From positions 1 through 62,891 of IMG/VR virus record IMGVR_UViG_3300027754_000089: 62,891 nt of DNA, one strand, 5' to 3'. Positions 1 through 62,891 of the stretch are shown in pieces; positions within the stretch are counted from its first letter, which is position 1, and every line of letters starts with the position of its first letter. The stretch comes from a virus. The translations under genes and the position numbers were made by a program. Under the pieces are notes generated by a model. It was not told the origin of the DNA and ran no database searches. It saw only the letters and a program-made list of their open reading frames with translations.

Positions 1-165
1 ATGAACCGCCGAGCGTTCTGTTTTAACGATCCGGGCACTGGCAAAACATTGTCAGCGCTGTGGGCTGCGGACTATTTAATGGAACGCAATGAAGTCAGGC
101 GTGTTCTTGTTCTGTGCCCTTTGTCCATCATGCACAGTGCTTGGATGGGTGACATCAATCGAAGT
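1..165. repeat. Contig-end overlap (left copy)
   Basis: Bases 1-165 match 62727-62891 at 161 of 165 positions. The four differences (positions 15, 18, 33 and 39) all fall on third codon positions of the helicase gene and leave the protein unchanged; the remaining 126 bases are identical. This is what circular closure of a contig from a mixed phage population looks like, rather than a functional terminal repeat, though a short terminal redundancy cannot be excluded. Confidence 0.85.
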
Positions 166-1308
166 GTTATCCATCGCTCAGCCGTTGTTGCGCACCATTC
201 TCAAGCTAGCCGACGCATTGAGATGATTCAGCAAGACTATAAGATTGTGATTGCAAACTACGATGGACTCAACTTGATAGCAAACGAAATCAAGAACGAT
301 GGGCGATTCGATCTCGTGATTGTGGATGAGGCCAACGCATACAAGAACCCATCAACGAGACGGTGGAAGGCGCTTGCATCTATTGTGAACCCTGACACTT
401 ATCTGTGGATGATGACGGGCACGCCCGCATCACAGTCTCCTGTAGACGCGTATGGTTTGGCTAGACTCGTTAACCCAAGCGGTGTACCCAAGTTTCAAAC
501 AGCATGGCGCGATAAGGTAATGAACAAGATCAGCATGTTTAAATATGCACCCAAGCCTATGGCAAGAGAGATGGTGTACGAAGCCCTACAGCCTGCTATA
601 CGCTTTACCAAAGATCAGTGCCTCGACTTGCCCCCAGTGATAACGGTGACGCGTGAGGTGCCGATGACGCCTCAACAGGCCAAATACTACAAGCTCCTCA
701 AAGAGCAGATGATGGTTCGTACATCAGGGGAAGTCATTAGTGCAATCAATGCGGGTGTGGCGGTTAGCAAACTCTTACAGATAAGTTGTGGAGCGGCTTA
801 CACCGATGACAAAGAGGTGGTGGAGTTTGATGCCTCCCCACGCTTAAGCGTACTTGACGAAATCCTAGAAGAAACAGATCGCAAGGTCATCATCTTTGCT
901 ATGTTTAGGTCAAGCATCGACTCGATCATCAAGCATCTTGTAGGGAACGGTCATTCTGTTGGGACTATTCATGGTGACGTAACGGCAAGCAAGCGTGGGC
1001 AAATCATCAACGACTTTCAAACGACTGACAAGATCAAAGTCTTGGTGCTACAACCTCAAGCAACCGCACACGGGATTACCCTAACCGCCGCGGACACCGT
1101 TGTATTTTTTGGGCCATTGATGAGTGTAGAAATGTACACGCAGTGCATAGCGCGTGCGGATAGAAAGGGGCAAGACTCTGACAAAGTAACTGTGGTACAC
1201 ATTGAGTCAAGCCCAATAGAAAAGAAGTTGTTCAAGGCAATGGGTGAGAAAGTTTCTGACCACGCGTTGCTCGTTGGCATGTTTGATAGTGAAGTAAAAA
1301 ATATTTAA
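1..1308 (+). CDS. SNF2-family DNA helicase, C-terminal 435 residues (gene cut by window edge)
   Basis: This is the main part of a superfamily 2 SNF2-like ATPase that probably remodels or unwinds DNA during phage replication or recombination. Seen here: Walker A GTGKT (Lys15 of this segment), motif II DEAN (109-112) in place of the usual DEAH, motif III TGTP (139-142), and a motif VI region QCIARADRKGQ starting at residue 381 with arginines 385 and 388. The first ATG in the window is not the true start. The same reading frame at 62472-62891 runs into this segment through the 165-bp end overlap and supplies 85 more residues including the Q-motif region, giving about 520 residues. The product ends at 1308, 72 bp before the next gene. 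Function is known at family level only; the phage role is inferred. Confidence 0.9.
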   Translation: MNRRAFCFNDPGTGKTLSALWAADYLMERNEVRRVLVLCPLSIMHSAWMGDINRSVIHRSAVVAHHSQASRRIEMIQQDYKIVIANYDGLNLIANEIKNDGRFDLVIVDEANAYKNPSTRRWKALASIVNPDTYLWMMTGTPASQSPVDAYGLARLVNPSGVPKFQTAWRDKVMNKISMFKYAPKPMAREMVYEALQPAIRFTKDQCLDLPPVITVTREVPMTPQQAKYYKLLKEQMMVRTSGEVISAINAGVAVSKLLQISCGAAYTDDKEVVEFDASPRLSVLDEILEETDRKVIIFAMFRSSIDSIIKHLVGNGHSVGTIHGDVTASKRGQIINDFQTTDKIKVLVLQPQATAHGITLTAADTVVFFGPLMSVEMYTQCIARADRKGQDSDKVTVVHIESSPIEKKLFKAMGEKVSDHALLVGMFDSEVKNI

Positions 1309-1316
1309 GAAAGGAG

Positions 1317-1344
1317 TTGCAAGCTGAAAATTTTATTGTATGAT
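1317..1344 (+). promoter_or_regulatory. Candidate sigma70-type promoter before the SSB/primase genes
   Basis: TTGCAA (1317-1322), a 16-bp spacer and TATGAT (1339-1344) lie in the only sizeable gap (1309-1380) between the helicase and the next five genes. The match is reasonable but not strong (4/6 and 5/6), so this is a prediction only. Confidence 0.35.
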
Positions 1345-1380
1345 GTTAAACCTTAGACAAAAAATAAAGAGGAGAAGAAG

Positions 1381-1827
1381 ATGATAATTGATGATGAAGC
1401 CCCTCCAGTGGAGGAAACAAAAAACGAAATAGCTAACGTGTCTATGGATAAGTTAGCTAAAGTTTACCGCAAGATGTCCGCACGTGTTCAAGAGTTAACG
1501 CAAGCTTACGAGAACGAAGTTGAGCAAATAAAAGCCCAACAAGAACAAGTAAAGAATGCGCTCAAGGATATGATGTTGGCGTTAGGCGTGAGCTCTGTTC
1601 GCACAGATCAGGGCACAGTAGTGTTGTCTACCAAGACACGCTATAACACACAAGACTGGGACTCGTTTAAAACATTCATGCTTGAGCATGATGCAATTGA
1701 CTTGTTGGAAAAGCGCATTGCGCAAGGCAACATGGCAAAGTTTTTAGAAGAGAACCCCGGCCTTTTACCCCCCGGCTTAAACTCAAATACTGAGTACGCC
1801 ATTTCCGTTCGCAAACCAACTAAGTAA
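1381..1827 (+). CDS. Conserved phage protein with N-terminal coiled coil (Gp157/Gam-like architecture)
   Basis: The product has 148 residues. An acidic N-terminus is followed by a helical, Gln/Glu/Lys-rich coiled-coil stretch (about 22-65), then a beta-hairpin-like RTDQGTVVLSTKTRY segment (75-89) and a short C-terminal domain. This long-helix-plus-small-domain layout recalls Sipho_Gp157 and Mu Gam-like proteins, some of which bind DNA ends or nucleases, but I see no diagnostic motif. The start is supported by AGAGGAGAAG just upstream. It sits between the SNF2 helicase and the SSB-like gene, so a role in DNA metabolism is likely but inferred. Confidence 0.75.
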   Translation: MIIDDEAPPVEETKNEIANVSMDKLAKVYRKMSARVQELTQAYENEVEQIKAQQEQVKNALKDMMLALGVSSVRTDQGTVVLSTKTRYNTQDWDSFKTFMLEHDAIDLLEKRIAQGNMAKFLEENPGLLPPGLNSNTEYAISVRKPTK

Positions 1828-1840
1828 TTAGGAGAAGATC

Positions 1841-2071
1841 ATGTTGCATACATACCCGTTAGAAAAAGCACCTATTGTTATTGTAGGAGAAGGATTTAAA
1901 ACAGAAGAAGAAGCAGTCGCTGTATGGCACACGCTTGAGAATAAATTTGAATTTAAAGTGAAACTTATTTACAAAGGCCCCGAGTTCCCCGGAACAACGA
2001 TAGCTTTTACTTTAGAGAAGTGTGATCCCGAAGATTACAGAACGTATTATAAATTTGGTGAAATTGTTTAA
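1841..2071 (+). CDS. Hypothetical protein, 76 aa
   Basis: This is a small soluble protein with alternating beta and alpha segments and no motif I recognise. AGGAGAAGATC precedes the ATG. It lies 13 bp after the preceding gene and 10 bp before the SSB-like gene, so it is part of the replication operon. Confidence 0.7.
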   Translation: MLHTYPLEKAPIVIVGEGFKTEEEAVAVWHTLENKFEFKVKLIYKGPEFPGTTIAFTLEKCDPEDYRTYYKFGEIV

Positions 2072-2081
2072 GGAGAAAAAA

Positions 2082-2981
2082 ATGAGCAACGTACAATTAT
2101 TTAACCCATCACAAGTACCCGCCTTTGCAAAGAACCGCAAAGAACTCTCACCCATCTCTAAAGCCCTTGCGGGTGGCTCATTAGGTGGCGGTGGCAAACG
2201 CATCTCTATCAAGGGTGGCGTTTTCCGTTTGGTCAATGGCGGTAAAGAGATCGCATCCATCGAAGATCGTCATCTGGACGTCGTGATTGTCAATGCCGCG
2301 CCTAAGATCGCACGCGTGTTTTATTTGAAGTCTTACGACGCTGAGTCTGTATCAGGCCCTGACTGCTACTCTAACGATGGCGAGACACCCGAGGCCAATG
2401 CTGTAAACAGGCAAGCTGAGAAGTGCTCCGAGTGTCCCAAGAACATCGCGGGCTCTGGTCAAGGTAACAGTCGCGCTTGCCGTTATCAACAACGTCTTGC
2501 TGTAGTACTGGCGAATGACATTAGCGGTGACGTGATGCAGTTGACATTGCCCGCGACTTCGATCTTTGGTAAAGAAGATGGAGACAAGCGACCACTACAA
2601 GCCTACGCTCGTTGGTTGGCCGCGCAGAACATCGACCCATCTGAGGTGGTGACGCGCATGAAGTTTGATACCAAGTCTGAGTCACCTAAGTTGTTCTTTG
2701 TGACAATGCGTTGGTTAACAGATGACGAGTTCCCTATTGCTACTGAAAAGGGTAAGACCGACGAAGCCGTCAAAGCCGTGACGTTTACTGTTGCCAAGAC
2801 AGATAACGTAGCACCTCCAGCACCTGTGGCTATCGCCGGTACAAAGCCAAAGAAAGTTGCACCGCCCGTAGCAGAGGAAGACGAGGAGCCAGTAGTTCGC
2901 AAAGAAGAGAAGAAGCCTAGCGCAGTACCCAAAGCCAAGGCCGCATTGTCTGATATGGTTGATGATTGGGATGATGAGTAA
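2082..2981 (+). CDS. Probable single-stranded DNA-binding protein with acidic tail
   Basis: The product has 299 residues. The start at 2082 is chosen because AAGGAGAAAAAA lies directly upstream; the frame is open 20 codons further but lacks a ribosome site. Residues about 40-85 and 135-240 look beta-rich and OB-like. Four cysteines (95, 115, 118, 133) could bind zinc. A low-complexity Pro/Ala/Lys/Glu linker (about 250-285) leads to a very acidic, aromatic C-terminal tip, DMVDDWDDE. Acidic aromatic tips are the hallmark of T7 gp2.5 and other SSBs, where they recruit polymerase and helicase. Its neighbours, a SNF2 helicase and a primase-helicase, fit this reading. The assignment rests on architecture rather than clear homology. 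Confidence 0.65.
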   Translation: MSNVQLFNPSQVPAFAKNRKELSPISKALAGGSLGGGGKRISIKGGVFRLVNGGKEIASIEDRHLDVVIVNAAPKIARVFYLKSYDAESVSGPDCYSNDGETPEANAVNRQAEKCSECPKNIAGSGQGNSRACRYQQRLAVVLANDISGDVMQLTLPATSIFGKEDGDKRPLQAYARWLAAQNIDPSEVVTRMKFDTKSESPKLFFVTMRWLTDDEFPIATEKGKTDEAVKAVTFTVAKTDNVAPPAPVAIAGTKPKKVAPPVAEEDEEPVVRKEEKKPSAVPKAKAALSDMVDDWDDE

Positions 2982-3259
2982 TGGCATACTCACCTCAAAT
3001 TATTGAAGGTGTAAAGCTCGCGCCTAAGACGTTGGGTAACCAACTCGGGCGTTGGGCGATACATATTGACTTCCCAGTAACCAAAGTGGCCAAGGCAACT
3101 GGCGCTTCGCGTCAGTCAGTCTACAACTGGTTCAATGGTGGCGAAGTCTTCGTAGCGTACCGCCCTGCGGTACAGTCTCTCATCAACATATTAAAAACGT
3201 CGCCCACTGCGGACGAGGCTTGGAGGAAATCATGCAAGGCATTCAACCTAGACACTTAA
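2981..3259 (+). CDS. Helix-turn-helix DNA-binding protein, 92 aa
   Basis: Residues about 30-55 (TKVAKATGASRQSVYNWFNG) form a recognisable helix-turn-helix of the type that scans 'VAK.TG.SR..VY.W'. The ATG overlaps the stop of the SSB-like gene (TAATG), which indicates translational coupling. It could be a small transcription regulator or a replication accessory protein. No ligand or dimerisation domain is visible. Confidence 0.7.
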   Translation: MAYSPQIIEGVKLAPKTLGNQLGRWAIHIDFPVTKVAKATGASRQSVYNWFNGGEVFVAYRPAVQSLINILKTSPTADEAWRKSCKAFNLDT

Positions 3260-3417
3260 CCAACGAAGAACTTATCAGGATAAGCGCACAAGAACTAGAC
3301 GCTCTTGGTTCAATGCCTCCTAGTTTTCAACAAGAATTGCTGAGACGCTTTACTGCGCTACACCCAAAAGACGAGTTCCCTCCCAAAGACCCCCGTCAGC
3401 AAGAACTTTTCTCGTAA
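3232..3417 (+). CDS. Hypothetical protein, 61 aa
   Basis: The start at 3232 is chosen because GGAGG lies six bases upstream; the gene begins inside the end of the helix-turn-helix gene. The product is short, helical and Gln/Pro-rich with no motif known to me. It is positioned directly before the primase-helicase. Confidence 0.55.
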   Translation: MQGIQPRHLTNEELIRISAQELDALGSMPPSFQQELLRRFTALHPKDEFPPKDPRQQELFS

Positions 3418-3431
3418 CCTGAAGGATACAT

Positions 3432-6365
3432 ATGACTCCGCTTGAATTTCTAGCGGTTGTTCTACCGTCCGCGGGCTTGGGAAAATACTGCGTGGTGGAA
3501 CTGAACCAAAAACAACATGCGTATGCAGATACGATAGAGGAGCTTGCGCCATACATCAACGATTGGAACAACTATAAGTACGACATTTTCTTCGCTGTAG
3601 CTACCTTCGGGGAGTCACGCGGCGCAGACGATGCTCAGTACATCAAGTCGTTCTTTATTGATTTGGATGGCTACTCAAGCAAGAAAGAGGCGGGCTTGGC
3701 GCTAGATACCTTTATGAAGAGTACGGGTTTCGATGCGCTAGGCACACCTTGGATAGTGAGTTCGGGTGGTGGGCTACATTGCTACTGGCCGTTGACGGAT
3801 GCCATCCCTGTGGGTATTTGGAAACCTATTGCTGAGAATCTAAAAAGGTTGGCAGCACAAGAGCATTTCAAGATCGACATGACGGTAACTGCTGACGCGG
3901 CTAGGATTCTGCGTGTGCCGGGGACACAGAACTTTAAGAAGAAGTACCGCTTGCCTCGTCCTGTAAAGATACTGCAAGAGGGTGACCTGTTTAATTTAGC
4001 TGACTTCTCCAAGATCATTTATGACAAGGTGGAGGCTCCCGCACCCACACCCGTTGCGAAACCCACACCGACAAACATAGCGGGGCAACGCCCCAAGTCT
4101 TTGCAAACGGCAAGCCAAATCAAACTGATCCAAGACAGCTATACGCTCTTTGGCAACTTCGAGAACCAATGCGGTCAAGTCCAAGACTACATTGCTACGG
4201 CTCAAGAAGACGGCAAGGAACCTATATGGCGTGGTCTTTTATCTTGGGCCAAGGTGTGCGAGGACGGCGATGATAAAGCAATATGGCTCTCGGATATGCA
4301 CCCATACCCGCATGATCGGATGTACCAAAAACTCAACGAGATCAAAGGCCCATACGCTTGTATCAAGATGGACAGCGAGAACCCCGGCATATGCGAGAAG
4401 TGCCCGCACTGGGGCAAGATTACGAACCCATTGATACTGGGCAGAGAAATCAAGACCGACAACACCGCCAAAGAGATACCGTTGACGCCCGTACAAATGG
4501 TGGAATTTGATGAGACAGAACTTGACGTTGAAGAGTCTTATGAACCCGAAGAAGAAGAAAGCTTGCCCTTAGCGCCTAGCGTTACACGTCCTGAACCCCC
4601 GCGAGGATATAGTTATGGCGAACACGGTGGTGTCTACTGCACTCGATCCGAAGAAGACGAAACCACAGGCAAAAAGACAAAGAAGAACATTCAAATTCTT
4701 GAGTACGACTTTTTTGTGGTTGACTTGTTAAAGACTGAAACTGAGCATTTAATACACATGGCCGCATGTAAACCCCAAGGCGTGAAGACTCTTAACTTCC
4801 CACAAAAGTCGATTGTCAGCAGTGTCGAGACTTTAAAGTGGTTGGCCGCCGAGAACGTCTTGTCTTCGTTTGGGGGCTACGACAAAGTTTTGTATGAATA
4901 TGTTAGTGCTTGCGCACGCCAAGCTTCAACAACCAAAGAGCCTATCGTAGTTCCGTTCCAGTGTGGTTGGCAAGATGACAACTCGTTTGTCTACAACAAG
5001 AGGGTGTTCACTAAAGATGGTCGTGAGACGCGAGTCCCTATGCCCGGCCTTGAAAATATTAACAAACACACAACACCGGAGGGTGACCTTGGTGTTTGGC
5101 AACAATTATGGAAAACAATATTCATCGACAAACCGAACATGGAGACGGCCCTCGCTATCTGTTTAGATTCATTTGGATCTCCCCTAATGCGTTTTACAGA
5201 ATACGAAGGTTTTGTGTGGCACATCGGGTCAAGGTGGTCAGGCACGGGAAAGTCCCTAGTCCTAAGCGCTAAAGCCGGAGTGTGGGGTCACCCGTTGAGA
5301 TACAGGACAGGCAAGAGTACGTCACTCGTAACTCTGCAACAAAGGGCGGGGCTTTTAAACAGTATGCCCCTTTTGATTGACGAGATCACCAGTACGCAAC
5401 GAAACAATATGGAGTGGGCACCTACCTTTATCTTTGACTTTGCGGAGGGTCAGGGTAAGGAAAGGATGGAGGCGGGGGCAAACAAAGAACGCGTGAACAA
5501 CAGCGTTTGGAGGACAACCTGTACCATGACCTCCAATGAAAAGCTGACCGATTACATGGCCGGAGCCCGCAAGCATAGCTCAAATGGTGAGCTTCTGAGG
5601 ATGTTGGAGTGGACGCCTCACGTCAAACTAGAGTGGACTAAAGAGGAACGCGCCATCCTGTTGGAGATTAAACGTAATTACGGCGTAGCAGGTGAAGCAT
5701 GGGTTCGTTGGTTGGTCAGGAATCAAAAGACAGCAGATGAGGTCGTTCAAAAGATACACAAACATCTTAAGAAAGCCTTGAACTTTACCGATGACGAGCG
5801 TTATTGGCACGCGGGATGCACAGTTATCGTAGCGGCTGCCGTCCTTTTGCGGAAAGAATACGCCAATATCCTTGACGTGGAGATCAATAAAGTCATCAAC
5901 GCCTTGAAAGGTTTGGTTGAGAAAGGCCGTGCGGTTATCTTAGGTAGTGTGCGCACTGCTGAAGACGTATTGAACACCTACATCAGCGACAACTACGGCA
6001 ACTTCGTGGTCATCAAGAAGGCAGATGGCCGCCTACTGGCCTCATGGGGGGAGGATGGCGTGGTCGATAAGTCGATCACAAGGTCTAAAGTTCTTGGGCG
6101 GGTGGAGCATGGGCTTATGCGTCCGGGCTACCGCGAGTTCTTTATTGAGGAAGGGATGTTGAAGAAACATTGCGTGAGCATGAGCTTTGGCTACGACGAG
6201 TTCAAGTCGCAGATGGAGTCCTTGTTTAGCGTGACCTACATCAAGAAAGACATGTTGTCCAAGACCAATGGCCCACTGATGCGCGTGAACGTGATGCACA
6301 TTAGCTTTAAAGAAGAAGTGTTTGATGGTAATACAATATCCTTGGACACTCCTAAAGAAGGGTGA
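3432..6365 (+). CDS. Primase-helicase: AEP-type primase fused to DUF927-like helicase
   Basis: This 977-residue protein is likely both the replicative primase and helicase. The N-terminal domain (about 1-190) has archaeo-eukaryotic primase features: catalytic acids in FFIDLDG (Asp77, Asp79), SSGGGLHCYW with His116, and RILRVPGTQNFK near 160. After a linker (about 200-260) and an acidic Glu/Pro-rich hinge (about 350-390), a DUF927-like ATPase domain carries Walker A SGTGKS (Lys607) and Walker B LLIDEI (Asp650, Glu651). The C-terminal about 300 residues have no motif I can name. The start follows AAGGATACAT. It lies next to the SSB-like gene and completes a phage-encoded replisome with the family A polymerase. 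Confidence 0.88.
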   Translation: MTPLEFLAVVLPSAGLGKYCVVELNQKQHAYADTIEELAPYINDWNNYKYDIFFAVATFGESRGADDAQYIKSFFIDLDGYSSKKEAGLALDTFMKSTGFDALGTPWIVSSGGGLHCYWPLTDAIPVGIWKPIAENLKRLAAQEHFKIDMTVTADAARILRVPGTQNFKKKYRLPRPVKILQEGDLFNLADFSKIIYDKVEAPAPTPVAKPTPTNIAGQRPKSLQTASQIKLIQDSYTLFGNFENQCGQVQDYIATAQEDGKEPIWRGLLSWAKVCEDGDDKAIWLSDMHPYPHDRMYQKLNEIKGPYACIKMDSENPGICEKCPHWGKITNPLILGREIKTDNTAKEIPLTPVQMVEFDETELDVEESYEPEEEESLPLAPSVTRPEPPRGYSYGEHGGVYCTRSEEDETTGKKTKKNIQILEYDFFVVDLLKTETEHLIHMAACKPQGVKTLNFPQKSIVSSVETLKWLAAENVLSSFGGYDKVLYEYVSACARQASTTKEPIVVPFQCGWQDDNSFVYNKRVFTKDGRETRVPMPGLENINKHTTPEGDLGVWQQLWKTIFIDKPNMETALAICLDSFGSPLMRFTEYEGFVWHIGSRWSGTGKSLVLSAKAGVWGHPLRYRTGKSTSLVTLQQRAGLLNSMPLLIDEITSTQRNNMEWAPTFIFDFAEGQGKERMEAGANKERVNNSVWRTTCTMTSNEKLTDYMAGARKHSSNGELLRMLEWTPHVKLEWTKEERAILLEIKRNYGVAGEAWVRWLVRNQKTADEVVQKIHKHLKKALNFTDDERYWHAGCTVIVAAAVLLRKEYANILDVEINKVINALKGLVEKGRAVILGSVRTAEDVLNTYISDNYGNFVVIKKADGRLLASWGEDGVVDKSITRSKVLGRVEHGLMRPGYREFFIEEGMLKKHCVSMSFGYDEFKSQMESLFSVTYIKKDMLSKTNGPLMRVNVMHISFKEEVFDGNTISLDTPKEG

Positions 6366-6558
6366 GGGCTTCTTTATTCCAAGCCTTGACTTAGAAAAGA
6401 CGAGGGAACTGGGGCTACGCGCCTCAGTTCGCCATCGCATCAAGTCTCACGCTCGGTTCGGGATCAAGGAAGGGCGGATTGGCGTGTGGTTTTATCGAGA
6501 TTTTCCCGCATCGTATTTGCGAACCGAATCTTCATCTGACGAACCTCATCCAACTTAG
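6325..6558 (+). CDS. Small conserved phage protein, 77 aa
   Basis: The start is inside the primase-helicase gene (ATG at 6325 after GAAGAAG) and the last 95 bp are antisense to the end of the giant virion gene. The sequence around GEGFFIPSLD and GIKEGRIGVWFYR has the feel of a conserved small phage family (a ligand- or DNA-contacting beta protein), which is why I call it real despite the overlaps. Function is unknown. It closes the plus-strand block. Confidence 0.55.
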   Translation: MVIQYPWTLLKKGEGFFIPSLDLEKTRELGLRASVRHRIKSHARFGIKEGRIGVWFYRDFPASYLRTESSSDEPHPT

Positions 6559-9500
6559 AACGCTTATCTTCTCCTGACATGCTGGTTGAGCGTATTGCAT
6601 TCTCGTACGCAGTCAAGTCACGCATGGTGGATGTGTAATAGTCAGACATAGATGCCATCATGTAATCATTGCTACGGGTTTGAACCAAGCGCATGGCCTC
6701 GGCTTTCTCACCTTTGGTAATGAGATCATCCACAGTAGTCTCAAGCTTTTTCAAGTCCGCTAGCTTGTCGTAAACGCTTGTAATAATCCCGCCCGCATCA
6801 TTGGGTTGGAACAGACCGCCAACAACAGGCGTCTCAGACAAACGCTTATACGCTTTCTCTGGTGATTCCCCCGTTGGTACGCCCATGCTGACCGCTTGTG
6901 CAAAAGCCAAACCCATCGTGCCGGTATAACCACGAATCAACTCGTCCAACTTAATTGGAGAAACACCCGCTACTTTGCCAATCAATTTAGATACCTCAGT
7001 TGTATTGGCTCTAAACTGATATTCGGGCATTAGCGCGGCCTCATGGGGCGTAAGAGTATCTCTACCTGTATAGAACGACTTGCCCAATCCTGCTTCAATA
7101 GCTGGACGCAGTGCTTGGGGAATACCGTAAGACGTACCGCCGGGGATGGTCTGCAACAAGATTTGTTCAAACGCTTTCACAGCTTCTTCTCCGCCGTGCT
7201 TGTTCTTCATGGTGTTGTACAACGCCTCGGGCAAAGCCTTAAAGATGTAACCAATCTCAAAAGGAATTGGCAAACGAATAGGTTCGTCTACGCCGGGGAT
7301 ACGAATAAACCAGTTGCCGTACTTTTGTTCTGGCGTGGCATTCTTGTACGCCTCGTCATCTTGCATCATGTTTGCGTAGGCCAGAGTACCCGCCGCAACC
7401 ATCAAACCTCGTGTCAACAATTTCTCTTGAATCTTTAAGCGTTCATTGAACGGAAGCTTTCCTGTCAACGCTTTGTACAACACGTTCATGGATTGAATCT
7501 GCGCGTTAAAGAAAGGAATCATAGCGTTCATCCAATGCACGCTAGGTGATGCTCCGCGCTTGTTAAAGTTCATAGACTCAAGCGACATTAGCGTGGCTTC
7601 CATTTCAGAAAGACCTTGCTTAATGTAGCTGTTGTATTGTGCGCGGCGTGTAGCGGCATCGGCTTCCATGTTAATTGCTTCGGCTTTGGCAATAAGTTGT
7701 GACCAGTTTGATCTACCGGCAGTGATGTCTTTAAGAATCTTGGTCAAGTCTTCGCTTGTACCCGTAAAGATTTGACCGCCTGTAATACCACGCTTTTCAA
7801 GTATTTCTTTTGTTGGACTGCCGATCTCTCTTATTGCTCCCATCACAGGGGTAAAGTCAGCACCGGCCAATAAAGGTGCGGCAACTGAGTCACGGAACAA
7901 CTGCTTTGCCGCGTATAGAGGCGATAGTGTCACGGCTTTACGCAACAACTGTGCGGGAGCGGCAAGCAAACGCATCATGGCGGGCATCTGTGTTGGGATA
8001 CCTTCCATGCCTTTGACCAATATGTCAGCAGGAATGCCTACTTGATCGGTGTCAATAAGCGCATACTTGTCTTGGCCGTTGTCTTTAAACTTAACCACAT
8101 CAGGGCCGGACGTTGATCTGCCCCCGCCAATTTTAGCCAAGCCCATGTTGGCCAATTCAAACACAGCGTTCTTTGTGGCTAAGTTGCGTAAGCCCATGTC
8201 CGCAAGCATGTTGGTGTTTTGCACCGAGCTTGTCATAAAGTCTAGGATAGGTTCATCACCGCCAACCAACTCTTGCAAGTAGGGTTGCTCAGCAATGCTA
8301 CCAATGCGCACGGGTGTTTCGCTACCAATAACCAACTCAGCTACGCCGTTGCGTTGACGATACCAAGGAATGTAATCGTTTTCTTTTAACAAATTAGCGG
8401 CGTGCTCTTTAGATATAGCGCCAGTTTGTACCAAGAAGTTGATAAGGTTTTTGTTATACCCGTTGTATTCATGGCGGGCGGCTTCAAAAATCTTTTTAAG
8501 ACCGGGGGTATTTTCCACGGCTTTAACTGCGGCGGCCAAATCAGCTTCTGTCACTCGGCCATTAAAGTTTAGAGAACCAATGCCTTTATCTTTAACGCGA
8601 ACAGCCGACATGTACAATGTAAATAATCTGTTTACAGCTTCTCCATTGCCAACCAAAGGCGTGGCTTCTTTCAAAGTCTCCACGACTCCTTTTAGGCTAT
8701 CGCCCTCAGTGGCTTCAATCAAGTATTCTTTTTTGCCATCAGCACGGATTTTCTCAACTATCTGAGGTGCACCCCTAGCAACAGACTGTGCTACAAAGTT
8801 CATGCGCTGATCGTACATGCGCAAATAGAACATCATTTGTGAACCACGCAAAGGTTCCATCAGTTTAGATAGCTTTTCAAACCCAGCAAAACGATCCACA
8901 AATTGTGTCTCTAGGCCGAGCCACCCGCCGGAGGCGGCTTGAACGCGTTGCTTGATATTCTTTTGTTTGGCAACAAACTGGTCAGCAATATGCCCCGCCG
9001 CGGCAAGTTCTGCTGAAACATATTTAGGTTTTACAGAAAATAATAATTCTCCTACTTCAGGCAATTCATTTTCTGCAATTTCTCCGTTTTCTTTTTTGGG
9101 TAGTTTATCTATTGTAGCAACAAGCTGTGAACGCACATTTAAAACAGCCGCTTGTAATTTTTCAACTGCGTCAGGTTTGCTTTTTAACAAATCTATTAAA
9201 GATTCAGTAGAATCCCCGTTGCCGTAACTTTCCCAATGTAGATGCGAGTACAGGCTTTCTTTACCTTCTATATCGGAATCCGCGTTGTACAACGCTTCAG
9301 CAAATACATCGTTATCTATATCAAAAGAATATTGTTTTACTATGTTTCGTAAAGCCGGAGTTTTAGCCATGCCTATCGCAGTGCTAAACCATGAGTCAGC
9401 GGCATTTAGTGTTGCGTTAAACAGTTTTGCTTTAGCGTCAAGCGACATACCCATGTTAACTGCGGGTAACTGCATTCCACCAACCGCGGCTACTGCCCCA

Positions 9501-12500
9501 CGTAAAAAAGCACGGCGACTCATACCGCTTGGCGTAGGTTGCATTTCCATTTGTGCCGCACCAAACGCCATGTCAACCAAGCCTTGTGCGTCAAGGCTTT
9601 CAGGGCGCATACCAAACTTTTGCAATAGTTTACGAAAACTATCTGCAATTTTACTTAGCCACTCACCCAACACACCTTTGATTTTGTTAGGGGTAACGCC
9701 CGCCTTAACCGCTTCTTCAACAGCATACGCCAAGATTTCATCAGATCTTTGACTTGCTGGGGTGTTAGCTTCGTCTACCCGTGCTATAGCTTCTTTAGCA
9801 ATGCGAGACTCTACAGAGTTGTCGTTTCTTTTTGCCCAAGATTCAATAGTGCTACTGAGCGTGTCATACTGTTCTTTGCCAAGTATGTTCTTTAACCCAA
9901 CGTGAGCGCCTACTTCGTGCAGTAAAACACCTAACGCTTGTCCTTGATTAATATTTTCTGCAATTAAAAAAACTTTGTTACCCGCAGTATCTACAAAACC
10001 GCGTGTGTTTGAAGGAATGCGGTCTTTATATTGAGGGTTGCTTTGTAATAGGGCATTAACAGAAGAATAGATTTTAATACGGCCTAGATCAGTAAAGTGT
10101 TTTTTTAATTCTTGATTAACTATAGAAACAGTACTGGGATTATCTGTACTACCGCGAGAAAACCCAATGCCTTTTTCAAGGTCTTCGTCAGCTTGGAAAA
10201 CCAACGGCCCCGCCTTGCCTTCATATATTTGTTCGCGTGTCACGTTAAGCACTTCTTCTGTCAACGCCACGGTTTCAGCAAACAAAGACTGCGCCGCTTT
10301 AGCGGGCATATTAAAGAATTGAGAAAGCGCTTCAACAAATCTAGTAAAAATACTCTTACGTGGTTTGTCTGAAGGAATTTCAGTCAACAGTTTTTGAAAT
10401 TCTCTGTTGGCAAACAACTCTGCAACAAATTCTTTGGCGTTGGTTAAACCGTAAATATCAGAAGGCTTCTTAGCGCCCAAGACCATGCTATGATTTCTAA
10501 AGTATGTTCTGCCTTCTGGCGTAGCTAACCAATCTACAACTTTAAGACGCAAAGCATCCATTTGTTTCATCAACTCAGGCTGCAAGTTCATAGCGCGAAC
10601 AGTTGCAGCATGAGTCAACTCATGCAATAAAACTTTATTAACTTGCGCTGAATTACTATTTACATAAACAACGTCAAGAGACGTGGTATAAATCCCCGAC
10701 GCACGCATTTTACCGTCTACAAGATAATCGTCAGTCATGTAAACACGACCGCTACCATCCATTATGGGGGCTTTAGAAAACACTTCAGCCAACGCATTAA
10801 ACAATTGCCTAACCATTGGAGACGTTGTTTTTTGTGCACCATAACGGGCGGCTTCTTCAAAAGTCAAACCATGCAACGGATGATCTTTTGCTATCGTTGT
10901 ATTAAATTTACGCGCGCCTGCGTTTTCAACAGCTTCTTTAGTCATTGACCGCAATTGTTCAGGTGTAGGTGCGGGTTTAGGTGTAGGTTTAAGTGCTGGC
11001 TCTTTTCTTTTTATTGGTGGATAGTTAATTAATGTTTTTACAGCAATAGGTCTGCTAGGTTTAAAAGGCGGCACTCGCATTGGATCAAAATCATTGTTCA
11101 ACGCATCGTCAATTAAATCGTCTTGTAATTGACTTTCAGGTGCTTTCTCTGCATTCTTTAATATCTTGCGTTCTTCTTTGAACGTGGCTTTAGCCGCTTC
11201 TTTGTTGAGCTTAGCATCTCTTACATACGCTTGTTGTTCAATAGTTAATTTTCTAAGCTCTTCTTTTGCATCATTGCGTTTAGCAACAGCTTCTTTTTTG
11301 GCTGTAGCTTGTTTCTTACGGCCTTCTGCGGTTGCAGATGGGTTGTTGGCAATGTAATCAATTTGTTTTTGTGCGGCAGCAAGTTCAACTTTCTTTACGG
11401 CAATCTGTTCAAGAGGCGTAACTTTGCCTTCGGCTTTTTCAAGTTTAAATTGTCTTTCTTGTTCAGCAACATTTGGTTCTTTAATAGCCGTCTGTATACG
11501 CCCTGTTTTAGTTTTGACTACGCCTTCTACTTTGCGAGTGGATAGTCTTAAAGGACGAATGCCTGACTCTTCGTACATTTGTTTCATGGTTGCTTCTAAT
11601 GTCGCACGTTGTGCTTCATCAAACTCTTCCATTGCTTCTTGTTCTTTACGATAAAATTCGTCAGTACTCGTAATTTTCTGTGGTGCGTTGTCTAATGCGT
11701 TGTATATTTTGTTGTACGAATTTTCCACAGCTTTGGCCGCGGCTTCCATTCCTGCTTTATCACCAGCAATACGTGCTTTTTCATACGCATTTTCGTATTT
11801 GCCAATGGCTCCACGCAAACCATTAACCGTATTTTGTACCGAAAAATTTAACGTATCACGAATAACAATGGTTTTATTGCTGCCGGGCGTACGTTCCAAT
11901 ATAGTGGCAATAGTCGGAGTACCGGGTTCTTTAGCGGGCATACCCGCCGCTTCACGCGCAGCCTCCGCTTTGTTCTTAGCAACTGTTTCTTCGTTCTGAG
12001 CTTTTCTAACAGCTTCTTTTGCGGCTTCTAATTTACGTTCGGCCTTATCGCCTTCGTTTATTAACGCCTTGTCAATAGTGTTGCCTGCTTGTTCTTCAAG
12101 AACTTTTTTCTGTGTGGCACGCGCTTGCTCAAGAGCTTTCTCAATACTATTAAAAATCTTTTTGTGCTTTTCAATGTCTTTAATAATAAATTCAAAACCG
12201 GCACGAATTTTTTTAGTATACGGGTGCAACAACAATTCTTTGGACACATAGTCCAAGCCATCCTCTAGTTCTTCTAGCTTTTTCTTAGCCTGAAAATAAG
12301 CTGTCTCAAGATCAGAAACCATGTTTCCAATTCTTTGACGAGCGGACATGCGTTGTTTTCTAATATTATTGGCTATTTTTATAGCTGTTGTAACAGCAGA
12401 ATCTTCAGCGGTAATTTTAGTCAGCGTTGCACGCGCCGCTTCAACAGGGTTTTTCTTGGACTCCTCAAGCTTTTTGTTGTACGCGTCAATCCGTTTTTGT

Positions 12501-15500
12501 TCTTCTTCAATCTTTCTTGCAATCGTGGCCGCACGCTTGGCTTGGAACTCAACTTGTCTGTTGTCTTCTGCAATAGATGCGCGAAGCTTATTAACTTCAC
12601 CGCTATCAAGGAAATTCATAAAGCGTTTGCTTGTTGTTCTGGTCACGCCTTTCTCAGACGCACCGGGGAACAACTCATTTTGCGCACCCTCATCGGCAAC
12701 GGCACCGCGCATGTTTTTAAGATCTTCCTCCAACTGACGCGGCATCTCCAACGCAAGACCGTTCTCTACACGGCGTACTTGCTCAAGCACAAGGTCTTGG
12801 CTTTCAGGCGATAGGTTTTTAAAATACTTTTGTAGCAACTCAAGTTGCGTAGTGTCTTCTTCAGAAGCTCTATTGAGCGCGGCTTCAAACTGCTGTTCTG
12901 TGGAACGTGTTTGTCCTTGGAACTGTGTCTTAAGTATGGGCGTTACTTTTGTAACTTTTGCATTGCCCTGCTCACGCGGCGCAGGGGCTTCAATGCCAGA
13001 TGCTTCATCAACGGCATCGCGCATTTGGCTACGTAAAGCTTTGGCCGCGGCATCATAGTTGTTGAAAACACGTTGCCCTAAAGGAGCACGGGAGATTTCT
13101 TCTTCTGCACCTCTAACAACTTTGTTAGCGCGCATCTGTGCTTGCGTTGTCTTAACCTGTAAAGGCTCAAAAATACCCGCACCGCGCTCAATCAATTCGG
13201 TTAAAACTTGTTCTAAGTTACCAACCGCATCTGTCTTTTCTTTGATAGATAACGGTGGTAGTTTGGCAATAACACGTTTAGCATCTATTTCATTCAACGC
13301 CAAACCAATAACAGTATCTTTTAAACGCTCTGCGGCGTTGCGCAATGTTTGGATTCGTGCATCGGAACGATACACGCTGTCTTCTCGTATGCGTTTAATA
13401 AAATCAGACAACCTATCAAAGGCGGTAAGTTGTGCTTGTGCCAAACGTGTAGCTCTGTTGGCACGGATAGTGTCAGGCGTTTGTTTACCTTCAACACCAG
13501 TTTCTTTAGCCAACAACCCTATCTCAAGTTGTCCAGCCCCTTGTTCTGTATCGGGTTCTCTAAGGTCAGCCAGTTGTTTGCGGATTTCTTGAGCACGCGT
13601 AGAGTTATTTGTAGCAAGCGCATACGACAGTTGTGCACGCAAAGAATCTGCTTGGCTTACACGTTCTGCGCCCATGCCTTCCATAACACGACCAACAACA
13701 AGTTTGTCCGTTTGTCTTTTACTTGTCAATATAGAGTCCACAAGCTTGTCCACTTGTGTAGAAACCTGACCCGTAGGTAAAGTAAAAGGCCCGCGACGCT
13801 CTTGCATACGCATCATTGCGTTGCGTTCTGGCGCTAGCTTGGCATTGCGTTCTGCTTCAGCAGTGGCTTCATCTTCTTGTTTACGTACGTTATCAAGATA
13901 CTCACGCTCTTGATCTTCAATTTCTTGTGGGCCGGGTTCATATGCGCGTGCTTTGAACGCTTCTTTAGATTCAACAAATTGATTTTTAAACTCACGCTTG
14001 GGCCCAAAGTCAAAGCCCAATTGTTCTTGGCCCGCTTCTTTCTTCAGCGCTTGGATCTCTTCACGTAGCTTTTTGGCTTTCTCAGGATCGTAGGCTGGGC
14101 CTGCCATGTCAGCAAACTCAGCTTCTTTCTTGGCCAATCTGTTCTGTATCTCTTGGGGATTTTTATACCCGCCAAGTTCTTTCAGTTGTTCATCAACGTA
14201 TTTCTTTTCATTGCGCAACAAGTTGCCCTGACGTTGCAATTTCTCATGCGCGTCATAGTCTTTTTTGGCTACGGCGTTGGACTCTTGTTCTTGATGTGCC
14301 TCTAAAAGACGTTCTAGTTCCTGCTGTTTTTGAGCAAACTCAACAACTTTCTTTTTGTTTTCGTCTTCAACTTGTTCTGAAGGTTTAACTTCTTCCGGAA
14401 CTTCTACGGGCTCCATACCGGGCAATGTGCCCTGTGCACTCTGGTAATACTCTTGTTGTGTCGGCCCTTGCGGTACTTCTTGAGCCGCCTGTTGTTCTAT
14501 GTTGGCATAGCGCTGTTCTTGTGCTTGCTGTGCTGCGCCCTTAACGCGGCGATACTCGCCCACTTGTTCTGCAAGCTGTTTGCCAATCTCTTTAAGCTGG
14601 GCACGAGCCGCCTTATAGGCGTCAATCTCTTCAAAAGATGCGCCTTTGCCGGGTCTTTTTATGGCTTTGAGATCGCGGAACTGCTTATCCAAAGCCTCGT
14701 AATTGTTAACAAACTCCGTGGCGTACTCAGGCGTTTGTTTGCGTGCTTCTAATTGAGCCGCTTCTTCTGCCTGTACGCGCTGAGCTTCTTCCTCCTGCCC
14801 CATCTGCTCCATGCGAGCTTTACGTTGTGCAATTTGTTTCTCTTGCTCAACTTGTTGTCTAGCACCACCGCGCTCAGACAAACGACCCGCCGCACCCATA
14901 GGCGCCAACAACCCAACTTGATATGCTGTCTGGCCATACTCGCGTAACGCGTCATCACTGGTAAGGGATAACCCTGCCTGTGAACGCTCCAACATTTGTT
15001 GTGCAACTTCTGTGGGAATCTCAGCCAATGCGCCTGTGGCTGTACCTTTTGCAAGAGTAGTAAGTAGCTTTTCTTCTGCCAACTTAGCGGCGTTGGCTCC
15101 TCCGCCCAATAGTGCTTTCTCAGGAATGCCAGTCAACTTACTGACAAGACGCCCGCCCAAAGGAATAAAGTTACCAGCAACATCTAACGCGGCTTGAGGC
15201 ACTGCTGCAAACCCAGCTTTCTCTCTGTTAATTTTTACAGGTTCACCACGCGCAGTTTGTTCTTCTGCTTGGCGTTCAATGTTGCCACCAAATTGAGTCA
15301 ATAAAGAAGGTACTGCGGCTCCGGCTAAACCACCAATAAGCGCACCCGTTGGGCCTGCAATTGAACCAAGGGCGGCACCTGCTCTAGCGCTACCAGCAAG
15401 AGCGGCAATGTTGGGGGCTTGTTCTGCTAATGCTGCGGGGATTTGACTGACTACTTCGCCTGCCGCAGGAAGAATGCCTTTTTCTTTGTATGCCTTGATT

Positions 15501-15808
15501 ACTTTATCAAGACTGGTTTGTTCAGCGTAACGCTCACCAATGTCTTTGCCACGTGAAATACCGGCTTTAGCCGCTTCCTCTGGACTACCGCCTAACAAAG
15601 AAGAAATACCTGTACGTGCTTGAGAGATGAGGGACTCAGCGCCTTTGCTTACTGCGGCACCAAGTCCTTTTTTAGAGTACCCAACTTGTTCATAGAACTC
15701 GGGTAGCGGGATGTCTGGGTAAAACTTTTCGTGAAGTGCGTCTGCTAGTTGCTTGTCGCTTAAGTCCTTGTACTGTGGAAACTTACTACGTACTTCACTG
15801 ATGTTCAT
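6464..15808 (-). CDS. Giant internal virion (large polyvalent) protein, 3114 aa
   Basis: This is very likely an ejected internal virion protein. The N-terminus (ISEVRSKFPQYKDLSDKQLA) is a motif common to large phage internal proteins, followed by glycine/alanine-rich hydrophobic stretches (about 45-200) that may be membrane-active. Residues about 310-1650 are mostly charged coiled coil. Two zinc-peptidase-like motifs follow: HELTH at 1729-1733 with Glu1793 and Glu1796 downstream, and HEVGAH at 1964-1969. A twin-arginine-like segment, MSRRAFLRGAVAAVGG, begins at Met2096. The C-terminal third, around 2700-2870, resembles the LPD38 domain of large polyvalent proteins. It is the last gene of the minus-strand block and its 3' end overlaps the opposing 6325-6558 gene. 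Domain names are from memory of families and have not been searched. Confidence 0.85.
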   Translation of the reverse strand: MNISEVRSKFPQYKDLSDKQLADALHEKFYPDIPLPEFYEQVGYSKKGLGAAVSKGAESLISQARTGISSLLGGSPEEAAKAGISRGKDIGERYAEQTSLDKVIKAYKEKGILPAAGEVVSQIPAALAEQAPNIAALAGSARAGAALGSIAGPTGALIGGLAGAAVPSLLTQFGGNIERQAEEQTARGEPVKINREKAGFAAVPQAALDVAGNFIPLGGRLVSKLTGIPEKALLGGGANAAKLAEEKLLTTLAKGTATGALAEIPTEVAQQMLERSQAGLSLTSDDALREYGQTAYQVGLLAPMGAAGRLSERGGARQQVEQEKQIAQRKARMEQMGQEEEAQRVQAEEAAQLEARKQTPEYATEFVNNYEALDKQFRDLKAIKRPGKGASFEEIDAYKAARAQLKEIGKQLAEQVGEYRRVKGAAQQAQEQRYANIEQQAAQEVPQGPTQQEYYQSAQGTLPGMEPVEVPEEVKPSEQVEDENKKKVVEFAQKQQELERLLEAHQEQESNAVAKKDYDAHEKLQRQGNLLRNEKKYVDEQLKELGGYKNPQEIQNRLAKKEAEFADMAGPAYDPEKAKKLREEIQALKKEAGQEQLGFDFGPKREFKNQFVESKEAFKARAYEPGPQEIEDQEREYLDNVRKQEDEATAEAERNAKLAPERNAMMRMQERRGPFTLPTGQVSTQVDKLVDSILTSKRQTDKLVVGRVMEGMGAERVSQADSLRAQLSYALATNNSTRAQEIRKQLADLREPDTEQGAGQLEIGLLAKETGVEGKQTPDTIRANRATRLAQAQLTAFDRLSDFIKRIREDSVYRSDARIQTLRNAAERLKDTVIGLALNEIDAKRVIAKLPPLSIKEKTDAVGNLEQVLTELIERGAGIFEPLQVKTTQAQMRANKVVRGAEEEISRAPLGQRVFNNYDAAAKALRSQMRDAVDEASGIEAPAPREQGNAKVTKVTPILKTQFQGQTRSTEQQFEAALNRASEEDTTQLELLQKYFKNLSPESQDLVLEQVRRVENGLALEMPRQLEEDLKNMRGAVADEGAQNELFPGASEKGVTRTTSKRFMNFLDSGEVNKLRASIAEDNRQVEFQAKRAATIARKIEEEQKRIDAYNKKLEESKKNPVEAARATLTKITAEDSAVTTAIKIANNIRKQRMSARQRIGNMVSDLETAYFQAKKKLEELEDGLDYVSKELLLHPYTKKIRAGFEFIIKDIEKHKKIFNSIEKALEQARATQKKVLEEQAGNTIDKALINEGDKAERKLEAAKEAVRKAQNEETVAKNKAEAAREAAGMPAKEPGTPTIATILERTPGSNKTIVIRDTLNFSVQNTVNGLRGAIGKYENAYEKARIAGDKAGMEAAAKAVENSYNKIYNALDNAPQKITSTDEFYRKEQEAMEEFDEAQRATLEATMKQMYEESGIRPLRLSTRKVEGVVKTKTGRIQTAIKEPNVAEQERQFKLEKAEGKVTPLEQIAVKKVELAAAQKQIDYIANNPSATAEGRKKQATAKKEAVAKRNDAKEELRKLTIEQQAYVRDAKLNKEAAKATFKEERKILKNAEKAPESQLQDDLIDDALNNDFDPMRVPPFKPSRPIAVKTLINYPPIKRKEPALKPTPKPAPTPEQLRSMTKEAVENAGARKFNTTIAKDHPLHGLTFEEAARYGAQKTTSPMVRQLFNALAEVFSKAPIMDGSGRVYMTDDYLVDGKMRASGIYTTSLDVVYVNSNSAQVNKVLLHELTHAATVRAMNLQPELMKQMDALRLKVVDWLATPEGRTYFRNHSMVLGAKKPSDIYGLTNAKEFVAELFANREFQKLLTEIPSDKPRKSIFTRFVEALSQFFNMPAKAAQSLFAETVALTEEVLNVTREQIYEGKAGPLVFQADEDLEKGIGFSRGSTDNPSTVSIVNQELKKHFTDLGRIKIYSSVNALLQSNPQYKDRIPSNTRGFVDTAGNKVFLIAENINQGQALGVLLHEVGAHVGLKNILGKEQYDTLSSTIESWAKRNDNSVESRIAKEAIARVDEANTPASQRSDEILAYAVEEAVKAGVTPNKIKGVLGEWLSKIADSFRKLLQKFGMRPESLDAQGLVDMAFGAAQMEMQPTPSGMSRRAFLRGAVAAVGGMQLPAVNMGMSLDAKAKLFNATLNAADSWFSTAIGMAKTPALRNIVKQYSFDIDNDVFAEALYNADSDIEGKESLYSHLHWESYGNGDSTESLIDLLKSKPDAVEKLQAAVLNVRSQLVATIDKLPKKENGEIAENELPEVGELLFSVKPKYVSAELAAAGHIADQFVAKQKNIKQRVQAASGGWLGLETQFVDRFAGFEKLSKLMEPLRGSQMMFYLRMYDQRMNFVAQSVARGAPQIVEKIRADGKKEYLIEATEGDSLKGVVETLKEATPLVGNGEAVNRLFTLYMSAVRVKDKGIGSLNFNGRVTEADLAAAVKAVENTPGLKKIFEAARHEYNGYNKNLINFLVQTGAISKEHAANLLKENDYIPWYRQRNGVAELVIGSETPVRIGSIAEQPYLQELVGGDEPILDFMTSSVQNTNMLADMGLRNLATKNAVFELANMGLAKIGGGRSTSGPDVVKFKDNGQDKYALIDTDQVGIPADILVKGMEGIPTQMPAMMRLLAAPAQLLRKAVTLSPLYAAKQLFRDSVAAPLLAGADFTPVMGAIREIGSPTKEILEKRGITGGQIFTGTSEDLTKILKDITAGRSNWSQLIAKAEAINMEADAATRRAQYNSYIKQGLSEMEATLMSLESMNFNKRGASPSVHWMNAMIPFFNAQIQSMNVLYKALTGKLPFNERLKIQEKLLTRGLMVAAGTLAYANMMQDDEAYKNATPEQKYGNWFIRIPGVDEPIRLPIPFEIGYIFKALPEALYNTMKNKHGGEEAVKAFEQILLQTIPGGTSYGIPQALRPAIEAGLGKSFYTGRDTLTPHEAALMPEYQFRANTTEVSKLIGKVAGVSPIKLDELIRGYTGTMGLAFAQAVSMGVPTGESPEKAYKRLSETPVVGGLFQPNDAGGIITSVYDKLADLKKLETTVDDLITKGEKAEAMRLVQTRSNDYMMASMSDYYTSTMRDLTAYENAIRSTSMSGEDKRSKLDEVRQMKIRFANTMRENLDKTTRQSALP

Positions 15809-15818
15809 GTTTTACTTT

Positions 15819-17936
15819 CTACGTTTTACGTAATCCCAGAGGGTCTAATTGTGCACCGGCTGTTGCGGTACCGCTGCTTATCCCAGCAGGTGTTGCCATT
15901 CTAAACGCTTGAAACGCTCTTTGCAAGAACTCATCTTGTTTTGCTCTTTGCATTTCTGGGGTCAAACTCATAGCATCCATTTTGTTTAAAGATTTAAGCC
16001 AATTGTCGTACATTACATCTGCTTGGTGCATTGCTTGCGCTGTATTGACTCCGCCAGATTCAAGATTTGACGCTTTAGCGTTGGCTTCTCTGGCCAAAGC
16101 CTGACGATACATGTCTTCGCGTTCAGTCTTTTGTTGCTCGCGTTTCATGGCAAGAGCGCCAAGTCCAGCTTCGCCCACAGCACCACCAATATTGGGGTTT
16201 TTGCTAGCCATTAAACCAAGACCAAACGCTACAAGGTCGTCGTCGCTCATGCCTTTGGCTTTCTTTGGCGTTAACTCTGCTTTAGCCGCTTCCATAAAGG
16301 AGTCTTTGGCTTTCTCAGGAATGCCTTGTTTAATTTCCCCATTGGGGCTCATGTCATCATCTCTTAGTGGCACTGGTGCAACTGGAGCAGTTTCTTCTGT
16401 GCCGGGTTCAACCAAAGGTTGATTCAAAGGACGCACTAAATTTCTAGCCGTTTCCTCATTAAAGCCTAACGACGTTCCTTTGCGACCACTGGGGGCGCTA
16501 GTGATAACCCTAGGTATTTGTGATACTGCATTTTTCATTTGCTCCATGTAAGGCATTTTGCTTGGGCCTTCGGGATTGTTTGCAGCAGCATCTTGAATAG
16601 CAGCCGCAAAACCAACATCGCCGCTCATGGCGCTCAACATAGGATTGTCTACCATTTCTTTACGACGGTTTGCAGGTAAAGTTTGCAAATCTTGCATTGC
16701 TTTATCAGTCAACATACCACCAATAACAGGGATAGCCGTTGCAACGCCAGCACCACGAATCAAACCGGGTACTCTACTGGCTGAAAAAGCTTCACGAGCA
16801 GTAGGTATCAAAGCAGAAGGTATTAGTGATTGACCTAAACCTGTACCAGTTGTGCCTTCTAAACTTGGCATTTTTTCTTTGTTTTGCAAAGAAGCAAGTC
16901 CCGCATCTTTATTTGGTAATTCCCCTGCATTGGCTGACGGCAAACCAAGCCCTGCCATTTTTAATTTTGTCCAGTTACGAAGATCTCCAACAGTTTTTTC
17001 TCCTTTACTGCCTAGCACTTCAGGATTAGCTTTAATAATTTCGTCTGCTCTTTTAGGAGTTGTATTTTTTAAAAACTCAGCAACTGTTTGTTTTGGATTG
17101 GCGGTTAATAGAGCTTTGCCAACAGGTTCCCCTAAAAAATGAGTTCCGTACAATTCGTGCGGTTCAGGAGCCCTGCCCAAAGATTTTTCCAAAGCCTTTT
17201 GATTTTTGCCAAGATATAAACCACCCAATCTAATTGCTTCGCCGGGATCATTGCGCAACGCTGGATCACCGCCTAAATCTTTGTATGTTTTATCAATAAA
17301 TTGAAAAAAGTTGGTAGCCGAAGATTTTGGATTTTTACCTGTTCCTTCTACGCCTGCAATCATTTGCATTACTTTTGGATCTACCCCATTGGCTATAGCA
17401 GAATCAATCATCATTTGACGATAGTCAGGTTTAGCTTTAACAGCCCCTTGATCCGCAAAATGTGCAACACCGCCAGCAGCCATACTTCTTGGGGTCACAC
17501 CACTGTCGGGATGCAAGTCAACTGCGGGAGCCATCTGAGCATAGTTAAACATGCCCGGTTGTTGGGGGCCGCCATCGGCATAACCCGCGATACCACCATC
17601 AGCCATGTGCTGTAAGTTGGGAGCGTTTAGTGCTCCAATGCCTTGGTTCTCAGGTAATACAGTACCGCCGTGTGCATAGCCTGTGGCGTTGCCCATCATA
17701 TCCACATTAGGCATAGACCCTACGTCAGCTACAGCCGCTTCATTGACTTTAGGAGGCATAGCTCCAGCCATTCTCGCTTGTGCAGCACGGCGCATTTCTT
17801 TACGGCGTGAGTCTTCCGAAATAATAAACGGAAGCACATAAGGATCATTTTTGTGCATCATCGCCATCTGCTTCAATGCCATATCAGGCATCATTGCAAT
17901 TCCAGATGTAAGTTTTTGTGAGTTGGGTAGTGCCAT
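15819..17936 (-). CDS. Internal virion protein with lysozyme-like transglycosylase domain
   Basis: The product has 705 residues. The region about 170-320 looks like a soluble lytic transglycosylase/lysozyme fold: an alpha-helical block with MIAGVEGTGKN placing the candidate catalytic glutamate at 197, followed by SSATNFFQF. It would cut peptidoglycan locally during genome entry, as T7 gp16 does. The N-terminal 160 residues contain repeated Gly-Gly motifs (ADGG, AAGGVAHFADQG) shared with neighbouring virion proteins. The middle is a hydrophobic Ala/Gly segment (about 375-420) and the C-terminus is charged helix. It sits between the giant protein and the Gln-rich protein in an ejectosome-like gene group. 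Confidence 0.75.
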   Translation of the reverse strand: MALPNSQKLTSGIAMMPDMALKQMAMMHKNDPYVLPFIISEDSRRKEMRRAAQARMAGAMPPKVNEAAVADVGSMPNVDMMGNATGYAHGGTVLPENQGIGALNAPNLQHMADGGIAGYADGGPQQPGMFNYAQMAPAVDLHPDSGVTPRSMAAGGVAHFADQGAVKAKPDYRQMMIDSAIANGVDPKVMQMIAGVEGTGKNPKSSATNFFQFIDKTYKDLGGDPALRNDPGEAIRLGGLYLGKNQKALEKSLGRAPEPHELYGTHFLGEPVGKALLTANPKQTVAEFLKNTTPKRADEIIKANPEVLGSKGEKTVGDLRNWTKLKMAGLGLPSANAGELPNKDAGLASLQNKEKMPSLEGTTGTGLGQSLIPSALIPTAREAFSASRVPGLIRGAGVATAIPVIGGMLTDKAMQDLQTLPANRRKEMVDNPMLSAMSGDVGFAAAIQDAAANNPEGPSKMPYMEQMKNAVSQIPRVITSAPSGRKGTSLGFNEETARNLVRPLNQPLVEPGTEETAPVAPVPLRDDDMSPNGEIKQGIPEKAKDSFMEAAKAELTPKKAKGMSDDDLVAFGLGLMASKNPNIGGAVGEAGLGALAMKREQQKTEREDMYRQALAREANAKASNLESGGVNTAQAMHQADVMYDNWLKSLNKMDAMSLTPEMQRAKQDEFLQRAFQAFRMATPAGISSGTATAGAQLDPLGLRKT

Positions 17937-17940
17937 TTTA

Positions 17941-18948
17941 TTAACCCATGTTATAGATTGCTAACTCTGCTAAACCAGCAGGACGTTTGACTGCACCGCC
18001 TTCAGCAAATAAACCAAGGCCTTTGGCAGCAATACCCGCACCAGCAACTTGCCCTAGCATAGAAGGGGGCGCTTGATACACACTGCCTGTACTCTGGGCC
18101 ATTGGAAGACCGCGCAAGATATCGGACATAAAACTGATTTGCTTGTATGGGTTGTTCTGGTAGTTCAAGAAGTCTTGATACTGATTGTTCAACTGGTTTT
18201 GAACTTGCTGTTGCTGTACGCCACCATACTGCGCTTGTTGCGCGTTGATGCCCATGTTTTGTTGGTACTGCTGATTGCCAATGCCAGCTAAGTTTGAAGC
18301 GGCAGTATTGGCTGCTTGAAGACCTTGAAGCCCAAGACCTGCACCAAACTGTTGCTGTTGAGCATTGAGTTGGTTCTGGGTGTTGTATTGAGTTTGCGCT
18401 TGGTTGTACGCATCAAATTGATTTTTGGCTAAATTGCGTTGAAGGTCAGCGTTGTTTTGCGCGCCCATAATGGCTTGACGCCCACCACCAAACGCACCGC
18501 CTAATGTGGCTTGTGCATTATTTTGTGCATTTTGGATACCCGCATTTCTATAAGCTGCCGCATCCATGACGCCTGTAAAAGGATTCATCATGCTGTTGCC
18601 AGTTATATTACCCTTTGCGTCTTTAATATTGGCGTTGCTAAACGCGGTGTTGAAATTAGATGGGCTAAACGTGTATTGTTGATTAAGAGCCCCAAGACCT
18701 GCCATACCCGCAAGAGCTGTTGCATCTTGCAACTGCGGTGCAGTTTGCATAGTAGCCGCATTGCCAAACGCTTGTTGCTGTAGGGGCGTGAACTGCGCTA
18801 CCCGGTCTCCCATATACTGTTGATAATCAACATTAGGATCTGTAATAGCTCGGGCATTCCCGATCATGTTTTCTACATCCGCTTTAGCGTAGTCGGGGAT
18901 GGTTGTGTAATTTGTTGTTTGTTGTACAAATTGTGGATCTGATGCCAT
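17941..18948 (-). CDS. Gln/Asn/Ala-rich internal virion protein
   Basis: The product has 335 residues with very high Gln, Asn and Ala content and long predicted helices (about 60-290), ending in a Gly-Gly motif (AEGGAVKRPAG). Composition and position between the transglycosylase protein and the 893-aa protein are typical of internal core or ejection proteins of short-tailed phages. There is no enzymatic motif. It ends five bases before the next start. Confidence 0.7.
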   Translation of the reverse strand: MASDPQFVQQTTNYTTIPDYAKADVENMIGNARAITDPNVDYQQYMGDRVAQFTPLQQQAFGNAATMQTAPQLQDATALAGMAGLGALNQQYTFSPSNFNTAFSNANIKDAKGNITGNSMMNPFTGVMDAAAYRNAGIQNAQNNAQATLGGAFGGGRQAIMGAQNNADLQRNLAKNQFDAYNQAQTQYNTQNQLNAQQQQFGAGLGLQGLQAANTAASNLAGIGNQQYQQNMGINAQQAQYGGVQQQQVQNQLNNQYQDFLNYQNNPYKQISFMSDILRGLPMAQSTGSVYQAPPSMLGQVAGAGIAAKGLGLFAEGGAVKRPAGLAELAIYNMG

Positions 18949-18957
18949 GATTCTTCC

Positions 18958-21639
18958 TTATACGGGTAAGTATTTAGCGGCATTGGTATTGGTTGCCACT
19001 TGCTTTTTGCCAGTTGTTTTTGCGCGTGCGTTCTGTACACGATCCATCATTGCGTAAAGCTTACGAGCACCTGCTTCAGTAGAACCATTTCCTATTTCAG
19101 ACACAATGCGCGCAGGCACCACAAACTCACCATCAGCAAGGCGTGCAGGCTGACGATTACCAATAGAAGCAGGAATAGAATCAGAGACACCATCCCCCGG
19201 GCCACGGAGCAAGCGACCGCCATCAGAGTAGCCGCCTAAAGAACCCAAACCGCCCATTGCCATGCCGCCATCTGCGTAAACTTGTGGGGGATTAAAGTTA
19301 AATTTGCCTGTTGTTTTTGAAAAGAATGGATGACGCGCAGTACCGCCACGAGCCATGCCTATTAAACCGCCGTTAGCACCATGCACGGCTTCAAACTCAC
19401 TGGCTGTATTTGCAACAAGCTTACCGTTAGCGTCATAGTAACGACCATCAACCCCAAAATAAAATCCGGGGTAGTCTTTTAACTGTGTTGCAGTTTTAGG
19501 AGGTGTCCCATTTGCACCGGGAACTGAAATTGTTTTAGTGCTTAAAGAAGGCGCAGCACCAGATGCAGTTTTAGACGCTGCGTTTGCAGCCACGCTAGGG
19601 TCATAGTTTGGATTGGGGATTCTTTTATGTGTTACTGGATCAAAAATTTCTTTTACGTCAGATGCGTAAATTTTTTCATCTGGTTTAAGACCTAAGACCG
19701 CTTCCATATATGACTTAGATACTTTTGACGCCGATGTTTTAAGAGGTGCTGTGCCTTGACCTGTTAAAAAATTATATGCAGCAAAAGAGTCCCCAGTCAT
19801 CGTATTGAACTGTTTGTTTGCTTCCTCCGGTGTCTTAGGCGCTTTAGGAAAATAACCGGGGCTACCGCCACCTGCTGTCCAAGCATCTGTAACTTCACCT
19901 AGGCCCGAGAATCCAGCATAAGGGCGAGCGGGTAGGTTTGGTGTTACAGATACTGTTTTATCCGCATTGAGTGTTAGATCACCGGGATTATTTTTATTAC
20001 CGTATGGATTGCTTGTGCCAACAGGTGCGTTGGTTTGTGGGTTTGTTGGTAATTGCGTAACTGTTTTAGGCAACGCAATAATGCCGGGGCCACCGCCACC
20101 AGTTCCGGTAGGAGCCGCACCGATAAGAGGAGCAACGGGAGGAACACCGGTAGAGGGAGGAGGGGAAGCACCGAGAGGATGCAGTTTAGCTTCTGCCGCA
20201 TCGTACCGTGCTTGTACTTGCGCTTCAGGAATTCCTGTGGTGCGTGATATTTCTTTGACGGTAATAGGATCAATTTTACCTGTTACAGGATCTTTATGCA
20301 CATCCATGTAAGACGCATATTGTTGATCGTAAGCACTTCCTAAATTTGCCAATGGTGTGGCGGGGCCTTGGTATGCACCTAACAAAGTTTTTTCTTTGCT
20401 ATAGTCTTGTGCTAAATTAAATCGGTCTAAAAAATCCGCTTGACTTAAACCGATTTGACTAGCCAAATTTGGTGATGATGTGGGCGTAAGCCCTAAATTT
20501 TGCATTTGTCTATAGTAAACTTCGTCGCTTGCATTAGGTTGTGTGTTTACAAAATTAACAAATTGAGTGGCGGCAGTAGGAGACGTTGCAGAAGCCGCAG
20601 CAGTATTGCCATAAGTTAAAGCGCCAATATCTCCTGTATAACCAAGAGCTTGTGCAACTTGTTGTGCTTGCGTTGAGTTTTGAATTCCATAACTGTTTAC
20701 AACATCTTGAGCACTTGTACCGGGAGCAAATCCAGATCGTCCGGCTTCAATAGCGCCTGCCACATCAAAGCGACGCACACCATTTTCAATCCGCCCGCCT
20801 TGAGCTAGTGCCACGATACCGCCTGTTGCAGCGGTAGCGGGTTGTTGATAGATGTCTGAGAAGTTACGGCTACCCCATTCGCTAGCCTTGACCGCAGGCA
20901 AATCAATCATGTGATGCGTTACAGGATCGTAAATCTTTTGGCGAATGTATGCAGGGTTTACTGGGGCTGGTGTAGTGGTTTTTACGCCTTGGTCAGCTAA
21001 CATTGGAGATACTGCCATTAAACCGGACGCAGCGTTATTTTTAGCAAAAGTTCCTAAATCGCCGGGAGTTGCAGTTACGGCGTTATATCCGCCAGCAAGC
21101 TTGTCCATCTGAGGCATAGCGTTAAGTTGTGCTGTTACGCTTTCACCTAAAGCTCCGGGATTGTTTAGAAGATGCGCTTTGTATGCTTCTGATCCAACAT
21201 CTGTGCCTAAACCAGCCGCAAGTCCTTGTTCTGCACTAGCAAGTGCTCCGGGTGCAGCGGCTTGTGTTCCCGCAGCGGCTAAATTTCCAGCTATGTCTGC
21301 CCCGCCGTAAGCACCCAATCCAGCCATAAGTCCACGAGACAAACTACCCGTTGCCAGAGTCATAATGCCGCCAGTAGCAACACCTGCCATCATTGACGAT
21401 AAACCAAATCCAGCGGGGCCAAGCAAAGCACCCAATGCCATAGGTGCGGCGGCTTTAAGTACGTCGTCTAAAAAGCCAGCTTCGGGTAAACCCGTATGTG
21501 GGTTGATTGTTAAATCCCCACCTTTGGCGTGAGCAAGGCTACGCAATCCAGCAACTTCGCTGGGCGTCATGTGCACAAGCATTTTGTCGTTGCCACGACC
21601 TTGTTGCGCTAAGTGATTGGCTACGTGTTGGAGACTCAT
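18958..21639 (-). CDS. Large virion protein with glycine-motif repeats (893 aa), probable internal/ejection protein
   Basis: An N-terminal hydrophobic Ala/Gly-rich region (about 55-125) could insert in membranes. A long Pro/Gly/Thr-rich middle follows, then a C-terminal block with several Gly-Gly motifs (about 760-850), a segment reading SIPASIGNRQPARLADGEF, and a basic tail. A similar C-terminal pattern occurs in structural proteins of many aquatic phages. GGGGAAAAT precedes the ATG. Function is inferred from neighbours; it could alternatively serve a tape-measure-like role. Confidence 0.65.
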   Translation of the reverse strand: MSLQHVANHLAQQGRGNDKMLVHMTPSEVAGLRSLAHAKGGDLTINPHTGLPEAGFLDDVLKAAAPMALGALLGPAGFGLSSMMAGVATGGIMTLATGSLSRGLMAGLGAYGGADIAGNLAAAGTQAAAPGALASAEQGLAAGLGTDVGSEAYKAHLLNNPGALGESVTAQLNAMPQMDKLAGGYNAVTATPGDLGTFAKNNAASGLMAVSPMLADQGVKTTTPAPVNPAYIRQKIYDPVTHHMIDLPAVKASEWGSRNFSDIYQQPATAATGGIVALAQGGRIENGVRRFDVAGAIEAGRSGFAPGTSAQDVVNSYGIQNSTQAQQVAQALGYTGDIGALTYGNTAAASATSPTAATQFVNFVNTQPNASDEVYYRQMQNLGLTPTSSPNLASQIGLSQADFLDRFNLAQDYSKEKTLLGAYQGPATPLANLGSAYDQQYASYMDVHKDPVTGKIDPITVKEISRTTGIPEAQVQARYDAAEAKLHPLGASPPPSTGVPPVAPLIGAAPTGTGGGGPGIIALPKTVTQLPTNPQTNAPVGTSNPYGNKNNPGDLTLNADKTVSVTPNLPARPYAGFSGLGEVTDAWTAGGGSPGYFPKAPKTPEEANKQFNTMTGDSFAAYNFLTGQGTAPLKTSASKVSKSYMEAVLGLKPDEKIYASDVKEIFDPVTHKRIPNPNYDPSVAANAASKTASGAAPSLSTKTISVPGANGTPPKTATQLKDYPGFYFGVDGRYYDANGKLVANTASEFEAVHGANGGLIGMARGGTARHPFFSKTTGKFNFNPPQVYADGGMAMGGLGSLGGYSDGGRLLRGPGDGVSDSIPASIGNRQPARLADGEFVVPARIVSEIGNGSTEAGARKLYAMMDRVQNARAKTTGKKQVATNTNAAKYLPV

Positions 21640-21672
21640 ATTTTCCCCGTAAATAAGTTAGAGTTTATCATA

Positions 21673-22002
21673 TTAGCCTACTTTCCAGTTGGTTCCATTG
21701 GAGAATACAGGCACTGTGTTTGCCCCACCGCTAGCTACCGTTGTATTAAAAGTAGTCACCGAAGAATCCGATACAAAAGTTCTTGTGCCCGCACCTGATG
21801 TAACCGCATTAGGTAATGTAGCTACTGTATACACCGTAGTGCCAACTGTGTAGCTATTGACAATTACGTTTAAGGCATTGTTGAGCTGGTTGAAGTACAA
21901 ACGCAACACGTTGGCAAACTGATCTTGATAGCGACGCTCGTACGCCTCTGTACCTAAAGGCAAGTTCGGTACTGGGGGGTTGATGATCGGTTGTGCTGCC
22001 AT
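21673..22002 (-). CDS. Small tail-associated protein, 109 aa
   Basis: The N-terminal half is proline-rich then helical (about 15-50), and the C-terminal half is Thr/Ser/Val-rich beta sequence. That layout fits a small tail or fibre-junction protein. It directly follows the 709-aa tail protein (start and stop share base 22002) and precedes the ejection-protein genes. No specific family is recognised. Confidence 0.6.
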   Translation of the reverse strand: MAAQPIINPPVPNLPLGTEAYERRYQDQFANVLRLYFNQLNNALNVIVNSYTVGTTVYTVATLPNAVTSGAGTRTFVSDSSVTTFNTTVASGGANTVPVFSNGTNWKVG

Positions 22003-24131
22003 TAGCGTCTGCCGTCAGGACGAATATCTAGCCTAGGGGCGCCCAACTGCCAAGTTGTACCTACTTTGTTAGACGCCATCTTGATAATCAACTGCCGTCC
22101 ACGTACCCGTGTGTAGACTTCGCCTGTAAATGTCTCAGGGTTTGCACTTAGACTAACGCTGTAAGCAGTGTTTGCTACGGGGTTGTTTGTGCCTGAACCT
22201 GAGTTGTACATGGGGTAAAGCGTCATTGTGGCTTCTGGGCTTGTGCCGCTTGTGGAACCCGAGAAAGTTAAGTCAGGAAGTACTCTCCACACGAAAGCAA
22301 AATTATGCCCATCCCCAATATCAAACTCTGAAGAAGAAATATAAGCGTCAATAGCTGCCGCAGTGCCTGTTTCAACATCGTCAACACCACTTTCTTGATT
22401 AAGAATGTAATTGGTATATGTAGCCGCCAAAGGTGCAGCTTGTAGTCCCGTATCCAACCATGCTGTTCTAGCCATTTTGCCGTAGTACCAAAGCTTTTCA
22501 AGGTAGTTATAGACTACATAACGGTCAATGGCCGTATTTACTGTTATACCATCAGCTAAGTATTTAGAACAATAGAACCACCATACCTCATTGTAGGCTT
22601 CTACGGTACTGCCAAAAACTTGTTGGCTTTGGTTTTGGTTTAAGTCTTGGAACACAAATCTACGCAAATCACAGTTAAGCGTTTGTACACGACCATCGTA
22701 AGAATAGAACTTATCAATACCCATCCAGTACACAATACCAGACGCAATGGTTGCTGCATTTGGCCCCATGATAGAGATGTTGTCTCCAAGGAGTTGAGTC
22801 TTCCAGTAGTAAGGAGAGCCTACGTATTGCAAGGAATAGACCGATTGATCCGTAAACACCACAATCTCTTGACGAGTTTGGACGGCAGAAATAATTTGCG
22901 AGCCGTGGGACAACCGGATACTGCCCGCTTGGTTTGTGGCATCGGGTGTCCACTCATAAGGGTTTTCCTGATCTGACCAACGAATTAACATAGGATCTAT
23001 TGTTGAACCGCCGTAATCGTTTGTACCAAAAGCAATTACAAACCTAGAAGCATCAGATACAAGCATGTAATTTTGAAACAAAGGCACATCAACCAACAAC
23101 GATATAGAGCATCCTGAACCCGTAGATGTTGTGTTGACTATTGCACCTGCGCTATTCAAGATATTAGCCGTTAAGCCTTGCACGTTGTACAGATAGTATG
23201 TAGTAGCCGCAGATACGCCAGTAGGCATTGAGCTTGTGGTGGCAAACTGAACGGCTGTACCTTCAGTCAAAGGAATAGTAAATGTAACTACGGTTGGAGA
23301 TGCGTTGGTAAACGTGACAGCACCACCTAAACTAGACAATAAAACACCTCTTGTGCTCCCCCCACTGGTGGCTTTCCAATAGTAAATACCACCTCCACGA
23401 GGGCCAAAAATCAAATTCTCGCCAAAGTTTTGTGCGTTCCACAACTGAAGAGCTGAAACAATGGATTGACCGTTGCCCCATGTACCGTAGCCCCAGAGTC
23501 CAGCACCCCAACCTACAAGTGCATTTTGAAAAGCTGGGCCAGTATTGAGTTGATAGGCTGCGGTTACTGTACCGCCATTTCCTGTATCGCTAGCATTGGA
23601 TGTAACAGTATTACCAGCAGTGTCCTTGGCGGTAAATGTATAAGTGGTTGTACTTGTAACGGTAATTTGATACCCTGTTGTTAAATTTAATACTGCGGCA
23701 GTGATATTGCCGCCTAGACTTGTAGATCCACTAAAAGTTACAAAGTCTCCCGTAATAGCTCCGTGTGCAGATACTGTGTTAACACTGATGGTTGAGCTAA
23801 AAGGCGATATGGTAACCGCAGTAAATGGGCTGGCTAGCGTTGCAGTGACTCTAATAGGCGTAATGTCATAGAACGCACCGCCCTGAAGAACATAAAACTT
23901 TAAGTTTGTACCTACAGCCAGTGTGTAGATGTTTGCCAAAGTAAACCAGTTCCAAAGAGTGCGGCAAACGCCTAAGAATTTATTTGCTGTGTATTGCGTC
24001 CACCCGCCAATCTTTTCAGGCGTGCCTTGACGAAAGCGTACTTTGTCGGATTCATACCAGCCACCCTCGTTTGTGTATCGAGTGTTCTCCCTATTGACCC
24101 CAGGCTTAAAAACGACTTTCTGTAATGGCAT
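22002..24131 (-). CDS. Tail nozzle / gp10-like stabilisation protein
   Basis: The product has 709 residues from the ATG at 24131, which has TAGGATCATC upstream; the frame is open 35 codons further but that would overlap the endolysin gene. The N-terminus (KPGVNRENTRYTNEGGWY) and the WW-rich, beta-propeller-like body (tryptophans spaced through 240-620) resemble tail-tube-end proteins of short-tailed phages such as P22 gp10 and T7 gp12. A Thr/Ser/Gly-rich insert (about 130-210) looks like an Ig- or cadherin-like module. Its role would be to close the tail channel and hold packaged DNA. The family call is by pattern only. Confidence 0.7.
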   Translation of the reverse strand: MPLQKVVFKPGVNRENTRYTNEGGWYESDKVRFRQGTPEKIGGWTQYTANKFLGVCRTLWNWFTLANIYTLAVGTNLKFYVLQGGAFYDITPIRVTATLASPFTAVTISPFSSTISVNTVSAHGAITGDFVTFSGSTSLGGNITAAVLNLTTGYQITVTSTTTYTFTAKDTAGNTVTSNASDTGNGGTVTAAYQLNTGPAFQNALVGWGAGLWGYGTWGNGQSIVSALQLWNAQNFGENLIFGPRGGGIYYWKATSGGSTRGVLLSSLGGAVTFTNASPTVVTFTIPLTEGTAVQFATTSSMPTGVSAATTYYLYNVQGLTANILNSAGAIVNTTSTGSGCSISLLVDVPLFQNYMLVSDASRFVIAFGTNDYGGSTIDPMLIRWSDQENPYEWTPDATNQAGSIRLSHGSQIISAVQTRQEIVVFTDQSVYSLQYVGSPYYWKTQLLGDNISIMGPNAATIASGIVYWMGIDKFYSYDGRVQTLNCDLRRFVFQDLNQNQSQQVFGSTVEAYNEVWWFYCSKYLADGITVNTAIDRYVVYNYLEKLWYYGKMARTAWLDTGLQAAPLAATYTNYILNQESGVDDVETGTAAAIDAYISSSEFDIGDGHNFAFVWRVLPDLTFSGSTSGTSPEATMTLYPMYNSGSGTNNPVANTAYSVSLSANPETFTGEVYTRVRGRQLIIKMASNKVGTTWQLGAPRLDIRPDGRR

Positions 24132-24138
24132 GATGATC

Positions 24139-24567
24139 CTACGAGTAGATTCTTGTACCCATTTTATCAATGATAAGTGCTTGCCGTCTAGGAGTTTCTC
24201 CCTCTTTGGGTATGGCAATGTGTGTCCAGCGGTCAAACTCTCTTATCACTTGGTCATACTGTAAATCAGAGGCTATAACCAGTTTAACGACCTCATCAGG
24301 AGTAAGACTAGGCACACGGAGATCAGCAGCATTGCCAAAACGATGTGCGCTGGAATCTTTGCTTTTAACAGCGTCATTGACTTGCTTGCTACGAAACGCT
24401 GAGTTAACCATGATTGGCTTGCCTCCGAGTAGGCTTTTAACTTGTTCCAGAAACTCTGCAAGCCGTTGAAGATTCTTGGTTTCAGATTCATTAGGTTCAT
24501 TGTCAAACTCCCTGTGGTCAGTGATAGTTAACTCTGCTAAAGAAAAATGGGGTGTAAGTTGCGTCAT
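24139..24567 (-). CDS. Endolysin: M15-type zinc peptidase
   Basis: This 142-residue protein is a probable L-alanyl-D-glutamate or D-Ala-D-Ala peptidase of the M15 family that degrades host peptidoglycan at lysis. The zinc-binding pattern is visible: SAHRFGNAAD gives His75 and Asp82, and RWTHIA gives His116; the preceding SAFRS (56-60) is the usual arginine-bearing motif. There is no signal peptide, so export depends on a holin. Its ATG overlaps the stop of the 3-TM holin gene (4 bp), the standard holin-endolysin pairing. Confidence 0.85.
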   Translation of the reverse strand: MTQLTPHFSLAELTITDHREFDNEPNESETKNLQRLAEFLEQVKSLLGGKPIMVNSAFRSKQVNDAVKSKDSSAHRFGNAADLRVPSLTPDEVVKLVIASDLQYDQVIREFDRWTHIAIPKEGETPRRQALIIDKMGTRIYS

Positions 24568-25064
24568 TTTGTTGGACTCGATTGATGGAGCAACGTATCT
24601 TTGGCTTGTGAGCCTGAAGATGAACCAAAGTAGAACGATAGGACAAGCATCAATGCACCATCTAAAGTACCCAGTACACGAGCAACCAACTCACGCATAG
24701 TCGGCTCAATTACATGGGTCAAGAGGAAGAACTGCACTGCCGCCCAAGCCAATACAATCATAACGGACAACGCAGGGGGTATAAAACTGCCTGTGGTCAT
24801 CTGCATCTGACGGGCGCTTGCACGGTCTGCTACTGCCAACTTTTCAAAGTCAAGACCCATCTCTTGCGCTCTGGCTTTCAATGCTAACTCTGCGGTTTGA
24901 AGGGAGGCTATTTGGTCGGCAGTCATCTTGCCTGAATTGATGGTTTCTTGAACCTTACTAGGGTCAACACCTATGGCTTTAGATATAGCCTCAACCGCCA
25001 TGCCTGCAAGTGGGCCGCCCATCGCTGTGGCTATTGTAGGTGCTATGCTTTTTAACCAATCCAT
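24564..25064 (-). CDS. Holin, 3-TM type
   Basis: The product has 166 residues. A glycine-rich amphipathic N-terminus and charged helix (about 30-85) are followed by two clear membrane segments (about 94-116 and 128-147); a weaker hydrophobic stretch lies at 5-30. This resembles the 'holin of 3TMs' group found in gene transfer agents and phages. Overlap with the endolysin start supports a lysis role: forming membrane lesions that release the endolysin. Confidence 0.75.
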   Translation of the reverse strand: MDWLKSIAPTIATAMGGPLAGMAVEAISKAIGVDPSKVQETINSGKMTADQIASLQTAELALKARAQEMGLDFEKLAVADRASARQMQMTTGSFIPPALSVMIVLAWAAVQFFLLTHVIEPTMRELVARVLGTLDGALMLVLSFYFGSSSGSQAKDTLLHQSSPTK

Positions 25065-25306
25065 TATTTGCTCTCCAACTTCTTAATCAATTTCTGCACC
25101 TTGATTTCGGTCTGTCGTACATCCATGTACATCCACATGAGGACTGGCATAAAGAACAAGACCAGACAAAGCAATATCACAATTACGATGACGTAGAAAG
25201 AGTCATCGTTAGAATCATCATCCACGCCCACAGGATCATTAGGATAGTTATTCCCCCTACTAGAACCCTGTGTTGAATTTTGCTTATAGCCTGTCTTCGT
25301 TGCCAT
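25064..25306 (-). CDS. Small single-TM protein, probable lysis accessory
   Basis: The product has 80 residues: a hydrophilic N-terminus ending in an acidic patch, one strong membrane helix (about 38-60) and a short charged helical tail (64-80). The first 124 bp lie inside the preceding gene in another frame. The position between the upstream coiled-coil membrane protein and the holin suggests a spanin-like or holin-modulating role, but no lipobox is present and this is inference. Confidence 0.65.
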   Translation of the reverse strand: MATKTGYKQNSTQGSSRGNNYPNDPVGVDDDSNDDSFYVIVIVILLCLVLFFMPVLMWMYMDVRQTEIKVQKLIKKLESK

Positions 25307-25890
25307 TCAATTGCCTTCTTTCTGTCCAACTCCTCTTTTCTCGCCAGTTGTTGTTGGTTGGCAATGTGTCCGATCATCTTGTTGACTCTGCTATAAAGAT
25401 CCTTAAATTCACTGGGAACGTGGTACACCATGTACTCACGCAACTCATCGTTTAACTTCTCCATCTGTAGATCAGCAATAACTAACTTAATGGCAATGTC
25501 TTGTCCTTCTTCATCCCCTAACTTAGATGCTGTTGTCTCTTGCTCTTCTTTGTAGTGTTTCAAACCATTGTAGGCATGAAAGAACTTGGTTAGAGCATCA
25601 GCAACTTGGGCATAGATTTGATTCTCATCAAACTCAGGTTTCTTTGCCTTTTTAACTGGCTTTTCAACAGATTTTTGTTGAATTGGTTCTTTCTTATCCC
25701 CAAAAAGACCCGTTAAGAACCCCCACACTCCCTTGGCATCCTCTTGGATACCCTTTAAATCTTTGACTACACCTTCAACTTCAGCCTTGGCATCGAGGAC
25801 ATACTGCCTCCCCTCCTTGTACATCTCGCATGATTCTTTGACGAGTTTAAACGCAGAGGATGCAAGGGCAACAAGTGTAAAAGGATCAAT
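25183..25890 (-). CDS. Coiled-coil protein with C-terminal membrane segment; possible ATT start
   Basis: The conventional ATG is at 25824 (213 aa), but the frame is open back to a stop at 25894-25896 and the extra 22 codons encode DPFTLVALASSAFKLVKES, an amphipathic helix that runs smoothly into the protein. No ATG, GTG or TTG occurs in the extension; ATT at 25890 is the only near-standard start. A long helical, Lys/Glu-rich body (about 25-205) ends with a membrane segment near 213-231. Its C-terminus overlaps the next gene by 124 bp in another frame. It may anchor in the inner membrane during lysis or be a minor virion component. Confidence 0.6.
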   Translation of the reverse strand: MDPFTLVALASSAFKLVKESCEMYKEGRQYVLDAKAEVEGVVKDLKGIQEDAKGVWGFLTGLFGDKKEPIQQKSVEKPVKKAKKPEFDENQIYAQVADALTKFFHAYNGLKHYKEEQETTASKLGDEEGQDIAIKLVIADLQMEKLNDELREYMVYHVPSEFKDLYSRVNKMIGHIANQQQLARKEELDRKKAIEWQRRQAISKIQHRVLVGGITILMILWAWMMILTMTLSTSS

Positions 25891-25893
25891 TTC

Positions 25894-26088
25894 TTACAAC
25901 CCAAGAAGTTTGCTAAAGAACTGCCCTGCTACATTAGGGCCAAGAAGCACAAGAATCATCACACCATAAAGGAGATACTCAATCTTAGCCATGCGCTTTT
26001 CTCCATTTTTAAGGGACTCAGCTATATGGGTATATCGCTCTTCGCAAACAGCAACGTGAACAGCTAGATCTTTCTCTGTGTCAGTCAT
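25894..26088 (-). CDS. Small XhlA-like membrane protein, 64 aa
   Basis: The start at 26088 is chosen because it overlaps the preceding stop by 8 bp (ATGACTGA); the frame continues further upstream, but that part is antisense-like and basic. The N-terminal 35 residues form a charged helix and residues about 39-58 form one membrane helix. The size and layout match haemolysin XhlA-type holin partners. It lies in the lysis gene group. Confidence 0.6.
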   Translation of the reverse strand: MTDTEKDLAVHVAVCEERYTHIAESLKNGEKRMAKIEYLLYGVMILVLLGPNVAGQFFSKLLGL

Positions 26089-26233
26089 TTGGCTTATCTT
26101 GTGGTGGAGGAGTCTGTGCCTGTGCCTCTTTCTGCACTTCAGCAATCAATTGGAACACTTGGTCATAGGGTTGCTTACCTAAGTAGCCCATGATGGCGTT
26201 GATGAGGTTGACAGGTAGTGTGATTTTGTCCAT
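26081..26233 (-). CDS. Small hypothetical protein, 50 aa
   Basis: ATG at 26233 follows the fibre gene stop directly (TAA then ATG) and the frame ends TGA at 26081, overlapping the next start. The product is a helical N-terminus (NLINAIMGYLGKQPYDQVFQ) with a Gln/Pro-rich tail. The tight packing on both sides is the main argument that it is a real gene. Function is unknown; it may chaperone fibre or lysis proteins. Confidence 0.6.
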   Translation of the reverse strand: MDKITLPVNLINAIMGYLGKQPYDQVFQLIAEVQKEAQAQTPPPQDKPND

Positions 26234-27340
26234 TTATTTGTTCTCCAATGCTGTTACTTTTGCGCTGAGTTCTTGAATTGCTTTAATGCAAAGAGAAACC
26301 ATGTTGCCATAAGCCAAAGCATCAGGCAAACCATCTTCTGCGTATTGCACAAATTCCGTCAAACCAACAGCATGGACTTCTTCGGCAATTAAACCGCCAA
26401 AAATTGTTTCGCCATCGTTTTCGCTTTTGCCTTTATAAGTAACTGGGCGCAGTTGCAATACTTCCGCAAGACCATGTGTTGCTTCTTCAATATTTTTTTT
26501 GTACTTTAGTGAAGATGTTGAACGATAAAAATTACCACCTGAATCAATATATACATTTGCTCCACTACCGCTTGTAGTGTTATAAACCTGTGGAACTCTT
26601 AAGTCACCACCAGTAGTAATAACTAACCTAGGATTCCCATCCCCATCAGACAGCACGATGTAGTTGCTTGCTGTGCGAATGTCTAAACTACCTTGGTTGC
26701 CGTTGTAGCCACCAAGAATGGTGTTATTTGCGCCAGTAGTCATAACCCCACCAGCATAATACCCAATAAAAGTATTTTTTGCGCCTGTTGAAGCATAACC
26801 AGCTTGGTCACCCATCATGGTGCAATAACTTGCGTTGCTTGTATATCCAGCTTGTCTACCTACGTAATTTGATTGCACTCCCGTGGTATTTGTATACCCC
26901 GCTTGATAACCTACTGCTGTGTTGTTTGATGCTGTGTTGTAGCGTAATGCTTGTTGTCCAACGGCTATGTTGTAATTGCCTGATACATTGTCATATAAAA
27001 CAGATGTTCCTACTCCAACATTTCCCGCACCAGTAGTTGTAACTCGACCAGCATAAGCACCAATAAAATTATTGCTATCACCTGATGTAATTGCATTGCC
27101 AGCACTATATCCAATAGCAACAGTTAAGCCACCAGTATTTGTGGCAACTTGTGCTAAATTGCCTAAAACAGTATTGGTAGCGACAGAACCAGCACCTTGA
27201 CCAATAGTCAATCCATGAATAGTTGAGTCAGCAGATGTTGTAATAGATGTTACAGAAGGCGTTGATGTAAACGCAGTTGTCTGCGTAGTCGCATCTGAAA
27301 AGGTGATGCTAGGACTTGAACCCGAAATAACTGTGGTCAT
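26234..27340 (-). CDS. Tail fibre protein with S74 self-cleaving chaperone (second copy)
   Basis: The product has 368 residues. The N-terminus is Thr/Ser-rich. Residues about 60-215 carry YadA/Hia-head-like short repeats of the form NTAVGYQAG, expected to form a trimeric left-handed beta roll. The C-terminus (about 275-368) is an intramolecular chaperone of the endosialidase/S74 type: SLKYKKNI gives Ser277 with Lys281/Lys282 as candidate dyad, followed by a heptad-like helix ending in ELSAKVTALENK. S74 domains trimerise fibres and then cut themselves off. It is likely one of two receptor-binding fibres. Confidence 0.8.
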   Translation of the reverse strand: MTTVISGSSPSITFSDATTQTTAFTSTPSVTSITTSADSTIHGLTIGQGAGSVATNTVLGNLAQVATNTGGLTVAIGYSAGNAITSGDSNNFIGAYAGRVTTTGAGNVGVGTSVLYDNVSGNYNIAVGQQALRYNTASNNTAVGYQAGYTNTTGVQSNYVGRQAGYTSNASYCTMMGDQAGYASTGAKNTFIGYYAGGVMTTGANNTILGGYNGNQGSLDIRTASNYIVLSDGDGNPRLVITTGGDLRVPQVYNTTSGSGANVYIDSGGNFYRSTSSLKYKKNIEEATHGLAEVLQLRPVTYKGKSENDGETIFGGLIAEEVHAVGLTEFVQYAEDGLPDALAYGNMVSLCIKAIQELSAKVTALENK

Positions 27341-27341
27341 C

Positions 27342-27608
27342 TTATGCTCCTATTGCTGATATTTCTTCAGCAGATAATCCAAGCGCAGTTAACTTTGCTA
27401 TTGCAGATGCTTTAGCAGTTGCTTGTGCTTGTTGTTGTTCAGCGTATTGGGTTTCTAATATGGTAACTTGCGCTGTCACTTGCTCTGATGATATTGTTAT
27501 TTGATTGTTGTTTTCGTCTAATACAACCAAAGAATCAACATTATTACCTGAAATGTGTACAGCGTTTGTATATAAAGAAAGCACAGCTTTATGAATATTA
27601 ATACTCAT
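27342..27608 (-). CDS. Small fibre-associated protein, 88 aa
   Basis: A beta-rich N-terminal half is followed by a coiled-coil-like Gln/Ala segment (about 45-72). It sits between two fibre genes and overlaps the upstream one by 4 bp, so a fibre assembly or attachment role is plausible. No known family was recognised. Confidence 0.55.
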   Translation of the reverse strand: MSINIHKAVLSLYTNAVHISGNNVDSLVVLDENNNQITISSEQVTAQVTILETQYAEQQQAQATAKASAIAKLTALGLSAEEISAIGA

Positions 27609-28267
27609 TGTCTAATCTCCATTAAAATTATCGTACTTGCATTAGTACTACCTGAAGGTTGTGCAGTTACACTCATTCCAGATAAACCTACTCTAAATTG
27701 TGTTGAATAAGTAGTGGAAGATGTTGTAGAAGGCGAATCTAAATAATTAAATGAGTAGTCGCTAATCATATATAATTGTTGATTTACTGCTGTACTTGTT
27801 TGAGCAATTCTCAAACTATAAGAACCTGAACTATCCCCACCATTTGTGACTAATTGAGTTGCACCTCTATACAATTGAACACCCACGTTAGTTTGATAAC
27901 CATAAGCACTTATTGCGGAATCCAAAAGAATTTGTTGACTTACTAAAACAAGAATTTTACTTGTACTAAATTGTGGTGTGATTGAAGCACTTAAATTTGT
28001 TGTGGCATAAGTTGTTGAAGTTGTGGTTGTGGGTGTCGAACTTGTACCCAACACAACTTGAACCACAGCACCACTAGGCATATTAGTAGCAGTTAATTGA
28101 CCTGTTATGCTTGATCCACTCATCACAGGAGCATTAGCAAACGTAGCAATCTGTCCTGAACTAATCGTCAACGCAGTTGTCCCTGCTGTCTGGAGTGCCA
28201 AAGCCCCTGAAGTATCAGAAGTAACAATGACCCCTGCTGATGTTGATGCGTTTACCGTTGCAGTCAT
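27605..28267 (-). CDS. Tail fibre component, beta-rich C-terminal domain
   Basis: The product has 220 residues, almost entirely Ser/Thr/Gly/Ala with beta pattern. The N-terminal 65 residues resemble the fibre-shaft start seen in the neighbouring fibres (SGQIATFANAPVMSGSSITG). The C-terminal domain (about 70-220) reads like a jelly-roll tip with alternating hydrophobics. It lacks an S74 domain. It is probably a receptor-binding or fibre-tip module. Confidence 0.65.
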   Translation of the reverse strand: MTATVNASTSAGVIVTSDTSGALALQTAGTTALTISSGQIATFANAPVMSGSSITGQLTATNMPSGAVVQVVLGTSSTPTTTTSTTYATTNLSASITPQFSTSKILVLVSQQILLDSAISAYGYQTNVGVQLYRGATQLVTNGGDSSGSYSLRIAQTSTAVNQQLYMISDYSFNYLDSPSTTSSTTYSTQFRVGLSGMSVTAQPSGSTNASTIILMEIRQ

Positions 28268-28269
28268 GT

Positions 28270-29520
28270 TTATTTCCCTTCAAGAGCAGTTATACGCTCT
28301 GTTAGTGATGTAATTGTTGCTGATTGTGCTGTGACTAAAGCAGAGAGTTCTTGGATTGCTGATGTAAGAGTAGCCACCAAGAATGATGTGTCTACGCCTT
28401 GATAAACTGGCACGGTGCGTGTACCCATGACGGCAGGGGTTGTGATGTTGCCCTCTTCGTCTTTAACTGCGGGAGTGACTTCGTACTCTTCTTCACGGGT
28501 TCCATCTTTAGAACCATGAACGCACTCAGGTACTATTTCTTGTAATTCATGGGCGATGAAACCTTGACCATCTGAACCGTCAACATTCCATTTGTAAGTA
28601 ACGGGCTTTAGTAAAGCAACTTTAGCTAATGCGCCTGTCATTGGTGCAATGTTTTGTTTTAAACGATAGTCAGATGATGTGTTGTAAGAAGTGCTTGAGC
28701 CACTTGTATAAATAGCACCTACGCCGCTATTACCATTGAAAAACTCCATCATTGGCTGACTGCCTGTTCCAGTTCTACCACTTTGAAAAATGCCTGATGC
28801 CGTTATTCTTCCGTAACTTGTTGTTGGAGGAACTGCATATTGCCCACCTACTTGAAGGTTTTGACTAGAGTCTATACGCATGGCTTCTGTATTGTTTGTA
28901 GCAAATTTTAAATTTGCTGATTCGTAATTGTTAATAAGTGCATCAGTACCACCCATTTCAATTAACAAACCATCAGAATTACCAGTCCCCGTTGAACTGT
29001 TATGCACTCTTAATGAAGGATAAGATGGACTATATACTCTTATACTAGTGTTTGAAGTACCTTGTACATCTAGCCCATAAGCAGGACTACTTGTACCTAT
29101 ACCTACATTGCCACTAATGGGGTTGAGCAACAAACTTGTGTAAGTAGCCCCTCCAGCAGAATCTTGTACTTGCAATCCTTTAAATCCACTTGCAGTACCA
29201 GTAAAGTTTAAAGAGTAGCCAGTATTGTCTCTAATCTTTGCTTGGGAAGTTGTGTCAGACGCATATGTAGATAAAACATCAAATTTAGCCAAAGGCGAAG
29301 TTGTACCTATACCTAGATTTGTTCCTGTAAAAGTAAGCGCAGTCCCAGTAGTCAAAGCACTTGTACTTGTAGCGTATGCTACGCCATTCGTTGTGAACCC
29401 TGCTCCTGATGTTTGTATTGTTCCAGTTTCAGCAGGCAGAGTAATTGTGTACGTCCCTGTTGCCGATGGAGTGATTGTGGTACTTCCACTCGAAGAACCC
29501 GCTAAGACTAAATTTCCCAT
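28270..29520 (-). CDS. Tail fibre protein with S74 self-cleaving chaperone
   Basis: The product has 416 residues. A Gly/Thr/Ser-rich shaft (about 1-275) contains repeated IGTSSP/IGTTSP-like turns. The chaperone region starts at SDYRLKQN (Ser283, Lys288 as candidate autoproteolytic dyad), continues through GQGFIAHELQEIVPE and ends with a Ser/Thr-spaced coiled coil and ITALEGK. The shared C-terminal ending with the 26234-27340 protein indicates paralogous chaperone tips on different shafts. Its role is likely host recognition. Confidence 0.82.
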   Translation of the reverse strand: MGNLVLAGSSSGSTTITPSATGTYTITLPAETGTIQTSGAGFTTNGVAYATSTSALTTGTALTFTGTNLGIGTTSPLAKFDVLSTYASDTTSQAKIRDNTGYSLNFTGTASGFKGLQVQDSAGGATYTSLLLNPISGNVGIGTSSPAYGLDVQGTSNTSIRVYSPSYPSLRVHNSSTGTGNSDGLLIEMGGTDALINNYESANLKFATNNTEAMRIDSSQNLQVGGQYAVPPTTSYGRITASGIFQSGRTGTGSQPMMEFFNGNSGVGAIYTSGSSTSYNTSSDYRLKQNIAPMTGALAKVALLKPVTYKWNVDGSDGQGFIAHELQEIVPECVHGSKDGTREEEYEVTPAVKDEEGNITTPAVMGTRTVPVYQGVDTSFLVATLTSAIQELSALVTAQSATITSLTERITALEGK

Positions 29521-29529
29521 GTTTGTTCC

Positions 29530-30396
29530 TTAAAGAATTACCCAACGAGCACCAGATGCCAATGTAACCGACACAGAACTCGCAAGCGTGATTGGCCCTG
29601 TTGACATTGCACTCTGCGTTGCAGGTACTGAATAACTTGTGTTGATGGTTTGATTGTTTATAAATAAGCCATTCCCTGCAACCAACTGTTCTGATTGAAA
29701 GTCACCTGTGCTTGGTTTATACAGAAGTTTTGCGTTGGATGTGTAAACAGTTAGAGCCGTTCCGCTTGTTGCGGCGGCAAACAAAGGATATTGGTTGGTG
29801 GCTAAAGCTGTTTCGTTGGTGATGGCTGCTCCGCCAACAGAAGCCCATGCCGTTCCGTTATAGCCCTCAAACTGAGTCGTTGTGGTATTGAACCGCAACA
29901 TACCCGATACGCCTGTAGGCTGTTGACCTGTTGTACCCTTGGGCAACTGAAGTGCCGCCACACCCACATAAGAGGAAACCTTGACGTAATCCGTAGAACT
30001 GAATGCAACAATGGCTTTCTCGCCGGGATAAATGATTACGCCCGTTTGACCAGTCGCCTTGATCGTGACGTTGTATGTGGTGTCTAGGTTGTTAACAATA
30101 TAAGAACGGCTGGAACTTGGAGCTGTGATCGTCACACTTGCCGCCAAAGAACTGATACTTAATATGTAATACTGCGCTGTCGATGCGCCAATGTTTGTAA
30201 CTAAATATGTACCAGCCGTATTAGATAGGGTCAATGCGTTGGCTGTAAACGAAGCTGATGTCAAAGCCAATGTACCCGCAATAGAAATATCCAAGTACTG
30301 CGTTAAGCCATTGTTTACATCGTCACCCCAGTTACCAGACTCTGTACCTGTGGTAATAAGCGGTAAGCTTAATAGTGTTGTTGGTGTGATTGCCAT
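29530..30396 (-). CDS. Tail fibre proximal/baseplate-side protein
   Basis: The product has 288 residues. The N-terminus (SLPLITTGTESGNWGDDVNN) is a familiar phage fibre-attachment start. A beta-rich middle and the shaft repeat GMLRFNTTTTQFEGYNGTAW (about 165-184) are followed by a plain Ser/Thr/Ala-rich tail. It is the first fibre-type gene of the cluster and probably links fibres to the tail. Confidence 0.72.
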   Translation of the reverse strand: MAITPTTLLSLPLITTGTESGNWGDDVNNGLTQYLDISIAGTLALTSASFTANALTLSNTAGTYLVTNIGASTAQYYILSISSLAASVTITAPSSSRSYIVNNLDTTYNVTIKATGQTGVIIYPGEKAIVAFSSTDYVKVSSYVGVAALQLPKGTTGQQPTGVSGMLRFNTTTTQFEGYNGTAWASVGGAAITNETALATNQYPLFAAATSGTALTVYTSNAKLLYKPSTGDFQSEQLVAGNGLFINNQTINTSYSVPATQSAMSTGPITLASSVSVTLASGARWVIL

Positions 30397-30406
30397 GTTT
30401 TCCTCA

Positions 30407-31348
30407 TTATGTCGGTATCAAAACCCAATTTGGTGTTTCAGCATCATTAACATCTGTCCAGCCCGGGGTCTGTGTATTCCCTATATTCTGCCACGAAGCA
30501 GTCTGGCTGTCATCAATTAAACTCCAGAAAATAACTCCCATTGTTCCTACCTGCGCTACTGCGGCAACCCCCGTTAAAGTAGCGCCCCTGCCTGTCATTG
30601 TTACTGTACCAACCGCACCGCTAGAACCCACTCCTGTCAATGCAATTGTGATGTTTACTGCTGTTGTTCCAACCGCACCTGTTGCTGTAGCGCCGCCCAG
30701 AGGAACAGACAAAACCCCGACTGTACCTGTAGCACTGACCCCTGTTAGATCAATTGCATTCGTAGCTACAACCGTGCCTACATTCCCTGTTCCGCCTACA
30801 CCTGTTAACGTAATTGTTAAACTGGGAGCAACTGTACCTACGTTTCCTGTGGCAAAGTCGCCTGTCTCTGCATCTGAATTTGTGGGAGTTACAGTCCCAA
30901 CAACACCAGAAGAAGCCACCCCAGTTATATCAAACGACTTACTTGGAGTAACAGAACCTACCAACCCACTAGCTAAAACTCCTGTTAAAGCCCTTGTATT
31001 ACTTACAGCAACTGATCCCGTTGTACCTGTAGCACCTACACCAGATAGGACTACTGAGATGTTAACTGTGGTTGATCCTACCGCCCCGCTTGCCCCAACA
31101 CCTGTCAAAGCTATCGTTAGATTTGCCCCAACCGTGCCTACATTACCTGTTGCAAAATCTCCTGTTTCAGAGTCTGTATTACTTGCAACTACAGTACCAA
31201 GATTGCCCGTTGCCCCAACACCTGTTAAAGCAATTGTTAAATTAACGCCAGTCGAGCCTACACCCCCCGAAGCAACATCACCTGTTAGCGGGGTTAAACC
31301 TATTCCCCACGGGCCATCGCCCCAAGCATTACTGCCCCATCCAGCCAT
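30407..31348 (-). CDS. Gly/Thr/Val tandem-repeat virion protein
   Basis: The product has 313 residues, of which about 16-250 is a run of about a dozen 18-23-residue repeats around LTGVGATGxVGTV. A tryptophan-marked start (GWGSNAWGDGPWG) and a tryptophan-marked end (SWQNIGNTQTPGWTDVNDAETPNW, given here only as its W-x11-W spacing) frame the repeats. This composition suggests a beta-solenoid or fibrous structure. It lies between head-tail proteins and fibres, so it is probably a fibre or whisker. A long open frame on the other strand is a by-product of the repeats. Confidence 0.65.
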   Translation of the reverse strand: MAGWGSNAWGDGPWGIGLTPLTGDVASGGVGSTGVNLTIALTGVGATGNLGTVVASNTDSETGDFATGNVGTVGANLTIALTGVGASGAVGSTTVNISVVLSGVGATGTTGSVAVSNTRALTGVLASGLVGSVTPSKSFDITGVASSGVVGTVTPTNSDAETGDFATGNVGTVAPSLTITLTGVGGTGNVGTVVATNAIDLTGVSATGTVGVLSVPLGGATATGAVGTTAVNITIALTGVGSSGAVGTVTMTGRGATLTGVAAVAQVGTMGVIFWSLIDDSQTASWQNIGNTQTPGWTDVNDAETPNWVLIPT

Positions 31349-31358
31349 AGGTCACCTA

Positions 31359-31859
31359 TCAGGTTGTAGACAAGCGTAACAAAGCAGTTGATGTTGTATT
31401 GGCAGGCATTGTCAATGTAAACGTACCAGCACTAATAGTCTGAGAGCCAAACGTGTGAACGCTGACTGCTGTATTATTTTGCGTAGAGTTGTACACCAAT
31501 ACACAATCAAAAGCGGTGGTCACCGTCAAAGCTGTCCACGAAAAGTCTGCGGAAGGAGTCCAGTAAGCCACGCCTGCTGTTATCGATGAATTGGTTGCCG
31601 TAACCGCATATGCGTTTGTAATTGTTACGCCGCCTGCCGTGTATCCTGTGCCTGAAGTGTTGGTCACTTCACCTGTAGCAGAATAAGCGGCAGTAGAAGC
31701 GTTAATCGTAGCAGACGCAAAATACAACGCCGCTTTAAACGTGTCTTTTGTAGGAGCAGTTAAGCTACCTCGACTGACCAATGTAATTGATCCAAACTGA
31801 TGCCCGCCGTTCATTAGCTGGCCCATAAAAGAAGTTGCCATTGATTGTGTATTTGACAT
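31359..31859 (-). CDS. Beta-rich virion protein, paralogue of 32063-32506 product
   Basis: The product has 166 residues. It shares with the 147-aa neighbour the order: short helical start, FKAALYFASATINAST/FYIALFTAASTINAST, GTGYTxGG, a Trp-containing strand, YNSTQNN/YNTSQSN and a hydrophobic end LLRLS/ILRIA. A gene duplication is the simplest explanation. It is probably a tail or head surface protein. Confidence 0.65.
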   Translation of the reverse strand: MSNTQSMATSFMGQLMNGGHQFGSITLVSRGSLTAPTKDTFKAALYFASATINASTAAYSATGEVTNTSGTGYTAGGVTITNAYAVTATNSSITAGVAYWTPSADFSWTALTVTTAFDCVLVYNSTQNNTAVSVHTFGSQTISAGTFTLTMPANTTSTALLRLSTT

Positions 31860-31868
31860 GATAAATCC

Positions 31869-32063
31869 TTATAGTGAAGCCGCTTCAGCAGATGCAAAAT
31901 TTGGCATCTTTTTTAAAGTTACGTGAGCTGATCTGTGAACCAACTCCCCATCTAACCAATACTCAACCCATGTTGTGTACTCGTTGTCATTATCGACTGA
32001 ACCTTCTCTTTTTTCAAGAAGAGACTCGTCCATGTCGCCTTTGGTTGTTGTTACTATTGCCAT
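31869..32063 (-). CDS. Small hypothetical protein, 64 aa
   Basis: An acidic N-terminal half is followed by a beta-pattern segment (TTWVEYWLDGELVHRSA). Its ATG shares bases with the previous stop (TAATG). It is placed between the two paralogous structural genes. Function is unknown. Confidence 0.6.
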   Translation of the reverse strand: MAIVTTTKGDMDESLLEKREGSVDNDNEYTTWVEYWLDGELVHRSAHVTLKKMPNFASAEAASL

Positions 32064-32506
32064 TATGCAATCCTTAAAATAGCGCTGGAGGCCACAGCGG
32101 TTGGAAATTGAATCGTGAATGAATTGGTGCAGGTTTTATCCGCACCAAAATCAAGAATACAAACAGATGCGTTGCTTTGACTTGTATTGTAAATCATAGC
32201 CCCACGAGCTGTAAACGCAGCGGGTGTCCATACCACATTGGTAAACGACCAGTATGCGGTTGTTCCATTGGTGTCGCCTGATGTGGGCGTTGTAACAATC
32301 GTTAATGGTTGACCGCCTTGCGTGTAACCTGTGCCTACAACCTCCCCAACAAGGGCTGTGCTGTACGTAGGGGTAGATGCGTTAATGGTAGACGCCGCCG
32401 TGAACAAAGCAATGTAGAACGTATTGGGGCTGGTTGGCCCAAAGTTATGTAGACCTTGAGCTAACTGAACCTTAAAGCTGGTAGTAGCCGTTTGGTATAA
32501 AGACAT
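32063..32506 (-). CDS. Beta-rich virion protein, 147 aa
   Basis: This is a Thr/Ser/Ala-rich beta protein with the conserved pattern described for its paralogue at 31359-31859. The start overlaps the stop of the adaptor gene. It is likely a minor structural protein; no enzymatic motif is present. Confidence 0.65.
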   Translation of the reverse strand: MSLYQTATTSFKVQLAQGLHNFGPTSPNTFYIALFTAASTINASTPTYSTALVGEVVGTGYTQGGQPLTIVTTPTSGDTNGTTAYWSFTNVVWTPAAFTARGAMIYNTSQSNASVCILDFGADKTCTNSFTIQFPTAVASSAILRIA

Positions 32507-33372
32507 CAGTTAACCCCTTGCCTAAACTGAGGAGTACGGTACGCATCTTGACGCTCCAACCCATCACCCAGACGTTTAGCCAATGCAAGGGCTTCCATGA
32601 ATTTGGTGTTGTACAACTGCATCATGTCGGCTTCACCCTTCATAAAGGTATAAGCCTCGACCAAGGAAGCATACAGTAGCACAGTATCAAAGTTATCCCC
32701 AAGCCAAGTCTGACCACTGGTGGCAACGGTAATAGACTCAGGATAATAGTAAAAATGCAACTCTGCATTGTAATTAATATCTGGTGTTGGCCCAAGGATA
32801 AAACTTAACTCATTGGTGATAACACTATTTGTTACAGTGGGGCCAAACAAAGCATAATACTGGGGCATACCCGTAGATGTAGGAGTTGGGTACGCTTGCC
32901 TGATAAAGTTAACATCTTTGTTCAACAAAAACAAATACTCGCCCTGGAAGGTGATTGCTCCAGATACCGTAGCACTATTGGCTATTGACAAAGAAATAGT
33001 ATTTGTGGATATGGCCGTCACATACGCGCCTGTACCAATCCCTGTGCCTGTTACATATTGACCTACTACGATACCTGTAGAGATTGACACCGTTATGGTA
33101 AACGCACCTGACGTTCCTGTAGCCGTAGGCGCGCTTGCAGGAGCTGTATAAATAGCTAAAGAGTACGTAGACAAGTAATCGTTTGGACAACTTAAATACT
33201 TATTGCCCGCAGTTAAAACTCCCGTCATGTTTTTACGCAAAGACGGAAATTGAACAGAGTTATAAATACGCTGTTCAGCTTGCGTGATAAAGACGGGCAA
33301 ATCCGCTATGAAAGTAGTTTCATAGTTTTGGGTGTAATCCTGAATTGCTGTCTTTAACTGCGTATAGTTCAT
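32506..33372 (-). CDS. Phage adaptor (head-tail/tail tube) protein
   Basis: The product has 288 residues. The helical N-terminus (TFIADLPVFITQAEQRIYNS) and helical C-terminus (about 235-285, ending in RQGVN) match the 'phage adaptor' group that includes T7 gp11-like tail tubular proteins. A Thr/Ile/Val-rich insert (about 80-140) looks like an Ig-like decoration loop. Its position beside the other connector genes agrees. Confidence 0.7.
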   Translation of the reverse strand: MNYTQLKTAIQDYTQNYETTFIADLPVFITQAEQRIYNSVQFPSLRKNMTGVLTAGNKYLSCPNDYLSTYSLAIYTAPASAPTATGTSGAFTITVSISTGIVVGQYVTGTGIGTGAYVTAISTNTISLSIANSATVSGAITFQGEYLFLLNKDVNFIRQAYPTPTSTGMPQYYALFGPTVTNSVITNELSFILGPTPDINYNAELHFYYYPESITVATSGQTWLGDNFDTVLLYASLVEAYTFMKGEADMMQLYNTKFMEALALAKRLGDGLERQDAYRTPQFRQGVN

Positions 33373-33376
33373 GTCT

Positions 33377-33616
33377 TTAAGCCATTGGCCCTCTAGCCAT
33401 TAAACCTTTAGTTGCTGCACCTGTACCACGCACTTTGATGCCTGATGTTTTTACACCGGGATATTCATTGCTGTGGGTATTGGCAACAGACACGTTGGCG
33501 TCTTTCATGTATTTCTTGTTGCTTGGGCCAGTGGTCTCACTGATGCCCACTTTTTTACCGCTCATGGTGTGAGGGGCAGCATAAGCAGACGCAGGTAAAT
33601 TGTTGATCTTAGCCAT
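33377..33616 (-). CDS. Small basic virion-cluster protein, 79 aa
   Basis: This is a Lys/Gly/Ala/Ser-rich, probably disordered protein ending GTGAATKGLMARGPMA, a tail reminiscent of the GLATKGKTKG and GIAQRGKTKG endings of two other small genes nearby. It is placed between connector genes. Function is unknown. Confidence 0.55.
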   Translation of the reverse strand: MAKINNLPASAYAAPHTMSGKKVGISETTGPSNKKYMKDANVSVANTHSNEYPGVKTSGIKVRGTGAATKGLMARGPMA

Positions 33617-33816
33617 TATCGACCCCTTCCGGTATTGCGTTGATTGGCTGCACGAGCCATGTTGCGACCCATTGTCATCATCGCTTTACTTGTAACACCA
33701 CCAGCGGCAAGCTTGAGTTTGGTACCCTTACCGCCTTTATGCTCTTGCGAGTCGTGCTGTTTAAAGGCTTTTTTAATCATAGCCTTGTCTTGTTTCGTGT
33801 CTTCTTTGTCCATCAT
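33616..33816 (-). CDS. Small basic protein with Gly-Gly motif, 66 aa
   Basis: The N-terminal half is Lys/Asp-rich, the middle reads KLAAGGVTSKAMM and the end is Arg/Asn/Gly-rich. The AAGGVTSKAM segment matches Gly-Gly motifs in several other virion proteins of this phage. Start and stop are shared with neighbours, which supports expression. Confidence 0.55.
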   Translation of the reverse strand: MMDKEDTKQDKAMIKKAFKQHDSQEHKGGKGTKLKLAAGGVTSKAMMTMGRNMARAANQRNTGRGR

Positions 33817-33822
33817 TAACTC

Positions 33823-34212
33823 CTACGTTGTAACTATCGTAACTGTACCAACTTGCACCTCGGGCATCAAGTAGTTTGGTGTCAACACCGTATCAAAACT
33901 ACTTGCCCCACCCACAGGGTTCCACCCCCATTGAAATACTCGACTACCTTCACCCTGGTAGCCATCTGCCAACAAGCCAGACGCCACATAACTTAAATCC
34001 GGCCTTGGGTTCCTGACCGCTTGTGGGTCATCAACTGGATACATACCCAATTGCAACTGCGGCTGATCTGGATCCCAACACTGAGGACATACCAAAAGAT
34101 TGTAAACCTTTGTCTTGATAATCTCTCTTTTAAGTTCCTTTAACTTATAGCGAAAGCCACATCGATCACACTCCGCAATCGCATTCTTGCCGGAGGAAAA
34201 CTTATTGCCCAT
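33823..34212 (-). CDS. Zinc-ribbon structural protein
   Basis: The product has 129 residues. Two CxxC pairs (Cys15/Cys18 and Cys42/Cys45) separated by a basic beta segment form a zinc ribbon. The C-terminal half is beta-rich with no motif. It is immediately downstream of the head-tail connector gene (1-bp overlap), so it probably stabilises the connector or contacts DNA. Confidence 0.65.
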   Translation of the reverse strand: MGNKFSSGKNAIAECDRCGFRYKLKELKREIIKTKVYNLLVCPQCWDPDQPQLQLGMYPVDDPQAVRNPRPDLSYVASGLLADGYQGEGSRVFQWGWNPVGGASSFDTVLTPNYLMPEVQVGTVTIVTT

Positions 34213-35159
34213 TAAGAGCCACCACCGATGTACATCTGTCTAGGCACAAACCTGACAGCCGCTTTCTCTTGATCCTCCTGGGCCGCATTGTTCCAAGCCT
34301 CGTCATATTGAGACTTTAAAACCGTCAAACGCTCCAAACCATTTGGTACTTTAAGCGCAATGTAGTAAGCCAAGCCAGCGGCTAGGCAAGGAATGAACCT
34401 GAACGGTACATCCATCGTGTTTACACCGTTGCCAGCGTCTTGCAAACGACGCATACGCCAATAAACCAACTGGTAGGACTGTGACCCATCAGGAGTTGGC
34501 CAAACGGTCACGCTTTGCTTCTGAGAGTAGTAGATCAAGTCGCCAACACTGTGTGCGGCGGCTGTTGTATTGCTTTGACCACGTACACAATTCAAAAGAT
34601 ACGCTGGCGCAGTAGATGTGGCCGCTTGATACTCGTTAAATGCTATCAATTCAGTACCAATTTTGATAAAACCTGCGTTGGGCACGTTGACCAAGGAGGT
34701 AATTGGGATGGAAGTGGTTGTTGTGGTGATTGCCGCTTGCAAAGTGCCCGGCAAAAGGGACTCTTGTGCAGATAAACGCTGAATCCATATCTGGATGGGG
34801 CGTCCTTGCGTTAATTTGTTGGGGATTGTGGCGTAAGTGGATACGCTGATACGCGTAATGGTCAAATCTGACTGATTACTGGTGTTGTTTGCGTTGGTTC
34901 TGATGACATGTTCCAACAAATCCACCGTATCGTCAGGCAAAGCATAGGTTGGCTGGCCTTGAACAAGCGTAATCATGTCTTGCTCAAACGTCCACATGTT
35001 GACACCACGGTTTGCCCAGTCAGCAAACATTAAATTCATCGACCTGCGGGCAGTTCTAAGGTCATAACCCGTACGCATCTCAGAACCCGCACGCTCAAAC
35101 GCCTCTTCCACCATCTCAGAAAGGTCAAGATTGAAAGCAGAAACGCTTGAAGTGGTCAT
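34212..35159 (-). CDS. Head-tail connector / tail tubular-A-like protein
   Basis: The product has 315 residues. The helical start (EMVEEAFERAGSEMRTGYDL) and the RTARRSMNLMFADWANRG segment are typical of gp4-like/tubular adaptor proteins that dock under the portal of short-tailed phages. A Thr/Ile-rich beta insert (about 135-215) follows, then a helical C-terminus. Function is assigned by this pattern and by its place in the late operon. Confidence 0.72.
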   Translation of the reverse strand: MTTSSVSAFNLDLSEMVEEAFERAGSEMRTGYDLRTARRSMNLMFADWANRGVNMWTFEQDMITLVQGQPTYALPDDTVDLLEHVIRTNANNTSNQSDLTITRISVSTYATIPNKLTQGRPIQIWIQRLSAQESLLPGTLQAAITTTTTSIPITSLVNVPNAGFIKIGTELIAFNEYQAATSTAPAYLLNCVRGQSNTTAAAHSVGDLIYYSQKQSVTVWPTPDGSQSYQLVYWRMRRLQDAGNGVNTMDVPFRFIPCLAAGLAYYIALKVPNGLERLTVLKSQYDEAWNNAAQEDQEKAAVRFVPRQMYIGGGS

Positions 35160-35356
35160 TATTTTTTACTTTTTTTAGGTTTCCACCCAACTGGGGTCAT
35201 ACCCACGGGTTCTCCTGTTTCAGAAAACCGCATGTACTGCGCCGTCTTTCCGCCTTTAGCATACTGGGTAAAGTCAGTGTCATCCCGGCGAGCTTTCTTA
35301 GCGCCTTTGGGCATTTTGGAAGGGAGAATGTCTCCCATACCGCGTGAGGCTATCAT
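35159..35356 (-). CDS. Small basic protein, 65 aa
   Basis: Lys/Arg/Gly-rich, with YAKGGKTAQYM in the middle, another instance of the Gly-Gly motif seen in this cluster, and a Lys-rich end. Its stop shares a base with the connector gene start. No family is known to me. Confidence 0.55.
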   Translation of the reverse strand: MIASRGMGDILPSKMPKGAKKARRDDTDFTQYAKGGKTAQYMRFSETGEPVGMTPVGWKPKKSKK

Positions 35357-35359
35357 GGT

Positions 35360-35731
35360 TTAACCAGCTTTGCCGCCGTGCTTCATGCCTAAAGGAGTGC
35401 TGCCAGACATTTTAATCATGGTGCCTTTGGTTTTGCCTTTGGTAGCAAGACCATCACGGCTAGGAGAAGCAGTTTTTACAGAACCCATTTTTGCGGAAGT
35501 CATTCCACCGTTTGCCATTTTGCTCATACCTTTTTTCTTAGCCATCATTGCCATGAAGCCGGGGTTCATTTTAGAAGCCATAGTATCACCACCTTTTGAG
35601 AATTTTTTGCCTTTATCGGCGTTGTTAAAATCTTGTCCCACGGATTGCGGAACTCCTACCTTCTTTGCAAAAGCTGGATTATGAGCAATTGCTTCCATAA
35701 AACGATGCTGTTTGCCACTTGTACTTGGCAT
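35360..35731 (-). CDS. Small Met/Lys/Gly-rich virion-cluster protein, 123 aa
   Basis: The start at 35731 (GGAGAAAGTA upstream, TAATG overlap with the holin-like gene) is preferred over an upstream TTG. The N-terminus (STSGKQHRFMEAIAHNPAFA) resembles a small conserved phage protein group; the rest is low complexity with SKGGDTM, ANGGMTSAKM and HGGKAG motifs and a GLATKGKTKG segment. It is possibly a disordered packaged protein. Confidence 0.6.
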   Translation of the reverse strand: MPSTSGKQHRFMEAIAHNPAFAKKVGVPQSVGQDFNNADKGKKFSKGGDTMASKMNPGFMAMMAKKKGMSKMANGGMTSAKMGSVKTASPSRDGLATKGKTKGTMIKMSGSTPLGMKHGGKAG

Positions 35732-35904
35732 TACTTTCTCCAAGCCTTAACCGTATCGGTTTCCCAAATACGTAAGCACAACCACACAATGGTCAGTACA
35801 CCACCAACAAGACCCACTACAGGGGGGAACCACTCCATAAAACCACCTAATCCTACGACTACTGCGGCTCCATCAGCCATTACTTTTACATCGTGATTGT
35901 CCAT
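35731..35904 (-). CDS. Candidate holin, 57 aa (short gene)
   Basis: ATG at 35904 overlaps the preceding stop (TAATG), and TAA at 35731 overlaps the next start the same way. The product reads DNHDVKVMADGAAVVVGLGG, then a Trp/Pro turn, then a second hydrophobic segment VVGLVGGVLTIVWLCLRIW and a short charged tail. That hairpin of two membrane segments with a small basic C-terminus matches small phage holins of T7-type short-tailed phages. It is about 11 kb from the endolysin, which is unusual. Confidence 0.65.
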   Translation of the reverse strand: MDNHDVKVMADGAAVVVGLGGFMEWFPPVVGLVGGVLTIVWLCLRIWETDTVKAWRK

Positions 35905-36248
35905 TATATGTACCTGCCTTTGGTTTTGCCCCGCTGGGCTATCCCATCAGCGCGGCTAGATGCAGTTATTTTTCCACCTTTACTCATAGGCACAGAGTAA
36001 TATCTGCTTCCACGTTTTTCAATTTTAGAGCCTCTATTTTTTTCTGCTGCTTCGGCTTTATTAAAGGTTTCATGTTGTTTGCCTTTTAAAACAACATAAC
36101 TGTTTTCTGGCAAATCATTTGCAATTCGTTCATCATCGGATGTTGGAGCGACAGACCCCCAGTGCTCACTTTTTTTCTTGGGCTGCATGTTGTAGGCTTT
36201 TGCTGTTTCATAATCAAAATCACTGCCTTCTGGGTCAAATGTAGCCAT
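35904..36248 (-). CDS. Small hydrophilic virion-cluster protein, 114 aa
   Basis: An acidic N-terminus, a short beta segment (NSYVVLKGKQHETF) and a Lys/Gly/Arg-rich C-terminus with SKGGKITASSR and GIAQRGKTKG. The C-terminal motif recurs in other small genes of the cluster. Function is unknown. Confidence 0.58.
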   Translation of the reverse strand: MATFDPEGSDFDYETAKAYNMQPKKKSEHWGSVAPTSDDERIANDLPENSYVVLKGKQHETFNKAEAAEKNRGSKIEKRGSRYYSVPMSKGGKITASSRADGIAQRGKTKGRYI

Positions 36249-36249
36249 A

Positions 36250-36495
36250 TCAACAATTCCAAGCCCGCAGGCTTTTGTTAATCCGGCTGTTTGGGTCTTT
36301 CGCTGTTTTCTCTGAAGTCAACTTCGCTTTCATGCCTGACATTCTTGCACAGAATGACTTCTTCCTTGATCCGCCCTCTGGTTGGGGAGGCTTTAAATTC
36401 ATCCCCTCCTTCTTTGCGGATGCCCGACCTTTGGCGTTTAAACCGCCTTTCGGATTCTTTCCTTCTTTGCGTTGCCATGCTGGGGACTTAGCCAT
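36250..36495 (-). CDS. DUF6321-like small basic protein, 81 aa
   Basis: The sequence contains the patterns KSPAWQRKEGKNPKGGLN, RKKSFCARMSGMKAKLTS and DPNSRINKSLRAWNC, which I recognise as a small family of unknown function common in phages and phage-like elements (DUF6321, from memory). It is very basic and has two cysteines. It overlaps the upstream gene by 8 bp. It might bind DNA or the capsid interior. Confidence 0.7.
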   Translation of the reverse strand: MAKSPAWQRKEGKNPKGGLNAKGRASAKKEGMNLKPPQPEGGSRKKSFCARMSGMKAKLTSEKTAKDPNSRINKSLRAWNC

Positions 36496-36784
36496 AGAAC
36501 ACCGTTATACCAGTCACAGTACCCGTACTTGTTGTCAAATACAACCCAGTGGAAGCCAAAATACCTTCTCCGGGAATTAACACGGAAGTCGTATTTGGTG
36601 TGCCAAGGCTTGCTATGTCCATTGTGTATAAAACCTCAGCCGAAGCACCACCATCTCGAATTTCAAACGTGGCTGCTGTACTGGCTTTCGGAGCCACAAC
36701 AAAACCACGTAAACGAGTACGCCCTGTATAGTAAGAACCAGCCGCACTAAGGTGTGCGCTTTTAACGTCTGTTTGCATCGTCAT
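36488..36784 (-). CDS. Beta-rich structural protein, 98 aa
   Basis: Alternating hydrophobic/polar strands with Thr, Gly and Ser (RGFVVAPKASTAATFEIRDG and similar), consistent with a capsid-decoration or minor virion protein. It overlaps the following gene by 8 bp (ATG inside the end of this gene). No motif is known to me. Confidence 0.6.
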   Translation of the reverse strand: MTMQTDVKSAHLSAAGSYYTGRTRLRGFVVAPKASTAATFEIRDGGASAEVLYTMDIASLGTPNTTSVLIPGEGILASTGLYLTTSTGTVTGITVFYG

Positions 36785-36797
36785 GTGATGCTCCTAA

Positions 36798-37331
36798 TTA
36801 GTTCTGTGTGGCAGAAGGCGTTAATGCACCGTTTGAATTGGCTACCATGTAACGGAACGTAATCTGAACAATACCAGCAGTGCTTGGTGAGCCTGTGGTA
36901 AATGTTGGGGTTGCGGACACAATTACGTCAGTACTACCAATACCAATTCCATTGGGAGCTGCGGTACTAGAAGCGCCAGCATAAGCTGTTACTTGGGTGG
37001 TTGTAAGCGTTGGGCTTTGACGACCAGCAGTCAAAATAGTCGTTGAAGGATAATACAAGTTAGCAGTTGTACCGTCCCCAATTGTCATTACTGCGGCTGT
37101 AACTGTGCCTGACAAAGTAGTCAAGGTATCAACAATTACGTCAACAATATGTGAGCCAGCGGGTAATGTAAAACAAGTAATGGCGGTGGCAGAAGTAGCG
37201 CCCACCATGTTTAACTGGACAGTCTGACAAACCAGTGTTGCGCCAGTATTTTGAATCGTACCAGCAGTTGTGCCAGTTGTGTTTTTTACAGTGCCCAATA
37301 ACCAAGGGCCAAGGTGAGTTGCGAATCCCAT
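36798..37331 (-). CDS. Beta-rich structural protein, 177 aa
   Basis: This is a Thr/Ala/Gly/Val-rich beta protein with a YxVANSN-like end, probably a virion surface or decoration protein. It is the first gene after the capsid gene's terminator and has GGAGATCC before the ATG. Confidence 0.6.
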   Translation of the reverse strand: MGFATHLGPWLLGTVKNTTGTTAGTIQNTGATLVCQTVQLNMVGATSATAITCFTLPAGSHIVDVIVDTLTTLSGTVTAAVMTIGDGTTANLYYPSTTILTAGRQSPTLTTTQVTAYAGASSTAAPNGIGIGSTDVIVSATPTFTTGSPSTAGIVQITFRYMVANSNGALTPSATQN

Positions 37332-37435
37332 GAGGATCTCCTTACATACAAGTTAAGCGTATCAGTCGGTATGTCGTCTGCCGGGACAGTTTGATACGCC
37401 GGAAAGCCCGGAATAGTTCTAATATACACCAAAAG

Positions 37436-37459
37436 AAAAGGGGGCACAAGCCCCCTTTT
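37436..37459 (-). terminator. Intrinsic terminator after the major capsid gene
   Basis: A perfect 10-bp stem, AAAAGGGGGC paired with GCCCCCTTTT around a 4-nt ACAA loop, lies directly downstream of the capsid gene; on the minus strand it is followed by CTTTT. A strong stop here would raise capsid output relative to the genes below. The gap 37332-37467 has no other clear signal, though a minor promoter could lie in it. Confidence 0.75.
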
Positions 37460-37467
37460 CTACTCTA

Positions 37468-38376
37468 TCAAGAACCTGCTGATCCCCAGATTCCCAATGG
37501 GTCTGACCAACCGAATGAATAACGCTCACGAGCTTTGTAACGGACGTTGCCCGTGTCGAAGTCTCCATCCATTGAGTTAACCAAAGCCATACGCTCAAAG
37601 TGCTTCAAGCCGTTAGGTACGTCAGTCGTCAAATACCAACCGTTTGAATCGGTCAAGAAGTGATTAACACAGTAACCTTCAGGGATTGCGCCCATTTGTT
37701 TCAATGCGTTGATGTCATTGTCAGTAGTGCCGACGCGGAGTTCGGTATCTAACAGACGTTTTGCAACGAACATTAAAGCTGGGGGAACAATCAGCTTACG
37801 TGGTTTAGCGGCGATCAAAAGTCCACGCTCATCTGTCCAAGCAGCGATCTGAATAACGGCGGCTTCCAAGGAAGTCTCGTTCAAATCAACTTGGGTTGTA
37901 GGAGTGTTGGAGTTTGTACCACCGTTCACCAATGGGTGAGCAGTATTGAACAAAGAAACATTGTCGCCACCAAGGTAAGCCGCGCTGAAACCGTTATTGA
38001 CAACGGAAGCAGCTTTAACTTGCTTGGTGTACGCCATAGCACGGGCCAACGCTTTGGTATAACGTGCAGACAATGAGTCATACAAGTTATCTTCCACAGC
38101 TTCTTCAGTGATGGAGAAGCCTAAAGCAATAGTCTCGTGGTTATAGCGAGCCGTGAAAGCTTCTTGCGCATTGTCATAAGCAATGGAAGAACCTTCATTT
38201 TTAACAGGAGCAGCGGAGAAACCAGCAAGCTTGGTCTCTTCTTCAAAGCTACGCTCAGATTTCTCTGTTTCGTAAAACTCTTTATGCTCTTCGCCGTAAC
38301 GTGCATACTCTAAACCGAACAATGCGTTCAAGCCTGGGAGTAACTCTTTTAATAGTTGTGCGCGGGAAATAGCCAT
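37468..38376 (-). CDS. Major capsid protein (HK97 fold, Mu gpT-like)
   Basis: The product has 302 residues. The N-terminus is helical and charged, then the sequence carries the Mu gpT-like pattern (an AYTKQVKAASVVNNGF helix, the TAHPLVNGGTNSN loop, KPRKLIVPPALMFVAKRLLD). It sits after the scaffold and a beta-rich protein and is followed by a terminator, which is the expected arrangement for a highly expressed capsid protein. There is no N-terminal delta domain with a protease site, so scaffold-dependent assembly is likely. Confidence 0.85.
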   Translation of the reverse strand: MAISRAQLLKELLPGLNALFGLEYARYGEEHKEFYETEKSERSFEEETKLAGFSAAPVKNEGSSIAYDNAQEAFTARYNHETIALGFSITEEAVEDNLYDSLSARYTKALARAMAYTKQVKAASVVNNGFSAAYLGGDNVSLFNTAHPLVNGGTNSNTPTTQVDLNETSLEAAVIQIAAWTDERGLLIAAKPRKLIVPPALMFVAKRLLDTELRVGTTDNDINALKQMGAIPEGYCVNHFLTDSNGWYLTTDVPNGLKHFERMALVNSMDGDFDTGNVRYKARERYSFGWSDPLGIWGSAGS

Positions 38377-38389
38377 TTTATATTACTCC

Positions 38390-39253
38390 TTATACACCAG
38401 TAGTATTGTTCATGCTATGGAAGTTTCCGTTCCATGTCACTAATACTTCAGGGAAGCCAACAAAACTCACTGATTGTGAGGCAATAGTAACTGCGGAGTT
38501 TAAAGTCAATGTTGTTGAATTGACGTTAGTGACCGTAATATAGTTACCTTGAGCACATCCAGTACCTGTAGCAATTACTTGCATACCAGCCAAAATTGCG
38601 CTGTTTGCTGCACCTAAAGTCAAGGTTGCTGAAGAACCTGAAGTAGAAGCAGTAGCAGAAACAACAACGGCGCTTTCAGAAACAACACCAATAACACGGA
38701 AAGGTGCTGCGGCTGTAACACGCGTGTTACCTGTACCGTTAGAAACAACACCACCTGTTAAGGCAAGGTATGAATCACCAGTAGTTGTAGAACCAAGGTT
38801 GGCTGTCAATGGGTACATATTACTACCAACAAAAGCTGGGTTCACATAACCGACAGTTACGTTGAGTGTATTAGCCAGAGAAGTAGCTTGACCAGCAACA
38901 ACAGCTTTAAACACAACGCGAGGATCATCAATTACGTAAGCAACAGCATTGTTTGATACGGTACTTGCAGGCCAGTATTGACTCTGAATGATTTGACCCA
39001 TTGAGTTTGTATATTGGCAACCAAGAAAAACACCTATCGTACCTGCAATTGCGGCAGTGGGACTTGATGCGGCAGAATAGCTACATGTAACAATTGAACC
39101 ATTTGCGGTCAACTGAACAATATCGCCATAGTACAAATTGGTACCGTAACCAGTAGCAATAGTGTACATACTGGTGGAACCAACATATGCTAAACCACCA
39201 TACTCTTTCAGTGGTTTTAGCCCGTAGGGGGCTGAGACGCTTGGATAAGCCAT
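38390..39253 (-). CDS. Probable capsid-associated beta protein (decoration or head protein), 287 aa
   Basis: This is a Thr/Ala/Val/Ser-rich beta protein, with the N-terminus SAPYGLKPLKEYGGLAYVGS and a C-terminal domain rich in short strands. It lies between the scaffold-side 150-aa gene and the capsid gene. A head decoration or fibre-like surface role is plausible; no specific family was recognised. Confidence 0.65.
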   Translation of the reverse strand: MAYPSVSAPYGLKPLKEYGGLAYVGSTSMYTIATGYGTNLYYGDIVQLTANGSIVTCSYSAASSPTAAIAGTIGVFLGCQYTNSMGQIIQSQYWPASTVSNNAVAYVIDDPRVVFKAVVAGQATSLANTLNVTVGYVNPAFVGSNMYPLTANLGSTTTGDSYLALTGGVVSNGTGNTRVTAAAPFRVIGVVSESAVVVSATASTSGSSATLTLGAANSAILAGMQVIATGTGCAQGNYITVTNVNSTTLTLNSAVTIASQSVSFVGFPEVLVTWNGNFHSMNNTTGV

Positions 39254-39269
39254 TTAAGGACTCCTTAAG

Positions 39270-39722
39270 TTATTTAGAACCAGAACCAAACCCAGATCCG
39301 CGACTGACTGTTGACTTGCGGTCAGAGAACAGCGGCATCCTTGGATCATTGTTTCGCATAAAGTGATTGTCAACTGAGTCCATCTGATTTTGCGCTTGTT
39401 TGTTGAAATACTCGTCACGGGCTTTGGCTTGTTCAGAAGGTTGTTTGCATAGCATCAACCCACCAATCTCGACGTTGCCTGTCTTTTCATTCGCCTCAAG
39501 CATAAGCTCTGGATGGTCTACTGCCTTCACTGGCACCCAGCCATCGCGCATCTTACGAGACACGTTGGTTGGATCGGCTTGTCCCATAATATGCGTCGCT
39601 ATCCAGCGATAGACATATCCGGGTTCCGGTGTCGGATCGGGCAGTGTGCTCGATGGTGTATATACATACCGAGCGTTTTTGTCGCGTGAAGTTGTGTCAC
39701 GATTTGATCTGTTATCAGCCAT
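39270..39722 (-). CDS. Hypothetical head-region protein, 150 aa
   Basis: An Asp/Arg-rich N-terminus, a compact middle (YVYRWIATHIMGQADPTNV, EIGGLMLCKQPSEQA) and a disordered Ser/Gly-rich end. Its start overlaps the scaffold gene stop by 8 bp. Placement in the capsid gene group suggests a structural or assembly role. Confidence 0.6.
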   Translation of the reverse strand: MADNRSNRDTTSRDKNARYVYTPSSTLPDPTPEPGYVYRWIATHIMGQADPTNVSRKMRDGWVPVKAVDHPELMLEANEKTGNVEIGGLMLCKQPSEQAKARDEYFNKQAQNQMDSVDNHFMRNNDPRMPLFSDRKSTVSRGSGFGSGSK

Positions 39723-40659
39723 TTTGAGCCTCCAATTTAGCTACTTGTGCAGCGTATTGCTGCGGGGTTAATCCAAACTTTTTTGCCAACGCAACTTGCG
39801 TGGTAGTTAGTTTGACCTTTCCTGCGGACGTAGAACGACCAGCAGGCGCAACAACAGTTGAGGGCCGTCTATTGACTTCAACAGATTTTTTGTCTTCAGA
39901 ACCACCGAATACTTCAGGGAACTTCGACTTTATGCGAGCATCAATTTGCTCGAAATACTCATCATTGCGGGGGTCTACACCTCCGTTGACTAGTTTTTGA
40001 TGCAGTCCTAGTGCGTAACTGGTAACTTCCTCAAACCCCGATGCACCAAACCACTGGTTTTTTGCCTGCCAGCGCAGTGACTTTTCGTCTGGTTGAACCT
40101 TTTGAGGTTGGGTATACTGCGTTTGTACCTCATTCCTTTCCTCTTGTAAAGGGGGAACACGATAATTTTTTACAGTTTCTAGTTGCATTTTAGCATCAGT
40201 CAAGGCTTCTTGAGCTGCAATGATGGCGTCTGTGTCAAATGCTTCTTGAGCTTCTTTGTATTGTTTGCGAGCCAACGTAAGGTCTGCTTCTGCTTTTTCC
40301 TTAGCGGAACTAACAAATGCTTCTTGCCCTACATTAACGCTCTTTTTAAGACTTTTATTCTCGTCTATCAGTTGTTGTGCAAGACGCTCAAGTTCTTGTC
40401 GCTCACGTTCTACCGAGTCTGCTCTACGGCGTTCATCATGTCTAGCGTGTGTCAACTCTTTGATACGTTTTTTAACACCGTCTGAATAACTGTCAAGTTC
40501 GTCATCGCTTGGGTCTTCAACTTCCCTGTTCAAGGGCTGGCGGCCACGATCACGTTCAGGGGTATCGTCAACAATTTCAATATCAACGTCTTCACCTTCA
40601 ATTTCGATGTCAATCTTTTTGTCTTCGATTTCATCGGGAAACTTGAATTTATCTTCCAT
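39715..40659 (-). CDS. Scaffolding protein
   Basis: The product has 314 residues, very charged and mostly coiled coil (about 60-175; Glu/Arg/Lys/Gln-rich), with an acidic N-terminus of DIEIEGEDVDIEIVDD type and a basic, short C-terminal helix-turn-helix-like end (KVKLTTTQVALAKKFGLTPQ). Charge, helix content and position just before the capsid genes are characteristic of phage internal scaffolds. Confidence 0.75.
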   Translation of the reverse strand: MEDKFKFPDEIEDKKIDIEIEGEDVDIEIVDDTPERDRGRQPLNREVEDPSDDELDSYSDGVKKRIKELTHARHDERRRADSVERERQELERLAQQLIDENKSLKKSVNVGQEAFVSSAKEKAEADLTLARKQYKEAQEAFDTDAIIAAQEALTDAKMQLETVKNYRVPPLQEERNEVQTQYTQPQKVQPDEKSLRWQAKNQWFGASGFEEVTSYALGLHQKLVNGGVDPRNDEYFEQIDARIKSKFPEVFGGSEDKKSVEVNRRPSTVVAPAGRSTSAGKVKLTTTQVALAKKFGLTPQQYAAQVAKLEAQNG

Positions 40660-40668
40660 GATTTTCCT

Positions 40669-41103
40669 TTAAGCGCGGGTAATCCCACGAGGGTCTTGCA
40701 CAACACATTCAACTTGGTCATCATTGATTACTCTGAATTCCTTGCCAAATATCTTCAATCGCGTACCTGTGTAGGTACGTACCACCACGAAATCCCCTTG
40801 TTTGCACCAAGGCCCACTAGGAAATTTAGCTGTGTCTTTATAGGCGTCTTCTCCTAGCGCCATGACAAACAGCGTGGTTGTACCCATCTGTTCTTGTTTG
40901 GCGTAGTCCATAGGACGCATTAAATCTAACTCCGTGCCATCTAATTTGTTAGATATGTCAGGCACGACGCAGAGTATTTTGTACCCTGTTGGAACGGGCA
41001 AAGCCGTTGCTCTATCTTCTATAGGTATGTCTTCATCAGGCATATCCATAGGAAAAATTTGTTCAGGCAGGCTTACGCCCGGTGGAAGAATAAGATCACT
41101 CAT
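40669..41103 (-). CDS. GroES-like co-chaperonin (gp31-type)
   Basis: The product has 144 residues from the ATG at 41103, which overlaps the preceding stop (ATGAGTGA). The pattern resembles Cpn10: a mobile-loop-like segment and a beta-barrel with PVPTGYKILCVVPD, GDFVVVRTYTGTRLKIFGKEF and a C-terminal VECVVQDP strand. A phage co-chaperonin would adapt the host GroEL for folding the capsid protein, as T4 gp31 does. Its position between portal and scaffold fits capsid folding. The fold is inferred by eye; residue-level confirmation needs structure comparison. Confidence 0.65.
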   Translation of the reverse strand: MSDLILPPGVSLPEQIFPMDMPDEDIPIEDRATALPVPTGYKILCVVPDISNKLDGTELDLMRPMDYAKQEQMGTTTLFVMALGEDAYKDTAKFPSGPWCKQGDFVVVRTYTGTRLKIFGKEFRVINDDQVECVVQDPRGITRA

Positions 41104-41290
41104 TGGCTTTTTCAACTTTCTCAAGCAGGTCAATTAAATAACGCTCTGCAATGGCTAGACCCGAAATAACACCACAGAGTTTTTGATATTCATCGAAAGT
41201 GCGACATTGACCCCCAGCGATATCATCGCAATAGTTGTTCATGTCGGTGCGTATTTGTTCGCGCAATACGCGTGCGAAGTCTTGGATCAT
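41096..41290 (-). CDS. Small helical protein after the portal gene, 64 aa
   Basis: The product is entirely helical in appearance with two cysteines; the order RVLREQIRTDMNNYCDDIAGG...LIDLLEKVEKANE is typical of small proteins that follow portal genes in related phages. It overlaps both neighbours by 4-8 bp. Function is unknown. Confidence 0.65.
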   Translation of the reverse strand: MIQDFARVLREQIRTDMNNYCDDIAGGQCRTFDEYQKLCGVISGLAIAERYLIDLLEKVEKANE

Positions 41291-43797
41291 TTAGGTACTT
41301 TCTCCTTTGGTTGCCGCGTGTTTGCGGCATGTTGAAGCGCAGTGGTTCTTGCTTGTAACTCCATCTGTGCTTTATTCTTGGCAATGTCAGCGCCCATTTG
41401 GACGCCCATTCGTTCTTGTTCAGATTGAGCTTTGGCTTGGCTTTCTTTGATTTGCGCGCCAACACGTAAGGCATCCAACTCCAACTGACCTTGAACTTTC
41501 TGTTCTTCAAGCTTTTGCTTGTCTGCGTCTCTTGCCAAATCTCCAGTAATCTTGATACCTTTGAGTTCAACTTCTTTCTGACGAATAGCCAAGTCTTGTT
41601 GTTGCATCTGCACCAAAGGATCCTGCATCTGTTGCTGGGCTTGCTGTTGTGCCGCTTGTGCCTGATCTTGTTGCAACACTTGATTGGCCGCTTGCGCCAT
41701 CATGGAAGACAGAGCCAACTCCAACTGTGGTGAAAGCTTCTCGTCTTCGGGAGGCATAGGCATACCCAACTGTTGCTCCACTTTTTGCCTGTACATATAT
41801 CCAGCATGTTCAGCCATATGCGCTTGTACAGCAGCCATCATTTGTTGCGCCATTGGGTTTTGTCCAATCACTTGCATGATGGCGGGGTTCTGCATCAAGG
41901 ACATGTGTACGCTGATATGCGCTTGGTGATCCTGATACATAAACGCTTTTAGGGGTTTACCTTTAAGAGCCTGCATATTCTCAGACACGGGGTCTGTTGG
42001 TTTCTGGTCATCTGGCAGGGGCACAAGCTTCTCAGCATTCTTAATGCCCAACACATCCAACATTGACCTGTGCAACTGTGGCAAGTCATAAATTTGAGGC
42101 GCCATCTGCGCCATCTGGATCACGGCCTGATACTGCACCACGCGTTGACTCATCGTTGCGGCATTTGGGTCACTTACGGGAATGACGTCCACCAAGTCGT
42201 AATCTTCCTTCTTGGCTTTCTTTGAACCATACTCAGGCTCATACGTGTAGGAAGTATCCGTGTAATCCCGTATGAGGTTTTTGATGAGCTTTAACTCTTG
42301 CTTTAAAGCAAAGTGCACACGCGCTTGGACTGCGGTCAATACTTTCAACTGGCGCTCAAGGAGGGCAAGCGTTGTACCTACAGGTGCTTGGCTAGACATG
42401 TCACTGATGTTCATGTCTGCTGTTGCCGCAAATCTTCTGCCTTCTTCAACAATCTGGTTCATCAAATTGAACAGTACGTTGCTAGGTTCTTTGTAAGGCA
42501 GCGGTAAGATTGAGTCTCTGATGTTGCCAGATGCAACGTCTACGTCCCTGAACTCACCCGGGGCAATCGGCGTGTCATCACCCTTGATGCGAAGTCCTCG
42601 GGACTTAAGACCGCCGGGGAGATTGGAGAGGGTGCCTGCATCAACAAGTTGACGCATAATGCTTGTAGCGGATTTGGCAAATCCTCCAATGAGGTGAAAG
42701 AGTCCAAAGCCATAGGCTCCAAAGCCGGGGATGTATTGGTAGTGGACAAAGTGTTGTCGTTTGAGTTTGAGCTCATCTCCCTCTTCCCAGTTCCGCCTAA
42801 TAGATAAGACTTCATTGCTTCCTTTGATTAGGGTTACGACGTATGGTAAACCAATGCCGGTCTCTTCGCCATCTTCATCTTCGTCTTTGTAGCCTTCCAA
42901 GTCCAAGTCAACGTGGCACTCATACAAAGTGTAGCGGTCATCGTTTAAGTCGCTAAAGCCTGTCTCTTTGTCCTTGGCTTGCTTGATGTCGTTTCTTTCT
43001 TTTGTAGGTTCTGCTAACTCTACGTCAAGATAGAACCCTGCTTGCTGTAGTTTAAGAATTTCGTTCTTGGTTTTCCTCATCACATGCGTTACACGGTAAC
43101 AAGTGTCCATGTCTGTTGCGCCATATGGAAGCAGCATGTCCTCCGCAGGCACAAACACACTGACCTGACGGCCAAGACCGGGATCGTAGTAGACTTTCTT
43201 AAACGCAGAACCCGTGGCTGGGAGACTCCACAGCATCCTTTCATGTTCGGGACGGAACTCTTTCATGGTCTCCGTCAGCTCATAATTCATGTCGTTCTCG
43301 ACATTGGTGGCTTTTTCTTTTAACTCTGGCGTCTCTTTACCCAATAGTTTGGTACGTACTGGCCCCTGTGCAGGGAATGTTTCTGTAATGGTCTCGGCTT
43401 GGAAGCGCACAACGGCCTCAGTAATCATAGGGTGGAACACGCCACACGCGCCGTCCCAAGGTTCTGTCCGGTTCTCAATCTGTAACCCAAGAAGCTTTAG
43501 TCCTTCTGTGTAGGCTTTCTCCCACTCTTTACGCGAACCACGGTCTTGGTCAATGTCAGAGTCCAAATCTCCTGCCAAAGAAGACAAAGCGCCTTCGTCC
43601 ATGTACTCGGCCAAGTTATCGCCAAAGCCTTCTTCATCGTCTTCACCGGGTTTGAGCTTGATCTCCATGTCCCCCGCTTTGATGCTGACTTCTTCAGGAT
43701 CAACGATCTCAATCTCTAAAGGTTCTTCTTCCTCAGCCAAAGCGTCTATGCCTTGCGGTGCTTGATACAGGGATTTGTCAAAATTACTTGTTGCCAT
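41287..43797 (-). CDS. Portal protein
   Basis: This is an 836-residue portal of the large (P22/T7-like) type. An acidic N-terminal 70 residues precede the helical/beta body; segments such as TEPWDGACGVFHPMITEAVV, WSLPATGSAFKKVYYDPGLG and FVHYQYIPGFGAYGFGLFHL are typical of podovirus portals. The C-terminal 200 residues (about 630-836) are a Gln/Ala/Met-rich helical barrel segment. The portal forms the dodecameric DNA channel and terminase docking site. It is directly after the terminase genes. Confidence 0.88.
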   Translation of the reverse strand: MATSNFDKSLYQAPQGIDALAEEEEPLEIEIVDPEEVSIKAGDMEIKLKPGEDDEEGFGDNLAEYMDEGALSSLAGDLDSDIDQDRGSRKEWEKAYTEGLKLLGLQIENRTEPWDGACGVFHPMITEAVVRFQAETITETFPAQGPVRTKLLGKETPELKEKATNVENDMNYELTETMKEFRPEHERMLWSLPATGSAFKKVYYDPGLGRQVSVFVPAEDMLLPYGATDMDTCYRVTHVMRKTKNEILKLQQAGFYLDVELAEPTKERNDIKQAKDKETGFSDLNDDRYTLYECHVDLDLEGYKDEDEDGEETGIGLPYVVTLIKGSNEVLSIRRNWEEGDELKLKRQHFVHYQYIPGFGAYGFGLFHLIGGFAKSATSIMRQLVDAGTLSNLPGGLKSRGLRIKGDDTPIAPGEFRDVDVASGNIRDSILPLPYKEPSNVLFNLMNQIVEEGRRFAATADMNISDMSSQAPVGTTLALLERQLKVLTAVQARVHFALKQELKLIKNLIRDYTDTSYTYEPEYGSKKAKKEDYDLVDVIPVSDPNAATMSQRVVQYQAVIQMAQMAPQIYDLPQLHRSMLDVLGIKNAEKLVPLPDDQKPTDPVSENMQALKGKPLKAFMYQDHQAHISVHMSLMQNPAIMQVIGQNPMAQQMMAAVQAHMAEHAGYMYRQKVEQQLGMPMPPEDEKLSPQLELALSSMMAQAANQVLQQDQAQAAQQQAQQQMQDPLVQMQQQDLAIRQKEVELKGIKITGDLARDADKQKLEEQKVQGQLELDALRVGAQIKESQAKAQSEQERMGVQMGADIAKNKAQMELQARTTALQHAANTRQPKEKVPK

Positions 43798-43805
43798 GAT
43801 TGTCC

Positions 43806-44531
43806 TTAAATTAATTTAGTGCGACCGCCTTGACGGTAGTTGTCTGGCAATGTTATTGTAGGGCCTTTGCCTCTTGTAGCTTCTAACAATTCCATTTCAT
43901 TGCCGCCCAACGTCCCCGGAGTTAAACCCAAAGGTAAAAAACTCTCACCAATATCTCTAGCGGCTTTTCTGTATTCTCCTGCGCTTGCTGCGCCCGCACC
44001 GCCAAGTAAAGCGGCTGCTACGCCCGCTTTACCACCTAAACCTTTTAGTCTTTCTGGTCTAGGATGTACTTCAGTAATAGCATTACCCCAATGTATATTT
44101 TTACCTGATGAACCTACGGGGCTTTCGCTTCCATAAATTTCTACGGGATGTAAACCAACTTTTGGTTGTACTGCATAGGGCGCTTGCACCATTGTTGTTC
44201 CGGCTTTTTTAGGGCCGTAGTCCTCCATTAACTGTAAAGCCACCTTGCCTGTGGGCTTTCCGTTTTCTAAAACGGGGACAAATTTTGTACCCATTTCTGC
44301 ATTTTGATATAAGCCAGCTATATTGTTAACATCTTTTGGATCCATGAACACCGTTTTTACAGAACGCGGTTGAACGCCTGTAGAAGTATCTTTGTGATTT
44401 GCACCACTTCTGTTGCGTGTTGTTGTGCTATCTGTGTGGTGTGCGTAAGTAGAACCACGACCCGTTTTAAATACGGACGCTATATCATCTGTTCCTGTAG
44501 GTAACTTAAACAACGAATCATAATCAGCCAT
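43806..44531 (-). CDS. Hypothetical protein between portal and terminase, 241 aa
   Basis: A Thr/Asp/Ser-rich N-terminal half, a central segment with Gly/Pro and beta character, an Ala/Gly-rich hydrophobic stretch (about 168-186) and a C-terminus ending PTITLPDNYRQGGRTKLI. No enzymatic motif is visible. The location implies a packaging or head-vertex role. It could be a minor internal protein given the Gly-Gly motif at its end. Confidence 0.55.
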   Translation of the reverse strand: MADYDSLFKLPTGTDDIASVFKTGRGSTYAHHTDSTTTRNRSGANHKDTSTGVQPRSVKTVFMDPKDVNNIAGLYQNAEMGTKFVPVLENGKPTGKVALQLMEDYGPKKAGTTMVQAPYAVQPKVGLHPVEIYGSESPVGSSGKNIHWGNAITEVHPRPERLKGLGGKAGVAAALLGGAGAASAGEYRKAARDIGESFLPLGLTPGTLGGNEMELLEATRGKGPTITLPDNYRQGGRTKLI

Positions 44532-44539
44532 GATTGTCC

Positions 44540-46069
44540 TTAATAGTATGCAGCGTGACGACTACGGAAAATAGACGGCTCGTCCTTTTCGTCTGAGTCT
44601 AACGAAATAAAGCCACCTTGCCTATAGCGAAGTAATGCTTGCGATGTTGTATCTACATAGTCGTCGTGCTCTCCTACAGGGAAAGACGCAACTTCTTCTA
44701 TCACTTCTCTGGCCCAGCGTGTGTCTGGTGCCCAGATTTTTCCTGAGCTGAATAGATCTGCCACGGCGTTGAGGCGCACCATCTTGTCATTACCTCGGCT
44801 AGGGCTGAACTCTTGAACAGGGATTCCCATACTGCGTAGCTCTTGGATAAGCGGCGCTCCTGCCGCCTTCTTTTCAACAATGAACGCATCGGGTTCCCAC
44901 TCCTTGTAATGTTTCAACGCCACTTGTTTCAATTCAGGAAATGCCATTCTATCCTTGAACGCGTCAAGGAGTATGACCTGTGGGCTGTCGTTTTCTTCTT
45001 CGTTGTAAAAAACTCCCCACGTTGTGCACGCACTGTAGTCAGAGTTGTTCTTGGTCTCAAACGCCGTATCCCAAGACTGTATGACGTACTCACACTTGGG
45101 TGGCTCGTCTGCTGTCCAGATGCGCCAATGCTTTCTGGAAATAATAGCGCTGTTGTCTGATGTGGGTTGCTGCATGTACTGGGCGTTCCAGTACTTTGGA
45201 TCCAAAGATGCTTTTGTTTTCTCAAGGGCTTCAATCGGCCACTGCTCTGGCCATAGGGATTTACCCGAAGGCAGTATTGCAGGCAACTCTACAATATCCC
45301 AAGTTTCCGCTTCAGGGTTTTTGGTTTGGTAATCAAGCAGTTTGCCCGTCAGATCTAGGAGCGACCAGCGCGTCATAATCACAATAATTGCCCCACCCGG
45401 CATCAAACGCTGCAACGGGCCCGTTTGAAACCATGACCATGCCGAGTCAAAAGCCAAACGACTGTTGGTTTTTACATCTTGCTCAGAATGAGGGTCGTCA
45501 ATAACAAACAAATCAGCGCCACGGCCAGCCAAAGCGCCGCCAACACCGGCTGCGTAGTATTGTCCACCAGCCGCAGTAGACCATTTACCAGCCGCCTTCT
45601 GATCCTCCGCAATGAGTGTGTTAGGAAAAATATCACGGTATTCCTCCGAATCAATTAAATTACGCACTCTGCGTCCAAAATCTTCTGAGAGTCCAGCGGT
45701 GTGGGTTCCCATGATGATCTTCTTCTCAGGAAACTTGCCTAAAAAATAAGCAGGAAACAAATAAGATGAAAACTCAGATTTTCCATGACGCGGTGCAATA
45801 TTTATGATTACGCGTTTTTTTGTTCCGCTGATGACATCTTCAAATATTTTGGCTAATTTCCTGTGATGTGGCCCCGTTTTAAAGCCGGGGTATACGGCGT
45901 TGGCAAACCCTAGAATGCTGTTCTGAGATGCAATGAGGCTGGCACGTTTCTCTTGGGCGTCAATGTCTTGGAGCAATTCCAGCTTCTCCTCCTTTGACAT
46001 GCGTGGGAGGTTTTGGGTAATGAGCTTGGACTCAAGTGGCGTCAGGCTCGTGATCTTGCTCAAGTCCAT
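44540..46069 (-). CDS. terL: Terminase large subunit
   Basis: The product has 509 residues and is the DNA packaging motor. Its N-terminal ATPase has a deviant Walker A, APRHGKS (92-98, Lys97), and Walker B LFVIDDPH (Asp191, Asp192). The C-terminal RNase H-like nuclease has QSWDTAF (Asp334), FIVEKK (Glu399) and HDDYVDT (Asp469, Asp470, Asp473). A coupling region TRWSLLDL lies near 233-240. It overlaps the small subunit gene by 38 bp. Both catalytic centres appear complete. Confidence 0.95.
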   Translation of the reverse strand: MDLSKITSLTPLESKLITQNLPRMSKEEKLELLQDIDAQEKRASLIASQNSILGFANAVYPGFKTGPHHRKLAKIFEDVISGTKKRVIINIAPRHGKSEFSSYLFPAYFLGKFPEKKIIMGTHTAGLSEDFGRRVRNLIDSEEYRDIFPNTLIAEDQKAAGKWSTAAGGQYYAAGVGGALAGRGADLFVIDDPHSEQDVKTNSRLAFDSAWSWFQTGPLQRLMPGGAIIVIMTRWSLLDLTGKLLDYQTKNPEAETWDIVELPAILPSGKSLWPEQWPIEALEKTKASLDPKYWNAQYMQQPTSDNSAIISRKHWRIWTADEPPKCEYVIQSWDTAFETKNNSDYSACTTWGVFYNEEENDSPQVILLDAFKDRMAFPELKQVALKHYKEWEPDAFIVEKKAAGAPLIQELRSMGIPVQEFSPSRGNDKMVRLNAVADLFSSGKIWAPDTRWAREVIEEVASFPVGEHDDYVDTTSQALLRYRQGGFISLDSDEKDEPSIFRSRHAAYY

Positions 46070-46685
46070 GCGGTTCCAAGTCTGTTATTTCATCTTTGTT
46101 GGCCAGTACGTCCACTACATCCATCAAGCGATTGAGCTTGTCTTTGATGCGGTTGTCCAACTCATCGTCAGTCATTTCCGCTTTCTTGACCTCAATCTTC
46201 TCAGTGAAGAGCCCAACTTCGGTTACCTTACCCAGCAGTCCCAGCGCTTTAAGTCGTATGTTGGCGTTGGGAGATTGAGTCTCCTCAACGATTTTGGCCA
46301 CTGTGTACCCACGAAGCTCCCGCGCCATATCAATAAACGCCCAGTCATAAGCGCTCAACATTCCTGTCAGGTGCCTTACAGCTTCTGGGGTTTTAAGTTC
46401 GGCAAGAGATGCTTTTTGTTCTAGGGTGTCTGTTGTAATGGTTAACGACCCAAAAGCTTTACGGGCGGCATTGGTTTCTTTTTCCTTGACCAGATCTTCA
46501 TCAGACTCTACGCCAAGTTCTTCTAACCACTTTGTTGTGGCGTATTGCGCCGACACGATTTCATTGGGCGAAGCGTCGTCCAATTTTAAGAAGCCATCCC
46601 GAGAGGTGACCTCGGGTTCATAATGCACCAAGTGATCTAACATTTTTGCGTAGGCCCTTGCAACCTCGATAGCGTTAATGTACAC
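46032..46685 (-). CDS. terS: Terminase small subunit
   Basis: This 217-residue helical protein has the C-terminal pattern LKALGLLGKVTEVGLFTEKI followed by ELDNRIKDKLNRL, typical of small terminase subunits that bind the packaging site and regulate the large subunit. The start is uncertain: GTG at 46685 gives the longest form but no good ribosome site lies within 15 bp, while a strong AGGAGAAG sits about 40 bp upstream; ATG 14 codons in is an alternative. It is the first minus-strand gene. Confidence 0.8.
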   Translation of the reverse strand: MYINAIEVARAYAKMLDHLVHYEPEVTSRDGFLKLDDASPNEIVSAQYATTKWLEELGVESDEDLVKEKETNAARKAFGSLTITTDTLEQKASLAELKTPEAVRHLTGMLSAYDWAFIDMARELRGYTVAKIVEETQSPNANIRLKALGLLGKVTEVGLFTEKIEVKKAEMTDDELDNRIKDKLNRLMDVVDVLANKDEITDLEPHGLEQDHEPDAT

Positions 46686-46750
46686 TACATTTGAAGTCTA
46701 GTGCAAGCAGTTGCCTTACTTCTCCTCTTGGTTTTGCAAAGAAACCATTC

Positions 46751-46777
46751 GCCCCACCTGTGCGTGGGGCTTTTTTT
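46751..46777 (+). terminator. Plus-strand intrinsic terminator with no gene upstream
   Basis: GCCCCAC pairs with GTGGGGC across a short loop and is followed by seven T residues. It reads in the plus direction, opposite to the adjacent terminase genes, and nothing on the plus strand upstream needs termination. It may stop antisense transcripts entering the control region or end a short RNA. Confidence 0.75.
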
Positions 46778-46796
46778 ATGGGGTTGTGTCTAAAGT

Positions 46797-46826
46797 TTGA
46801 CAGAAGGTTTTTTAGAATTTTTATAA
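46797..46826 (+). promoter_or_regulatory. Candidate plus-strand sigma70 promoter
   Basis: A perfect TTGACA (46797-46802) with TTATAA 18 bp downstream (46821-46826). The -10 is imperfect; an alternative TATAAA starts one base further. Direction fits the early operon. Prediction only. Confidence 0.4.
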
Positions 46827-47046
46827 AATTTGTGGGGGTATTGTGTTTGTCAAAAGCGCCTAGCGTTGCCAACTACCCGACAGAAGGGGACATAAGGTAA
46901 CTAAAGTATTACAAAGTTATTGAGAATGGTTGTGGAACAGTGTTCATGGTCAACGGAGGGTGGCGGTCGTAAAGTCGGTGGTGGGGGTACGGTGGGTCAA
47001 CGCCCACAGCAATTCGGTGCTGTCAAGGGTATTGCTAAACGTGCTG

Positions 47047-47055
47047 TGCTATAAT
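47047..47055 (+). promoter_or_regulatory. Extended -10 early promoter
   Basis: TGCTATAAT is a perfect extended -10 element (TGnTATAAT) at 47047-47055. No good -35 lies at the standard distance, which extended -10 promoters can tolerate. Transcription would begin near 47062, roughly 30 bases before the hairpin-terminator at 47094. Confidence 0.6.
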
Positions 47056-47093
47056 AGAGGCATCGGTTGGGGGAACTCAATCGGTCGTCAACG

Positions 47094-47118
47094 CCTCGTA
47101 CGTCAACGAGGTTTTTTT
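47094..47118 (+). terminator. Attenuator-like terminator in the early leader
   Basis: CCTCGT (47094-47099) pairs with ACGAGG (47106-47111) around a 6-nt loop and seven T residues follow (47112-47118). It lies between the early promoter and the first gene (ATG 47134), so transcripts would end there unless antitermination or an alternative fold allows read-through. Confidence 0.65.
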
Positions 47119-47133
47119 ATTGGAGATATTCAA

Positions 47134-47505
47134 ATGCCTAAATTTAACTTCACACCTGTTCAACAAGTCTTCGCTGATGCTGAAAACGATTCTCTGTCTT
47201 ACATGGATAGGTTACTCACACTTGGTATCGCTACCAAGGCTGAGGCTAAGCCACACGCAATGAGCTACGCATCGATCAGGTATGGTGCAAAGATCACAGA
47301 GGGACGTCAGGGCAACGTGTTGCCAAGAAACTCAGATGCTGAGCGTGCGATGTATCGGGTGCTTGCCTTGTGCTTTCCCAGTGCTGACAAACCTGTCAGC
47401 AGTCAGCAAGCCGTTGCCAAGAAGACAGACGAGGTAGCTAAGCTCATCAAGGCTTACGCCAAGTTAACTGGTGCTGAGAAGCGCCGTTTCAAGTCATCTA
47501 TCTGA
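47134..47505 (+). CDS. First early gene, hypothetical 123 aa
   Basis: ATG at 47134 has GGAGAT upstream; the frame is open upstream, but that part contains the promoter and terminator. A mainly helical, Lys/Ala-rich protein with a basic C-terminal tail (LTGAEKRRFKSSI). A copy of the TGCTGACA palindrome lies inside the coding sequence. Early position suggests host takeover, but there is no recognisable domain. Confidence 0.6.
   Translation: MPKFNFTPVQQVFADAENDSLSYMDRLLTLGIATKAEAKPHAMSYASIRYGAKITEGRQGNVLPRNSDAERAMYRVLALCFPSADKPVSSQQAVAKKTDEVAKLIKAYAKLTGAEKRRFKSSI
47380..47403. repeat. Palindrome copy 1 (inside coding sequence)
   Basis: TGCTGACA (47382-47389) and TGTCAGCA (47394-47401) form an 8-bp inverted repeat with a 4-nt loop; the flanking A and T also pair, with a mismatch between. 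It is the same core as the copies at 48412, 49445 and 51471. Confidence 0.6.
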
Positions 47506-47581
47506 TGCGTTTTTTCAGTCAGGCGTGCGGGGTGATCTCGCACGTTGTTTCTTTTCATGTCAAACCTAGGAGATATAAACC

Positions 47582-47806
47582 ATGAATGAATACGCACACT
47601 ACCAAGCCCAATACGCTCAAGAGCAATCTGAGAGCGATGCGCTTAATGACTGGCTTGGCTTTCCCAGAGTGGACAAAGCCCACGCCAAGGTCATTGAACG
47701 GCAACTCAATAGAAACCGCCCATCTTGGAAACAAGTACAAGAGCGGTTCTCTTTTGAGGTTGCTTGCGCTAAGTACGAAGAAGCCCTAAAGGGCAAACGC
47801 TATTAA
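47582..47806 (+). CDS. Hypothetical early protein, 74 aa
   Basis: AGGAGATATAAACC precedes the ATG. Helical, aromatic and Gln/Glu/Lys-rich, with no motif I can name. It belongs to the run of small early genes. Confidence 0.55.
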   Translation: MNEYAHYQAQYAQEQSESDALNDWLGFPRVDKAHAKVIERQLNRNRPSWKQVQERFSFEVACAKYEEALKGKRY

Positions 47807-47819
47807 GACAACCTAGCCT

Positions 47820-47855
47820 AATGCTCGCAAGAGCATTGGGGTGCGCTGTTGCACC
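47820..47855 (+). other. Two adjacent RNA hairpins
   Basis: AATGCTC/GAGCATT (7-bp stem, GCAA tetraloop, 47820-47837) is followed by GGTGC/GCACC (5-bp stem, 47840-47855). There is no poly-T after either, so they look like RNA processing or stability elements rather than terminators. They separate two small early genes. Confidence 0.45.
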
Positions 47856-47874
47856 TTAACTAAGGAGAATCTAA

Positions 47875-48036
47875 ATGAACCATGCTTACCTGTTGAACAG
47901 TAGCTACCCTGCAATCCTACTCATCCTCATGCTGTGCGCTGAACCACAGCCCTTGTGGGATGTAATCGAACCGCTCCATGACGATCTCACCGATGCGGAA
48001 ATTGACGAACTCAACCTAATCTATTCAGGAGAATAA
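47875..48036 (+). CDS. Small early membrane-associated protein, 53 aa
   Basis: TAAGGAGAATCTAA precedes the ATG. A short hydrophobic segment (about 12-21, AILLILMLCA) is followed by an acidic C-terminal half (DDLTDAEIDELN). It is too short for confident family assignment. It might be a small membrane regulator or a host-factor inhibitor. Confidence 0.5.
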   Translation: MNHAYLLNSSYPAILLILMLCAEPQPLWDVIEPLHDDLTDAEIDELNLIYSGE

Positions 48037-48038
48037 CC

Positions 48039-48221
48039 ATGTCAGCTAAAGTAATTCTTAGCGAGATCTTCCTCGCAGTCGCTCTCACTCAGTCCATCAT
48101 TTTCTTTGGTGGTTTCCTATGGGAAACATCAGGCTTGCTTTGGGTATTTATACCCATAGGTTCAGCCTTCATCTTAGGTATGCAGATCACCCGCCTTTTC
48201 TTTATCTACACAGGAGAATAA
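48039..48221 (+). CDS. Small two-TM protein, 60 aa
   Basis: CAGGAGAATAACC precedes the ATG. Two hydrophobic segments (about 5-25 and 32-55) with a short turn make it a small integral membrane protein. The neighbouring genes share the same ribosome site and 2-bp spacing. Function unknown. Confidence 0.55.
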   Translation: MSAKVILSEIFLAVALTQSIIFFGGFLWETSGLLWVFIPIGSAFILGMQITRLFFIYTGE

Positions 48222-48223
48222 CC

Positions 48224-48412
48224 ATGCCCAAGAATATCAAAGCCCAATGGCAACAACTCAAGCGTGACCTACGCTACGCTGACGAACTCTACAAGAGAAG
48301 CGATGACGCCTACGCCAAGCACAAGAAACAACTGCAAGCCGAGACCAAGGCAAGCATGGACGAATGGCGCTCAATCAAAGGCGAGTGCCGTCAGCTTCGC
48401 CTCTTCAAATGA
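48224..48412 (+). CDS. Small basic helical protein, 62 aa
   Basis: ATG at 48224 has CAGGAGAATAACC upstream. Very basic and helical (QQLKRDLRYADELYKRSDDA...), consistent with a coiled coil or nucleic-acid-binding protein. It overlaps the next start by 4 bp. Confidence 0.58.
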   Translation: MPKNIKAQWQQLKRDLRYADELYKRSDDAYAKHKKQLQAETKASMDEWRSIKGECRQLRLFK

Positions 48413-48549
48413 CTGCTGACAATCTGTCAGCACTCACTTCTCCACAACACGTTGTGGAGAAGTACAAAAGTGTTGCTAAAAAACACAGACCCACGTGTAT
48501 CGAAACATTGACCTACGCGTGGGTCATCTACAACCCGCATGGATCCTAG
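48409..48549 (+). CDS. Small early protein, 46 aa (coding capacity uncertain)
   Basis: ATG at 48409 overlaps the stop of the basic protein (ATGA). A Ser/Ala/Thr-rich N-terminus and a helical second half (QHVVEKYKSVAKK). The palindrome copy 48412-48434 occupies its first codons, so the reading frame could be incidental. Confidence 0.42.
   Translation: MTADNLSALTSPQHVVEKYKSVAKKHRPTCIETLTYAWVIYNPHGS
48412..48434. repeat. Palindrome copy 2
   Basis: TGCTGACA (48414-48421) and TGTCAGCA (48425-48432) form an 8-bp inverted repeat with an ATC loop. Same core as the copies at 47380, 49445 and 51471. Confidence 0.6.
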
Positions 48550-48577
48550 CGATGACCCAATACCCAGCCCACAACAC

Positions 48578-48618
48578 TATATATATAATTAAAGAAAAAA
48601 GATTTATATATATATATA
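48578..48618. other. AT-rich tract, possible duplex-unwinding element or origin
   Basis: Of 41 bases only two are not A or T; long TATATATA runs flank a purine stretch (TTAAAGAAAAAAGA). It lies in a 258-bp gap (48550-48807) that otherwise holds only a weak TATACT -10-like hexamer (48726-48731) and a CGAGC/GCTCG hairpin (about 48742-48760). Low melting and being intergenic suit a replication origin, but no iterons or DnaA boxes are visible. Confidence 0.4.
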
Positions 48619-48807
48619 CACATGCAACTGGGTGTCCTTTTCTTTGTTTGTCTAAATAATTGAGGCTATTTGGAAATTGGCATTCATATCAGGACAACCC
48701 CGTAGTAAACGTAGCATTCATGCGGTATACTGGCATGACCACGAGCACGGCAAGCGCTCGATAATGGTGGGTATTTGACCGATTCAAGTGGGTATGCGGA
48801 GGCAAAA

Positions 48808-49437
48808 ATGACACAAAAACGATGCAAAAAGTGTGGCGAGGACAAACCCCTCGCTGATTTCAAACGACAGCTATCACGTGCTCAAGCACTAGCGAAAGGA
48901 TACAAAGGAGATTTCTTGGTGACCATCGAGTCCTCGATGTGCAAGCCATGCCAACCACGCAAACGCAAGCTGACCGAACTCAGCGCTAAAGAACTGCAAA
49001 ACAAAGTGACGAGTGGTGACATCAGCGAACTGGACAAGCGACTCATCCTAGAAAAAAGAAACGCAGAAACACCCGTCAAGCGGGCGATGAGCACACGCAA
49101 ACGATGGTTGAAAGAATGGGGCGCCGAACTTTACGAGTTACTCAAACCCATGCAAGACGAGATCGAATCAGTCGAACGCCAATGTAGATACGCAAGGGTT
49201 GGAAAGCACGAAGAGCAAGTCGTTTTCTTTGAGTGGTACGCGCAGACCTTACGGCAACAGAAAGCCAAGATCGAATTGGAATACGAGAAGAACCCACGCC
49301 GAGTGACTACCTCAAGGTTCGATGAACTACTAGACCCTGAGCTAACCTCAGATGTGCGTGAGGGATGGCGAGCCATACCCTTGGATGAACGCATGAGATT
49401 GAAACAACCCGCCTTGGTCTTGTTCCGAGGCAAATAA
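48808..49437 (+). CDS. Zinc-finger protein, 209 aa
   Basis: ATG at 48808 is preceded by GGAGGCAAAA. Two CxxC pairs (Cys6/Cys9 and Cys45/Cys48) form a zinc ribbon at the N-terminus, followed by a long charged helical region (about 60-150) and an Arg/Glu-rich C-terminus. Zinc-ribbon proteins of this kind commonly bind DNA or RNA; a regulator or nuclease accessory role is possible. No HNH or nuclease residues were found. Confidence 0.6.
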   Translation: MTQKRCKKCGEDKPLADFKRQLSRAQALAKGYKGDFLVTIESSMCKPCQPRKRKLTELSAKELQNKVTSGDISELDKRLILEKRNAETPVKRAMSTRKRWLKEWGAELYELLKPMQDEIESVERQCRYARVGKHEEQVVFFEWYAQTLRQQKAKIELEYEKNPRRVTTSRFDELLDPELTSDVREGWRAIPLDERMRLKQPALVLFRGK

Positions 49438-49444
49438 GAATCTG

Positions 49445-49467
49445 AGTGCTGACACGTTGTCAGCACT
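49445..49467. repeat. Palindrome copy 3 (intergenic, 23 bp, perfect 10-bp arms)
   Basis: AGTGCTGACA and TGTCAGCACT are separated by CGT; the 23-bp element is identical in every base to the copy at 51471-51493. It lies between the zinc-finger gene and a terminator. Confidence 0.8.
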
Positions 49468-49475
49468 GGATAGCC

Positions 49476-49497
49476 CCCTTGCTTGTCAAGGGTTTTT
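49476..49497 (+). terminator. Intrinsic terminator after the zinc-finger gene
   Basis: CCCTTG pairs with CAAGGG around a 5-nt loop and five T residues follow. It lies just downstream of palindrome copy 3, so the two may act together. Confidence 0.6.
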
Positions 49498-49522
49498 GTA
49501 AACGTAGATAGGAGAATGAAGA

Positions 49523-49780
49523 ATGAAATATTACATCGGAGAAATACATGAGCGCAATGGTGACATGGAGTACGACACCAAGTATTTGTTTAAGACAAGG
49601 AGCGACCCTGACAAGTACACCGAAAAGGTGGCTATGGAATGGCGCGGTAGTGACAAAAGTGATTGGGATGAGCAAGAGAGTGGGTATTGGTCTGACTGCT
49701 CTTTGATCTTTGACCACGGCAGTAACGAGATACCCAAAGAAGATTTTGTGGTGTTGAAAAAGTATTTATCAGTTCTTTAA
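49523..49780 (+). CDS. Hypothetical early protein, 85 aa
   Basis: AGGAGAATGAAGA precedes the ATG. Acidic and aromatic, Asp/Glu/Tyr/Trp-rich (GSDKSDWDEQESGYWSD), so it could mimic nucleic acid or bind a host enzyme. No motif was recognised. Confidence 0.55.
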   Translation: MKYYIGEIHERNGDMEYDTKYLFKTRSDPDKYTEKVAMEWRGSDKSDWDEQESGYWSDCSLIFDHGSNEIPKEDFVVLKKYLSVL

Positions 49781-49792
49781 AGGAGAAACAAA

Positions 49793-50038
49793 ATGATTAA
49801 AAGACCATCACCTAAAAGCATACGCAAAGCATTTGCTGAACATTTAACCGTTGACGTAAAGGGATACGAACAAACGGTTTGGGATATTTTGAATTGGGTA
49901 GGTATCGAGGATGTGATTTTGTTTTTGCAAGACTATGTGCATCAGGGGGATTCTAGTGTTGGGGTGCATATTGATTACGAACACATGATTACACATGACC
50001 TTGAGGAATCAATTAAACAATTAGGAGAAACAAAATGA
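49793..50038 (+). CDS. Hypothetical early protein, 81 aa
   Basis: AAGGAGAAACAAA precedes the ATG. An alpha/beta mixture with an acidic C-terminus; no motif known. The end overlaps the next start by ATGA. Confidence 0.55.
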   Translation: MIKRPSPKSIRKAFAEHLTVDVKGYEQTVWDILNWVGIEDVILFLQDYVHQGDSSVGVHIDYEHMITHDLEESIKQLGETK

Positions 50039-50208
50039 AAGCATGGAAAGGCGTAGTAGTAACTACATATCAGGAAAAACTAACAGTACTGGCTGACACG
50101 AAAGAAGAAGCCGAGTTACTTATGTATGACCGAGCGAATCCTATGGGGGATAGCGTAAGTGGTGAGATGGAAGTGTATGACTTAGTTGAAATGGGAGAAA
50201 GCAAATGA
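50035..50208 (+). CDS. Small early protein, 57 aa (short gene)
   Basis: ATG at 50035 has TTAGGAGAAACAAA upstream and overlaps the previous stop. Likely an alpha/beta fold (GVVVTTYQEKLTVLADTKEE) with an acidic C-terminus. The stop overlaps the next start by ATGA, so three genes are coupled. Function unknown. Confidence 0.6.
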   Translation: MKAWKGVVVTTYQEKLTVLADTKEEAELLMYDRANPMGDSVSGEMEVYDLVEMGESK

Positions 50209-50585
50209 GCAAAACCAAGTCAGCCATTTATTGGCGGGACATCAAGTCCGAAGGCGAGATCAATGGGCGCTGGGTTATCGAAGCGAGAGACGGCACTTTG
50301 GTTGCCGACCATGCGCCAGTTGACACAGACGAGAGTCTGACATTCACCGCACCCAACGGCAAACGCTACTGGGACACAACGACCCACTCACAGTGGACAC
50401 CAAGAACAGTAGAAATCGACATCAAGAAACTAACAGAGGAGGCAGTCAACCACATGGAGAGCGTAGAAGATGTGCGTTGGTCTGTGGGTATGGCACTTCA
50501 AGAATTGTACGGAGACGAGTTTGTTTACGCCATGCAAATTGAATTGGGAAAAAAGTATTTACAACACACAGGAGGTAAGAAATGA
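50205..50585 (+). CDS. Hypothetical early protein, 126 aa
   Basis: A beta-rich N-terminal half with Trp and His (YWRDIKSEGEINGRWVIEAR) and a helical C-terminal half. Coupled to its neighbours by ATGA overlaps. No catalytic motif seen. Confidence 0.55.
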   Translation: MSKTKSAIYWRDIKSEGEINGRWVIEARDGTLVADHAPVDTDESLTFTAPNGKRYWDTTTHSQWTPRTVEIDIKKLTEEAVNHMESVEDVRWSVGMALQELYGDEFVYAMQIELGKKYLQHTGGKK

Positions 50586-50761
50586 AATGCAATCACACAA
50601 GAGAAGAATCATGGTGGGTGCATGATGGACAGGGCATCCCATTAGCTCGGGTCTGTGACAAGTGCATCGATGAGGTGCTTTCAAAATACAACCCTGTAGT
50701 TTTGGGTCACTACACCCAAGCAGACATTGATGAACCAATTGAGGAGAAAGAAAATGAATAG
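50582..50761 (+). CDS. Small zinc-binding protein, 59 aa (short gene)
   Basis: GGAGGTAAGA precedes the ATG. The pattern CNHTREESWWVH followed by CDKC gives a probable zinc site (Cys3, His5 or His14, Cys26, Cys29). This small Trp-Trp-Cys type recurs in phage genomes, as far as I can recall. It may interact with a host enzyme. Confidence 0.6.
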   Translation: MKCNHTREESWWVHDGQGIPLARVCDKCIDEVLSKYNPVVLGHYTQADIDEPIEEKENE

Positions 50762-50906
50762 CAATTTACTAGACGAGTACTGCAAGCTAGAGTACGGACA
50801 CACCGATTGGGAGGTGACGTACAAAGACGGCAACGCCCACATCACCATGTATGCGACACCAAGAGAGGGCTATGAGCCCGAGGAGATCGAAGATGAAATT
50901 GAGTAA
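50754..50906 (+). CDS. Small acidic protein, 50 aa (short gene)
   Basis: ATG at 50754 overlaps the previous stop, with GAGGAGAAAGAAA upstream. Acidic, with a likely beta core (WEVTYKDGNAHITMYATPRE) and an acidic tail. It overlaps the next gene by 14 bp. Confidence 0.58.
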   Translation: MNSNLLDEYCKLEYGHTDWEVTYKDGNAHITMYATPREGYEPEEIEDEIE

Positions 50907-50985
50907 GACAGAAATCATTTATCGGGTAGTCGTATTGACTGCGCTGATAGTGTTGGCGCTAGACCTTTTGGTATGGCGCCCTTGA
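50893..50985 (+). CDS. Tiny single-TM protein, 30 aa (short gene)
   Basis: ATG at 50893 has GAGGAGATCGAAG upstream, a near-ideal ribosome site. The product is a single membrane helix with short charged ends. The gene is embedded in the end of the previous one in another frame. Small single-TM proteins of this kind often modulate host membrane complexes. Confidence 0.5.
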   Translation: MKLSKTEIIYRVVVLTALIVLALDLLVWRP

Positions 50986-50993
50986 GGGGAGAG

Positions 50994-51034
50994 GAGAGAG
51001 AACGGTCATGTTCTCTCTCATGGCTTTTTATTTT
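50994..51034 (+). terminator. Intrinsic terminator after the tiny membrane gene
   Basis: A 10-bp stem, GAGAGAGAAC paired with GTTCTCTCTC around a 6-nt loop, is followed by a T-rich tract (51025 onward, interrupted by one A). It separates the tiny membrane gene from the acidic repeat protein. Confidence 0.6.
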
Positions 51035-51054
51035 TAACTTTAGGAGATTATCAA

Positions 51055-51459
51055 ATGAACGACGCAATCAATTTAGACTTCATCAACGCACTCACCAAGG
51101 TGCTCAGCAATTACATCGACCAACAAGTCGATAAGAAAGTGGGCGAGGTGTTGGCATCAAGCGCAACCATGAAAGAGATCGATGAAAGCTTTGAGAAACG
51201 TATTTTGGAACTCACCAAAGAATCCATGCTTGAGGCAATCGATGAACACTGCGCTAACGAAGAGCACAAAGATGACGATGACATCGAGAGCGTGGTCAGT
51301 GACCATGACTTCAGCGATCAAGTGTACGAGGCGGTCAACGATGCGGTCAATGACCATGATTTCAGCGATGCCATCAACGCGGCGCTCGCTGACTATGATC
51401 TAAGCGATCACGTGCGCTCAGCAATGGCGTCAATGCAATTCAAAGTGTCAGTAGAGTAA
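51055..51459 (+). CDS. Acidic protein with three internal repeats, 134 aa
   Basis: Three copies of a 15-18-residue unit built around DHDFSD, DHDFSD and DYDLSD occupy residues about 83-125. The protein is strongly acidic throughout with helical segments, which fits a surface that mimics DNA; anti-restriction and anti-nuclease proteins share that charge. There is no sequence match to a named inhibitor family, so this is inference. TTTAGGAGATTATCAA precedes the ATG. Confidence 0.6.
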   Translation: MNDAINLDFINALTKVLSNYIDQQVDKKVGEVLASSATMKEIDESFEKRILELTKESMLEAIDEHCANEEHKDDDDIESVVSDHDFSDQVYEAVNDAVNDHDFSDAINAALADYDLSDHVRSAMASMQFKVSVE

Positions 51460-51470
51460 GTAGAGAGTCG

Positions 51471-51493
51471 AGTGCTGACACGTTGTCAGCACT
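51471..51493. repeat. Palindrome copy 4 (intergenic, 23 bp)
   Basis: Identical in all 23 bases to the copy at 49445-49467: arms AGTGCTGACA and TGTCAGCACT with a CGT loop. It lies between the acidic repeat protein and the next gene. A short T-rich stretch follows, but it is too weak to call a terminator with confidence. Confidence 0.8.
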
Positions 51494-51519
51494 CATTTAA
51501 TTAACCAAGGAGAAATCAA

Positions 51520-51906
51520 ATGGGATATAGATCAGATGTAACAGGCATCATCAAATTCAAGACACACGAAGACAGAGAGAAGTTTGTACTCATGGTGCGA
51601 GCACGCAACGATGACATGTACACGATGTGCTTCAGCAACCAAGACGAAGCTAACAACTGGAACCACGACTACAGACACGAACCCATAATGACATTCCAAT
51701 TCATAGACGTCAAATGGTATTCAGACTTCCCCGATGTTAAAACGCACTACGCTTTGTGTGAGTACGCCATTGAGACATTCAACGCTGAGTGGCTCATTGT
51801 GCAGATAGGTGAAGACGGCGCAACAGAAGAGGAGGGTAGCGATGACCATGAATTAGCAGACTACATTCGAGTAGTACACAACATTGAAACACATTTCGGT
51901 AACTAA
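51520..51906 (+). CDS. Conserved phage early protein, 128 aa
   Basis: AAGGAGAAATCAA precedes the ATG. The MGYRSDV start, central QFIDVKWYSDFPDVKTHY and C-terminal acidic region resemble a small conserved phage family of unknown function. It is coupled by spacing to the gene that follows, which also begins MGYST. Confidence 0.6.
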   Translation: MGYRSDVTGIIKFKTHEDREKFVLMVRARNDDMYTMCFSNQDEANNWNHDYRHEPIMTFQFIDVKWYSDFPDVKTHYALCEYAIETFNAEWLIVQIGEDGATEEEGSDDHELADYIRVVHNIETHFGN

Positions 51907-51921
51907 ACAAGGAGAAATCAA

Positions 51922-52911
51922 ATGGGATATTCAACATCATCCAATCAACTGCAATCAATCGGTTCTTTCGCACGAGCCAAGAGCTACTTCGAGAGTCAAC
52001 CCGCACGCAGAGGTAGCAAGTGGCTAGCGCATCAACGCCCACTAAGGGCAGACAAGGGAGGCGCTAGACTGCATCACTATCGCATAGAGAAACAGATTGA
52101 CGAGAAGTACTATGACATCGTACTCTACAGCACAGTGATGGCTAGGTTCTATGCACCCGAGGCTAGCGGTGCCGAGCGCCGTCTTTATATGGGGGATCAA
52201 ACGCAAACGAGTCAGCAGTTCATGTCCAACGTGCTGAACAAACGCGAAGTCAACTATGCGACACCCGTAGGTAGCGACGACGATCACACCATCATGCCCA
52301 TATATCACAAGCCATGCCAAGACATCAGTGAGGATAAGCCGTTCAGCTTGGAGGTATACGTTGTGGACGACAAGATCGACATCAGTAGGTCAAGGCATAC
52401 GCCACACTATGTGCATCGCGCAAGCAAGGATGACAGGCAACACAAAGCCAATACGCTCAAGCACTTCGATACGTTTGTGTTGATGGCAATGATGCGCTTG
52501 CCTGAGTACGAGAACAATGTGACGATAGACTACTCTAAGGGTAGAGCGTTCGGCGGTGATCCCATCGGACACTCAGACAGATCTTTGATGCAGAGGATGC
52601 TCATGGCAGAGCCATCGCAAGAAGAGATCGAGCAGTTCTTCCAGTTCGGTCAAGCCGTCTTCGATGTATTGGCAAGCAAGCGCGGTGTAAAGCAACAGAA
52701 CTTCACAGTAACACGTAGGTGGTACACCAACCAACAACAATCAAGCACGTACGCTCAGCTTGAGAAGAAGATCACGCCCGAGGAGTTCCGCAAGTCGTTT
52801 CACAATAAGATCGCCGAGGCGCTACAACTCGGGGCTAAGTCAACGAAGATAGAGATTCCACAATTCGTTGCTGTAAGAGATTATCCTAGGACGGCTATCC
52901 GCCTAGGGTAA
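51922..52911 (+). CDS. Unknown 329-aa protein, first gene of the MoxR/VWA neighbourhood
   Basis: AAGGAGAAATCAA precedes the ATG. A compact, charged protein with many Arg/Lys/Asp and scattered His residues, and no transmembrane or catalytic motif recognised. It lies immediately before the promoter of the HExxH/VWA and AAA+ genes; a functional link is suggested only by position. Its end carries a CCTAGG/CCTAGG inverted pair within the coding sequence (about 52885-52908). Confidence 0.6.
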   Translation: MGYSTSSNQLQSIGSFARAKSYFESQPARRGSKWLAHQRPLRADKGGARLHHYRIEKQIDEKYYDIVLYSTVMARFYAPEASGAERRLYMGDQTQTSQQFMSNVLNKREVNYATPVGSDDDHTIMPIYHKPCQDISEDKPFSLEVYVVDDKIDISRSRHTPHYVHRASKDDRQHKANTLKHFDTFVLMAMMRLPEYENNVTIDYSKGRAFGGDPIGHSDRSLMQRMLMAEPSQEEIEQFFQFGQAVFDVLASKRGVKQQNFTVTRRWYTNQQQSSTYAQLEKKITPEEFRKSFHNKIAEALQLGAKSTKIEIPQFVAVRDYPRTAIRLG

Positions 52912-52917
52912 ACGAGG

Positions 52918-52950
52918 GGGTTGTCAATGCTTTGACAACCCTGTTATAAT
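52918..52950 (+). promoter_or_regulatory. Promoter with overlapping inverted repeat before the VWA gene
   Basis: A perfect 10-bp inverted repeat (GGGTTGTCAA and TTGACAACCC, 4-nt loop, 52918-52941) overlaps TTGTCA at 52921-52926, and a perfect TATAAT lies 18 bp downstream (52945-52950). The geometry is that of an operator over the -35 element. The lack of a T-run argues against a terminator. Confidence 0.65.
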
Positions 52951-52985
52951 GAAAGAAAAAAACTTAACACAAAGAGGAGTTTAAT

Positions 52986-54182
52986 ATGACGTTTGAAAAG
53001 ATGACGCTTAATCAGCGTATACAAGCAGTTAACATTGACTGCATGAGGCACCCCAAGTTTGCACTACTCAGTGGTGTGATCTGCATGGGCAAGTCCGAGG
53101 TTAGCGAGAAGACCAGAACCGCATCAACCAATGGACGCGACAAGAAGTATGGCGTGGATTTCATCACGCCTCTCAACCGCAAGCAGTTGCGCTATCTCGT
53201 TCTTCACGAGAACTTTCACGTAGCTCTCAAGCATTGCACACTACACAAGGCAACATCGAGTAAGTATCCCAAGCTTACCAACGTGGCTCACGACTATGTG
53301 GTCAATGCGCTCATCGAGGAGATGGATCCTAACTTCCAGTTCATTGAGCGTCCTACATCTACCTTACTCATTGACCGCAAGTACTTCGGTTGGTCGTTCC
53401 CTCAAGTCTTCAATGATCTGATTGCTCAAGGTCGCAAGGAACCCGAGGATGGTGAGGGCGATGGCGGTGACGATGGACATGACCCCGAGCCCATCGATGC
53501 ACACGAGGACGGCGAGTTCGCACCCGAGGAGATCGAGAAGATCGACAAGCAAGTGGACGATGCGAATCGTCAAGGCGAGATGCTTGCACGCAAGATGGCG
53601 GGCAAAGAGGCGGGCGGTCGTGACATCTTCGGTTATGCCAAGGAACGTATGACCGACTGGCGTACGGCATTGCAAGACTTCATCGCTACGATCTCAGTAG
53701 GTGACGATCAGTCAAGGTTCTGTCCTCCCAACAAGCGCTTGCTCGCAAGCGGGTTCATCATGCCGTCCCACTTCACCGAGTCCATTGGTGAGATCATCAT
53801 CGCGGCTGACACATCGGGCTCCATGTATCCTTACTACAGCACGTTGTTTGGAGAGATCGCTCGCATCTGCACACTCACTAAGCCTGAGAAGGTTCGCATC
53901 ATATGGTGGGACACTGCTGTATGCGGTGAGCAAGTGTTCAAGCAAGGTGACTACGATCAGATCGGTACCGCGCTACGTCCTCAAGGCGGGGGCGGGACTA
54001 CTCCGCACGTTGTAGTTGATTACATCAGAGACAAGAAGATCGACGCCAAGGCAATCGTTTGGTTATCAGACGGCTACCTCGGTTGCGATACACCAGTTAC
54101 TCCCATGCCATCTTTGTGGGGTATCGTAGAGAACGACTCGTTCGTTCCTACGCATGGCAAAGTGTTACACATCAATCTTTAA
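52986..54182 (+). CDS. HExxH metallopeptidase-like / VWA protein (DUF2201-like)
   Basis: The product has 398 residues. Residues about 60-110 contain HENFH (His74, Glu75, His78), the zinc-peptidase-like signature of the DUF2201 N-terminal domain. An acidic, Gly/Asp-rich hinge (about 150-185) leads to a VWA domain with a complete MIDAS start DTSGSM (275-280) and a later Asp in WLSDGY. VWA proteins of this kind act with MoxR-type AAA+ ATPases as chaperones or activators. The partner ATPase is the next gene, and a dedicated promoter precedes it. TCAAAGAGGAG sits upstream of the start. Confidence 0.85.
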   Translation: MTFEKMTLNQRIQAVNIDCMRHPKFALLSGVICMGKSEVSEKTRTASTNGRDKKYGVDFITPLNRKQLRYLVLHENFHVALKHCTLHKATSSKYPKLTNVAHDYVVNALIEEMDPNFQFIERPTSTLLIDRKYFGWSFPQVFNDLIAQGRKEPEDGEGDGGDDGHDPEPIDAHEDGEFAPEEIEKIDKQVDDANRQGEMLARKMAGKEAGGRDIFGYAKERMTDWRTALQDFIATISVGDDQSRFCPPNKRLLASGFIMPSHFTESIGEIIIAADTSGSMYPYYSTLFGEIARICTLTKPEKVRIIWWDTAVCGEQVFKQGDYDQIGTALRPQGGGGTTPHVVVDYIRDKKIDAKAIVWLSDGYLGCDTPVTPMPSLWGIVENDSFVPTHGKVLHINL

Positions 54183-54206
54183 TTCATTAACTCAGGAGAT
54201 ATTCAC

Positions 54207-55331
54207 ATGTCACAATATTTATCATTCACACAAGTTCAGTCCCTCATCGCTAACGTGGGTCACAAGCGCACCATCCTCGTGGAGGGCGAGAACGGCATCG
54301 GCAAGACTGCCCTCTTCCATGCCATCAAGCGTATGCCTCAGTTTGCCAATCACATTGCAGTTGACCCAGTTGATTGCACTCAGTTGTCCGATGGTTCAGT
54401 ATGGATGCCTGACCTTGATCGTGAGAACGGCGTGTCACGCGAGTTACCCAACGAGCGGTTCGGCGTATCGAAGACCAATCAGCTAGGTGTCAATGGTAGC
54501 AAGCCTATCCTCGTGATGCTTGATGAGATTGCCAAGGCTCCACAGTTCATCAAGAACGTGCTCGCTCCAATCATCTACGAGAGACGCGTTGGTGCATACC
54601 ACTTCGTTGAGGGTAGCGTGGTGTTCATGGGTACGAACCTTGCCATCGAGGGTCTAGGCGATTCGATCCAAGCACATCTGCGCAATCGTCTTGTGTTCGT
54701 TAAGATGCGCAAGTCAACGTCAGAGGAGTGGGTCAAGTGGGCAACCGATGCGGGGGTCAATCCTACTGTGATCGCGTTCGTTGCCAACGAGCCTCGTGTT
54801 ATGGAGTCATTCATTGACTACGAGAAGGGCGGTAAGTATGAGGGCAAAACGCTATCGAAAGAGAACGGCATGATCTTCAATCCCAAGTCCATGCAACTCG
54901 CGTATGCTACGCCTCGCTCCTTGGTCGCGGCGGGTGACATCCTTGATACGTGCCTCGGCAATGTCGATGACGATACGCTTGAGGAAGCTTTGGTTGGTGC
55001 AATAGGCGAGGTGACTGCGCGTGCGATGGCATCGTTCGTTCGCTTTGGTCAAGACATCTGTGAGTATTCACGTGTGATCGCTGACCCTGACAAGGCCCCT
55101 CTGTCTGACAATCCTACTGCTCAGTTGATTCAAGTCTTCCAGTTCGTATCTCGTGCATCGAATCGTACCGAGGCTGAGGCAATCGTCAAGTACGTATGGC
55201 GTATGCGTGCAGAGATGCAATCGATCTTCTGCAATACAGTTAGTTCGTCCCAACGTGCGGGGCTTTTCGCAACCATCAGTGAGTTCGGTCGCATGTTGAC
55301 TGCTCACAAAATCTTTTTCACAACCAAGTAA
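54207..55331 (+). CDS. MoxR/CobS-like AAA+ ATPase
   Basis: The product has 374 residues. Walker A GENGIGKT (27-34, Lys33), Walker B LVMLDEIAKA (Asp106, Glu107), sensor-1 Asn144 in GTNLAIEG and an arginine cluster HLRNRLVF (Arg159, Arg161) that could hold the finger. The C-terminal domain is helical. MoxR-type ATPases form hexamers and remodel VWA-bound clients. Order and spacing (24 bp after the VWA gene, 18 bp before the next) indicate an operon. Catalytic residues appear intact. Confidence 0.85.
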   Translation: MSQYLSFTQVQSLIANVGHKRTILVEGENGIGKTALFHAIKRMPQFANHIAVDPVDCTQLSDGSVWMPDLDRENGVSRELPNERFGVSKTNQLGVNGSKPILVMLDEIAKAPQFIKNVLAPIIYERRVGAYHFVEGSVVFMGTNLAIEGLGDSIQAHLRNRLVFVKMRKSTSEEWVKWATDAGVNPTVIAFVANEPRVMESFIDYEKGGKYEGKTLSKENGMIFNPKSMQLAYATPRSLVAAGDILDTCLGNVDDDTLEEALVGAIGEVTARAMASFVRFGQDICEYSRVIADPDKAPLSDNPTAQLIQVFQFVSRASNRTEAEAIVKYVWRMRAEMQSIFCNTVSSSQRAGLFATISEFGRMLTAHKIFFTTK

Positions 55332-55349
55332 TCTAAGGAGATATTCACT

Positions 55350-56234
55350 ATGACTACAACTACACCACGTTTCAATCTCGATACATGCACACTACTCGTT
55401 GAGTTCAACGCATCTGTGTGGACAGCACGCAAGCTCGACAAGACAACCACGACTGAGGTCGTGGCAAGCAAGCACGCGGGGTCTAAGGATGCCGCTCGTG
55501 TCAACAAGCACTTGCTCGCAGGGCGTACAGAACTCGATGTCATTCAACAAGCCGTTGGTCGTGCTCGTCAGTTTGTGTACGACAAGACCTTGCCTTGGTC
55601 TGACTCAGGCTTGCGTCTCTTGCCTACTGTTAACTTTATGCAGTTCACCGAGCGGATGAATGACTTCGATGAGGAGATCAGCGCCTTGGTCAAATCATTC
55701 GTGGCTATTTATCCTACGCTCATCACGGCTCAGGCGATGGCTCTCGGTGATATGTTCAAGAGAGATGACTACCCAACGGCCAACGAGATACTCACCAAGT
55801 TCTCGTTCAGGGTCAACTACATGCCTGTACCTACATCAGGGGACATTCGTGTAGACGTTGGCAACCAAGCGCAGAAAGAACTCAACGATAGGTTGCAAGC
55901 CTTGACTCAGGAGCGCATCGACAATGCGATGAATGACATCAAGACCCGCCTACTCGATCACCTCAAGCGCATGTCCGATAGGCTCACGACTGACTACGTT
56001 GCGGGCGAGGCCAAGCAGAGAAGATTCCACGACACGTTGGTAGATGGTGCCTTGGATCTGTGCGACATGGCCAAGTCCTTGAACGTGACCAATGACGTGG
56101 GGCTTGAGCAAGCACGCAAAGAGTTAGAGCAATTGCTCACCGGTGTAACTCCCGACGAGTTACGTAAGAACGAGGCTATCCGTCAAGATGTCAAGAAGAA
56201 CGTCGACTCTATCCTCAGTAAGTTTGATTTTTAA
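55350..56234 (+). CDS. DUF3150-like protein of the MoxR/VWA module
   Basis: The product has 294 residues, mostly helical, with coiled-coil stretches (about 180-285). I associate this kind of helical protein with the DUF3150 group that often sits beside CobS-like ATPases and CobT/VWA proteins on plasmids and phages; this is from memory and not certain. TAAGGAGATATTCACT precedes the ATG. The third gene of the module in order, it is presumably a client or structural partner. Confidence 0.65.
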   Translation: MTTTTPRFNLDTCTLLVEFNASVWTARKLDKTTTTEVVASKHAGSKDAARVNKHLLAGRTELDVIQQAVGRARQFVYDKTLPWSDSGLRLLPTVNFMQFTERMNDFDEEISALVKSFVAIYPTLITAQAMALGDMFKRDDYPTANEILTKFSFRVNYMPVPTSGDIRVDVGNQAQKELNDRLQALTQERIDNAMNDIKTRLLDHLKRMSDRLTTDYVAGEAKQRRFHDTLVDGALDLCDMAKSLNVTNDVGLEQARKELEQLLTGVTPDELRKNEAIRQDVKKNVDSILSKFDF

Positions 56235-56244
56235 GGAGAAGACA

Positions 56245-56481
56245 ATGCGCGATAAACGGGTCGTGCCTTACGACACAGGTAAGGTAAAGATAGGGGAGCG
56301 GTACGTACCGCCCCCTCCCCCGATGGATGAACAAGCCGAGCAGATCCAAGCGGGTCTGCTTGAGATTCATCCGTGGTATGTCACAACTTTCCGCAACACG
56401 TTGCTATACGTGTTTGCGTGTTTGCTTGCCTTGGCATTATTTTTAATCATATCTTTTATGGAAAGGAACGGTCATGCCTGA
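56245..56481 (+). CDS. Small single-TM protein, 78 aa
   Basis: ATG at 56245 has AAGGAGAAGACA upstream. A basic, proline-rich N-terminus (YVPPPPPMDEQAEQ) is followed by a strong C-terminal membrane helix (about 48-69). It ends overlapping the next gene by 8 bp. Function unknown; possibly a membrane anchor for early complexes. Confidence 0.6.
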   Translation: MRDKRVVPYDTGKVKIGERYVPPPPPMDEQAEQIQAGLLEIHPWYVTTFRNTLLYVFACLLALALFLIISFMERNGHA

Positions 56482-57001
56482 TATTAAGAGTGCTTTGGCC
56501 AAAGCTTTGGATGAATGGTCACGCGAAGAAGAAACACAATTTAAACAACCCGAGGAGAAACAAATGGATCCACGCAGTAACATGCCACAAACTTTTAAAA
56601 TAACCAACAACATCGCACGCAGAACGTTTGAATACGTGCGGGACAACCCTGGCCTCAAAGCCAAAGAAGTGGGGCGACACTTTGGGTCTCTTGGGCTTAA
56701 GCCTCATTCAGCGGTAGCTATGATGTCAGCATCGGTAGCGAATGGCATTATGCGTAGAGACGAGAACTCAAGATACTACACAACCATACCTGAGTACAGG
56801 CCACTAAAGAAACTTAAACCCAAAGACAAACCAAGCGCAGGCATTGCCGCGCTACCAGTCAAACGCGTGGAGAAAAAGGTAGAACGTGTGGAGAGGGTTA
56901 TGCCTATACAACAATCTACGGCAAGCACTATACTAGGTACCCTCAATGTAGTTGAGGCCAAGAAACTTTATCAAGAACTCAAAGTAATATTCGAGGGATA
57001 A
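56474..57001 (+). CDS. Winged-helix-like DNA-binding protein, 175 aa
   Basis: AAGGAACGGTC precedes the ATG. Residues about 50-100 form a helix-turn-helix/winged-helix pattern (TFEYVRDNPGLKAKEVGRHF, then MMSASVANGIMRRDENSRYY with the wing). A basic, Lys/Pro-rich linker and a short helical C-terminus follow. It is probably a transcription regulator or DNA-end binder. Confidence 0.65.
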   Translation: MPDIKSALAKALDEWSREEETQFKQPEEKQMDPRSNMPQTFKITNNIARRTFEYVRDNPGLKAKEVGRHFGSLGLKPHSAVAMMSASVANGIMRRDENSRYYTTIPEYRPLKKLKPKDKPSAGIAALPVKRVEKKVERVERVMPIQQSTASTILGTLNVVEAKKLYQELKVIFEG

Positions 57002-57002
57002 A

Positions 57003-57251
57003 ATGAAAAAATACGATGGACTCGACGATGCAATTATTGGCCCCGCATCTATATGGCGAGATGGTACGCAAGTATCTGTACTGGTCTACGATGCCGAGGA
57101 GATAAGAAAAATATTCATGCTGAGAGATGGCATGGATGCAGATGAGGCACGCGAGTTCATCGAGTACAACATCGAAGGCGGGTACATAGGTAAAGACACG
57201 CCTGTTTTAGTATGGAGAGACGACTTATGGTGGGAGGACGAAGATGATTGA
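57003..57251 (+). CDS. Small acidic alpha/beta protein, 82 aa
   Basis: Acidic throughout, ending WWEDEDD. An alpha/beta mix (VSVLVYDAEEIRKIFMLRDG) with no motif. It ends inside the next start. Function unknown. Confidence 0.55.
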   Translation: MKKYDGLDDAIIGPASIWRDGTQVSVLVYDAEEIRKIFMLRDGMDADEAREFIEYNIEGGYIGKDTPVLVWRDDLWWEDEDD

Positions 57252-57360
57252 TTTTATTTTAAACATATTGACGTGGTTCCTGATAATGCTTGGCATCGGC
57301 AGCATAGGGATCTTTGTGTGGTTTGTTGTATGGACAATGACAGGGGAGATAGACAAATGA
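57244..57360 (+). CDS. Small membrane protein, 38 aa (short gene)
   Basis: ATG at 57244 overlaps the previous stop, with GGGAGGACGAAG upstream. The product is nearly all hydrophobic with Trp-rich ends, consistent with one or two membrane segments. It ends overlapping the next gene by ATGA. Confidence 0.58.
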   Translation: MIDFILNILTWFLIMLGIGSIGIFVWFVVWTMTGEIDK

Positions 57361-57515
57361 ATAAATTTTTAGTTCAAAATGAATTTGGCGTATGGGTAGT
57401 TGATATCTTTGCTTTGTGGTTAAGCACTCACAAACTAGGTGAAATTGACAATCCAAACCCTGTACACAACGAGGTAGCCGTAGATATATTTTTGATTGGA
57501 GTTGGCAATGATTAA
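57357..57515 (+). CDS. Small early protein, 52 aa (short gene)
   Basis: ATG at 57357 follows GGGGAGATAGACAA and overlaps the previous stop. A mixed hydrophobic/polar protein with a helix at about 10-24. The end overlaps the next start. Function unknown. Confidence 0.55.
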   Translation: MNKFLVQNEFGVWVVDIFALWLSTHKLGEIDNPNPVHNEVAVDIFLIGVGND

Positions 57516-57741
57516 AACACCTGAAGACGAAGAGTTCGAGCGCATCGAGAAAGAATCAGGATGGCGCAAGAGGCAAGTGCAAGCAAGCATTGAAGATGAC
57601 GATGACATTCAAGACTACAAAAAGCCTTGGGCAGGGTTGACTGATGAGGAGATACAGGAATGCCTGAAGGGTTTACCAACAGAAACCATCGATGTTTACG
57701 CAAGACGCATTGAGAAAGCTTTAAAGGATAAGAACACATGA
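57508..57741 (+). CDS. Small acidic protein, 77 aa
   Basis: ATG at 57508 has GGAGTTGGCA upstream. Acidic and helical, with a DDDDIQDY cluster. It ends overlapping the next start by ATGA. No family known. Confidence 0.55.
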   Translation: MIKTPEDEEFERIEKESGWRKRQVQASIEDDDDIQDYKKPWAGLTDEEIQECLKGLPTETIDVYARRIEKALKDKNT

Positions 57742-57938
57742 AAAAAATAATGACTGAACGCTTTGCCATCCTTGGCAAGAACAACTTATACCTTAAACCA
57801 TTCATTGATGACACGCCGTATCTGCTATTTAAAACAAAAAAAGATGCAGAGAAAGTTGTTGCGTTGGAACCCGCAAGCAAATATAAAATTGTCAGGGTAC
57901 GAGTAACCATCGAACCCGCACAAGGAATTTTGAGCTAA
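57738..57938 (+). CDS. Small basic protein, 66 aa
   Basis: A Lys-rich protein with a likely beta-alpha-beta core (RFAILGKNNLYLKPF, VVALEPASKYKIVRVRVTI). Last of the small genes before the structured gap. Function unknown. Confidence 0.55.
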   Translation: MKKIMTERFAILGKNNLYLKPFIDDTPYLLFKTKKDAEKVVALEPASKYKIVRVRVTIEPAQGILS

Positions 57939-58105
57939 GGATATCATTTAGTCCCAACGCGTATAAGCCTAGTAGATGCGACTACATTTTGGGGGTGCAA
58001 GAGGGCCTTAGCTTAAATTGAAAAATTCTCTTTTGCACCTATCTCCTAGCACGACGAGGGGCGTGTAATCTACTTATCCCCTCACCTTTAACTTTGGAGA
58101 ACACA
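57939..58105. other. Structured non-coding gap before the VRR-NUC gene
   Basis: No open frame of note. Two inverted pairs are visible: GGTGCAAGAG (about 57995-58004) with CTCTTTTGCACC (about 58030-58041), and GAGGGG (about 58056) with CCCCTC (about 58079). It could be a leader RNA, processing site or regulator. I see no tRNA: no acceptor stem or T-loop consensus. The ribosome site TTTGGAGAACACA ends the gap. Confidence 0.45.
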
Positions 58106-58387
58106 ATGGCAACACCAGAAGCAACAGTTAAAAAACATATCAGAAACATACTCAATGAGAAAGGAGTTTATTATGCAATGCCCATCGGAACTGGATACGG
58201 AAATTCAGGAGTGCCTGACTTCCTTGTATGCCATCAAGGAAAATTTATCGGTATTGAAGCGAAAGCAGGAACCAATAGACCAACAACGCTACAAGAAGAT
58301 CACCTTTACCGTATTAGACAAACTGGAGGGATCTCCTTGGTGGTCAATGAAACAAACCTAGATGAACTAAGGAGGATACTAGAATGA
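58106..58387 (+). CDS. VRR-NUC domain nuclease
   Basis: The product has 93 residues from the ATG at 58106 (GGAGAACACA upstream; the upstream ATG lacks a site). The VRR-NUC pattern is visible: GNSGVPDFLV (Asp38), IGIEAKAG (Glu51, Lys53) and QEDHLYRIRQTGG. These small nucleases cut branched DNA structures and often sit beside polymerases or helicases in phages, as here. Confidence 0.82.
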   Translation: MATPEATVKKHIRNILNEKGVYYAMPIGTGYGNSGVPDFLVCHQGKFIGIEAKAGTNRPTTLQEDHLYRIRQTGGISLVVNETNLDELRRILE

Positions 58388-58656
58388 ACTTAGACGAAAA
58401 AGAATTAGAAAGACGCATTGCGCAAATGACCGAAGAAGAGCAAGTGCACTTCAAAGCAACGATACATGTCTTGGCATCGTGTTATGGAGAAGAAGCTCAT
58501 AGCGCTGTGTTGATACTCAAGGACGATAGCCCATTGGCGCAAGTGATACATTTCAATTGCAACGACATGGAAGCTACTGGCATTGTGCACTCAGCCTCGC
58601 GGTACTATGATTTTATTAACGTGGTGGATGCCCCGCCCAAGGAGAACTTTAATTGA
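58384..58656 (+). CDS. Hypothetical protein between nuclease and polymerase, 90 aa
   Basis: Acidic, helical at the start, then beta-like (AVLILKDDSPLAQVIHFNC). Overlaps both neighbours by 4 bp, so it is coupled to the polymerase. Function unknown. Confidence 0.6.
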   Translation: MNLDEKELERRIAQMTEEEQVHFKATIHVLASCYGEEAHSAVLILKDDSPLAQVIHFNCNDMEATGIVHSASRYYDFINVVDAPPKENFN

Positions 58657-60635
58657 CAAAACCCTACGACAGAATATTAACAATTGACTTTGAGACGCGT
58701 TGGTCTAAAACAGACTACACGCTCTCTAAGATGACCACAGAGGAGTACATACGAGATGATAGGTTTACCGCGTTCGGAGCTTGTATACATGAGTATGGAA
58801 GCACAGATTCAATTGAATGGTATGGAGGATCAGAACTACCTGAACTCTTTTCAAGTATCGACTGGGGACGAACCGCCGTACTTGCACATAATGCACAGTT
58901 CGATATTGCCATACTCGAATGGGTATATTCCTGTCGACCCGCTTTTATCTTCGACTCGCTATCAATGGCGAGAGCTTTACGAGGCGTGGAGGTTGGCAAT
59001 AGTCTTGCCAAACTTGCGGGAGATTTTGGTCTTCCCCCCAAAGGGCAAGCCATACACAGCACAGATGGTCTGGCCGAGTTGGACGAACACGTGGAACTTG
59101 AACTTGCAGACTATTGCAAACACGACGTATATCTGTGCGAACGAATTTTTGAAAGACTCGTACAGGGGTACCCCACCAAAGAACTTAGACTGATTGACAT
59201 GACGCTAAAGATGTTCACGCGTCCAACGCTAGTGCTTGACCCCCTTAAACTATCCAATGCCATCGAAGAAGAGAGGACATCTCGTGAAGAACTATTACAA
59301 AGACTCGGCGTGGAAGAAGTTGAACTGGCGTCGAATCCAAAGTTTGCTGAACAACTACGAAAACTCGGTGTGGTTCCCCCGACTAAGACGAGTAAAACCA
59401 CAGGGAAAGAAACGCTTGCGTTGGCTAAGAATGACGCCCTTTTTCAGGCGCTCCTTAACGGTCAACGTGAAGACGTTACCCTTCTATGTCAAGCGCGTCT
59501 ACGGGTTAAATCAACAACCGAACGCACAAGGGCGCAGAGGTTCTTGGATATTAGTCAGCGAGGTAGTTTACCGGTTCCGCTCTCGTACTATGGCGCTAAA
59601 AGCGGGCGCTGGTCAGCGTCGAAAGGCTCAGCCATCAACATGCAAAACTTAAAGCGGGGGACAAAGGAACGCCCCTCATTCCTACGCGAAGCAATCATGG
59701 CTCCCGATGGGCATCAGTTGGTTGTTGGGGATCTATCTCAAATAGAACCACGTGTCCTTGCATGGCTTAGTGACTACGAAGATATGCTTAACATCTTTAG
59801 GGCGGGCGGTGACCCGTATGCCGCGTTTGGTGCGCAGATGTTTAACGTACCCGGACTCAGCAAAGACGAACACCCCGAACTTAGGCAGTCAGCAAAGAGT
59901 GCGCTCCTTGGTTGCGGTTACGGACTAGGTTGGGCATCGTTCGCTTCACAACTACTGACAGGATTCCTTGGAGCAAAGCCGGTGCGGTACGAGAAAGCGT
60001 TTGCCAAGACGTTGAGCGTTGATTTAGATTACATGACCAAGTTTTTGGATTGGGATGAGAATGCCCTACGCTTGGAGGAGATCCCGCACACCTGTAGCTC
60101 TAAGGAGCTCTTGATACACGCAGTAGCCTCTAAGAAGATCATCGACATTTACCGCGCCACAGCGTACCCCGTTGTAGCGTTCTGGAGTCTGTGCAACACG
60201 TTGCTAGAAAGATCTTTGTTTAATGGTCAAGAATATAAATATAAATGCTTGACATTTCGCAAAGAAGAAATAGAATTACCAAATGGCATGAAACTTTTAT
60301 ATCCCAATTTGAGGATTGAGAAGGACGATGAGGGTAGGAACCAGTATGTATACGGGTCAGACGCTACCAAGCTTTATGCGGGAAAGATTACGAACAATGT
60401 CACACAAGCGTTAGCGCGCATTGTGATGACGGATGGAATGCTCAGAGTATCCAAAAGATACTTCATAGCAGGTACAGTGCACGACGAACAAATCGTAGTC
60501 GTGCCGGATGCTGAAGTAGAAGAAGCTAAGACTTGGGTCTTGGCGCAAATGACTATGGAGCCAAGCTATATGCAAGGCATACCATTAGACGCAGAGGTTG
60601 GCGCTCACAAGCGCTATGGGTTAGCTAAAAATTAA
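58653..60635 (+). CDS. DNA polymerase, family A, with 3'-5' exonuclease
   Basis: The product has 660 residues, initiated at TTG (58653) inside the previous stop with AAGGAGAACT upstream. DnaQ-like exonuclease motifs: IDFET (Asp12, Glu14), AHNAQFD (Asp84), and YCKHD (Tyr154, Asp158). Polymerase motifs: motif A LVVGDLSQIEPR (Asp360), motif B RQSAKSALLGCGYG (Arg411, Lys415, Tyr423) and motif C VHDE (610-612). There is no 5'-nuclease domain. It is the replicative polymerase of this phage together with the primase-helicase and SSB. Confidence 0.95.
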   Translation: MTKPYDRILTIDFETRWSKTDYTLSKMTTEEYIRDDRFTAFGACIHEYGSTDSIEWYGGSELPELFSSIDWGRTAVLAHNAQFDIAILEWVYSCRPAFIFDSLSMARALRGVEVGNSLAKLAGDFGLPPKGQAIHSTDGLAELDEHVELELADYCKHDVYLCERIFERLVQGYPTKELRLIDMTLKMFTRPTLVLDPLKLSNAIEEERTSREELLQRLGVEEVELASNPKFAEQLRKLGVVPPTKTSKTTGKETLALAKNDALFQALLNGQREDVTLLCQARLRVKSTTERTRAQRFLDISQRGSLPVPLSYYGAKSGRWSASKGSAINMQNLKRGTKERPSFLREAIMAPDGHQLVVGDLSQIEPRVLAWLSDYEDMLNIFRAGGDPYAAFGAQMFNVPGLSKDEHPELRQSAKSALLGCGYGLGWASFASQLLTGFLGAKPVRYEKAFAKTLSVDLDYMTKFLDWDENALRLEEIPHTCSSKELLIHAVASKKIIDIYRATAYPVVAFWSLCNTLLERSLFNGQEYKYKCLTFRKEEIELPNGMKLLYPNLRIEKDDEGRNQYVYGSDATKLYAGKITNNVTQALARIVMTDGMLRVSKRYFIAGTVHDEQIVVVPDAEVEEAKTWVLAQMTMEPSYMQGIPLDAEVGAHKRYGLAKN

Positions 60636-60647
60636 ACAGGAGAAGTA

Positions 60648-60944
60648 ATGAGAATACCAAAGAGAGTAACTGTAGGTAGCACTAAATACAAAGTATTGGT
60701 GAACGATAGCGAGCTTGAAGAGGATGCAATGGGGGCAATCAACTTTGGTTTAAAAATAATTTCAATAAGAACGCAGTTCAATAACGGCAAACGCATAGCC
60801 AAAGAAGAGGTTAGCGACTCGTTTTGGCACGAGATAACACATGCAGTTTTGTTTGATATGGGGCATGAGCTTTATAACAACGAAGTGTTTGTCCGTTCGT
60901 TTGCCAACAAGTTATCCGATGCAATAGATTCAGCAAGGTTCTAA
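60648..60944 (+). CDS. SprT-like zinc metallopeptidase, 98 aa
   Basis: AGGAGAAGTA precedes the ATG. FWHEITHAVL contains HExxH (His61, Glu62, His65); a possible third ligand lies in MGHELYNNEV (His73, Glu79). The length is short for the SprT family, so only the core zinc helix and one flank are present. It could process host or phage proteins, or be a remnant. It sits directly after the polymerase. Confidence 0.65.
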   Translation: MRIPKRVTVGSTKYKVLVNDSELEEDAMGAINFGLKIISIRTQFNNGKRIAKEEVSDSFWHEITHAVLFDMGHELYNNEVFVRSFANKLSDAIDSARF

Positions 60945-60945
60945 A

Positions 60946-61611
60946 ATGAAAAAACCCGCATGGTCACATAGCTCTCTCAAAGATTACGAGGGATGCCAAC
61001 GCCGATACCAAGAAGTCAAGGTCTTAAAGAACTACCCGTTCACTGAGACTGAGGCCACAAGATACGGCAACATCGTACACGAAGCCTTAGAACTTTATGT
61101 GCGGGACGGCACTCCTCTACCTCCTGAGTTTTCCCAATTTCAATCAACCGTAGACGCGTTGCTCAAAAAGGAAGGGCGCAAGCTCGCTGAGTATGAGATG
61201 GCGCTAACCATTGACTTAAAGCCTACGACTTGGAAAGCTAGTGACGTGTGGGTGCGCGGCATTGCTGATTTACTTATTGTGAACGATGACAACCTGACCG
61301 CATGGGTGGCTGACTACAAGACGGGTAACAACAAGTACCCTGACAGAGATCAGTTGGTGCTCATGTCGATCATGGTGTTCACTCACTTCCCCCATATCAG
61401 GAAGGTCAACTCCGCGTTGCTTTTCTTGGTTAAGAATGATATGGTGAGAATGTCCATGACGCATGACCAAGCGGAGAAACATTGGTGGGACTATCGTGAA
61501 AGATACGCCCGCCTTGAGGCGTCCTTTGAGCATGACGTGTGGAACCCCAATCAAACGCCATTGTGCGGTTGGTGCCCTGTGAAAACGTGTGAATTTCATC
61601 CAAAACATTAG
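60946..61611 (+). CDS. PD-(D/E)XK nuclease with probable Fe-S cluster (Cas4/RecB-like)
   Basis: The product has 221 residues. GNIVHEALEL (His45), GIADLL (Asp108) and VADYKTG (Asp123, Lys125) form the RecB-type nuclease core. Cys17 together with Cys207, Cys210 and Cys215 fit the split 4Fe-4S cysteine pattern of Cas4/AddB-like exonucleases. It is likely a 5' or 3' exonuclease supporting recombination. It lies directly after the SprT-like gene, separated by one base. Confidence 0.78.
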   Translation: MKKPAWSHSSLKDYEGCQRRYQEVKVLKNYPFTETEATRYGNIVHEALELYVRDGTPLPPEFSQFQSTVDALLKKEGRKLAEYEMALTIDLKPTTWKASDVWVRGIADLLIVNDDNLTAWVADYKTGNNKYPDRDQLVLMSIMVFTHFPHIRKVNSALLFLVKNDMVRMSMTHDQAEKHWWDYRERYARLEASFEHDVWNPNQTPLCGWCPVKTCEFHPKH

Positions 61612-61619
61612 GAGCAACG

Positions 61620-61886
61620 ATGCCTTACGTTAACAAACCAAGACCGTATAAAAAAGAATACGAGAAGTACGACGGTACACCCGCCGTTAAAAAGAAACGT
61701 GCTGAACGCAATCAAGCACGCGCCGAGATGATGAAGGAAGGTAAAGTACATAAAGGAGATGGTAAAGATGTCGATCACAAAAAGCCACTCTCTAAAGGCG
61801 GAACTACATCTAAATCTAATCTTAGGGTCGTCAGCGCGCATGACAACCGATCCTACCCAAGAAAGTCTGACCACAGTCCCAAGTGA
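61620..61886 (+). CDS. HNH-like endonuclease, 88 aa
   Basis: AGGAGCAACG precedes the ATG. Basic N-terminal half, then VDHKKPLSKGGTT (Asp52, His53) and NLRVVSAHDNRS (Asn67, His74, Asn76), which is the HNH pattern. The structural cysteines common in HNH proteins are missing. It is likely a small nickase or packaging-related nuclease. Confidence 0.7.
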   Translation: MPYVNKPRPYKKEYEKYDGTPAVKKKRAERNQARAEMMKEGKVHKGDGKDVDHKKPLSKGGTTSKSNLRVVSAHDNRSYPRKSDHSPK

Positions 61887-62067
61887 TTTGTTGATTAACC
61901 TGTGGGTATGCCGGTTTGGAAACGACTGGGTAGACACGCAAGAGGTGGCAGAAGATGACTTCTTTCAAAAAGTAGGGCGAAGACTACGTGCCGAAGGAGA
62001 ACTGGAGATGCACTATCTCACCGATAGAGCGCGATTAATGTGTAGAAAACCAAAAGAGGAGAAGTAA
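61840..62067 (+). CDS. Hypothetical protein overlapping the HNH gene, 75 aa
   Basis: The start at 61840 lies inside the HNH gene (47-bp overlap). A helical/beta mix with Trp and acidic residues early, Lys-rich at the end. No motif. The start choice is uncertain since no strong ribosome site precedes it. Confidence 0.5.
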   Translation: MTTDPTQESLTTVPSDLLINLWVCRFGNDWVDTQEVAEDDFFQKVGRRLRAEGELEMHYLTDRARLMCRKPKEEK

Positions 62068-62472
62068 ATGAACATATGTCCACACTGCGAACAAAAGATT
62101 CGCAAACTTAATCCGCATAGGATGTGTAGATCAAAAATTGCTTTGTTGAATTACATTGCACAACAAGAAGATTGGGTAAAAATATCAACAGGTTCTCCAA
62201 GACAAGTAGCCGGAGATGCCGCGGTACTTGCCATTAGATTGGAATGGTTCGGCCTTGTAGAGCATGGCCCTCGCAGATCAGGTTTGTACAGAGCCACGCT
62301 TAACGGCATTAATTTTTTAAAAGGGACTCATGCCGTACCCAAAGTTATTTGGTGTAGAGATGGCAGAGTTATTGATCGTGACACCATGTTGGTAACAATC
62401 GGTAGCGTTAAGCACGTGGTATTAGACAACGCGTATTGGAGCGCGTACCCATCTATGCAGAGGAGCGCATAG
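62068..62472 (+). CDS. Zinc-finger/winged-helix protein, 134 aa
   Basis: The N-terminal 20 residues hold a zinc site (Cys4, Cys7, His17, Cys20), followed by a winged-helix-like domain (LNYIAQQEDWVKISTGSPRQ, then GLVEHGPRRSGLYRATLNG). A DNA-binding regulator or replication accessory role is likely. Its stop (TAG at 62470) overlaps the helicase start GTG at 62472. Confidence 0.65.
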   Translation: MNICPHCEQKIRKLNPHRMCRSKIALLNYIAQQEDWVKISTGSPRQVAGDAAVLAIRLEWFGLVEHGPRRSGLYRATLNGINFLKGTHAVPKVIWCRDGRVIDRDTMLVTIGSVKHVVLDNAYWSAYPSMQRSA

Positions 62473-62891
62473 TGCAGATCGTAGAAAACAAAGCGCTTGT
62501 TCTACGAACGCGAAACCCCAGTAAGTACGCAATCATTCCTAAACACAAAGTTCTTTCTGAGAATGGTGGTGTGTACGAAGTTGCCGTTTACTGGGGGCTT
62601 GATGAGTCCCGCGTACTTAGAAACCTAGGCGTTAAGAATGTACCGTCCCCCATCACAAGAAGATACACATGGCCGGGCAAGTATTTGCCAATGGCTCACC
62701 AAATAGAAACGTCTGCTTTCCTCACAATGAACCGCCGAGCATTTTGTTTTAACGATCCTGGCACGGGCAAAACATTGTCAGCGCTGTGGGCTGCGGACTA
62801 TTTAATGGAACGCAATGAAGTCAGGCGTGTTCTTGTTCTGTGCCCTTTGTCCATCATGCACAGTGCTTGGATGGGTGACATCAATCGAAGT
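62472..62891 (+). CDS. SNF2-family DNA helicase, N-terminal part (gene continues at window base 1)
   Basis: The start is GTG at 62472, sharing a base with the preceding TAG. The first 85 codons precede the end overlap and encode a beta-rich N-terminal domain followed by the Q-motif region MAHQIETSAFLTMNRRAFCF; the remaining bases repeat window positions 1-165, including Walker A GTGKT at residues 96-100 of the full protein. Joining both pieces gives about 520 residues. Confidence 0.85.
   Translation, partial: MQIVENKALVLRTRNPSKYAIIPKHKVLSENGGVYEVAVYWGLDESRVLRNLGVKNVPSPITRRYTWPGKYLPMAHQIETSAFLTMNRRAFCFNDPGTGKTLSALWAADYLMERNEVRRVLVLCPLSIMHSAWMGDINRS
62727..62891. repeat. Contig-end overlap (right copy)
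   Basis: Bases 62727-62891 are the partner of 1-165, differing at four third-codon positions only. Confidence 0.85.

Follow-up and report, generated by a model that had tools for sequence, protein, structure and literature searches.

The viral genome studied here carries a core of three adjacent genes, encoding a MoxR-type AAA+ ATPase, a VWA protein with an N-terminal HExxH metallopeptidase, and a DUF3150-like protein. The motifs of these proteins are intact, the triad is conserved in phages, plasmids and bacterial contigs, it resides in a neighbourhood of replication and partition genes, and it has its own conserved promoter. The best explanation, to which we would give an even chance, is that the triad constitutes an ATP-driven remodelling or proteolysis machine, whose target would be a protein acting in the replication, recombination or establishment phase of mobile elements.

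Judged by sequence, the AAA/VWA pair is that of gp24 and gp25 of phage N4, and as such was already known. Both belong to the 14 core genes shared by N4-like phages, are transcribed as middle genes, and have no assigned function (PMC4193335, PMC2784036). The present analysis adds a definition of the triad, its spread across types of elements and a conserved dyad promoter, and takes the gene encoded immediately upstream out of the core.

Composition of the module

The analysed stretch, hereafter the window, is a single viral record of 62,891 b that is close to complete. Its ends (1-165 and 62727-62891) overlap over 165 b, 161 of them matching, so the viral genome probably is complete and carries a terminal repeat. 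The earlier note had described four adjacent genes as a self-contained module, and an ORF check found all four intact and in place. These genes and the elements surrounding them are the following:

46787..46802, + strand: second dyad copy, TGTCTAAAGTTTGACA, where the + strand early/replication block begins, just past the late-block boundary
51520..51906, + strand: 'pre' gene, 128 aa; in relatives it keeps its place upstream of P1 (69 of 79 loci, duplicates retained)
51922..52911, + strand: P1 (gene 1), 329 aa, fast-evolving and phage-specific, 5' of the promoter of the machine
52921..52950, + strand: promoter-like element and dyad operator, GGGTTGTCAATGCTTTGACAACCC overlapping the -35, then TATAAT (extended -10, TG)
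52986..54182, + strand: VWA, 398 aa, N-terminal HExxH metallopeptidase (DUF2201_N) and C-terminal VWA/MIDAS (DUF2201); phrog_1314; homologue of N4 gp25
54207..55331, + strand: AAA, 374 aa, AAA+ ATPase of the MoxR/midasin clade; phrog_1297; homologue of N4 gp24
55350..56234, + strand: DUF3150-like partner, 294 aa, all-helical, assigned by homology
56474..57001, + strand: d2 gene, 175 aa, fast-evolving neighbour that keeps its downstream place in relatives

The VWA protein matches the Pfam families DUF2201_N (1.6e-13, 51.4 bits, with a curated cut-off of 23.2) and DUF2201 (6.7e-9, 36.4 bits, cut-off 26.4), and over its full length phrog_1314 (1.7e-60, residues 5-397), while the ATPase matches phrog_1297, also over its full length (8.4e-39, residues 6-352). 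With such scores, these assignments are not due to chance. The family phrog_1314, which occurs in hundreds of phage records, is labelled 'HNH endonuclease' in PHROGs and in many GenBank records. However, Pfam finds DUF2201_N and DUF2201, and no HNH domain, in the VWA protein of the window, and this label looks like a propagated error.

All the motifs on which an active machine would depend are intact, namely HENFH (H74/E75/H78), the MIDAS DTSGSM (D275/S277/S279), Walker A GENGIGKT and Walker B MLDE. Loss of the catalytic residues in homologues, one of the two observations that the earlier note had named as speaking against its reading, did not occur, since these residues are invariant or nearly so in the alignments. 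Every full-length viral VWA relative retains both HExxH and MIDAS, and every full-length viral AAA relative retains Walker A; the deviating cases for HExxH and MIDAS comprise five truncated fragments, MIDAS variants in L004 and L005, and a VWA homologue on a Variovorax plasmid (L114, start uncertain) that lacks HExxH. In the ATPase, residues G30, G32, K33, D106, N144, R161 and R237 are invariant in alignment A5. With roles assigned from position, this set comprises the Walker A and B motifs, the sensor 1 asparagine, the arginine finger and the sensor 2 arginine of the MoxR/midasin clade. Searched against solved structures, the AAA profile retrieves the AAA modules of Midasin best (1.5e-21), far ahead of the Clp proteins (about 1e-7), and this places the protein, on profile similarity, in the MoxR/midasin (helix-2-insert) clade. 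The earlier reading of an active-looking MoxR/VWA-metallopeptidase machine is thus supported at the level of motifs and their conservation. In one relative, Vibrio phage phi 1 (L004:6725-8756), the AAA gene seems to be split into an N-terminal piece (6725-6940) and the remainder (7806-8756), on either side of an annotated HNH endonuclease (7045-7644), an arrangement suggestive of the insertion of a homing element.

The naming of the last gene as DUF3150-like stands by way of its homologues, but not by a match of its own. The window protein does not match the DUF3150 model PF11348, whereas 13 of the 20 members of its alignment do (best 1.3e-6), and it is 28% identical (8e-23) to plasmid proteins annotated as DUF3150. 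When the genomes behind four loci were searched with PF11348, only a single one exceeded the cut-off, which indicates that the model under-detects this branch. The AlphaFold2 model of the protein is poor (pLDDT 50, pTM 0.28) and was set aside as a lead, and no paper on DUF3150 was found in the literature. A protein 70% identical to that of the window is encoded on a contig titled Polymorphobacter (L115), which is probably of viral origin and was placed in a bacterial MAG by binning.

Distribution and neighbourhood of the triad

Scanning IMG/VR with gene 1, the DUF3150-like protein and VWA yielded about 100 loci, of which, after de-duplication, 53 distinct ones contain all four genes. The expectation that the gene order would be conserved in other viruses was borne out, with gene 1 first and the DUF3150-like gene last in all 53; the middle pair varies, being VWA-AAA in 39 and AAA-VWA in 14.

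The VWA/AAA/DUF3150-like triad is also found in the absence of gene 1, on plasmids of Burkholderiales and alphaproteobacteria, on ICE-like contigs and in other phages. All 10 untruncated bacterial contigs whose flanks around the DUF3150-like gene are long enough have both AAA and VWA beside it, and among the bacterial triad contigs are some from Bacteroidota and one from a Bacilli MAG. Plasmid regions inspected on account of DUF3150 matches also contain AAA and VWA, with AAA about 3.6 kb away in one of them (L111). These three genes therefore form the core, with gene 1 outside it.

A plasmid example comes from IncP-7 pCAR1, whose MoxR/VWA genes are conserved in SXT, R391, R478 and Rts1 (PMC2642839). 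Its ORF101-103 form an AAA-DUF3150-VWA set like the three genes of the window, bearing HECSH and DKSGS motifs, and lie close to genes for SSB, RecT and lambda exonuclease. The similarity to the window is weak (hhalign 2e-7 for AAA, 1e-4 for VWA, 0.028 for DUF3150), the Burkholderiales plasmid version being much closer.

In the window, the module lies on the + strand with the genes for DNA polymerase (58653-60635), a PD-(D/E)XK nuclease, a helicase (1-1308) and a primase/helicase (3432-6365), whereas the portal, terminase and virion proteins are encoded on the - strand. It is thus located with middle/replication genes, as gp24/gp25 are in N4, and not with the virion genes, as would be expected of a virion-assembly pair of the two-tailed archaeal virus type. 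The - strand also encodes a 3114-aa protein (6464-15808), whose sole Pfam match is LPD38, near its C-terminus.

A sampled survey of other triads, to which no statistical test was applied, found them next to genes for RecT and primase (L118), toprim and a helicase/methylase (L121), toprim (L113), ParB, Prim-Pol and the conjugative TraM (L123), ParB (L119), DnaB and a helicase (L124), and PRTRC and type IV secretion proteins (L112, L132 and L133). In phages L003-L005, the neighbours are DNA polymerase or helicase genes.

The promoter and gene 1

The only strong promoter-like site of the region is TTGTCA-18-TATAAT with TG, which matches the sigma-70 consensus at 11 of 12 positions and sits in the 74 bp that separate gene 1 from VWA. 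The proposal that the module has its own promoter holds in that a conserved promoter-like site exists, but its position between the first and the second gene defines a three-gene unit rather than one of four genes. Overlapping this site, the dyad TGTC-N8-GACA is exact in 40 of the 43 distinct intergenic sequences between gene 1 and the machine, and present with one mismatch in two more (42/43 in total), the last sequence being truncated. In relatives, the dyad is likewise followed by a -10-like box. Its inner pairs are invariant, and the outer ones vary with partial compensation (GG..CC, GC..GC), a pattern that resembles that of a dyad operator; since its arms lie 5' of the -10, they should not be transcribed.

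The site at 52921-52950 is the only mismatch-free one in the window. The second copy has counterparts of similar sequence at the corresponding place in L006, L087, L088, L102 and L104. The occurrence of the dyad both at the module and at the start of the + strand block suggests that one regulator may serve both. This second dyad comes just past a GC-rich hairpin and T run at the late-block boundary.

Three independent results place the border of the module after gene 1: the position of the promoter, the existence of triads without this gene, and the differing rates of evolution. A gene-1 profile found nothing in plasmid, bacterial and other-phage triads even at E<=5. In comparisons of close pairs, gene 1 has a median dN of 0.155, about ten times that of the ATPase (0.015); the other medians are 0.023 for the DUF3150-like gene, 0.038 for VWA and 0.054 for DNA polymerase. 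Omega is 0.29 for gene 1, 0.096 for VWA, 0.069 for AAA, 0.067 for the DUF3150-like gene and 0.108 for polA, so purifying selection on the three core genes is as strong as on the polymerase. In their rates of change, the neighbours 'pre' (0.229) and d2 (0.203) behave like gene 1. Its fast change would accordingly be a property of the neighbourhood and no special evidence for a client. Gene 1 was rejected as a core component on the grounds of the intervening promoter and its absence from the other triads, and its membership of a self-contained four-gene module is not supported.

The AlphaFold2 model of gene 1, built with 42 relatives, is confident (pLDDT 91.3, pTM 0.74) and finds no credible match in the PDB (best E 0.24, TM about 0.1). 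One weak viral match was obtained, A0A516LIB2 (E 3.6e-4, prob 0.98, with a TM of only 0.28), and no usable sequence relatives were found in named phages. Going by this model, the fold may be new. In this phage clade the gene is always beside the machine, which makes a clade-specific functional link possible, and its product may be a phage-specific client or adaptor.

Possible functions and the relation to N4 gp24/gp25

According to the explanation that we prefer, the VWA, AAA and DUF3150-like proteins would form a single protein-remodelling complex. The ATPase would assemble as a MoxR-type ring, onto which the VWA protein would dock, gripping target proteins through its MIDAS. The HExxH zinc-peptidase would then cut, or in some lineages only bind, what the ring pulls or loosens, and the helical DUF3150-like protein would either bridge the ring and the VWA protein or recognise substrates. 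The complex would act in the early/replication phase, in replication, recombination or the establishment in a new host, and not specifically in virion assembly. What phages, plasmids and integrated elements have in common is DNA replication, recombination and establishment, and not particles, which favours a machine on the replication side. Among the functions that the earlier note had considered (maturing a phage enzyme, remodelling a host complex or countering a defence), the context thus points to an early role on the replication side, and tells against a function limited to virion maturation. Two observations from the homologues count against this explanation: the plasmid VWA protein lacking HExxH, and DUF3150, which was undetected in the N4-like loci examined, so that the third part is not universal. 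The virion genes near the RPP1 homologues, described below, are a third.

An alternative that we regard as unlikely is a chaperone-protease for virion assembly or maturation, in which the ring and the VWA-peptidase would assemble or process a structural protein. Such a function would suit a peptidase, and in Roseobacter phage RPP1 the homologues of gp24/gp25 have virion genes next to them; LIT1 contains a similar cluster (PMC4193335). A role in virion assembly and proteolytic processing was proposed outright by Iyer et al. in 2021 for a pair from jumbo phages (group 2.2), by analogy with an archaeal two-tailed virus (PMC7824862). Like the genes of the window, that pair combines a MoxR AAA+ protein with a vWA fused to an N-terminal metallopeptidase; it is described as a pair, and the part of the article devoted to it mentions no DUF3150 partner. 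However, plasmids and conjugative elements carry the same triad with no virion genes next to it, in the window it lies adjacent to replication genes on the strand opposite the structural block, and N4 gp24/gp25 are transcribed as middle genes (PMC4193335).

A broader version of the replication-side explanation, in our opinion also improbable as a whole, would see the triad as a general establishment/replication machine of phages, conjugative plasmids and integrated elements. In the phage clade of the window, it would be controlled by a dedicated operator that also serves the start of the early block, and P1 would be a phage-specific client or specificity factor with a new fold.

Rather doubtful, in turn, is a role in counter-defence or host takeover, where the machine would extract or cleave a defence or regulatory protein of the host on entry, with P1 (together with 'pre' and d2) providing a fast-changing specificity. 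Phages and conjugative plasmids, both of which carry the machine, must survive entry, the promoter is of an early/middle type, and the omega of P1 (0.29) exceeds that of the machine (0.07-0.10). Against this, P1 lies outside the promoter unit and is absent from plasmids, and the machine is conserved like a polymerase, with no sign of an arms race. The fast evolution of P1 is itself weakened as such a sign, given that its ordinary neighbours 'pre' and d2 are similar and that its omega remains below 1. The MoxR-vWA ternary conflict systems (VMAP, iSTAND; PMC7159879) share with the window a MoxR protein, a vWA protein and a third component, but differ in that third component and in their fused effectors; no VMAP, iSTAND or FtsH third component or effector fusion was found among the Pfam matches of the window proteins, nor was there any meaningful PADLOC match. 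Finally, a metal- or cofactor-insertion machine acting on a metalloenzyme, like CobS/CobT or NorQ/NorD, has the same AAA+/VWA architecture and the NorD annotation of the pCAR1 homologue on its side, but is very improbable, as a non-exhaustive search found no chelatase large subunit or client metalloenzyme beside the examined window, plasmid and bacterial triads.

The replication-side explanation bears directly on gp24 and gp25, core genes of all N4-like phages that have been without a function since the N4 genome was described. The N4 proteins share with those of the window both families, the DUF2201_N plus VWA architecture and the place by the replication genes; however, the window proteins are only 20-27% identical to them, and the window has the additional adjacent DUF3150-like gene. 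A literature search found nothing on N4 with CRISPRi or on N4-like phages with MoxR. That plasmids and integrated elements carry this machine together with a third subunit, next to genes for replication, recombination and partition, makes the question of gp24/gp25 more tractable, and argues against a purely virion-maturation role. The plasmid versions can be deleted without effect on virus production, and DUF3150 can be named as a partner for co-expression. One record filed as a plasmid, the 75-kb pRBH2-3 of A. baumannii (L134), encodes toprim, a DNA-directed RNA polymerase, AAA and VWA in an N4-like arrangement, and may be an N4-like phage or a phage-plasmid.
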